In this document: positions 1 through 33,015 of the stretch, one piece after another
How the letters are laid out: every line of letters begins with the position of its first letter
Position numbering within the stretch: position 1 is the first letter of the stretch
Origin: an uncultured Bacilli bacterium
Lineage (GTDB): Bacteria; Bacillota_I; Bacilli_A; RF39; UBA660
Direction of reading: 5' to 3'
Length of the DNA stretch: 33,015 nucleotides
Assembly: GCA_947624115.1 (NCBI GenBank)
Contig: CANQIS010000006.1
Span: 1 to 33,015, forward strand
The notes under the pieces: model-generated
Database searches by the model: none
What the model saw: the letters and a program-made list of their open reading frames with translations, nothing else
What the model was told of the DNA's origin: nothing
Program-made: the position numbers and the translations under genes

Positions 1-115
1 TACCTGGTAGCACCTGCCAATAAATATCAGGATTACCGTTATGAGACTCAAGTTCACCTCGAACAAGTGGTCTAGGTCCTATGAAACTCATCTTTCCACC
101 TAATACATTTGTTGG
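1..115 (-). pseudogene. C-terminal fragment of a resident polyprenyl-phosphate sugar transferase, split by the element
   Basis: Read on the minus strand, this open frame encodes NVLGGKMSFIGPRPLVRGEL followed by ESHNGNPDIYWQVLPG and runs off the left edge. This is the signature GDMSxVGPRP...PG region of bacterial sugar transferases (WcaJ/CpsE/EpsL family), which load the first sugar phosphate onto undecaprenyl phosphate. In the family the preceding residues are usually DELPQxxNVL. Here the match stops at about NVL (base 109), and the frame upstream is unrelated and closes at a TAA at 155-157. The gene therefore appears cut, with its 5' part expected at the far end of the element. The identification is strong for so short a piece; the exact breakpoint is inferred. 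Confidence 0.75.
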
Positions 116-165
116 TTGGTGTTCATTGAAACGAATAATTTTTAAAGTTTGGTGTTAATTGATAT
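108..165. other. Probable attachment end of the element (att junction with direct repeats)
   Basis: Two copies of a 16-bp sequence lie 33 bp apart: TTGGTGTTCATTGAAA (116-131) and TTGGTGTTAATTGATA (149-164), identical at 14 of 16 positions. They begin right where homology to the sugar-transferase gene ends and lie about 160 bp beyond the stop of the last recombinase gene, the usual place for an att site next to a serine integrase gene. I infer that they are recombinase or accessory-protein binding repeats at the element terminus. The crossover dinucleotide cannot be placed without the other end or an empty site. Confidence 0.5.
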
Positions 166-280
166 GTTTTTTTAAGACTACTCCAAAGTACCAAAGTAGT
201 TTGAGTAGATACGTATTTTTGTCAAAAATTTTTTTATTAATTTTAAGAATTTTTTTGAGAAAATTTATCTTAAAATTAAC

Positions 281-304
281 AAAAAAAACAAGAAATCAAT
301 CTTG
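281..304 (-). terminator. Rho-independent terminator of the recombinase operon
   Basis: On the minus strand a caaga/tcttg stem with a six-base loop (289-304) is followed by eight T residues (288-281). It lies about 20 bases past the stop codon of the last recombinase gene. The stem is short, but the U-tract is long. The 165-325 interval otherwise holds only AT-rich sequence with no gene that I can support. Confidence 0.55.
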
Positions 305-325
305 CTTTATTTTTACAATAGTTTA

Positions 326-2110
326 TTATTTTTCTATTTCTAATCTAACTCTTACTTTTTCTATCAAAGTTTTTCTCATTCTATTATTAACTTTTTTAAA
401 GGCAAAGAAATGTTGATTACTTTCAAAGTCAATTATTGTTGTATAAATGGAATCTTTTGTAGTATCTAAACTATTATTTTCAACAATCCTTTGGTCAGTA
501 ATATCACTTCTTGGACTGCTATTAAGCCCAGGTTTACAAATAAATCGAATTACATAAGGGTCCTTTTCACCTTTTTCATTAATTGCTCCAATTATTCCAT
601 AATCTACTAATGCCTCAAAAATATCTTCATCAAATTCTTTTTCCATATTTGAGCTATCTCTGACCATAAGTTCCGTCTTTATTTTCTTGATTCCTAATTC
701 CACTTTTGCCTCTTTTTTGATTATACTATTTAATTGTTCTTTTTTTATTTCTAATGCGTGAAGTTTTTGGTCAATTTCTTCATTTTTCTTACTATAACTA
801 TCATCATCAATATCTCCTGCAATTAATAAGTCTAAAATCTTATTTTTCTTATTTCTTAAAGTAGCTATATCTTTTTCGGTATTTTCTTTCATAGTAATTG
901 CTGTTCTATCTTTAGTTGCACTTTTTAAATTTTCTAAAAATTCTTCTAGCATTAATCCATCATTTGACGTTAGTAAAAAATATAATTGCATAAAACAGGA
1001 CTTAATAGTTTTTTCGTGCATAATTTTACTATTTGGACAAAGTTCTCTTGCCGAGCCTGTAACACTTAAACAATCCCAAGCAAGATTTTTTTTGTATAAT
1101 GATTTTTTAACATAAGCCTTTCCACAAAAGCCACATCTAAATCTACCACTAAATGTAAATTTATGTTGCATTTTTCTTCCAGTTTCTTTTGATACATTTC
1201 GTATACTTAAAATTTCTTGGACTTTATCAAAAGTTTCTCTATCAACAATAGGCTCATGATGATCCTTATATATAAATAAATCTTCTTGTCCCTTATTTTG
1301 TATTCTTTTATGAGTCAGTGGATTTTCTGTAATAGTCTTGCCTTGAACAATGTCGCCAACATATTTTTCGTTTCTTAAAATATTAGAAATAGTTGTACCA
1401 CCCCATTTATCTTTTCCCGTTGGTGACGGTACTTTCATTTCAGTTAAATTTCTTGCTATTGAAGTAGTACCAAATCCATCAATGTAAGACTTAAAAATTA
1501 GTCTTACTACTTCTGCCTCATTTTTTACTATTTTCATTTTCTTTTTCTTACTATCATATACGTATCCATAGCAATTATTGAAACCAACTAATTCGCCACG
1601 TTCCATTTTCATTTTAAATCCCATTCTAACTCTTGATGAAGTGTTTTCACTTTCTTGTTGAGCAACAGATGATAATACTGTTAAAAGTAATTCACCTGCC
1701 ATATCCATCGTATTAATTCCCTCTTCTTCAAAAATTACTGCCACTTTTTTTTCTCTTAATTTTCTAACGTAAGTTAAAGTATCTAGTGTATTTCTTGCAA
1801 ATCGTGAAATTGATTTTGTTAAAATTAGATTTATTTTTCCGTTAAGTGCGTCATTAATCATTCTTAAAAAATTATCTCTTTTTAAAGTCATTGTTCCACT
1901 AATACCCTCATCAGCATATACTTCAACAAAATTCCAATCGGGATTCTTGTAAATCTTTTCCATATAATAGCTTTGTTGAGAGGCAAAACTTGATTTTTGA
2001 TCTTCCATATCTGTTGATACTCTTGCGTATGCTGCTACATTTAATTTTTGTACTTTCCCAGTATTTTCATCTATCTTACCATTTTTTTTCCTAATTATTT
2101 CAATTTCCAT
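326..2110 (-). CDS. Large serine recombinase (apparently catalytically intact)
   Basis: A 594-residue large serine recombinase, expected to catalyse integration and excision of the element by double-strand cleavage through a phosphoserine link. The N-terminal resolvase domain (about residues 25-165) has the catalytic serine in YARVST (Ser32) and both arginines of SISRFARNT (Arg103, Arg106). A Recombinase domain follows (about 190-300, with the NEKYVGDI motif), then a zinc ribbon (CGFCG near 340 and a distal Cys) and a long coiled-coil stretch (about 410-480). The C-terminal segment (FEALVDYGIIGA) resembles the C-termini of the two other long recombinases here. It is the last gene of the operon, overlaps the preceding ORF by 11 bases (coupling likely), and lies nearest the att end. 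All residues expected for activity are present. Confidence 0.93.
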   Translation of the reverse strand: MEIEIIRKKNGKIDENTGKVQKLNVAAYARVSTDMEDQKSSFASQQSYYMEKIYKNPDWNFVEVYADEGISGTMTLKRDNFLRMINDALNGKINLILTKSISRFARNTLDTLTYVRKLREKKVAVIFEEEGINTMDMAGELLLTVLSSVAQQESENTSSRVRMGFKMKMERGELVGFNNCYGYVYDSKKKKMKIVKNEAEVVRLIFKSYIDGFGTTSIARNLTEMKVPSPTGKDKWGGTTISNILRNEKYVGDIVQGKTITENPLTHKRIQNKGQEDLFIYKDHHEPIVDRETFDKVQEILSIRNVSKETGRKMQHKFTFSGRFRCGFCGKAYVKKSLYKKNLAWDCLSVTGSARELCPNSKIMHEKTIKSCFMQLYFLLTSNDGLMLEEFLENLKSATKDRTAITMKENTEKDIATLRNKKNKILDLLIAGDIDDDSYSKKNEEIDQKLHALEIKKEQLNSIIKKEAKVELGIKKIKTELMVRDSSNMEKEFDEDIFEALVDYGIIGAINEKGEKDPYVIRFICKPGLNSSPRSDITDQRIVENNSLDTTKDSIYTTIIDFESNQHFFAFKKVNNRMRKTLIEKVRVRLEIEK

Positions 2111-2669
2111 TATCTATACCTATTAAGCCTTTCTTAATTTTGGAAGTAACTAAATTATTTGTAGCCTTTTCTCTCATTAAAATCTGTACTTCATCAAAAG
2201 TAATATCATTAGAAATCCTTTTGTTTTTACCTAGATATATGGCTGAAATTATTTCTAATAGTCTTTCCTCCGACATATCCAATGTAAAAATATTTTCTTC
2301 CATAAAATATATACCTATGTTTTTCTTTGTTAATAGTCTTATATATTTTAAAGTTTCTACTGTATTTCTACCAAATAATGAAAATGATTTTGTTAAAATT
2401 AATTTTATATTTTTATTTAGGGAATCATTAATCATATTCTCAAAGTTAGTGTTATTTTTAATAGTCATATCGGACTTATCAGTATCAATATATATTCCTG
2501 CAAAATTCCAATTTTTATTTCGTGAAATGAAGTTTTTAAAAAATTTCTTTTGTAAATCTAGACTTTTTGTCTGTCTTTTATTTTTTTTACTTACTCTAAT
2601 ATAAGCAGCAACATTTATTTTTTCATATTTGAAATCTTCTATATTAACTTTAGCTATTTCTATTTTCAT
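2100..2669 (-). CDS. Stand-alone resolvase catalytic domain, truncated serine recombinase paralogue
   Basis: This 189-residue protein is homologous only to the N-terminal catalytic domain of its neighbours. It keeps the nucleophile context AAYIRVS (Ser27), but the usual SISRFxRN motif reads SFSLFGRN, so the first catalytic arginine is Leu98 while Arg101 remains. It stops after a short tail where the neighbours continue with their long helix, Recombinase domain and zinc ribbon; all DNA-binding parts are missing. It starts two bases after the previous stop (TAA-AT-ATG) and overlaps the next gene by 11 bases. The frame is clean and tightly packed in the operon, so it may be a maintained small subunit rather than a decaying gene. 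Activity alone is doubtful. Confidence 0.8.
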   Translation of the reverse strand: MKIEIAKVNIEDFKYEKINVAAYIRVSKKNKRQTKSLDLQKKFFKNFISRNKNWNFAGIYIDTDKSDMTIKNNTNFENMINDSLNKNIKLILTKSFSLFGRNTVETLKYIRLLTKKNIGIYFMEENIFTLDMSEERLLEIISAIYLGKNKRISNDITFDEVQILMREKATNNLVTSKIKKGLIGIDNGN

Positions 2670-2671
2670 AT

Positions 2672-4114
2672 TTACTTATCATCTCTTTCAAAACATATAG
2701 AAATTCTTACTTTATCAACTATTTTTGTAAGATTAACATCATTTACTCTTTCAAATACTAAAAAATATTGCTCACTAATAAAATTCAAAATTTCATAATA
2801 TTCATGTTCAAAAATATTTAATTTGGAATTACCATTGCATAAAAAGAAATCACTATTATTTCTCAATATAAACTTAAAAGAATATGGATCAAATACATTT
2901 TTATCTTTATTACCAACAATTACATATTTAATGATTTTATCAAATAACTGTCCATCAAAACTTTCTATGGATTCAGAATTTTTTAATATTCTATTTACGT
3001 ATAATAGATTATTATCTATTAACTTTTTTTGAATGTTATCATACTCGTTTAACATTAAGTTAAAAGTATTTACGAATGCTACCTCAAGAATGTCATCTCT
3101 TATCATTTTACTTCCACAATACCCATTTTTAGTAGTTTGACAAAATAATTTGTAACTTTTATTATCTTGATGAAATCTACTAAAAGAATTACCACAAAAG
3201 CCACAAAATACTTTTCTAGTAAAAATTGTTTCTTTTTGTAATTGCTTTGTTTGTATTATATTTGTATATTTTTTTAAATGTTTTTCTTGCACTTTATCAA
3301 AAGTATCTCTATCAATAATAGGCTCATGATGATTTTTAAGTAAATAAATATCACCTTTTTCTTCAGTAGCATTTTTTTGGGCTATGAAATTATTTGCTAT
3401 TTTTAATTTTCCAAATAGTATATCACCAACATATTTTTCATTTGTTAAAATTCTTATTATCGAATTATGACCCCATTTAGCTTGATTATTATAATTTAAA
3501 TAGCCATCTTTCTCTAATTTAGTAGCTATTTTTCTAGTAGCCATGCCATCTAGATATAGTTTAAAAATTAATCTAACTACTTTTGCCTGTTCCTCATTAA
3601 TAATATAATTTTTCTTTTCGACATCATAAATATAGCCAAAAAACGAAGTTCCATATGGCAAATATCCATTTAAAGATTTTTCACTTAAAGCATTTACAAT
3701 ATTTTTAGAATAATTTTTTGAAAAATCTTTTATAACATTTAATTGATTAGAAACAGTTTTTTTACGTGTTGAATATTTTTCTTTTACAAAATATATATCT
3801 ACATTATTATCACGTAAGAAAATCAAAAGACTATTTAAATCTAGTTCTTCTATATTTAATGATGAAACACTATCTATAACAAAAAGGTCAATATTTTTAT
3901 TAAAAATGTCATCAATTAATTTAGAAAAATTTTTTCTATTTTTTTCATAATTTTCTTCATTACAACTACTATATATTCCGATTAATTCCCAGTTCTTTTT
4001 TTGCTTTACAAATTTTTTTAGATTAGTTTTAGTTGATAAGTAATTTTCATCATTATACTTATTAGCTCTAAAAAATATCGCTGCTTTCTTTTCTATTCCA
4101 TATATATTACTCAT
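2672..4114 (-). CDS. Serine recombinase paralogue with a degenerate catalytic domain
   Basis: A protein of about 480 residues with the architecture of a large serine recombinase. In place of the catalytic YxRVS it has FFRANKY (Asn18 at the serine position), and the SISRFxRN motif has become SVSSLNIEE, losing both arginines. The Recombinase domain (NEKYVGDIL, DRDTFDKVQ) and zinc ribbon (CGFCG ... CGS) are kept, as is the family C-terminal segment (IIKYVIVGN). It is therefore predicted to bind att DNA but not to cut it. The ORF track starts at 4162. I chose ATG 4114 because GGAGG lies 10 bases upstream and this start falls two bases after the previous stop, the same TAA-AT-ATG junction used by the next gene. 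A role as architectural or directionality partner is inference. Confidence 0.85.
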   Translation of the reverse strand: MSNIYGIEKKAAIFFRANKYNDENYLSTKTNLKKFVKQKKNWELIGIYSSCNEENYEKNRKNFSKLIDDIFNKNIDLFVIDSVSSLNIEELDLNSLLIFLRDNNVDIYFVKEKYSTRKKTVSNQLNVIKDFSKNYSKNIVNALSEKSLNGYLPYGTSFFGYIYDVEKKNYIINEEQAKVVRLIFKLYLDGMATRKIATKLEKDGYLNYNNQAKWGHNSIIRILTNEKYVGDILFGKLKIANNFIAQKNATEEKGDIYLLKNHHEPIIDRDTFDKVQEKHLKKYTNIIQTKQLQKETIFTRKVFCGFCGNSFSRFHQDNKSYKLFCQTTKNGYCGSKMIRDDILEVAFVNTFNLMLNEYDNIQKKLIDNNLLYVNRILKNSESIESFDGQLFDKIIKYVIVGNKDKNVFDPYSFKFILRNNSDFFLCNGNSKLNIFEHEYYEILNFISEQYFLVFERVNDVNLTKIVDKVRISICFERDDK

Positions 4115-4116
4115 AT

Positions 4117-5652
4117 TTACACTACCTCCAAAGGATTGTATTCTACACTTACTGGTAGACAATCAATAATTACTAAATTTTTCTTATTATTAATTTTTTC
4201 ATAATAATGAAATGGGCTTTTATAAGTAAACTCTAAAATTTTATTATACTTACTGTTGACCACATTTTTTCTATTCGAGCCAGGATCAATAATAAGTTTC
4301 TTTTTCGTGCATAGAATATATCTAATGTTAAAAGGACCGTACTTATCATTTGAATTTTCATTTCCAATAATTATGTATTCAACTAGCTCTGAAAATACAT
4401 TCATATTAAATTCTTCTGTTAATTGATATTGTGATAATATTTTTTTTGTATGATTAAGATTTTGTAAAACATCTTCTTCATCATTTTTATTTAGTCTTAA
4501 TTTTAATTTTTTCATGACAATATAAGAAATTTCTTTTAACAAATCTTCACTTATTTGCTTTGATTTATCACATCTTGATTCGGTTTCGAAACTATGATTA
4601 CATATAATTTTTGACTTTTCTTTATTATTGTTAGAAAAATAATGATCGAAGAAACTGCCACAGTAACCACATATACACTTGCGCCTAAATGAAGACTGAT
4701 TTGACATTTCTGGTATTTTGTTTTTAATACTCAAACATGTATTAGCAGCATATCTTCGTTTTATTTCTTCTTGAGCCTTATTGAAAGTTTCTCTATCAAT
4801 AATAGGCTCATGATGATTTTTAATAAGATACATATCTTCTTGTCCCGTATTTCTAACAAGTTTACGAGAAAATATATTAATAGTTATGTATTTCCCCTGT
4901 AATAAATCACCAGTGTACTTTTCATTCATTAATAAATTTTTTATGTTAGTTATTTTAATGTTAAATTTATCTTTAATAATATTTGTTATTTGATTATAAT
5001 TTTTGCCCTCCAAAAAGAGTCTAAATATTTCTTTAACAACTATACTTTCTTTTTTGTTGACTACTATTTTTTTATTTTTAGCAACATATCTATATCCAAA
5101 ACAAACTGTTGTCCCAACTATTTCGCCTCTTTGTCGTTTCATTTTATATGCAAGTCGAACATGACTAGATAAATTTTCACTTTCTTGTTGAGCCACTGAT
5201 GCTAAAACAGTAATTATAAAATTACCAGTAGCACCAAGTGTGTAAATATTTTCTTCAATGAAGAATACTCCAACATCATTTTCTTTTAATAATCTTAACC
5301 ATTTGAGCAGGTCAACAGTATTTCTACAAAATCTAGAAATTGATTTTACTAAAATGAGGTCCATTTTATCATTAATTGCATCTTCCATCATTCTCATAAA
5401 ATTTCTTCTTTTACTTGTACTTGTTCCACTAATACCCTCATCAGAATATATATCTACAAATTCCCAGTTTCCATTTGAATTAATTAAATTGTAAAAATAT
5501 GAACATTGAGAATCATAGCTATGTTCTTGATCTTCATGTAGTGTACTTACCCTTACATAAGCAGCAACTCTACGTTTTCTTTGTTTTAAATTTGTTAATG
5601 AATTAATATTTACGTCTTCTTGAATTGTTTTTCTTTGAACAAATATATCCAT
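4117..5652 (-). CDS. Large serine recombinase (apparently catalytically intact)
   Basis: A 511-residue large serine recombinase. The resolvase domain (about residues 28-170) carries AAYVRVST (Ser36) and SISRFCRNT with both arginines. The Recombinase domain (about 190-300, NEKYTGDLLQGK) is followed by a zinc ribbon (CICGYCG ... C) and a shorter linker than in the 594-residue paralogue. The C-terminus again contains the shared FxELVEYIIIG segment. The ATG at 5652 has a strong AGAAGGAGG site nine bases upstream, the best ribosome binding site in the operon, so this is probably its most highly translated recombinase. With the 594-residue protein it is one of two candidates for the active enzyme pair, comparable in principle to CcrA/CcrB of SCC elements. 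Confidence 0.93.
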   Translation of the reverse strand: MDIFVQRKTIQEDVNINSLTNLKQRKRRVAAYVRVSTLHEDQEHSYDSQCSYFYNLINSNGNWEFVDIYSDEGISGTSTSKRRNFMRMMEDAINDKMDLILVKSISRFCRNTVDLLKWLRLLKENDVGVFFIEENIYTLGATGNFIITVLASVAQQESENLSSHVRLAYKMKRQRGEIVGTTVCFGYRYVAKNKKIVVNKKESIVVKEIFRLFLEGKNYNQITNIIKDKFNIKITNIKNLLMNEKYTGDLLQGKYITINIFSRKLVRNTGQEDMYLIKNHHEPIIDRETFNKAQEEIKRRYAANTCLSIKNKIPEMSNQSSFRRKCICGYCGSFFDHYFSNNNKEKSKIICNHSFETESRCDKSKQISEDLLKEISYIVMKKLKLRLNKNDEEDVLQNLNHTKKILSQYQLTEEFNMNVFSELVEYIIIGNENSNDKYGPFNIRYILCTKKKLIIDPGSNRKNVVNSKYNKILEFTYKSPFHYYEKINNKKNLVIIDCLPVSVEYNPLEVV

Positions 5653-5700
5653 AAAAAATATGCCTCCTTCTTTTTTTCGAAGTAAGCATATCTTATTTTT

Positions 5701-5877
5701 TTATCTTTTACTAATGTGCAAATTTTTTATTTGTAGTTTTGCATCGTTATATAATTCTTCTGTAATTAATTCCTCTTTTCTTAAATAATTAAGAGCGTCT
5801 AGTTTTAATAAATATTGTATAAAATCTTTGCGAATTATATATTTATAATTATCATTCAAATAAACATTTGAAATCAT
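5701..5877 (-). CDS. Small hypothetical protein upstream of the recombinases (58 aa)
   Basis: This ORF is too short for the supplied track. ATG at 5877 follows directly on the TAA of the preceding gene and runs to TAA at 5703-5701. The product begins MISNVYLNDNYKYIIRKDF and is mostly charged helix, with no membrane segment and no motif I recognise. Its position immediately before the recombinases, in a coupled run of three small genes, suggests an excision or regulatory accessory protein of the ICE. That is context only; the sequence does not show an excisionase fold. Confidence 0.6.
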   Translation of the reverse strand: MISNVYLNDNYKYIIRKDFIQYLLKLDALNYLRKEELITEELYNDAKLQIKNLHISKR

Positions 5878-6072
5878 TTATTCATCTCTTTTCTTATATC
5901 TTCTAACAATAAGATCTAATCCTGGAGTAGTGTCCCATAAATTACTATTAGTAATTACTTTTCTTGCTTTTTTAATAGCCTCACTTTTTGTTCTCGCATT
6001 GACTATTATATTTTCACTAAAATCACCGATTATTATAGTTACTAAATAGGATTTTTCTTTTAATCTAAACAT
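5878..6072 (-). CDS. Small hypothetical ICE protein (64 aa)
   Basis: A 64-residue basic protein (MFRLKEKSYLVTIIIGDFSE...), predicted as a compact beta-alpha fold, with a helix rich in Lys/Ala (TKSEAIKKARKVI) and a basic C-terminus (VRRYKKRDE). It begins at an ATG that overlaps the stop of the 35-residue gene (TAATG) and ends directly against the start of the 58-residue gene, so translation of the three is probably coupled. I recognise no function. Size, charge and position fit a small DNA-binding or regulatory protein of the recombination module. Confidence 0.65.
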   Translation of the reverse strand: MFRLKEKSYLVTIIIGDFSENIIVNARTKSEAIKKARKVITNSNLWDTTPGLDLIVRRYKKRDE

Positions 6073-6179
6073 TATTTTTTATCACCATCCTTTAATAAAA
6101 TAAGACAACAATGTAAAAATAAAGTTATAATTGAACCTATAACAACTCCTGCTATAAACGCTATAAACATAATACTCAT
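6072..6179 (-). CDS. Tiny single-span membrane protein (35 aa, DUF3789-like)
   Basis: This ORF is too short for the track. ATG 6179 has AAGAAAGG just upstream, and the ORF encodes MSIMFIAFIAGVVIGSIITL followed by a short tail ending DGDKK, with the stop shared with the next start (TAATG). It is one hydrophobic helix with a short charged tail. Very short proteins of this kind (DUF3789 and relatives) are common near the integration and regulation genes of Firmicute conjugative transposons; assignment to that family is from memory of the pattern, not a search. It heads the coupled run leading to the recombinases and is the first gene after the structured leader. Confidence 0.6.
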   Translation of the reverse strand: MSIMFIAFIAGVVIGSIITLFLHCCLILLKDGDKK

Positions 6180-6189
6180 CCTTTCTTAA

Positions 6190-6455
6190 TTTTATATACT
6201 ATTATTTCTCCTAGAATGCCCATAGTATTGGGAAGTCATCAAACGATTGAGTGCTATTCAATCTCACAGGAATTCCACCTCTACGATATTAGTCGTAGCT
6301 ACCTCCATTGATTGTGTCTGTGGCTAGATAGGAGTATCTTTAATACTATTAGATGTCTTCGCAAATTAGGTGCTACCTAATTTTATAACCAAGTATTTGC
6401 CGACAAGCGTACTTGTTAACGTGCTATACCTAATAGGAACGTATTTGATGAATGT
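6190..6455 (-). promoter_or_regulatory. Long structured 5' leader RNA of the recombination operon
   Basis: This roughly 260-base minus-strand interval is visibly less AT-rich than its surroundings and packed with short inverted repeats. They include acaag/cttgt, aattaggt-agc-acctaatt, agata/tatct, ctacga/tcgtag, gattga/tcaatc and ccca/tggg. A longer-range pair, ctccta with taggag, encloses the last three. A TTGACA (minus strand, near 6468) could be the -35 of its promoter. It runs straight into the ribosome binding site of the 35-residue gene with no intervening terminator, so it is best read as a cis-acting leader of the recombinase operon. I could not assign it to any RNA family I know. Confidence 0.5.
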
Positions 6456-6487
6456 ATATAAAATTGTCAAAGAACGATTCTTGTTCC

Positions 6488-6536
6488 AAAAAAAAGGAAC
6501 AAGTGAGAAAGGATTTACTCCCTCTCACTTGTTTCC
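6488..6536 (-). terminator. Strong rho-independent terminator after the sigma-factor gene
   Basis: On the minus strand AACAAGTGAGA pairs with TCTCACTTGTT (6523-6533 with 6498-6508), extended by flanking G-T and G-C pairs, and eight T residues follow (6495-6488). It lies just past the stop of the sigma gene and separates it from the recombination operon. The 3' arm can also pair with GGAACAA on the far side of the U-tract (6481-6487), giving an alternative hairpin. Confidence 0.85.
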
Positions 6537-6561
6537 TCATTAATAGCCACTTTTACGAAGT

Positions 6562-7038
6562 CTATTTTAAAATTTCTTTTAATTTTTTTAATGCAATATT
6601 CAGAGTATATTGTACTGCTCTAATATCTACATTTTCTTCAGTTGCTATTTGTTGCTGTGTTTTATCTTCGAAATAATATTTTTTTATTCTTCTTTTTTGT
6701 ATTTCAGGTAGTTGTTCAATAGCAAGTTTTAATTCTTCAAAAGTTGCTTTACGTATTATTTCATCTTCAATGCTTGGAATTTTATCTTTAATTCTATTAT
6801 TTAAAGTTTCTTCAAATATTTCAGAATGTTCTATATGTCTGTCGTATTCGTTTAATTCTTTAATATCATCAAGCTCAAATCTATCAAATGATACAAATAT
6901 TTCTTTGCTAACTTCTACATCTTGAATAATTCCCTTATAGTCCTTAAAACTTACTATATAAATATTTTGTGTTTCAATATATTTCAAAGTATATGGATTA
7001 TCTTTTGATTTTCTTCTTTTTGGTCTTTTATTAATCAT
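6562..7038 (-). CDS. Sigma-70 family factor of the ICE (Tn916 ORF7-like)
   Basis: A 158-residue protein whose C-terminal part (about residues 95-157) matches sigma region 4: ELKLAIEQLPEIQKRRIKKY, then QQQIATEENV and an RAVQY...LKKLKEIL recognition helix. The N-terminal part is basic and unassigned, as in the ORF7-like factors of Tn916/Tn1549-family elements. It probably directs RNA polymerase to element promoters for excision or transfer. The ATG at 7038 follows AGATAGGAGG closely. Part of that site lies in a perfect hairpin, and a terminator-bearing leader lies upstream, so expression looks controlled at transcriptional and translational level. A strong terminator follows the gene. Confidence 0.85.
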   Translation of the reverse strand: MINKRPKRRKSKDNPYTLKYIETQNIYIVSFKDYKGIIQDVEVSKEIFVSFDRFELDDIKELNEYDRHIEHSEIFEETLNNRIKDKIPSIEDEIIRKATFEELKLAIEQLPEIQKRRIKKYYFEDKTQQQIATEENVDIRAVQYTLNIALKKLKEILK

Positions 7039-7044
7039 CTTTCC

Positions 7045-7066
7045 TCCTATCTTTTTTTAGATAGGA
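7045..7066 (-). promoter_or_regulatory. Hairpin overlapping the ribosome binding site of the sigma gene
   Basis: TCCTATCT and AGATAGGA form a perfect 8-bp stem with a six-base A loop on the minus strand. The 3' arm contains the first bases of the AGGAGG site of the sigma gene, so folding would mask it partly. The inverted repeat is plain; its regulatory effect is inferred. Confidence 0.5.
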
Positions 7067-7109
7067 AGATAGGTGGTGACCTACAATGAATATTAAAAAT
7101 AATCAATAC

Positions 7110-7148
7110 AAAAAAAACAGTATTAATCTTTAAATGAGTAATACTGCT
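7110..7148 (-). terminator. Intrinsic terminator/attenuator ahead of the sigma gene
   Basis: On the minus strand GCAGTATTA ... TAATACTG gives an 8-bp perfect stem (7139-7146 with 7118-7125) followed by seven T residues. It stands between the structured leader (7149-7325) and the sigma start at 7038, as in an attenuator or transcriptional riboswitch. It could instead simply end an independent small RNA. Confidence 0.8.
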
Positions 7149-7325
7149 TTTAGAACTCTTAATTATATTAAATTTAAACAATGCATACCTAAATATCTTT
7201 AGGTATAAAATAAAAATTAGATACATAAGCCGAACCCCAAACCCAACAATGCTAAACTGTTAGAAGGTTACTGCTTAAATTATCTAACTAAAAAATAAAA
7301 TAATAGCATTGCTTCTTTAATTGCG
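7149..7325 (-). ncRNA. Structured leader or small RNA upstream of the sigma gene
   Basis: The minus-strand RNA from the promoter at 7330-7358 shows nested pairing. AAGCCG near the start pairs with CGGCTT (about 7225-7232). Inside it CAATGCTA (7304-7311) pairs perfectly with TAGCATTG (7247-7254). Inside that GTTAGA pairs with TCTAAC. A separate hairpin (tacctaaa/tttaggta) and then the terminator follow. A 9-codon uORF starts within the second stem and ends just past the third. No known riboswitch consensus is apparent to me. The order of promoter, folded domain, terminator and sigma gene points to transcription attenuation, possibly driven by ribosome movement on the uORF. Confidence 0.6.
7280..7309 (-). 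CDS. Candidate 9-residue leader peptide (MLLFYFLVR)
   Basis: ATG CTA TTA TTT TAT TTT TTA GTT AGA TAA, preceded by AAAGAAG about four bases upstream. The start codon lies in the 5' arm of the CAATGCTA/TAGCATTG stem and the final codons in the GTTAGA/TCTAAC stem, so a translating ribosome would open both. Short hydrophobic leader peptides in such positions control attenuation of resistance genes and of the Tn916 tet(M) region. Whether it is translated is unknown. Confidence 0.35.
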   Translation of the reverse strand: MLLFYFLVR

Positions 7326-7329
7326 GCTT

Positions 7330-7358
7330 ATTATACCACTTTTTGTCAAAAAATGCAA
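7330..7358 (-). promoter_or_regulatory. Sigma-A-type promoter of the sigma-gene leader
   Basis: On the minus strand TTGCAT (7358-7353), a 17-base spacer and TATAAT (7335-7330). The predicted transcript start, about seven bases on, coincides with the first base-paired element of the leader RNA. Confidence 0.65.
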
Positions 7359-7403
7359 AAAAAATCGATATAAGTAGATTTTATCACATACTTTATCACA
7401 CAC

Positions 7404-7434
7404 TAAAAAAGCAGCTATTTATTTAAATAACTGC
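7404..7434 (-). terminator. Rho-independent terminator of the XRE regulator gene
   Basis: On the minus strand GCAGTTATTT and AAATAGCTGC form a 10-bp stem with one G-T pair and a four-base loop (7411-7434), followed by six T residues. It lies about 20 bases past the stop of the regulator gene at 7454 and isolates it from the sigma-gene leader. Confidence 0.85.
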
Positions 7435-7453
7435 AAATATATGTTAATTCAAT

Positions 7454-7987
7454 TTATGTTACCTCTATGAACTCTATTAATCTAGATAAGCTAATTGGCA
7501 CTCCATCCTTTACAAATCTTTTGATTAAACTTATAACAATAGCTTTTCGTGCTTTTGAATTCCATTTACTTAATTCTTCTTTTATACGATCCATTCCATC
7601 ATGCTTACTAACATAATAATTCTCTAATCTATCTATAAAATGCTCAAAGCTGTTTTTAGGAATTACATCTATCACTCGCTTATCAACACCAATATGCTGC
7701 AATACTGAAATAATATAAGTAGTATCTGTTCCATCAATTTTGAACGATATTTCTTTTAATTTTTCTAAATCCGTAATTTTTCCGAGCTCTTCATCTGAAA
7801 TTAAATCCTCAATATTACAACCAAAAGCTTTACATAAATCAGGAAGCTTTTCCCAAGATGGATAATCATCATTTCGTTCCCATTTAGAAATACTTTGTCT
7901 TGATACTCCAATCATTTCTGCTAGTCGCTCTTGTGAAATTTTTTTAGATTTTCGTAAATTTTGTATATTATTACCAAGTCTGAACAT
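7454..7987 (-). CDS. XRE-family transcriptional regulator
   Basis: A 177-residue protein with an N-terminal Cro/CI helix-turn-helix (residues 5-60; SQERLAEMIGVSRQSISKWE is the classic helix pair and recognition helix). A roughly 110-residue helical C-terminal domain of unknown function follows; it may bind a ligand or partner or mediate oligomerisation. ATG 7987 has an excellent AAAGGAGGTGG site, with TATAAT about 30 bases upstream. It has its own terminator, so it is a single-gene unit between the recombination module and the cargo. Likely target: the promoters of the neighbouring sigma or cargo units; the sequence does not say which. Confidence 0.85.
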   Translation of the reverse strand: MFRLGNNIQNLRKSKKISQERLAEMIGVSRQSISKWERNDDYPSWEKLPDLCKAFGCNIEDLISDEELGKITDLEKLKEISFKIDGTDTTYIISVLQHIGVDKRVIDVIPKNSFEHFIDRLENYYVSKHDGMDRIKEELSKWNSKARKAIVISLIKRFVKDGVPISLSRLIEFIEVT

Positions 7988-8093
7988 ACTTCCACCTCCT
8001 TTTCAATTTAAATTATATCTGTTAATGCTAATTAAATCTATAAACCTCTAGTTGCTTTTTTCATTACAATAGTATTATTTTACATTTTTCAAC

Positions 8094-8130
8094 AAAAAAA
8101 GACTGATTCAAATATTATGGAGCAGTCTTT
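8094..8130 (-). terminator. Rho-independent terminator downstream of the GT51-like gene
   Basis: AAAGACTG (8098-8105) and CAGTCTTT (8123-8130) form a perfect 8-bp stem. On the minus strand seven T residues follow. It ends the minus-strand unit containing the genes at 8197 and 9364. Confidence 0.75.
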
Positions 8131-8196
8131 CTTACCTTTAATTATCATGCATTTTAAAGATTTAATGTCCTTTAATATCAACTTCATTATCTTAAA

Positions 8197-9327
8197 TTAA
8201 TTTTTATTGGCTATCATTTCCATTTTTCCTAAAGTTTTAGTTAATTGATTATCTGATATATTAAACTTATCCACTAAATAACCAAAATTTTTATAAAATT
8301 CTTCTTTATCTAATGTTATGCGCTCTGAATTTTTTGATAAGCATAAACAATAAAATAAAAAATCAGAGTTAGAAATTGTTCCTTTATAATTTTCAAATAG
8401 TGAATATATATTTTTATATTTCTTTTCATTAAATCTCACTAATGCCCAATTTAAATAACACTTTATCAAATAATCTTTATATTTTTCATCGGACACAGTT
8501 GAATAATTTTGCTTATATAACTCTTTTAGTCCTTTGAAAAAAATTGGTGTATATATAAACTCAGTTGTTTTACGTATAAAAGTTTTTTCATAGCCAGTGT
8601 TTATTCCTATTGACCTAAAAAGTTGTACTTCTATTGTTGAAAATCCTCTAAAAAGTGATTTTATTTTTTTAGGCAATCTTCGTAAAATATTTTTTAAATT
8701 AGTCATTTGGTATTTGTAATAATCAAAAGATAATACTGTATAACTATTTTTTCTAAGATAATAACTACGATCTTCTAAAAATAAAAGTATATCAGTCTTT
8801 TCATCATCAAGTTTCTTAAAATTTCCGAAATTTATTTCTTGCATTCTTTCATACATTTTAGTAAAAGAACATAATTCAAAAATATTACCACTAATTTTGC
8901 AAACTATAAAAAATACCCATAGCATAAAAAGAGTGTCACGAATGTATAATGTATCGAATTTAAATATCTCGAATATGAAGTCAGCTCTACTACTTACAAA
9001 AAATAATCCTAAAAAGAATAAAATAAAATGATATTGAAAAATTAGTAAATAAAGAAAATCAATAATCTTATAACGTATTTTTCTTATAATAATGTTTTTA
9101 TAATAATCATCAATTAAAATTTCAAAATAAAGGAAAAACAAAATTAAAAAAATCAAAAGCATAGACAATATAGATAATATTTTAAATACTGCCAATAAAG
9201 ATATGAAAATATAAATAACAATTATTTTATTCTTATCACTTTTAACATAGTCACCAACAAATAAAGAAAAAATAATTACAGTAAATAAAACGTACAAATT
9301 CTTTGAAAAATAATCAATATAACTCAT
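8197..9327 (-). CDS. Multi-span membrane protein with a GT51 transglycosylase-like domain
   Basis: A 376-residue protein. About five hydrophobic spans occupy residues 9-28, 34-50, 52-72, 90-112 and 130-148. The region after them carries, in order, LEDRSYY (184-190), NLKNILRRL (200-208), RGFSTIEVQLFRS (227-239) and an RK-rich helix near 252. These mirror the EDRxF, GilRA, GGSTITQQL and RK..E motifs of GT51 peptidoglycan glycosyltransferases, in the right order but with larger spacing and a changed GG. An odd number of spans would put this domain outside the membrane, where GT51 enzymes act on lipid-linked glycans. The remaining C-terminus (265-376) is helical and unassigned. Start ATG 9327 has GGAGTGAGG. 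It follows the 240-residue gene by 36 bases. The homology is my motif reading and could be only structural mimicry. Confidence 0.5.
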   Translation of the reverse strand: MSYIDYFSKNLYVLFTVIIFSLFVGDYVKSDKNKIIVIYIFISLLAVFKILSILSMLLIFLILFFLYFEILIDDYYKNIIIRKIRYKIIDFLYLLIFQYHFILFFLGLFFVSSRADFIFEIFKFDTLYIRDTLFMLWVFFIVCKISGNIFELCSFTKMYERMQEINFGNFKKLDDEKTDILLFLEDRSYYLRKNSYTVLSFDYYKYQMTNLKNILRRLPKKIKSLFRGFSTIEVQLFRSIGINTGYEKTFIRKTTEFIYTPIFFKGLKELYKQNYSTVSDEKYKDYLIKCYLNWALVRFNEKKYKNIYSLFENYKGTISNSDFLFYCLCLSKNSERITLDKEEFYKNFGYLVDKFNISDNQLTKTLGKMEMIANKN

Positions 9328-9363
9328 ATTTTACCTCACTCCAAAAATTACATTTAATTAATT

Positions 9364-10086
9364 CTATTCTTTCATATTTAGTGGAGCCAAAGCTATTTTT
9401 AGCCTATTAATTTTATCTTCATCAATGTTTAATATTTTTTCTAGTTTTGTCTGTTTAATGCTATCAAACGTATTTAATACATTGTTTATACTAAATATAT
9501 CTACCGTATTAATAAGTAATATATTATCATCAAGTGGTATAGATATTAGACTATAAATTAAGATTATTTCTCTCAATACTATTTTTTCATATAATTTATC
9601 AAAATTTTCCTCGTAAAACTTTTGAATTGAAGATGACATATTATAATATTTATTGAAATTAGAAGTGATACAAACTATATCAAGAGAAAATGAAACAAAA
9701 TATTTCCTTGTCCATAATATTATTTCTTCAACTTTGTCATTTTCTAGAGTTTCTTTATTAGTAAATTGAATTAAGCATAGTATAATACCGATTATAAATT
9801 GAAAATTATAAATTTGTTCATCTTTTAGCTCATCATGAATTATAGTAGGATTACATAAGGAATATTTCAACTCATCAAAAATAATAGATATTTCATTATA
9901 ATCCTTTCTCATTATTAAAGTAGAAAGGACTTTTAAAAGATTAAATAATAAATTATCATAAAGTTTAAAATCTTTAGTTTCTTTATAAAGTTCATAATAT
10001 AATTTAAAATCATTTAAAAATCTTCTTATAGCATCATTTACATTCACAGTACTCTTTTCTATTTCATTATAAAAATCATTGTTCAT
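9364..10086 (-). CDS. Hypothetical all-helical protein, partner of the GT51-like gene
   Basis: A 240-residue protein rich in Ile, Leu, Asn and Lys, predicted largely alpha-helical, without a signal peptide. Some stretches are moderately hydrophobic (FQFIIGIILCLIQF about 93-106; VLREIILIYSLISI about 172-185) but look like buried helices rather than clear spans. I recognise no family. It lies 36 bases upstream of the GT51-like gene in the same orientation, and the next upstream gene (RmlCD) ends 77 bases before it. A catabolite-response-like operator sits in that gap, so the two genes may form a separately controlled unit. Function unknown. Confidence 0.7.
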   Translation of the reverse strand: MNNDFYNEIEKSTVNVNDAIRRFLNDFKLYYELYKETKDFKLYDNLLFNLLKVLSTLIMRKDYNEISIIFDELKYSLCNPTIIHDELKDEQIYNFQFIIGIILCLIQFTNKETLENDKVEEIILWTRKYFVSFSLDIVCITSNFNKYYNMSSSIQKFYEENFDKLYEKIVLREIILIYSLISIPLDDNILLINTVDIFSINNVLNTFDSIKQTKLEKILNIDEDKINRLKIALAPLNMKE

Positions 10087-10140
10087 TTTAAAATCACCAA
10101 TATTTTTTAAGCAAAATTTAATATCATCAAAATAGTATTT

Positions 10141-10155
10141 TTGAAAACGTTTCCA
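10141..10155. promoter_or_regulatory. Candidate catabolite-response element (cre) before the GT51-like unit
   Basis: TTGAAAACGTTTCCA matches the B. subtilis CcpA cre consensus WTGNAANCGNWNNCW at every defined position. It lies in the 77-base gap upstream of the 240-residue gene, close to a weak minus-strand promoter-like pair (TTTTCA and TATTAA, 18 bases apart). CcpA binding is inferred from the motif alone. Confidence 0.45.
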
Positions 10156-10163
10156 ATTAATAT

Positions 10164-11627
10164 TTAAAATTTTGTATACTTATAAACTTTGTTACTTTCT
10201 AATTCTTTAGAAAATCTATCAACAGCATTTTGCCAAGTAGGAAGTTTTTCAAATCCAAATGTTTCTAATTTAGTTTTATTTAATTTAGAATTTTTAGGTC
10301 GATAAGCAATATTACTCATATCCTTACCAGTATAATATTCTTCTGTTGTTACAGGATTGATATGACAATCTTTATTATTCCTTTGCATAATATATTTTGC
10401 AAATTCTGCCCAAGAGCAATAACCCTCATTTGTTACATTATATGTTCCATATTTTTCTGAAAAAGCCATTTCTACTAAAACTTTAGCTAAATCAATAGTA
10501 TAAGTTGGACTACCTATTTGGTCGGATACAACATTTAATTCATCATGACTATTAGCTAGTTTAAGCATTGTCTTTACAAAGTTATTGCCATTTATTCCAA
10601 ATACCCAAGAAATTCTTGCTACAAAATGTTTAGGATTTCTTCTTACCTCTTCTTCCCCTAAATATTTAGTTTTACCATAAACACTTAAAGGATGAGGAAT
10701 ATCTTCTTCTATATAAGAATCATTCGTATCTTTTTCACCATCAAAAACATAATCTGTGGAAGTATAGATGACTTTTGCACCAATTTTTAATGAGGCATCA
10801 ACAATGTTTTTAGTTCCATTAACATTAATATTTTCACAATAACTTGGATCAACTTCGGCCTTATCTACTGCTGTATAAGCAGCACAATGAAAAATTACAT
10901 CAGGTTTATAAGTAGTAATAATATTCATAACTTGTTCTCTATTAGTAATATCCATCTCTTTACTAGATAAAGCTAATATATCATTTTCACCACGTTCATT
11001 CAATTCTCTAACTATATCATGACCAAGTTGTCCTGTAACTCCTGTTACTAGAAACTTTCTAGGCTTTCTATAAAATGATACGCCACTTTCTTTTAAAGAT
11101 GAACGATTACTATCTTTTGCTGATAATAAAGGACTTTCAATATTATATTCTTTAAAAGTTTCTTGCCATGGAATATTAACTTCTTTATCATCCCAAGCAA
11201 TGCCACCCTCCATTCTTGGTGCATATTTATTATCAACAAAATAATTAAAAACAGCATCATCTGTTAAAGCAACAAAGCCATGAGCAAAGCCTCTTGGAAC
11301 ATAAAGCATTTTTCCATTTTCTTGAGTTAGCTTTACTGATGTATATTTTCCGTATGTAGAAGAATCTTTTCTCATATCAACAACGACATCAAGTACTGCT
11401 CCGTTAGTACAATAAACTACTTTGGCTTGACAGTATGGATCTTTTTGAAAATGAAGACCTCTTACTGTTCCCTTAACACTTTTTGATTCACTTTTTTGAT
11501 AGAATCCTTTAAAACCTAGTTCTTCTAATTCTTCTTTTGTAATAGATGAAAAATATCCTCTATCGTCACCAAACCTTTTTGGCTCTAGTATGTAACAATC
11601 ATTTAAATTAGTTTCTATTTTGTTCAT
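10164..11627 (-). CDS. rfbC/rfbD: Fused dTDP-4-dehydrorhamnose 3,5-epimerase / reductase (RmlC-RmlD)
   Basis: A 487-residue bifunctional enzyme for the last two steps of dTDP-L-rhamnose synthesis. Residues 1-185 are an RmlC cupin (FGDDRGYF, GTVRGLHFQ with the catalytic His, VVDMRKDS, FNYFVDNKYAP). Residues 190-487 are an RmlD-type SDR (GVTGQLGHD Rossmann loop, YTSTDYVFDG, active-site YGKTKYLGE). Both halves have their key residues. Such fusions are known in low-GC Firmicutes. It starts at ATG 11627 (AGAGGAAAG upstream), overlapping the end of rfbA by 20 bases. No RmlB dehydratase is encoded in the window, so its substrate must come from a chromosomal RmlB. The product would feed the rhamnosyltransferase-like GT2 enzymes of the cluster. 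Confidence 0.95.
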   Translation of the reverse strand: MNKIETNLNDCYILEPKRFGDDRGYFSSITKEELEELGFKGFYQKSESKSVKGTVRGLHFQKDPYCQAKVVYCTNGAVLDVVVDMRKDSSTYGKYTSVKLTQENGKMLYVPRGFAHGFVALTDDAVFNYFVDNKYAPRMEGGIAWDDKEVNIPWQETFKEYNIESPLLSAKDSNRSSLKESGVSFYRKPRKFLVTGVTGQLGHDIVRELNERGENDILALSSKEMDITNREQVMNIITTYKPDVIFHCAAYTAVDKAEVDPSYCENINVNGTKNIVDASLKIGAKVIYTSTDYVFDGEKDTNDSYIEEDIPHPLSVYGKTKYLGEEEVRRNPKHFVARISWVFGINGNNFVKTMLKLANSHDELNVVSDQIGSPTYTIDLAKVLVEMAFSEKYGTYNVTNEGYCSWAEFAKYIMQRNNKDCHINPVTTEEYYTGKDMSNIAYRPKNSKLNKTKLETFGFEKLPTWQNAVDRFSKELESNKVYKYTKF

Positions 11628-12537
11628 AAACTTTCCTCTTTTCTTTAACCTTTACTAAATATTTTCCATATTGATTATTGTTAAAAGTTTCTGCCCTTTT
11701 AGAAAGTTCCTCATTAGATAGCCATTCATTTATGTACCCAATATATTCAGGACAGCATATAACTATATCTTTATTATTTTGAATTGTCTTTACCATATTT
11801 GAGGCATCAAGTAAACTTTCAAAAGTTCCTGTATCAAACCAAGTATAACCACTATCTAAAATTGTCGATTTTAATAATTCATTCTTTAAATAAATTTCAT
11901 TTAAGCAAGTGATTTCTAATTCCCCTCTCAAAGATGGCTCTATGCTTTTAGCAATTTTAGAAACACCTTTTGGATAAAAATATAATCCAGTAACTGCATA
12001 ATCACTTTTTGGATTAATAGGTTTTTCTTCAATGCTTAAAACATTGTTATATTCATCTACTTCCATAATTCCAAATCTTTCAGGATCTTTAACTTGATAT
12101 CCAAAAATGGTCGCATAGCCATTAACAGCATTATTTCTAGCTTTAGACAATTCTTTTTCTAATCCACTACCATAAAAAATATTATCACCTAAAATCATTG
12201 CACAAGGACTATTATCTATAAATTCTTCCCCTAAAATAAATGCCTGTGCCAATCCATCAGGACTTGGCTGAACGATATACGATAAATTAATACCAAATTG
12301 ACTTCCATCTTTTAATAATCTTTTAAAATAAGGTTGATCCTGTGGCGTTGTAATAATAAGAATATCACGAATTTCTGCTTGCATTAGAACCGATAACGGA
12401 TAAAAAATCATTGGCTTATCATATACTGGCAACAATTGCTTACTTACACCTTCTGTTATAGGATATAATCTTGATCCAGTTCCTCCTGCTAGTATAATTC
12501 CTTTAATATCACTTTTAGTTTTAGATTTTTCTGCCAT
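11608..12537 (-). CDS. rfbA: Glucose-1-phosphate thymidylyltransferase (RmlA)
   Basis: A 309-residue nucleotidyltransferase making dTDP-glucose from dTTP and glucose-1-phosphate. It has the signature GIILAGGTGSRLYPIT near residue 13, SKQLLPVYDKPMIFYPLS, ILGDNIFYG and the EEKPxxPKS motif, and is close to the family's usual length of about 290, with a slightly extended N-terminus (MAEKSKTKSD). ATG 12537 is preceded by AAGAGG. It is the first gene of the rml unit and overlaps the RmlCD gene. A candidate minus-strand promoter (TTGTGT, 17 bases, TATTAT) lies in the 12600-12640 region, divergent from the acetyltransferase promoter. Confidence 0.96.
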   Translation of the reverse strand: MAEKSKTKSDIKGIILAGGTGSRLYPITEGVSKQLLPVYDKPMIFYPLSVLMQAEIRDILIITTPQDQPYFKRLLKDGSQFGINLSYIVQPSPDGLAQAFILGEEFIDNSPCAMILGDNIFYGSGLEKELSKARNNAVNGYATIFGYQVKDPERFGIMEVDEYNNVLSIEEKPINPKSDYAVTGLYFYPKGVSKIAKSIEPSLRGELEITCLNEIYLKNELLKSTILDSGYTWFDTGTFESLLDASNMVKTIQNNKDIVICCPEYIGYINEWLSNEELSKRAETFNNNQYGKYLVKVKEKRKVYEQNRN

Positions 12538-12651
12538 AAACTAACCTCTTTTCTTGTTTTCATAATTTTCATAATGAGCATGTTTAATATTGTCGCACGT
12601 ATGGCTTATATAATAACATAATAAATACAAAAACACAACTGCTAATTTTCG

Positions 12652-12680
12652 TTGACAATAGCTAAAGAGTAGTGTAAAAT
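12652..12680 (+). promoter_or_regulatory. Sigma-A-type promoter of the acetyltransferase gene
   Basis: Plus strand TTGACA (12652-12657), exactly 17 bases, then TAAAAT (12675-12680). It lies about 75 bases upstream of the acetyltransferase ATG and is one of the best promoter matches in the window. Confidence 0.75.
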
Positions 12681-12754
12681 AATGTCATCCATCAGAATAT
12701 ATAGTAATTGAAACTTCAACTTTGAAATTTTCAAAAAAAGTTAGGTCGTGAATT

Positions 12755-13384
12755 ATGAATAATTTTCTAAAAAAATGTATTAATTATATATATATATATA
12801 TATTTAAAGGAAATAAGATTGTTAAAACGGGAAACAATAATATAATTGATATAAATAAAAAATGCATTAAGATTAAAAATACAAATATAAAAATACAAGG
12901 AAGTAATAACAAAATAATATTTGGCGAAAATTGTAATATTACAGGATTACATATCCTTATTATTGGAAATAATAATAGAATTTTAATTGGAAATAATGTT
13001 ACTATTAATGCGTCAAAATTACAACCAACTATCATTAATGCCATAGGTGGAAAAACAATCAGTATTGGTGATAATTCTCTACTTTCTAATAACATAGAAA
13101 TTCACACATCGGATTATCATGGAATATATAATGAAAATGGGAAAAGAATTAATCCTGATAAAGATATATATATAGGCAAAAAAGTATGGATTTGTCTAGG
13201 ATGCAAGATATTAAAAGGAGCTTATATAGGAGATGGGTGCGTACTTGGTGCTGGATCAATTATATCAAAAAAATTTGATGTCGTTAATTGTATTTTAGCT
13301 GGTAATCCAACTAAAATAATAAAAGAAAAAATTCAATGGCAAAAGGAAAGAAAAGATTCAATTAAAATTTCTAATACAAATTAA
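12755..13384 (+). CDS. Hexapeptide-repeat (left-handed beta-helix) O-acetyltransferase
   Basis: A 209-residue acyltransferase of the LbH/WbbJ-NeuO type. After a short basic N-terminus, imperfect hexapeptide repeats run from about residue 25 to 180 (NNKIIFGENCNI, GNNNRILIGNNVTI, GKTISIGDNSLL, DIYIGKKVWI, GAYIGDGCVLGAGSII). HTSDYHGIY near residue 113 carries the usual catalytic histidine, and LAGNPTKIIK is the typical C-terminal turn. It probably acetylates a sugar of the polysaccharide using acetyl-CoA in the cytoplasm. It is the only plus-strand gene inside the EPS locus, with its own promoter and terminator, so acetylation can be switched separately. The sugar substrate is unknown. Confidence 0.9.
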   Translation: MNNFLKKCINYIYIYIFKGNKIVKTGNNNIIDINKKCIKIKNTNIKIQGSNNKIIFGENCNITGLHILIIGNNNRILIGNNVTINASKLQPTIINAIGGKTISIGDNSLLSNNIEIHTSDYHGIYNENGKRINPDKDIYIGKKVWICLGCKILKGAYIGDGCVLGAGSIISKKFDVVNCILAGNPTKIIKEKIQWQKERKDSIKISNTN

Positions 13385-13432
13385 AATTACAAGTTACTGT
13401 AAATCTAATAGTGCTAACTTGTAATTTTTTTT
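13383..13432 (+). terminator. Convergent rho-independent terminator between acetyltransferase and flippase
   Basis: AAAATTACAAGTTA (13383-13396) pairs perfectly with TAACTTGTAATTTT (13415-13428), a 14-bp stem with an 18-base loop and a T-rich tail on the plus strand. It overlaps the stop codons of both converging genes, so it can also stop the minus-strand EPS operon, though the minus-strand U-tract is short. Confidence 0.85.
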
Positions 13433-14808
13433 CTTAAAAATATCTTTTTTAGATAATCCCAATGTAATATTATAATAAAAACAAATATAGTTACTTGAAT
13501 CAAATAGCAAATATTTAATGTAGCTAGAATTGATTGTAGAATTAGTAAGGCAATAGCCAAAATATGATTTTTCCACTTGACTTTCATTTTTATAAACTCT
13601 TGTAAACTTGTCGTTCTTAAAATCCACATAATACAATAACCAATCATAGTTGCCAAAGCAGCTCCAATAGCCCCAAATAAATATATAAATATAAAATTAC
13701 AAATAGTATTTACAACAGCACCAATTATCGTAGTTTTAGTAACTTCTTTTGTCTTTTTAGTAGCGGCAAACAAAGAACCTTCAAATTGCGATATCCCATT
13801 AAAAATGGTGCCAACTAATAAAAAAGGAACACATTTATATGCACTAAAAAAATCTTTAGAATACAAGAACATAGCAATTGGAACATTAAACAACATTATT
13901 ATAGAACACACAGCAACGGAAAGTAAACTATATATTGTGTAATTATTTCCAATAAAACCATCTTTATCTTTACTATCAAATTCAGCAATCGCAGAAATAG
14001 ACCAAGCATTGTAAAAAATACTTTGAAAAGTAGTTAATATTATCGGTATTTTACAAGAAATTGCATAAACACCATTGACAGCCATACCAGAAATCCATAA
14101 CAAGATATATCTATCACTTGCATTATTTACCCACCAAGAGAGAGAATTTGCTATTAATGGAAAACTATACTTAATCATAGGTTTAGATAAATTATTATAT
14201 TTTCTAATATGAAAATCTTTATATATTTTTCCAATAAAAAATTGATAATTAAACTGAAATAATAGACCTGCTATAATTCCAATCATATATCCATTTATAC
14301 CCATATTAAAAACGACTAAACATAATATATTAGTTAAACATGTTATTAATGTTGATATTATCCCACTTACAACTATAACTTTAGCCTCATTTTTAGCTTT
14401 AAAATATACATTGAAACAATTATTAAAAGCATTAAAGAAAAAGGAAAAAAATAAAAATAACCAATATATTAAACTAAATTTGATAATGCCTGATACACTA
14501 ACAAAAATTATACCAATAATGAAAATGAGTGTACTTTTTAATATAATATTAATTGTTGTAGATAATACATCTTTTTTCTCATATTGATTATCCATACCAA
14601 AACGAAGTGTCGCATCTTGTATACTTAATAATAATATAGGCATTAATAATTGAGCTGTTGATTGTAGTAAGTCAACAGTTCCATAATCTGATGTACTTAA
14701 TATCGATGTATACAATGGAAGTAATAAAAATGATATAATCTTTGATCCAAAACTTCCTAATGTAAATATTCCTATGTTTTTAATTAATGACTTATACTTT
14801 TTTTTCAC
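13414..14808 (-). CDS. Oligosaccharide flippase (Wzx, MATE/MOP superfamily)
   Basis: An integral membrane protein of about 464 residues with 12-14 predicted spans, beginning KKYKSLIKNIGIFTLGSFGS, the typical start of polysaccharide flippases (PST/RfbX). It is expected to turn the undecaprenyl-linked repeat unit to the outer face. The ORF track starts at GTG 14817. I prefer GTG 14808, because the AGGTG ribosome binding site lies six bases before it and overlaps the earlier candidate. Last gene of the EPS operon, close behind the SDR gene. A plus-strand terminator overlaps its end. Confidence 0.9.
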   Translation of the reverse strand: MKKKYKSLIKNIGIFTLGSFGSKIISFLLLPLYTSILSTSDYGTVDLLQSTAQLLMPILLLSIQDATLRFGMDNQYEKKDVLSTTINIILKSTLIFIIGIIFVSVSGIIKFSLIYWLFLFFSFFFNAFNNCFNVYFKAKNEAKVIVVSGIISTLITCLTNILCLVVFNMGINGYMIGIIAGLLFQFNYQFFIGKIYKDFHIRKYNNLSKPMIKYSFPLIANSLSWWVNNASDRYILLWISGMAVNGVYAISCKIPIILTTFQSIFYNAWSISAIAEFDSKDKDGFIGNNYTIYSLLSVAVCSIIMLFNVPIAMFLYSKDFFSAYKCVPFLLVGTIFNGISQFEGSLFAATKKTKEVTKTTIIGAVVNTICNFIFIYLFGAIGAALATMIGYCIMWILRTTSLQEFIKMKVKWKNHILAIALLILQSILATLNICYLIQVTIFVFIIILHWDYLKKIFLRKKITS

Positions 14809-14822
14809 AAAAAACACCTCGA

Positions 14823-15671
14823 CTAATATTTCATATCATCATAAGTAATTATACCTGCTCCACCAGTTATATATACCGTGTCACCAACAATCATTTTTCC
14901 CATATTACTTACAAGCATAACTGCAACATTGGCAACTTCTTCGGGTGCTACAAATCTTTTTGTAATTGTATTTTCATTATGCAAATCATTAAAGTCATCT
15001 TGCTTTAACATAGGTGTTGAAGTTGATCCTGGAGCCAGTCCGTTGACAATTATTCCGTATGGCAATAATTTTTTAGCCATACCTAAGGTAAGTGCACGTT
15101 CACCCCATTTAGAAATAATGTATGGAGAAATAGCAGGTCTTAAAGCTGAAGAAGAAGTTATATTTAAGATATTACCCTCAATTTTATTTTCAAGCATATA
15201 CTTTGTTATAACTTGTGACATAAAATACATACCTTTTAAATTTGTATCTAATATTTTATCATATTCTTCTTCAGTAGTATTTGGAAATGATGTCCCACCA
15301 TTTACTCCGGCATTGTTAACAAATATATCTATTTTTTTGTCTATACTTTCGCTTATTGACAAAAAATCTTTTTCCAAGCTACTTACTTTAAAAATATCTA
15401 ATTTAGCTATAATTACTTTACTATCTTCACATCTGCAAGTTGCTATTAATTTTTTCTTGGCTTGTTCTAGTTTTTCATTATTTCTCCCTGTTATAATAAC
15501 TGTTGCACCATTTTTTACAAATGATTCAGCAATAGAATATCCAATACCAGAAGAACCACCTGTAATAAATGCACATCTGCCAGTTAAGTAATTACCTTCT
15601 AATGTAGGTATTAAAATTTTTTCTTTTTTTACCCTTACCATTTTCTTTAATAACCTTTTAATCTTAGCCAT
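14823..15671 (-). CDS. Short-chain dehydrogenase/reductase (SDR)
   Basis: A 282-residue classical SDR. It has the NAD(P)-binding TGGSSGIG (residues 37-44), NNAG followed by VNGG, the ITSSSA serine, the YIISK active-site Tyr/Lys pair, and the GDTVYITGGAG C-terminus. About 25 basic residues precede the Rossmann fold. It lies directly downstream of the MenD-like ThDP enzyme (19-base gap), and together with the pyruvyl transferase they look like a module that makes or modifies an unusual sugar or substituent: a ThDP enzyme would form a ketone that the SDR then reduces. That pathway is inference. Start ATG 15671 has AAGAGG. Confidence 0.88.
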   Translation of the reverse strand: MAKIKRLLKKMVRVKKEKILIPTLEGNYLTGRCAFITGGSSGIGYSIAESFVKNGATVIITGRNNEKLEQAKKKLIATCRCEDSKVIIAKLDIFKVSSLEKDFLSISESIDKKIDIFVNNAGVNGGTSFPNTTEEEYDKILDTNLKGMYFMSQVITKYMLENKIEGNILNITSSSALRPAISPYIISKWGERALTLGMAKKLLPYGIIVNGLAPGSTSTPMLKQDDFNDLHNENTITKRFVAPEEVANVAVMLVSNMGKMIVGDTVYITGGAGIITYDDMKY

Positions 15672-15690
15672 ACATTTAACCTCTTTTACT

Positions 15691-17403
15691 TTACCTATTT
15701 TTTAGTTTATTAATTGTTTTCTCTCCTATTATTTTCTTTATTGAATTTTTTAATTCCTTTTTTAAATATCCATTATTTTTTAAATTTTTATTAATTAATA
15801 ATTGATATGCTTTACTTTCATCAATATCACTAACAAAAGTTTCTAAAATAATTGGCTTATCGGATTTATTTAAAAATGTTTTGCTAGCATTCATAAATTC
15901 ATTCATATTATTCGCACTTAAATATATAAAGCCACAGGTTTCTGCCCATCCTTTAGCATTTTTAAAATGATTTGCAGCTGCAATATAATCATCTATTTCT
16001 TTTTTATCTTCGCCATGAAGTTTAAATTCGATTCCACCATTATTATTGATTAGTAAAATACGTAGATTATTTTTGATATGTCTTATTCCTAGTGAATTTA
16101 AATCATAGAAAAAAGCTAAATCACCAATTACCATAAATGATAATTCATTTGATATAACACTTTGTCCAATCAAAGTTGACATACCACCATCTATCCCAAA
16201 AGCACCAACATTTGAAAAACATTGAATCGTAGGATTTAAATAAAACAAATTCCAAATTCTTAGACTATTTAATATAGAAAATTGTATTATAGAGTTCATA
16301 GGAATTTTGTCATGTAAATATTGTGCTATACTTACGTTAGAAAATGGAACACTAATATCATTTTTCAATGAAGAGGTTTCTTTTGACCATAATTCAAAAT
16401 AATCATGATTAACATTATTTTCTTCAACACGTAAAAAGAAATTCTCAACTCTACCTTTAAAAACTTTTGTTAACTTATCATATGTATCTACAACTTTTCC
16501 ATCAACAGAAACTATCCAGTGTTCTACTTCTGCAAGAGAAGTTTTTGATAATTTATTATATAATGGATAATCACCAGTTTGTCCACCGATAGTAATAAAA
16601 ATATCAGGCTTAAGTCTATCAAATTCATCATCTGTAATAATAGATAATAATAAATTACCATTAACTGAATAATTATTAGAAAAATTAGAAAGATGATTAA
16701 CATAAACAACTGAATTAGTATTATTACAAAAATAATTTATTGCATTTTTCTCTTTCTCATTAAAAGGAAGATGTTCACCAATAACAATTAGTATTTTTTT
16801 GCTAGACAAATCTATTTTTTGCATATCTTCTATTGAAATTCTAATTATAGATTTATTTTTAGGCTCAACATTGTCTATCTTAAAATCTAACCATGGAACA
16901 CATAATTGTACTGGCCCTAATCCATCATTAGATAACTCTAAAATCGCGTCATTTATTACTCTTCTACTATGATAAATATCATTGATATCACTTATAAATG
17001 GCAATTCAAATGATTTTTTTACACTATCATTAGGAAGTGATGTTTGATCTGGAGCTTGCATATATCCTTGATATTTAAATCTAGGGTGCTTTTCCATAGT
17101 TATTGCTAAAAGTGGCACTCCTTTATAATATGCTTCAGTTAAACCTGGTATATAATTTCGTGTGGCTTGAGCACTGGTACATACCATTGCAACAGGTCTA
17201 CCAGTTTGTAAATAAATTCCTATTGCAAAATAAACAGCACTTCTTTCATCAACAATTGAATAACATTTAAAATACTCATCATTTTGAAGTAATTTTACTA
17301 ACTGTACGTTTGTACCACCTGGATTGATAACAATAGTATCTATTTTATGTATTTTTAATAATTCTACTATCATTTGAACATTTTTAATATTATTTATATT
17401 CAT
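15691..17403 (-). CDS. MenD-like thiamine-diphosphate-dependent enzyme
   Basis: A 570-residue three-domain ThDP enzyme. The N-terminal PYR domain has VDERSA (Glu53, the cofactor-activating glutamate), CTSAQATRNYIPGLTEAYY and VPLLAITMEKHP. The C-terminal PP domain has GIDGGMSTLIG and GDLAFFYDLNSL ... NNNGG, the MenD form of the ThDP motif (GDL, not GDG). MenD's usual N-terminal SPGSRS is NPGGTN here and its GGGIF loop is GGIEF, so the substrate is probably not the menaquinone intermediate. In this setting it may join a two-carbon or larger acyl unit from a 2-oxo acid to a sugar, as YerE does for yersiniose, before SDR reduction. Start ATG 17403 has AGGTGAT. Family sure, substrate unknown. Confidence 0.8.
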   Translation of the reverse strand: MNINNIKNVQMIVELLKIHKIDTIVINPGGTNVQLVKLLQNDEYFKCYSIVDERSAVYFAIGIYLQTGRPVAMVCTSAQATRNYIPGLTEAYYKGVPLLAITMEKHPRFKYQGYMQAPDQTSLPNDSVKKSFELPFISDINDIYHSRRVINDAILELSNDGLGPVQLCVPWLDFKIDNVEPKNKSIIRISIEDMQKIDLSSKKILIVIGEHLPFNEKEKNAINYFCNNTNSVVYVNHLSNFSNNYSVNGNLLLSIITDDEFDRLKPDIFITIGGQTGDYPLYNKLSKTSLAEVEHWIVSVDGKVVDTYDKLTKVFKGRVENFFLRVEENNVNHDYFELWSKETSSLKNDISVPFSNVSIAQYLHDKIPMNSIIQFSILNSLRIWNLFYLNPTIQCFSNVGAFGIDGGMSTLIGQSVISNELSFMVIGDLAFFYDLNSLGIRHIKNNLRILLINNNGGIEFKLHGEDKKEIDDYIAAANHFKNAKGWAETCGFIYLSANNMNEFMNASKTFLNKSDKPIILETFVSDIDESKAYQLLINKNLKNNGYLKKELKNSIKKIIGEKTINKLKNR

Positions 17404-17411
17404 AAATCATA

Positions 17412-18563
17412 TCACCTATTTTCTATAACTTTTTCTAAACTTATTATAAAACTTTTCTTTTTATCCTCTATCAATTTTTGAGATTTCTTTTGTGTTTCTA
17501 AAAGTTCTTTCCTATTTTCAATATATTGTAATGTTTTATTAAAAGCCGACTCACTATCTTCAGTTTTTCCATTGATAACATATTCATACTCTAAACTATT
17601 GAAAAGACCTTCAAATTTTCTACTATAAGAAACTGGTATAGTCAAAACTCCAGCAGAAAATGCTGCAATAGTTGAATGCATTCTAGATCCAATAAATATA
17701 TCCATATTAGAAATATAACTTTTAGCATCAATAGGGTTTGTAAAAACTGGAGCTAAAATACAATTTTCAATTTTCTTTGCTAACTTTTCACATATAGCAT
17801 AATCATCATCATGGGCATTTTCTGATAAGTCTATTACATGAGGAATTAAATAGACTTGATAATCAGGATTATTAGAAAAATATTTTATAACTTTTTCTAT
17901 ATAATTTTTATAATCTATGGTTAAATCAAACTGATTCAAAGAATTAAAGCCACCTTTATATAATAAACCTGATACATTAATTCCTACTTTTATTTTTTTA
18001 GATTCTATATTGTATTTTGAGCTGTCATAAGGAAGAAAAAATGCCATATCTGTAACTAATTCTGTATTATTTATTTTAAAGTCCTTTTCAACTATATCTA
18101 GTGACATTTTATCTCTACAATAAATTTTCTTTGCCTTTTTCAAAATTTTGATAGCAATTTTTCTTGAGTCATCTTCAAAAGGACCATACGTTTGAGGCAA
18201 TAGAATATAATTTTTACATAAAAATTCTGCTAACAATTTATTTTTAGCTAATCTCTTAAAATACTCTTTTGAATATATATCTGAGAAACTGTCACCCATA
18301 GTTGCGTCCAAAATAATATCGCAATCATGTAGGGCTCTTATATATGTTAGTCTTAAATCCTTTATTTTAGTTTTAACATTTATAAACTTAAAATTTGGGA
18401 ATCTTTCTTTAATGCTACCTAATCTAGTATTGCTAAAATTATATATTGTAGTATTCTCTTTTAAAGGTGAATAATCATTAAGAATAGAAATTATAGAATA
18501 AGTTAATGCCTCACAGCCCTTGTTTGGTGAAACAAATTCACATCCCATTAGACCTATTTTCAT
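17412..18563 (-). CDS. Polysaccharide pyruvyl transferase family protein
   Basis: A 383-residue member of the PS_pyruv_trans family (CsaB/WcaK-like), beginning MKIGLMGCEFVSPNKGCEAL, with LLPQTYGPF in the middle and the family's IGSRMHSTIAAFSAGVLTIPVSYS segment near residue 300. These enzymes transfer pyruvate from phosphoenolpyruvate to sugar residues as ketals, adding negative charge to the polymer; some family members do other transfers. It overlaps the WbsX-type gene by 26 bases and is followed by the MenD-like gene after eight bases. ATG 18563 has AAGGAG upstream. Confidence 0.88.
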   Translation of the reverse strand: MKIGLMGCEFVSPNKGCEALTYSIISILNDYSPLKENTTIYNFSNTRLGSIKERFPNFKFINVKTKIKDLRLTYIRALHDCDIILDATMGDSFSDIYSKEYFKRLAKNKLLAEFLCKNYILLPQTYGPFEDDSRKIAIKILKKAKKIYCRDKMSLDIVEKDFKINNTELVTDMAFFLPYDSSKYNIESKKIKVGINVSGLLYKGGFNSLNQFDLTIDYKNYIEKVIKYFSNNPDYQVYLIPHVIDLSENAHDDDYAICEKLAKKIENCILAPVFTNPIDAKSYISNMDIFIGSRMHSTIAAFSAGVLTIPVSYSRKFEGLFNSLEYEYVINGKTEDSESAFNKTLQYIENRKELLETQKKSQKLIEDKKKSFIISLEKVIENR

Positions 18564-19620
18564 TTTCTTTCCACTCCTTAATCCATTCTAAATATTTATA
18601 ACCGTTTTGTTCCGTTGGCTCAAGCATCATACCCTCTGCCCATTCATTCCATGCATTAATAAAAACAAACTCATCGTTTTTTATTAAATTCATATATTTA
18701 ACAAAATTATCTTTTTTAACAGGGGTTATTATATAACCTCTATATGAATGTCTAGGTGTATTATCCCACTCAAAAAACAAACCTCTTATAACATTATTAT
18801 TAGATTCATAATTCTTGCACATCAATTTTAAAAGTTTATCACCATTATATATAATAATATTTTTTATATTAAAAGTGTGTGAAAGAGCTTTTAGTTTATT
18901 TATAGTTCTTTTTGGTATAGATAATAAAGTATGTTTATATTGGTCTAGTATATAGGTCGGTTCTCTTAAATGTATTAATCTACTATAATCAATATCATTA
19001 TTTATAAGGTTTTTCCAATTAGAAGTTTGATATGTTTCTATTATACAAATTCCATTAAATCCATTTTCTTTACACTTCTTATCAAAAAAACTAAACATTT
19101 CTTTTTTTTCTGCAAATTTGGAATTAAAAATTAATAATAATGGCATATTATTTCTTTTTTGATACCTAGAATCTTTAAAAAATGGTAGTAAGTAATTAAA
19201 ATGTTCTTCCCATTCTTTCTCTTTTCCATATTTTTGTTCTAATAAAAGTTCTTTAGAGCCTTCCCAAGAACGAAACCAACTATGATTTGCCCAACAAAAG
19301 AAAAATTCAATATCTATATCTTTGTTACTTAATAACATTTCAGCAGGTTTTTCTAATATTTTTTTACCAGTAAAATAGTAATGATAAAAAATAAGCCCAT
19401 CAACTTTGTATTTTTTTAATAAATTTTCTTGCCATTTTAAAGTATCAACATTATCCAAAGAATAATAATTGTTATTCAATGGAATTTTAGGTTGAATATG
19501 TTTTTTAAATAGTGGCTTTGCTTTTTTTACATTCACCCATTCTGTAAATCCTTTTCCCCACCATTCATCATTTTCTGGTATACAATGAAATTGTGGCAAA
19601 TAATATGCAAATATTTTCAT
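18538..19620 (-). CDS. WbsX-type glycosyltransferase (GH99-like fold)
   Basis: A 360-residue protein with the hallmark start MKIFAYYLPQFHCIPENDEWWGKGFTEW split across its first 30 residues, and the C-terminal NAWNEWAEGMMLEP motif of the WbsX family (Glyco_tran_WbsX, related to endo-mannosidase family GH99). WbsX proteins occur in O-antigen and capsule clusters and are treated as glycosyltransferases, although hydrolase activity is possible. Full length. ATG 19620 has GAAAGGAG. It ends in TGA, showing TGA is a stop in this genome. Part of the coupled EPS operon. Confidence 0.88.
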   Translation of the reverse strand: MKIFAYYLPQFHCIPENDEWWGKGFTEWVNVKKAKPLFKKHIQPKIPLNNNYYSLDNVDTLKWQENLLKKYKVDGLIFYHYYFTGKKILEKPAEMLLSNKDIDIEFFFCWANHSWFRSWEGSKELLLEQKYGKEKEWEEHFNYLLPFFKDSRYQKRNNMPLLLIFNSKFAEKKEMFSFFDKKCKENGFNGICIIETYQTSNWKNLINNDIDYSRLIHLREPTYILDQYKHTLLSIPKRTINKLKALSHTFNIKNIIIYNGDKLLKLMCKNYESNNNVIRGLFFEWDNTPRHSYRGYIITPVKKDNFVKYMNLIKNDEFVFINAWNEWAEGMMLEPTEQNGYKYLEWIKEWKENENRSNGM

Positions 19621-19645
19621 TTGTTCTTACTCCTTTCAAATTTAC

Positions 19646-20752
19646 TTAATAATTTAATATACTCATATAAGGAACAGTAGCATCTGCGCCCAAATAAACA
19701 TAATACAAATACCAAAAGGCAAGCATAAAAACTATAACTAACGAGTTGACAATTATACGTGATGATGTACCTTTAAAACATTTAGATATTTGTGAAATAA
19801 CAAATATATTAAAATAGCCAAAATAATATGATAATCTTTGTGTATAAGGTACAAAAAAGGCTAAATGGTATAATAGAAATTCAATCCAAATAAAATATAT
19901 AAAATCGGTACAATTAGTATTTTTTTTCAACAATTTATATAATAAAACAGTTATAAGAAATATCATTGCTTTGAAAACGTAATCAATTAATATTACATTT
20001 CCAGTGCTATCAGAAGAGGCATAAAATGTATATCTAGAATCTATAATTCCATTGCTAGTAAGAAAAGATATTATTTGATTATAGTAGCACATAAATAGAA
20101 ATATAATTAAAAATGTTAACATGGAAATAACTATTTTTATAGTAGAGCTAATTTTAGAATTTGAAAGCATTATAATCAAAATTATTGGTATTCCAATAAT
20201 AACTGAATTATGGAACGATAATGCTAAAAGGAACAATAACAAAACCTTTACATATGATTTATCCTTTATATATTTATAGCTATATAAAACTATTGCTATG
20301 GAAATACTTTGACGTACCATATTTAATGATCTATTATAATAAAGTAGCAAAAATGCTAAATATGATAACCATAAAGGACATTTATATTCCTTCTCTGCAT
20401 AAGAACAAGCTTTAAAAACAAAAAATTGAATTATTAATTGTAATAAAAAATATAATATATTAATATTAGTTGTATATCTAGAAACTATATAATTTATAAA
20501 TGCATATCCAATTTCAACTGCCGTACGTGAATGCAAAAGAGAAAAATTATTTGAGACTAAAGCCGCAGAAAATACTCTTTTCACATAAAAGATAGTATCA
20601 GTGCCAATTCCCTCTGCACGTAATCCAGCTAAAATACTAGGAATAATTACTGTTAAAATGGCAAAAAGTATTTTTGGAAATTTTTTCTGTGATTTAGAGT
20701 ATAGAAATGCAAATATTGTACTTATAAAAAATATAAATAGATAAATCATCAT
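19646..20752 (-). CDS. EpsG-family polysaccharide polymerase (Wzy)
   Basis: A membrane protein of about 368 residues with roughly ten predicted spans and the EpsG-family features near the N-terminus (LRAEGIGTDTIFYVKR near 48-63, then GYAFINYIVSR). It is expected to polymerise repeat units outside the membrane after flipping. The track start at 20761 is TTG immediately after the previous stop. ATG 20752 or 20749 is more likely, giving MMIYLFIFFIS; the ribosome binding site (AAGAAAG) does not decide firmly. Only one Wzy-like gene is present, as expected for one repeat unit. Confidence 0.85.
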   Translation of the reverse strand: MMIYLFIFFISTIFAFLYSKSQKKFPKILFAILTVIIPSILAGLRAEGIGTDTIFYVKRVFSAALVSNNFSLLHSRTAVEIGYAFINYIVSRYTTNINILYFLLQLIIQFFVFKACSYAEKEYKCPLWLSYLAFLLLYYNRSLNMVRQSISIAIVLYSYKYIKDKSYVKVLLLFLLALSFHNSVIIGIPIILIIMLSNSKISSTIKIVISMLTFLIIFLFMCYYNQIISFLTSNGIIDSRYTFYASSDSTGNVILIDYVFKAMIFLITVLLYKLLKKNTNCTDFIYFIWIEFLLYHLAFFVPYTQRLSYYFGYFNIFVISQISKCFKGTSSRIIVNSLVIVFMLAFWYLYYVYLGADATVPYMSILNY

Positions 20753-20761
20753 AAATATCAA

Positions 20762-21754
20762 CTACTTTCTTAATAATATATACAACTTCACTACACTATA
20801 ATACAAGTGCAACTTATTATCAATTAACAATTTAATTAAAAATAAATTTTTCTTTTTTTCATTTGTTTTACAAATTTTTACGTCTTTTAATTTTTTAATT
20901 TCTTCCATCTCATATAGATTTTCAACTATATGTTTAAATTCTCTAAATGAAACATTAGTTGTCTTAATTAAATACTTTAATTTCATATTTAATCTTGAAA
21001 ACACAGCACTTTTTACTTTTGATATACTTACATTATATTTCGCAAATGTTGAAAATACTTTTATGTTATCTTCACACTCTCTTATTCTGCTATTCAAGTT
21101 ACCACTTTTAGTAGCGCTATTTACATTAACATAATAGTTATACCCACAAGTATTAATATATCCCATTTTACCATGATTTTTATAGCACTTCCTAATAAAT
21201 ACTAAATCCTCGGCAAATTTTAAATTAATATCAAAGCGAGTATTTCCAACTGCATTTCTTCTTATAAAAAGTCCACCACCATAACAAAAAAAAGGTGATT
21301 CAATAAATAAAGAAAAATTATTATCATCTATAATTACTGAATTATTAGAATAAATATTAGTTTCAATTATTTCTTCATTCTCATTAACTATTTTATATCC
21401 ACTTCTAACTATATTTAAATTGTTTTTTTCTGCAAAATTATATAATAATTCAATATAGTTATTATCTAAATAATCATCATGATCTAAAAATAATATATAT
21501 TTTCCCTCTGCTTTAGAAATTCCCATATTTCTAGCACTACTAACGCCCCCATTAGCTTTATAGTAGTAACTGATATTCTTATACTTTTCTTTCAACTTTT
21601 TGCAAACAAATTCAGTATTATCCAAGGATCCATCATTTATTAATATAATTTGAAAATCATCAAATGATAATGTTTGATTCTTTATAGATTCAACACATCT
21701 TTCGATATATTTTGCTCCATTATATATAGGGATAATTATTGAAATCTTAATCAT
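20762..21754 (-). CDS. Glycosyltransferase family 2
   Basis: A 330-residue GT-A fold enzyme: KISIIIPIYNGAKYIERCVE at the start, NDGSLDNT, GGVSSARNMGIS near 80-90, and the metal-binding LDHDDYLD. The C-terminal half is basic and helical, as in EpsJ/CpsJ-type capsule transferases that sit at the membrane. It adds a sugar from a nucleotide donor to the undecaprenyl-linked repeat unit; donor and linkage cannot be read. ATG 21754 overlaps the end of the upstream GT2 gene by eight bases. Confidence 0.9.
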   Translation of the reverse strand: MIKISIIIPIYNGAKYIERCVESIKNQTLSFDDFQIILINDGSLDNTEFVCKKLKEKYKNISYYYKANGGVSSARNMGISKAEGKYILFLDHDDYLDNNYIELLYNFAEKNNLNIVRSGYKIVNENEEIIETNIYSNNSVIIDDNNFSLFIESPFFCYGGGLFIRRNAVGNTRFDINLKFAEDLVFIRKCYKNHGKMGYINTCGYNYYVNVNSATKSGNLNSRIRECEDNIKVFSTFAKYNVSISKVKSAVFSRLNMKLKYLIKTTNVSFREFKHIVENLYEMEEIKKLKDVKICKTNEKKKNLFLIKLLIDNKLHLYYSVVKLYILLRK

Positions 21755-22643
21755 AATTTCCCAAACTTTCCAATTCTTTTATAAGAATTTTTGCTGAATT
21801 ATAAGCATTCTTATATATGAATAAATTTTTTTCTCTTTTATTTCTTTTAACTGAATTTGTCGCAGAATCTTCATTATGAAATACTTCTAATCTTGGATTA
21901 TAAACTGATTTTAAGTTATATTTTTTTAATCTAACAGCTAATACTTTTTCTTCTAAATACATATATGTTCTAGAATCTAAACCATCAAATTTATCTATAT
22001 ATACCTTTGAGAAAATTAAAAATGCTCCATGCAAAACAATATTTTCTTGTCTTATATTTACATTTTGTTCGCTATATAGATTACTCTTTTTAGTTGGATT
22101 TAATTTTAAATACCATTTTTTAATTAAATCATATAGAAATTGGATATATAACAAATTACATATATACATAGCAATATATCTTTTCTTTCTAGCCTTTATT
22201 TCTTTTAATGTAATTAAATTTTGTTGAATTGGAGTAATTTTATTATTTGGAAGTAAGATTTTTGGACCTAAAACTGCAAATTTACTTTTTTCGTATTCTT
22301 TCTCAACCACTTTTAAAAAGTCATTATGTAAAAGATATGTATCATTATTTATCATAGCAATAAAATCAACATTATAATTTTCTTTAATATATCTAAATCC
22401 TAAATTATTTCCATTTGCAAAACCTAGATTTTTTTCACTAAATATCAATTTAACATTAACTTTATCTTTATAAATTTTTTTCAATTTTTCACCAGAATTA
22501 TTAGGCGAACAATTATCAACTATTACTATAATATAATCATCTTTTGCTACGTTTTTTTCTATGGAAGTAACACATTTTTTTGTATCATCAATTGTGTTAT
22601 AATGTAAAATCAAAAAAGCTATTTTCTTTGTAATTTTTTTCAT
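21747..22643 (-). CDS. Glycosyltransferase family 2, rhamnosyltransferase-like (WbbL type)
   Basis: A 298-residue GT2. IAFLILHYNTIDDTKKCV at the start, VDNCSPNNSG, NLGFANGNNLG, INNDT as the metal site, then YLEEKVLAVRLKK and VFHNEDSAT, matching the pattern of WbbL/RfbF-type rhamnosyltransferases (where YLEE is usually ED). It probably uses dTDP-rhamnose made with the RmlA and RmlCD proteins of this cluster. Its start overlaps the 3' end of the kinase-like gene by 47 bases in another frame; a GAAAGG lies about 13 bases before ATG 22643. Confidence 0.85.
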   Translation of the reverse strand: MKKITKKIAFLILHYNTIDDTKKCVTSIEKNVAKDDYIIVIVDNCSPNNSGEKLKKIYKDKVNVKLIFSEKNLGFANGNNLGFRYIKENYNVDFIAMINNDTYLLHNDFLKVVEKEYEKSKFAVLGPKILLPNNKITPIQQNLITLKEIKARKKRYIAMYICNLLYIQFLYDLIKKWYLKLNPTKKSNLYSEQNVNIRQENIVLHGAFLIFSKVYIDKFDGLDSRTYMYLEEKVLAVRLKKYNLKSVYNPRLEVFHNEDSATNSVKRNKREKNLFIYKNAYNSAKILIKELESLGNYD

Positions 22644-23856
22644 TTTCTATCACTAGCATTCCTTTCATCTTTTCTATCTTATTCAAATATTTTGTTTCAT
22701 AAATATTTGGATATATATTTTCAACCATATTAATAAAACTAACCACATCATCCCATTTATACATATCAGGCTTATATAACCAACCTAACGATTTTAAAAC
22801 TTTCTTTGAAAAAATATTTTTGCTACTTAAGTACTCATTTTTATCAATAATGCAATAACCAAAATCTATTAATTTAACATTAGTTAATCTTTCTCCAGTA
22901 AAAATAAGCAATATATTGTCCTCTCTTATATCTCTATGAATAATTTGTTCATCAATTAATATTTTCAATATATCTGTCATTTTATCAATAAAAATTTTTA
23001 AATTTTCAGATGAAAGACAATTCTCTTTCAAGTATTCGCCCAAAGTTTGTCCTTTATAAAATTCATAAATATTATAATTTTTTTTATCGGAATATTTTAT
23101 ATCAACTCCTATATTATAATCTTTTAATAATTTATAAGCATTATACTCTTTTTTTGATGTTTTAAAATAATCATAGCCTTTTAAGAAAAATTTATTATTG
23201 TTTTTCATTATTTCAAAATAAACTGTGCCAAACTTTATTTCATTTTTATTTCTTTCAATATATTTTATATTTTTAAATTTTTTATTTAAATTAAATTTAG
23301 CTATTATAGTATTAATTTTTTTAATTGGATAAAATGCTAATTTTGACATTAATCCAGGAAATTTTGATTTTACATATTTATATAAAAATCTTAAGTGTTG
23401 ACTATTTTTCAAGTATTTATACTTATTTTTTAATAAATCATTTATCCCTATTTCCCTGTTTGAACAATAATAATACTTATAGTCATTTTTTTTCATGTAA
23501 TTTTCTAATTCCAAAATTAATTCATTAGTTGTATATTGTCTACCACGTTTTTTGCATATAAACTCTTTAGTGCTAAATTTAAAAATATTACTATGACAAT
23601 AAGCATCATACAAAATAACCATTTCTTTATCATATTCACTAATGCCATTATCCAATAATTTTTCTTCCCAATTAGGATCTAAAAATCCAATATTATTACT
23701 AATAATTTTTAACTTCAAATTATTTATTTTTTTTAATTTTTCTAAATCTTGTCTAATTTTCCTAGAAGAGTAATTTTTTCTTTTCAAAACATAGACAAAA
23801 TTATTATCTTGCTGAAGAATAATATATGGTAAGCTAGAATTTTCACATTTATTCAT
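22597..23856 (-). CDS. Kinase-like protein (WaaP/RIO-type fold) with an unassigned N-terminal domain
   Basis: A 419-residue protein. From about residue 205 to 400 it has a protein-kinase-like domain: KFFLKGYDY (candidate ATP-binding Lys), the catalytic loop IIHRDIREDNILL and the metal motif LIDFGYC. The pattern resembles lipopolysaccharide core kinases (WaaP/Kdo kinase) and other small-molecule kinases. The first 190 residues (ILYDAYCHSN, KKRGRQYTTNEL) match nothing I recognise. Set among glycosyltransferases, it may phosphorylate a sugar or lipid intermediate, or regulate the pathway. ATG 23856 overlaps the previous stop (ATGA), so it is coupled to the GT2 gene upstream. Confidence 0.65.
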   Translation of the reverse strand: MNKCENSSLPYIILQQDNNFVYVLKRKNYSSRKIRQDLEKLKKINNLKLKIISNNIGFLDPNWEEKLLDNGISEYDKEMVILYDAYCHSNIFKFSTKEFICKKRGRQYTTNELILELENYMKKNDYKYYYCSNREIGINDLLKNKYKYLKNSQHLRFLYKYVKSKFPGLMSKLAFYPIKKINTIIAKFNLNKKFKNIKYIERNKNEIKFGTVYFEIMKNNNKFFLKGYDYFKTSKKEYNAYKLLKDYNIGVDIKYSDKKNYNIYEFYKGQTLGEYLKENCLSSENLKIFIDKMTDILKILIDEQIIHRDIREDNILLIFTGERLTNVKLIDFGYCIIDKNEYLSSKNIFSKKVLKSLGWLYKPDMYKWDDVVSFINMVENIYPNIYETKYLNKIEKMKGMLVIENEKNYKENSFFDFTL

Positions 23857-24686
23857 TCTAGCACCATCTTTTTCGAATCTTTTATTCCATTAAAGAATTT
23901 TTGAATTTTATTTCTTTTATCATTCTCATATAAGATTATACAAACTAATTTCCAAGCAAGATGAATATAATCATGCAAATATTCCTTAAAGCTTAACCTC
24001 TTACTATATTTTCTTAAATAATACTTAATATTTCTTGAAAAAAAATATATCCTATTGGCATTATGATTAGTAGGATATACTTGCCAAAATAGGAATTTTC
24101 TTGTACTTCTTTTTCCAATTTCATGGTCTAATACAGCATTTTTTATTCTCAAAATTTTCTTATTACTCAATGTTATTCTTTTACAATAATCAAAATCAAC
24201 ATAATCTATAAACATTTTTTCATCAAAGAAACCAATATCTTTACATACTTTCAAATTCATTAACGATCCTGAAGTAATACATCGGTTTACTTCTAATGTT
24301 TCTTCTTTTTGAATTGCTTGTTTATTACGATTTAAGTCATTAATTATAGGACAAACAATAGCTACATCCTTATTATTAACATACTTTAGCATTTCTTCAA
24401 TTGTTTTTTTCGATAATATAGAATCTTGATCCAAAGTTAATAAATAATCAACATTTTTTTCATAAGACAATTCTAATATTTGATTTAAAGCTTTTGCAAT
24501 TCCTAAATTAGATGAATTTGATTTAACAATTATATTACCCTTATGTATTTTTTTTATTAAATCAAAATTTTTTGAATTGTTATCTATTAAAAATATATAA
24601 TCAGCTATTTCTTCTATTTCTTTAATATTATTTTTCAAATTATCTATATTAGGATTATAAAGCACTATTCCAACCGAAAGTTTCAT
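23853..24686 (-). CDS. Glycosyltransferase family 2, rhamnosyltransferase-like (RfbF/RgpB type)
   Basis: A 277-residue GT2 of the rhamnosyltransferase subfamily: KLSVGIVLYNPN at the start, IDNNS, SSNLGIAKALNQ, and LTLDQDS, the characteristic metal motif of this subgroup. FIDYVDFDYCKRI and LDHEIGKRS follow further on. The donor is likely dTDP-L-rhamnose. ATG 24686 overlaps the preceding stop (TAATG), and the stop overlaps the kinase-like gene, so all three are translationally coupled. Confidence 0.88.
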   Translation of the reverse strand: MKLSVGIVLYNPNIDNLKNNIKEIEEIADYIFLIDNNSKNFDLIKKIHKGNIIVKSNSSNLGIAKALNQILELSYEKNVDYLLTLDQDSILSKKTIEEMLKYVNNKDVAIVCPIINDLNRNKQAIQKEETLEVNRCITSGSLMNLKVCKDIGFFDEKMFIDYVDFDYCKRITLSNKKILRIKNAVLDHEIGKRSTRKFLFWQVYPTNHNANRIYFFSRNIKYYLRKYSKRLSFKEYLHDYIHLAWKLVCIILYENDKRNKIQKFFNGIKDSKKMVLE

Positions 24687-25525
24687 TATTTTTCACCAAC
24701 TTTCATACCAATTAACCTAGCTGCCATATCAAAAGGATATCTTAACAAAAGACAAAATCTTTTTTCCTCAATAATTCTTTTTAATATATATTTAGCTAGG
24801 CTAAATCCTGATCCAGTTGTACCATATTTATTGAGATAACTATTTTCTTTAAAAAACTTACCTGTTAACTTATATCGTTCATATATTTGCCTTAAAGTAA
24901 AATTATGAGAATGATAAACAATAGAATCTGCACAGTATTTAATTTTATAATCATTCATTATAACTTTGTATGCATAGTACATATCTTCACTTATTGGCAA
25001 ATTCTTATTATCATAACCATTCAATTCTACAAATTTCTTTCTATTAACTGCACACGATGCATCAGAATTAAAAAATGTTTTTAATCCCAATTTTTCAATA
25101 TCATTTTTACTTTTTATGAACGATTTATTTGGATAATTACTCTCTCTAGTATATTTTTCTATATTATTAAATTTACTTATCTGTCTTGAATAAGAACATA
25201 TAATTTCATCATTTATATCTTTAGTTAAATTATATAGCCAATTTTTTGACTCTATTACAATATCCTGTGTAATAAAAACGATTACATCTGCTTGGCTTTC
25301 AAAGGCAGCTTTTTCTCTAACAAGGCTGTGCGAAAATTCTTGTTTTTTGATTTTTTTATATTTATAATTATTCGATAATAAAACCTTTTCTGTATTATCT
25401 TCACTTTCTGTTAAAATATAAAGAATATTTGCTATATCAACTCTTTTTTGTTTAAGCAAACTATCATTTAAATCTTTTACATATTTTTCTGCATTATAGA
25501 GTGGGCATATAATATCTATTCTCAT
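24686..25525 (-). CDS. Glycosyltransferase family 2, rhamnosyltransferase-like
   Basis: A 279-residue GT2: RIDIICPLYNAEKYVKDLN, EFSHSLVREKAA, FITQDIVIESKNW at the metal site, AVNRKKFVELNGYD, SEDMYYAYKV with the catalytic ED, and VYHSHNFTLRQIYERY. The QEFSH...TQD...SED...HSH series is typical of rhamnosyltransferases in Firmicute capsule clusters. ATG 25525 has AGGAG upstream. It is the second enzyme gene of the operon, 126 bases after the initiating transferase, so it may add the second sugar. The 126-base gap shows no clear terminator. Confidence 0.88.
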   Translation of the reverse strand: MRIDIICPLYNAEKYVKDLNDSLLKQKRVDIANILYILTESEDNTEKVLLSNNYKYKKIKKQEFSHSLVREKAAFESQADVIVFITQDIVIESKNWLYNLTKDINDEIICSYSRQISKFNNIEKYTRESNYPNKSFIKSKNDIEKLGLKTFFNSDASCAVNRKKFVELNGYDNKNLPISEDMYYAYKVIMNDYKIKYCADSIVYHSHNFTLRQIYERYKLTGKFFKENSYLNKYGTTGSGFSLAKYILKRIIEEKRFCLLLRYPFDMAARLIGMKVGEK

Positions 25526-25651
25526 ATTTTACAACTCCTAATTCTTATTTTTTCTGCATTCTTTTCAGCTTTTATCGTTAGATAATACCATTAATAATAA
25601 ACACTATTTTATATAACCATGCATAATTACATAAAATAATATAACAATACT

Positions 25652-26326
25652 TTATTCTTCAGCACCATGGCCTTTAATTACAGCACCAAATGTTTTTAAA
25701 ATTATTTTTATATCCATTTTTAAACCACAATTTTTAGAATAAAAACTTTCTAATTCTAATCTTTTTTGGAATGTAGAATTTTCTTTTCCAGAAACTTGCC
25801 AATGACCAGTAATCCCTGGCTTAGTTTTCACGATTTCCTTAAAAAATGCCCCCATATCGTCTTTTTCTCTTGGCAAATAAGGTCTATTACCCACGATTGT
25901 CATTTGCGATAGGCATACATTCAAAATCTGCGGCAATTCATCAAGTGAAGTCCTTCTTAAGATTTTTCCTACTTTTGTAATTCTTGGATCATTTTTAATT
26001 TTTTTGTTTTTCTTATATTCTTTTGCTATCTCTTTATTTTCCTTTAAAAGCTTAAATAATACCTCATCAGCATTAGGTACCATTGTTCTAAATTTATATA
26101 ATTTAAATTCTTTACCGTTTTTGCCAATTCTATTCTGTGAAAATAAAATAGGACCAAAATCACCTGATAAAACATAAGAAATTTTTACTATTATAGAAAG
26201 AGGTATCAAAAGAATAATTCCAATTATGGAACAAACTATATCAAATATTCTTTTTATAAATAAATACATTGCTCTTTTTAGATTAAAAAAAACTGAAACG
26301 TCATTAATAGCTATTTCGTTATCCAT
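25652..26326 (-). CDS. Initiating polyprenyl-phosphate sugar transferase of the EPS cluster
   Basis: A roughly 224-residue short-form bacterial sugar transferase. It has one N-terminal membrane hairpin (FDIVCSIIGIILLIPLSII), then LFSQNRIGKNGKEFKLYKFR, RRTSLDELPQILNV and VGNRPYLPRE, with KPGITGHWQVSG at the end. It transfers a sugar phosphate (galactose, glucose or a HexNAc) to undecaprenyl phosphate and so starts the repeat unit. The N-terminal four-span domain of the long form is absent. The track start (TTG 26335) lies inside the AAGGGGG ribosome binding site; ATG 26326 is nine bases after that site, so I chose it. It overlaps the leader ORF by eight bases. It differs from the split resident transferase at 1-115. 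Confidence 0.93.
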   Translation of the reverse strand: MDNEIAINDVSVFFNLKRAMYLFIKRIFDIVCSIIGIILLIPLSIIVKISYVLSGDFGPILFSQNRIGKNGKEFKLYKFRTMVPNADEVLFKLLKENKEIAKEYKKNKKIKNDPRITKVGKILRRTSLDELPQILNVCLSQMTIVGNRPYLPREKDDMGAFFKEIVKTKPGITGHWQVSGKENSTFQKRLELESFYSKNCGLKMDIKIILKTFGAVIKGHGAEE

Positions 26327-26489
26327 AATAAGCAACCCCCTTAGAGCTATTTCTTACACAATAAGCCCACCTACACGTGATACCTATTTTCAAGTAAATA
26401 TTAGCCATATTATAATACACCTCTCTGATTATTTTATTAAATTTGTATTTACTAATTTTAATGTATTTTTTGCAAACTTTCTCAACCAT
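26319..26489 (-). CDS. Candidate 56-residue leader ORF of the EPS operon
   Basis: ATG 26489 has AAAGAGGGG at good spacing and encodes MVEKVCKKYIKISKYKFNKI and onward, ending KGVAYYG eight bases inside the transferase gene. An in-frame internal ATG (26408) has its own good site (GAGAGGTG) and would give a 29-residue peptide with two cysteines. It is the first ORF after the main promoter and is positioned to couple its translation to the sugar transferase. I recognise no family; it may be a leader peptide rather than a functional protein. The track's longer version (start 26570) lacks support because it begins upstream of the promoter. Confidence 0.35.
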   Translation of the reverse strand: MVEKVCKKYIKISKYKFNKIIREVYYNMANIYLKIGITCRWAYCVRNSSKGVAYYG

Positions 26490-26522
26490 AAAATTGCCCC
26501 TCTTTGTAAAATAGTCTTCGAT

Positions 26523-26551
26523 ATTATACCATACAAAGTGCTCAAAATCAA
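26523..26551 (-). promoter_or_regulatory. Main promoter of the EPS operon
   Basis: On the minus strand TTGATT (26551-26546), exactly 17 bases, TATAAT (26528-26523). It is the best placed promoter for the run of genes from the leader ORF and sugar transferase through to the flippase, about 13 kb, in which I see no strong internal terminator. Confidence 0.75.
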
Positions 26552-26945
26552 TATTTTTTTTACACCACAACGTAAAAACGAATTTAGTTCACGCAAAACA
26601 GCTAATAAATTAATTAATAAAAAATCTCACATATCTTCTTGTTAGCCTAATCAATTATAACATATTACTTAATACAAAGACAATTCTTTTTTTGGCTTTT
26701 TACAATATATATTTGAAAAATTATATCAATTAAAACGACAAAAATTTTTACTAGCCTATTTAGAAATATAAAGCTATAACACTATAATTAAAAACAATAG
26801 TTTGGTACCTTTTTCAGAACAAAACATAGTGTAAATATTTTGTTATATAATTTATATTTCTTAATGCCAAAACATTTACAATATATAATATGTAATTAGC
26901 CCATATAGTGCAATTAAATTTTGAAAATAAAGAAAGTAGTATATT
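26552..26945. other. Gene-free AT-rich interval between the EPS promoter and the acyltransferase gene
   Basis: About 390 bases without a supportable ORF. At its right end an AAGTAG/CTACTT hairpin (26934-26951) followed on the minus strand by TTTCTTTATTTTC overlaps the acyltransferase stop codon and may be a weak terminator. I see no other clear signal. Confidence 0.5.
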
Positions 26946-28022
26946 CTACTTCCCATTATTTCTTATTTCACCGATTGCCATAGGGAAAATTTTCCTAACT
27001 ATTTCAGTAGCAATTAACGAAATAATAATACTTATTATTACAATTAAAATAGATAAAATCAATTCAATAAAGATGTTACTATCTAACAACCACCGTGATA
27101 TTAAACCTAGCTTACTTTGAAAAACTAAAATTATAATTTTATGAAATATTAATATTCCCATAGTATTTCTACCTAAATATTCCAAAATTTTATTTTTATT
27201 AATAATTTTTGATATAAATAAAATGAATAAAGAAATACATATTCCAGAAATTAATGCTAGTGCAAAATTACCATAATCATATTCTACACAAGACACACCT
27301 CTGTAATTTAAAAAGCAACTTATTATACCAATTATAAGTATTGATATATATATATATATATATTTGCGACTATTTGACAATTTTTCAATTACATTAAATT
27401 CTTTTAATAAATAGCCAACATAGAAAAAAATTCCAATATTTAAAACAGTATTAATTCCAAATGGAAATATTATAAATTTATTTAAATAAATGACACTTAA
27501 AAAGCTAACAATAATTATAGGAACAAAAACTTTAATTTTTGCAGCATTATGCTTTTTTAAAAATTTAATTATAAAATAATAGACTACTTCCATAGAAAAT
27601 AATGCAGGCAAAAACCATAATGATGTATTTTGTTTCAAAGCATCCATATTCCCATTCCCATATAATATATTAAATAACATAGTTTTTAAATTGAAAGAAG
27701 AAGTAATATCTAACTTATTACCTATACTGCCTCCAAATAACATATATGGTATTAAAAACGCTAATGCCCAAATAAAATATGGAATCATAATTCTTAAAAA
27801 CTTTCTCTTAACGAAAGATAAAAATGACTCATTGTCTTTAACTTTAAATATGAAACCAGAAATCATAAAAAATAAAGCTATATGAAAACTATATAGTAAT
27901 TTAAATAATGTTCCTAAATGTTCTGAATGAACTATTGTATGTCCCAAAACTATAAAAATTATAGCAAATGCCCTAGCAATATCAACATAACTTAATCTTT
28001 TTTCTCTCATAATTACTCTCAT
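26946..28022 (-). CDS. Acyltransferase-3 family membrane protein (O-acetylase)
   Basis: A 358-residue integral membrane protein with about ten spans. RLSYVDIARAFAIIFIVLGH with the essential His near residue 24, FHIALFFMISGF and KRKFLRIMIPYFIWAL mark the Acyl_transf_3/OafA family, nearest to fucose-4-O-acetylase-like members. It would O-acetylate polysaccharide units using cytoplasmic acetyl-CoA. It stands upstream of the EPS promoter as its own unit. The start is either ATG 28022 (MRVIMREK) or ATG 28010. The nearest ribosome binding site, AAGGAGG, is about 25 bases away and separated from the ATG by a perfect hairpin. Confidence 0.88.
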   Translation of the reverse strand: MRVIMREKRLSYVDIARAFAIIFIVLGHTIVHSEHLGTLFKLLYSFHIALFFMISGFIFKVKDNESFLSFVKRKFLRIMIPYFIWALAFLIPYMLFGGSIGNKLDITSSFNLKTMLFNILYGNGNMDALKQNTSLWFLPALFSMEVVYYFIIKFLKKHNAAKIKVFVPIIIVSFLSVIYLNKFIIFPFGINTVLNIGIFFYVGYLLKEFNVIEKLSNSRKYIYIYISILIIGIISCFLNYRGVSCVEYDYGNFALALISGICISLFILFISKIINKNKILEYLGRNTMGILIFHKIIILVFQSKLGLISRWLLDSNIFIELILSILIVIISIIISLIATEIVRKIFPMAIGEIRNNGK

Positions 28023-28044
28023 TATAGAATTTTAATTTCTATAA
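28020..28044 (-). promoter_or_regulatory. Perfect hairpin between ribosome binding site and start of the acyltransferase gene
   Basis: ATTATAGAA and TTCTATAAT are a perfect 9-bp inverted repeat with a seven-base spacer. On the mRNA it falls between AAGGAGG and the ATG, so folding would bring the two close together while unfolding would leave them too far apart. Alternatively it is an operator. Confidence 0.45.
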
Positions 28045-28273
28045 TGTCCTCCTTTTTCTCATAAACTTCATAGTTTAATAATAACATATTTTTTTTATAT
28101 TTAATATTTTTTTTATTCTAAAAAATTAAATATTAATTAAAATATCATTATTTAATCTTTTTTTTGTAGAAAACTAGGTATGTTACAAATAATGCCAAAA
28201 ATCTTATTAAGATATATTTTAACAAGATTTAATGGTATTAAGTTTTACAAGTAATATCTTTATAATTTTTATA

Positions 28274-28295
28274 TTAATAAGTTTTAACTTATTAA
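28274..28295. promoter_or_regulatory. Palindromic operator candidate before the first plus-strand XRE gene
   Basis: TTAATAAGTT-TT-AACTTATTAA is a perfect 10-bp inverted repeat with a two-base centre, 34 bases before the ATG of an XRE regulator. Autoregulation through such a site is typical of this family. The rest of 28023-28328 also holds an imperfect inverted repeat (AATCTT/AAGATT, about 28190-28238). Confidence 0.5.
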
Positions 28296-28328
28296 CACAT
28301 AATATAAATAATTATGAGGTGATATTTA

Positions 28329-28595
28329 ATGACTTCTATGGAATTAGTAGGATTAAATACTAAATGGTATAGATACCAAAATGGATTAACTCAAGAGGAA
28401 TATGCTAATATAATTCAATTTAAGATAGCTTATATAAGTGCAATTGAAACAGGAAACGCTAACTTAACTTGCGGAAATATTGACGTAATAGCAGATTCTT
28501 TCAAAATTCATCCAAGTAAACTTTTTAATGAGCAAACTGCTTTGAAAGCAAAACAATTACCAAAAAGAATTGATATGTATAAGAGGGAATTATAA
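28329..28595 (+). CDS. Small XRE-family regulator
   Basis: An 88-residue single-domain helix-turn-helix protein: WYRYQNGLTQEEYANIIQFK then AYISAIETGNANLT give the four-helix Cro/CI core, followed by the usual IDVIADSFKIHPSKLF helix pair. Short basic tail. The ribosome binding site (GAGGTGAT) lies seven bases before the ATG. Its last six bases overlap the end of the convergent minus-strand gene. It probably controls either its own promoter or the neighbouring mobile-element genes. Confidence 0.85.
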   Translation: MTSMELVGLNTKWYRYQNGLTQEEYANIIQFKIAYISAIETGNANLTCGNIDVIADSFKIHPSKLFNEQTALKAKQLPKRIDMYKREL

Positions 28596-29303
28596 TAAAA
28601 CCTCTTTTATTTTGTTATAAATACTTTCCCATGCACTACCAAACTCTTTATCATTAAAATCATATTTTTCTATATTATTACTATATAGAAGTGTTCTTTC
28701 TTGTTTGTCACTTTCAATAATCTTATAAAATAAAACTATAATATTTTTTTTCTTACTTTTTCTCAAATTATAAAGTTTATATGCTAATTTAACACTATTC
28801 TTTTTAAAATCAAATATATGGTCAAATACTAAATCATGTAATTTAAGATAACAGTAACATGACAAAATATTATGATAATAATGAATTAAATCATAATTAA
28901 ACGAATATCTAGATTTCAATTTTTTAATTCCATCTTTTGAATTAATTAAATTGTAATAAGTTTCATTTGTAAATATCTCTATCGTATCAAAACTAATTTC
29001 ATTAAATAAATAGTCAAAATTTATTAAGTTAGAATCTAATAAATTATTCATAATCATTACTCTTAACATATTTGGTTTTGGAGTAAATGCTATATCTTTA
29101 TTTATATGTTCAAAAATATTATCATCTAGTATTTCAAAATCAATTAAAGAATACATAGACTCCAAAAACTTTACTGTTTTTTCTAGTTGTTCCATATTAT
29201 TAATCTTATCTTTTTTTATTATTTTAGTAATTACTGCTCTTATATCATCACTATAAAGTAAATGATATGAATTAATACAACTTTCAATTTTTTCAATATT
29301 CAT
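28590..29303 (-). CDS. Hypothetical helical protein (237 aa)
   Basis: A protein of about 237 residues, acidic/asparagine-rich and predicted helical, without membrane spans or a motif I recognise. The track start at 29321 is TTG. ATG 29303 is better because GAAAGGTGG lies seven bases upstream and overlaps the longer version's codons. It is convergent with one XRE gene (six-base overlap) and divergent from the other, an arrangement seen for regulator-controlled accessory genes. Function unknown; a toxin or effector partner of an adjacent regulator is possible but not shown. Confidence 0.65.
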   Translation of the reverse strand: MNIEKIESCINSYHLLYSDDIRAVITKIIKKDKINNMEQLEKTVKFLESMYSLIDFEILDDNIFEHINKDIAFTPKPNMLRVMIMNNLLDSNLINFDYLFNEISFDTIEIFTNETYYNLINSKDGIKKLKSRYSFNYDLIHYYHNILSCYCYLKLHDLVFDHIFDFKKNSVKLAYKLYNLRKSKKKNIIVLFYKIIESDKQERTLLYSNNIEKYDFNDKEFGSAWESIYNKIKEVLL

Positions 29304-29457
29304 ATATAATCCACCTTTCAAAATAAATGAGACAGCACAAAAAATATTGTACTGCCTTTTTAGTTTAAGATATAATTTAATAAGTTTTATCTATATATCT
29401 TAACATATTCAAATTATAACACTAAAATAATAAAAATCAACCGAAATCGGCGCATTT

Positions 29458-29479
29458 TTTTAGCAAATTTTTGCTAAAA
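29458..29479. promoter_or_regulatory. Palindromic operator candidate before the second plus-strand XRE gene
   Basis: TTTTAGCAA-ATTT-TTGCTAAAA is a perfect 9-bp inverted repeat overlapping a TAAAAT -10-like box (29475-29480), 29 bases before the ATG. Good candidate for autorepression. Confidence 0.55.
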
Positions 29480-29508
29480 TTCTTATAGCAGTGATGGAGG
29501 TGTGTAAT

Positions 29509-29748
29509 ATGCGTTTCAAAGAAGCAGTTAGTCAACGCATTTTTGAATTATGTTCTATGTATAATTATACTCCTAACAAATTAGCTGAATTATCAGCAAT
29601 ACCTCCAACTACATTAAGATCTATGTTAACGAATAAAGTAGAAAATCCTAGTGCTTTAGTAATCTATAAGATTTGTAGAACACTAGATATAGATATTAAA
29701 GACTTTTATAATTCAAAACTTTTCAAATATGAAAATATTGATGATTAA
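29509..29748 (+). CDS. Small XRE-family regulator
   Basis: A 79-residue helix-turn-helix protein of the short XRE type common in Firmicute mobile elements: AVSQRIFELCSMYNYTPNKL, ELSAIPPTTLRSML as turn and recognition helix, then SALVIYKICRTLDIDIKDFY. The track starts at GTG 29491, but that version contains the ribosome binding site. ATG 29509 lies eight bases after GGAGG and is the likely start. A palindrome overlaps its promoter and a terminator follows. Confidence 0.88.
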   Translation: MRFKEAVSQRIFELCSMYNYTPNKLAELSAIPPTTLRSMLTNKVENPSALVIYKICRTLDIDIKDFYNSKLFKYENIDD

Positions 29749-29756
29749 TTTATCTT

Positions 29757-29781
29757 AAAAAGAGGTCACACTCTTTTTTTT
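29757..29781 (+). terminator. Rho-independent terminator of the XRE gene
   Basis: AAAAAGAG-gtcaca-CTCTTTTT, an 8-bp perfect stem running into a T-tract (to 29781), nine bases after the stop codon. Confidence 0.8.
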
Positions 29782-29784
29782 ATC

Positions 29785-29966
29785 AAAAAAAGAACGCATT
29801 TCTGCGCTCTTCTACTCCTACATTATACTAGCCAAACAGTAAAACTCTACTTCATACCACAAAACTGTAACACTACTACATAACACAACTAGCATAACGT
29901 AAAATTTAATGTCGACATTTACTACAAACGTCGGCTTTAACAATATTTTTAATACCTTCGACCGAC
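29785..29966 (-). ncRNA. Candidate independent small RNA with promoter and terminator
   Basis: On the minus strand TTGACA (30002-29997), 18 bases and TAAACT (29978-29973) form a good promoter. About 180 bases downstream AGAGCGCA-gaaa-TGCGTTCT with one mismatch, followed by seven T residues (29785-29810), is a good terminator. No real gene lies between. The RNA contains a CGACGTTT/AAATGTCG hairpin and an ACAGT/ACTGT inverted repeat. A 25-codon frame (MLVVLCSSVTVLW...) lies inside but lacks a ribosome binding site. It faces the XRE gene terminator and could act as an antisense or type I toxin-antitoxin-like RNA; function unknown. Confidence 0.5.
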
Positions 29967-30182
29967 TATTAAAGTTTAGCACATTTCGACATAATCTGTC
30001 AATAAATTTCTTACATATTTCTTACATAAACTTTCTTATGTTTTTTACTAAAAAAATTAAAGAAATTATTTAATATAATCAAAAAATAGTAGTATAATTA
30101 AATTAAGAATTTTATATTTAATATAAAAAGTATTAGTAAAAAAATAATTATTGTCTATGACTATACCAAAAAGAAAGGAATT
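29967..30182. other. Intergenic region upstream of the DUF4325 gene
   Basis: Holds the minus-strand small-RNA promoter (29973-30002) and a plus-strand TATAAT (30093-30098) without a convincing -35, likely serving the DUF4325 gene. Nothing else recognisable. Confidence 0.4.
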
Positions 30183-30566
30183 ATGGTTTATATGGAAGAT
30201 ATAATAGAGAGAGAAAATAGTGAAAATTTACGAAGAAGACAAATTACTTATGTAATATCAAAAGAATATACTAATAGACCAGGTGGAAGATTTGCCGACT
30301 CAGGCCTTTATTCAGGTGAAGACTTTAAAAAGAAATTAATTAGATTGATGAGGAAAGCAAAAAGAGAAGGAAAAAAAGTAGTCTTAGATTTTGATGGTGG
30401 GTTTGGTTATGGTAATTCATTTTTAGAAGAAAGTTTTGGAGGTCTAGTTAGAAGTGGAATAAAGAAAGACGAAATATTAAAAACTTTTGTATTCAAATCT
30501 AAAGATGAGCCATCATTAGTCAACAAAGTGCGAACATATATAATGGAGGCAAATAATGAAAAATGA
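30183..30566 (+). CDS. STAS-like (DUF4325) domain protein
   Basis: A 127-residue protein whose second half, KKVVLDFDGGFGYGNSFLEE followed by SFGGLVR, matches the DUF4325/STAS-like family, small alpha-beta proteins often found on plasmids, phages and ICEs and frequently paired with a second signalling protein. About 25 polar residues precede the domain. RBS AAGAAAGG is close to ATG 30183 (alternative ATG 30192). It overlaps the next gene by 11 bases. It probably acts as a regulatory switch together with the downstream membrane protein; biochemical role not established. Confidence 0.75.
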   Translation: MVYMEDIIERENSENLRRRQITYVISKEYTNRPGGRFADSGLYSGEDFKKKLIRLMRKAKREGKKVVLDFDGGFGYGNSFLEESFGGLVRSGIKKDEILKTFVFKSKDEPSLVNKVRTYIMEANNEK

Positions 30567-31074
30567 TGGCAAATATGTAAAATATATAAAAATTTTCTTT
30601 ATTTCTGGACTATCATATTTATCAGTAATTAATATATTTTATAACAAAGGTTTTTTTAACCTTTCAGTAACTGACCTTTTATTGATAGGTATTACTTATT
30701 ATTTAGGTACAGCAATTATAAAAGAAAGAACAACAAATGAAAAATTAAAATTACACTTTGAAAATCTTCTTGATAAATTTGAAAATATGGTGTTCGATAA
30801 AGATAATATGGAAAATAAAATATTGGAAAACAATGAAATAGATTTATTGACACATTTAAGAAGACTAAATAATCAAATGGATGTTTTATTAGAATATGCA
30901 GGAAAACTAAATGTAAAAAAAGAATTACAAGAATTAAAAGATTATTATGACAATCTTAATAAAAAAATAAGTGAAAACACACATAAAATAACTGATGATG
31001 TGGAATTAGAAGTTCAAAGAATAAGAACAATTATAGAATTAAAGTGCAATAAAATAAAATTCAAAATTTTATAA
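30556..31074 (+). CDS. Membrane-anchored coiled-coil protein, partner of the DUF4325 protein
   Basis: A 172-residue protein with two hydrophobic spans near the N-terminus (about residues 10-28 and 38-55), then a long charged helical region with heptad-like leucines (residues 58-165, e.g. LKLHFENLLDKFENMVF, LRRLNNQMDVLLEYAGKL). No family recognised. ATG 30556 has GGAGG six bases upstream and overlaps the DUF4325 frame, so the pair is co-translated. The layout suggests a membrane sensor or anchor for the STAS-like protein. A strong terminator follows. Confidence 0.65.
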   Translation: MKNDGKYVKYIKIFFISGLSYLSVINIFYNKGFFNLSVTDLLLIGITYYLGTAIIKERTTNEKLKLHFENLLDKFENMVFDKDNMENKILENNEIDLLTHLRRLNNQMDVLLEYAGKLNVKKELQELKDYYDNLNKKISENTHKITDDVELEVQRIRTIIELKCNKIKFKIL

Positions 31075-31081
31075 AAACATT

Positions 31082-31111
31082 AAAGGGTTTGCAAAAAGGC
31101 AAGCCCTTTTT
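31082..31111 (+). terminator. Rho-independent terminator of the DUF4325 operon
   Basis: AAAGGGTTTGC and GCAAGCCCTTT form an 11-bp stem with one wobble pair and a T-tract on the plus strand. It sits between converging genes. Confidence 0.85.
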
Positions 31112-31117
31112 CAGTAT

Positions 31118-32737
31118 TTAATCTGCTTTAAAAAAGTTAAACTGTGATGACTTACTAAACTCATAAGCATTCCATAGATTAGTCTGATTACTTCCTGGAT
31201 CTACCATTATAATGTCATTAGCATTTATTCCAACAATCGCTACCCAATGTTGATTTCCATCTACTGCTCCTTTAACTTCAATAGTAATAAAATAACCTGA
31301 TTCAAAATATTGTTTTATTAAAGAAAATTTTTCTTGTCTTGTTTTACCATTTAAGTTTACTTTTCCTACAAACTTAAAGTTTGGAACAACCTTACTTATA
31401 GCAGCATATTGCAAATTACCATATTCATCAAATCCACCATTTTTATTTAGTGCCTCTACAAAAGTACCTGGATTAAAAGGCTTTATAGATGAGCTTACTC
31501 CTGCTTTTTTAATAAGAATTGCTACTGAAGTAACAAGACAACCTATATCTTTTATAGTGCTAGATGTATTTCCAATTCTTACATTTGCCCAACTACTATC
31601 GTATTGCCTCCAATTAGTATACTCACCAGAGTCAACTCCATAAACAATACTTCCCCATAATGAAGAATATTTATCACTAGATAATTCATCTAATTGCTTA
31701 ATTTGTTTTTGATTAAAGCCATACTTTGTTTTCATATCATTTACTGACTTCGTTGTAATTTTAATATGTAACACTTTTTTCTCTACTTCTTTTGGTGTTT
31801 CATTTGTATTAACTCCCTGTTCTGTTACAACTTCATCTCTTACTTCACTAGAAACACTATTCATATCCCAAAAAATTTCTTTCATAATTGCTTTTTTATT
31901 ATCATCTATTGTTATTACATCTTGTTGATTATTTCCATTAGAAACTTTTACAGTATAAATCAAAAGCATATCTTTCCAAGAAGTTAAATTTCCATCAAGA
32001 ACATATTCATCATGAGGATTTTCATCTTGAATACTTTGCAACTTATTTGAAAATTCTTGATTACATTCGTAAATAACATCTTTCATAGTAATAGTGTCTT
32101 TACCCGTTTTTTCACCAGAGAAAAAAATACCAAAAACCGAGCTACATAAAAGACCAATTAAACAAATAACTAATATTATAATTATAGAAACCCAGCCTCC
32201 TGCAATTAAAGCTGATATTAATGCTTTTGTACTAGCTAATATCAGTTTTACTGTTGATACAGTTGTTTTAACTGCCACTTTAATTGTTTGAGAGGTTTTT
32301 TTAGCTGTTTCTTTTGCCAATTTAATTGCTCTTTGAGATACTTTAACCGACTCTTTTGCTACTTTCTGCGTATTTTTAATATTTTGCCTATTTGTTTTTA
32401 TTCCTTTTTTTGCCTTTTGTAGTTTCTTTTTTTCAGTTAACGTAGTTTTTATATTTTTAATTTTATTTCTTGTTTTAATAATATTACTCTTTGTATTATT
32501 TACCTCATTGTTTCCTTTATATCTTACACTATTAAAATTATTTACAACTTTTTTTGCTCCACTTTCAATACTATTTGTTGCATATTCAGTAGAGTTTTGT
32601 TCTTTAACTTGAGTTTGATTTTCACCTTTTTCTTTAATATCTACAAGAGCCTTTTTCGTTTTTTGAGTAGCAATCAAACTTTTATCAATAGTTTTTATTG
32701 TTCCTTTGTTAGACTTTTTTGTCTTTATATCTGGCAT
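31118..32737 (-). CDS. Conjugation-associated peptidoglycan hydrolase (CD1107-like, C39-type peptidase domain)
   Basis: A 539-residue type II membrane protein. Residues 1-170 are Lys/Thr-rich helical repeats (KKTSQTIKVAVKTTVSTVK) and residues 181-207 are the membrane span (GGWVSIIIILVICLIGLL). Residues 210-365 form an extracytoplasmic linker domain. Residues 370-539 are a C39-like cysteine peptidase with Cys400 (DIGCLVTS), His497 (QHWVAIVG) and Asp513 (MVDPGS). This matches the CD1107/Tn1549 ORF14-type proteins, which open the wall for the conjugation channel, as VirB1 or CwlT do. It starts two bases after the VirB4 stop (TAGAAATG). Confidence 0.88.
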   Translation of the reverse strand: MPDIKTKKSNKGTIKTIDKSLIATQKTKKALVDIKEKGENQTQVKEQNSTEYATNSIESGAKKVVNNFNSVRYKGNNEVNNTKSNIIKTRNKIKNIKTTLTEKKKLQKAKKGIKTNRQNIKNTQKVAKESVKVSQRAIKLAKETAKKTSQTIKVAVKTTVSTVKLILASTKALISALIAGGWVSIIIILVICLIGLLCSSVFGIFFSGEKTGKDTITMKDVIYECNQEFSNKLQSIQDENPHDEYVLDGNLTSWKDMLLIYTVKVSNGNNQQDVITIDDNKKAIMKEIFWDMNSVSSEVRDEVVTEQGVNTNETPKEVEKKVLHIKITTKSVNDMKTKYGFNQKQIKQLDELSSDKYSSLWGSIVYGVDSGEYTNWRQYDSSWANVRIGNTSSTIKDIGCLVTSVAILIKKAGVSSSIKPFNPGTFVEALNKNGGFDEYGNLQYAAISKVVPNFKFVGKVNLNGKTRQEKFSLIKQYFESGYFITIEVKGAVDGNQHWVAIVGINANDIIMVDPGSNQTNLWNAYEFSKSSQFNFFKAD

Positions 32738-32739
32738 TT

Positions 32740-33015
32740 CTACTCTCCTGGCTTGGTAGTCATTAGTTTATACAATTTAGTATTTGTTGGAAATTGATTA
32801 ATGAACGGAACAAGAGAGCTACCATAACGAATAAGACCACAGCCTGCCTCACTATTTGTAATATAACTCATTTGTTCATCAGAAATATTTAACAATTTTG
32901 CTAATTCTTTTCTATCTGTTGCTGCTTGATTTAACATTACAATAAATTCACTATTTGATAACATAGTAGAGGCATCAACAGAAGACAGTAAATATTCAAC
33001 ATTTTGCGTAATTGC
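32740..33015 (-). CDS. virB4: VirB4-type conjugation ATPase, C-terminal part (runs off the window)
   Basis: The frame is open through base 33015; the track entry (32740-32964) only begins at an internal ATG. The visible 91 residues, AITQNVEYLLSSVDASTML followed by SNSEFIVMLNQAA..., SYITNSEAGCGLIRYG and a FPTNTKLYKLMTTKPGE ending, are the conserved C-terminus of the VirB4/TraE ATPases of Tn1549/CTn-type elements, which energise type IV secretion at the membrane. The Walker motifs lie outside the window. It is immediately upstream of the C39 hydrolase gene, the standard order in these elements. Confidence 0.88.
   Translation of the reverse strand, partial: AITQNVEYLLSSVDASTMLSNSEFIVMLNQAATDRKELAKLLNISDEQMSYITNSEAGCGLIRYGSSLVPFINQFPTNTKLYKLMTTKPGE

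Follow-up and report, generated by a model that had tools for sequence, protein, structure and literature searches.

The sigma-like gene in this stretch of DNA is preceded by a 59-codon upstream open reading frame (uORF) that runs through an intrinsic terminator and ends in an Arg-Ser-Pro-Pro (RSPP) motif placed just before a hairpin masking the sigma Shine-Dalgarno (SD) sequence. The uORF is best read, by analogy with known leaders, as an arrest peptide of the RAPP type. We consider it probable, from comparison of homologous sequences, that the leader works as a switch with two steps, both dependent on translation, in which uORF translation would carry transcription past the terminator and stalling on RSPP would free the sigma SD. 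The window, meaning the whole stretch analyzed, comprises 33,015 nt from an uncultured Bacilli bacterium (UBA660; GCA_947624115.1, contig CANQIS010000006.1, positions 1-33,015). Its relevant features are as follows.

7330-7359, minus strand: promoter TTTGCA-18-TATAAT (extended -10) immediately preceding the leader; agrees with the consensus at 10 of 12 positions.
7224-7329, minus strand: 5' structured domain (P1, P2, P3, and loop motif), with comparative support; z -1.3 for the fold alone.
7329-7324 and 7232-7227, minus strand: stem P1, AAGCCG/CGGCTT, coordinates computed.
7311-7304 and 7254-7247, minus strand: stem P2, CAATGCTA/TAGCATTG, coordinates computed.
7288-7283 and 7264-7259, minus strand: stem P3, GTTAGA/TCTAAC, coordinates computed.
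7276-7269, minus strand: loop motif AAGCAGUA, part of the 5' structured domain.
7280-7309, minus strand: 9-codon ORF MLLFYFLVR*, named by the initial annotation.
7047-7226, minus strand: 59-codon uORF MYLIFILYLK...NIHCRSPPIFLSKKR*, proposed arrest peptide; in homologues the frame stays open through the terminator.
7110-7151, minus strand: predicted intrinsic terminator within the 59-codon uORF, hairpin at about 7151-7118 and U8 at 7117-7110; z -4.7.
7071-7082, minus strand: RSPP codons AGG TCA CCA CCT, proposed stall site, from the motif scan and homologues.
7042-7069, minus strand: hairpin masking the sigma SD (AGGAGG, 7048-7043); z -4.3.
6562-7038, minus strand: regulated gene, a sigma-70 region-4 protein of 158 residues (PF08281, PF04545).

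The promoter, the three stems, the 9-codon uORF, and the terminator described in the initial annotation were all located on the minus strand of the window, and a uORF-containing attenuator does lie upstream of the sigma gene as had been proposed. The span given for it, 7110-7358, holds the elements that were named but omits the decisive part, 7226-7042, with the 59-codon uORF, the RSPP motif, and the SD hairpin. The near-consensus promoter is present, although as a bare match it is no better than chance: 28 matches of this type were found and 28.8 are expected in shuffled DNA, so the promoter call rests on position and not on statistics. The promoter scan found no minus-strand promoter-like site between 7039 and 7110, where a separate promoter driving the sigma gene would, by the initial annotation, have refuted the attenuator. 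The 226-nt leader is more stable than its shuffles (z -5.3; 0 of 200 fold as well). It is at most a putative riboswitch: the stems have moderate covariation support, but the leader resembles no described RNA family, with no Rfam match at the gathering threshold or even at E <= 5. At the DNA level, plasmids and phages held no homologue of the leader apart from one 40-nt phage match.

The peptide of the 59-codon uORF is MYLIFILYLKIFRYALFKFNIIKSSKSSITHLKINTVFFVLIIFNIHCRSPPIFLSKKR*. Its start at 7226 directly follows the stem strand CGGCUU, its CRSPP sequence lies just upstream of the sigma SD hairpin, and its stop codon overlaps the sigma SD. The RSPP codons begin 44 nt before the sigma start. 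Homologues were collected from genome and viral contigs, from the window's family, order, and phylum, from fetched stretches, and from plasmid and phage records, and Arg-x-Pro-Pro (RxPP) codons were sought upstream of every sigma hit. Of the 45 closest homologues (E<1e-30), 40 carry the motif, placed 44-66 nt ahead of the sigma start. Those lacking it include two with KSPP (L042, L083), one with RSPS (L048), and one incomplete locus (L020); the KSPP and RSPS cases count against the switch. So does the fading of the motif in distant homologues, from 4/6 through 12/24 and 9/23 to 0/8 as similarity falls.

At the variable position the 65 unfiltered hits have Ser (47), Gly (8), Ala (6), Asp (3), or Pro (1), and nothing else occurs at that distance. 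Cys directly precedes Arg in 43 of 64 leaders and is commoner with Ser or Asp than with the stronger Ala and Gly motifs (28:11 versus 3:8; Fisher p 0.013). As a control, SD-bearing genes across all fetched loci were scanned 40-70 nt upstream; 51 of 356 carry the motif and all 51 are of sigma type (one, in L120, is so classed because it is nearly identical to an annotated sigma gene of L056), a result that shows specificity within these loci and not a genome-wide rate, because many of the loci were fetched for their sigma gene. The layout of RxPP motif, SD hairpin, upstream terminator, and open frame is kept across the sigma homologues.

The SD hairpin begins at or near the Pro codons in all 65 RxPP leaders, with a median z of -5.1 and z < -2 in 64 of them. 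In the window its 5' arm is 7069-7059 and the sigma SD lies within the 3' arm. Hairpin lengths were too variable for a clean column alignment, and swap tests and a stem-registered pair tally were used in place of a covariance model; the stems in the tally were chosen by folding, so that it is informative only for the variety of pair types. Across 52 non-redundant loci, arms paired with their own partners gave -19.5 kcal/mol versus -11.0 kcal/mol when swapped. This covariation, with the placement in 65 of 65 leaders, suggests that the RSPP site is so positioned that a stall would open the SD-masking hairpin.

Such a hairpin also invites an explanation by RNA alone, in which CCxCCT is kept as the anti-SD strand and RSPP is merely what that strand happens to encode. 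In 48 of 65 leaders CCT does serve as the second Pro codon, and it pairs with the SD. The first Pro codon, however, is often unpaired, and the Arg and Ser codons lie mostly outside the hairpin, yet their amino acids are kept across switches of codon family. Among 51 leaders less than 60% identical to one another, Arg is encoded by AGR in 28 and CGN in 23, and Ser by AGY in 20 and TCN in 17; because both residues switch codon families, it is the peptide that is conserved. In 49 of 54 leaders, moreover, the RxPP frame passes through the entire terminator hairpin without a stop, compared with 11 and 7 for the other two frames. Codon-family switching and frame openness together argue that selection acts on the peptide rather than on the RNA, and we regard control by RNA alone as very improbable.

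Terminators were predicted in 55 of 62 leaders of relatives, 12-66 nt before the Arg codon, and their arms also pair better with their own partners than when swapped (-20.5 versus -6.0 kcal/mol, 48 loci). The start codons of the uORFs are inferred, and the uORF lengths are therefore estimates. Two features of the uORFs speak against the proposed switch: the SD of the window uORF is weak (3/6), and in-frame stops lie close upstream of RxPP in L047, L049, and L135.

Under the two-step switch, the structured 5' domain would first cover the start region of the 59-codon uORF, and a ribosome translating the uORF behind RNA polymerase would block folding of the terminator, thereby letting transcription reach the sigma gene. 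At RSPP the ribosome would then stall, its P-site tRNA carrying Arg-Ser-Pro and its A site holding Pro. When the first Pro codon sits in the P site, a ribosome also shields some 12-15 nt downstream of it, so that most of the 5' arm at 7069-7059 would be occupied, the hairpin melted, and the sigma SD left free. Without uORF translation, transcription would end early and any read-through mRNA would keep the SD masked. Some cue would set either uORF initiation or the lifetime of the arrest; as the initial annotation proposed, it is possible that the leader senses translation stress or a drug.

We infer stalling on RSPP from stalling on RAPP. Arrest peptides of this type have been described upstream of sec/yidC and other genes (PMC10987492, PMC12992588), and the stalled state has Pro in both the P and the A site (PMC10951233, PMC12992588). 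The uORFs described here resemble these peptides (ApdA, ApdP, the RQH family, and SecM with RAGP) in being small, in carrying R-x-P-P near the C terminus, and in having the regulated gene just downstream. Saturation mutagenesis of ApdA and ApdP found Gly fully permissive at the variable position, Ser, Asp, and Pro partly so, and Arg irreplaceable (PMC12992588); the residues found here fit that permissive set. RAPP-like motifs alone are insufficient for arrest, and RSPP is weaker than RAPP or RGPP (PMC12992588), a weakness that counts against the proposed switch. The present leaders differ from the known peptides in being mostly RSPP with Cys before Arg, in generally having no signal sequence, in enclosing an intrinsic terminator within the uORF, and in preceding a sigma-like gene of mobile elements instead of export machinery.

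The shared class of arrest motif raises the alternative that the leader peptide monitors membrane insertion through Sec or YidC, like SecM, MifM, ApdA, and ApdP. In the window the N terminus of the uORF is borderline hydrophobic (best 19-residue Kyte-Doolittle mean 1.61), but only 8 of 30 peptides reach the 1.6 threshold and many N termini are charged. The median of 41.5 residues before Arg means that little of the peptide would emerge from the tunnel, and the downstream gene is sigma-like (sigma-70 region 4) and not part of the export machinery. Judged by these sequence properties, Sec/YidC monitoring is unlikely for most members, and we think it improbable as an account of the leader as a whole.

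The 5' domain taken alone is unremarkable in folding, 20 of 200 shuffles being as stable, and its support is comparative. In 23 homologues, own and swapped partners were compared for pairing between the 5' end and the region around the uORF start, and 68 of 10,000 permutations did as well or better; alternative versions of the 5' stems are clear in L079 and L131. For P3, MAFFT alignment failed to register the stems and own-versus-swapped pairing was used; relatives keep a UUAAGYAGUA-like loop while the stem sequences change, and own pairing scored 7.2 versus 5.4, a somewhat generous figure in that it uses the highest-scoring among several candidate sites. The long-range stems of the initial annotation, for which it had suggested a check for covarying pairs, are thus moderately supported by covariation, and they may gate uORF initiation.

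The 9-codon uORF fared differently. In relatives the same AUG opens M-P-stop (L016), M-T-stop (L019), or M-P-L-stop (L021), and we rejected it as a sensor because the peptide is not conserved. The model built on it, in which the 9-codon uORF and the nested stems alone sense a drug or stress and the longer uORF is incidental, draws on the comparative support for the stems, on the terminator that follows them, and on the start of the longer uORF, MYLIF, which recalls the MYLIFM of the macrolide sensor MsrDL (PMC10314930). It ignores the sole feature conserved at the residue level, and MYLIF occurs, in any frame, in only 2 of 65 leaders; we find this model scarcely credible.

In msrD attenuation, a ribosome engaged on the MsrDL leader peptide stands in the way of an intrinsic terminator (PMC10314930). 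The window uORF opens with the same five residues as MsrDL (7226-7209, minus strand), but it encloses its terminator, and the motif conserved in it is RSPP, close to the end. The MYLIF match is probably a coincidence, since it is not conserved in relatives, and MsrDL-like drug sensing was rejected on the same count of leaders.

In Tn916, translation of the tet(M)/orf12 leader is believed to govern read-through, and through it the sigma-like orf7 (PMC7288454); in the proposed switch leader translation would likewise govern read-through toward a sigma-like gene. No RxPP uORF was found before orf7 or tet(M) in the Tn916-type element on pCF10, in agreement with the earlier view that the present leader is unrelated to that of Tn916.

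Some relatives have no good start codon in the RxPP frame: L054, L061, and L118, which are tet(O)/tet(40)-type elements together with one close relative, and L095, L123, and L127, from other families. In all six, a -1-convertible ORF meets the RxPP frame at A_AAA_AAA or A_AAA_AAG, an arrangement that suggests programmed -1 frameshifting into the arrest frame in these relatives. L108 misfits the -1 frame relation.

A second type of stall-like uORF occupies the same slot. It ends in W-x-x-Y-I-A-K/R-Y-P-stop 44-58 nt before sigma-like genes (L138-L146, L056:13747-13776, L062, L060:1375-1404, L093), the SD hairpin starts at the uORF stop codon, and 12 of the 13 downstream genes match the sigma profile, some of these being duplicate records. 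In 296 genomes belonging to the class of the window, the pattern did not occur. The use of two unrelated stall-like peptides in one slot supports the stalling model.

The regulated protein has Pfam matches to sigma region 4 only. Its gene is followed on the same strand by four serine recombinase ORFs (326-5652, minus strand), and in homologous loci serine or tyrosine recombinases likewise follow the sigma gene, an arrangement consistent with a mobile element in which the sigma-like protein may control the recombination module. The sigma-like protein probably drives the recombination and transfer genes. One of the recombinase ORFs, of 189 residues (2100-2669), matched only the N-terminal resolvase domain and may therefore be truncated. 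A pemK RNA motif (Rfam RF02913, 42.1 bits) lies at 6264-6343 on the minus strand, between the sigma gene and a small ORF at 5878-6072; in the relative L002 a PemK-type toxin gene and a tyrosine integrase come after the sigma gene. The recombination module is adjoined by a probable run of polysaccharide-biosynthesis genes (10164-28022), including a sugar transferase (25652-26335), a flippase-like protein (13414-14817), and an acyltransferase (26946-28022). These genes are possibly cargo of the element.

We found no report of CRSPP, YIAKYP, or conjugative-element arrest peptides in the open-access literature, and the use of a RAPP-type arrest motif before a mobile-element sigma-like gene is apparently both conserved and previously unreported. 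The novelty lies in the target, in the enclosure of a terminator within the uORF, and, probably, in independence from protein export. RAPP and RGPP uORFs had been reported to be largely absent from many Gram-positive bacteria, including Bacillota (PMC12992588); the present leaders would extend RAPP-type arrest peptides to a new class of target within that phylum. A broader and distinctly tentative idea is that nascent-chain switches of this kind are widespread in mobile elements, with arrest set by the condition of the ribosome itself (drugs, supply of EF-P or ABC-F proteins, rescue capacity) rather than by membrane translocation; trouble in host translation would then activate the sigma-like gene and so promote excision and transfer, and some relatives would also need a programmed -1 frameshift into the arrest frame. 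Among the elements with an RxPP leader are carriers of tet(O) or tet(40), found in records from Enterococcus and Streptococcus (L054, L061). A probable arrest motif, conserved at the level of single residues, precedes the regulator gene of diverse elements, and a link between ribosome state and horizontal gene transfer can therefore be put to a direct test.
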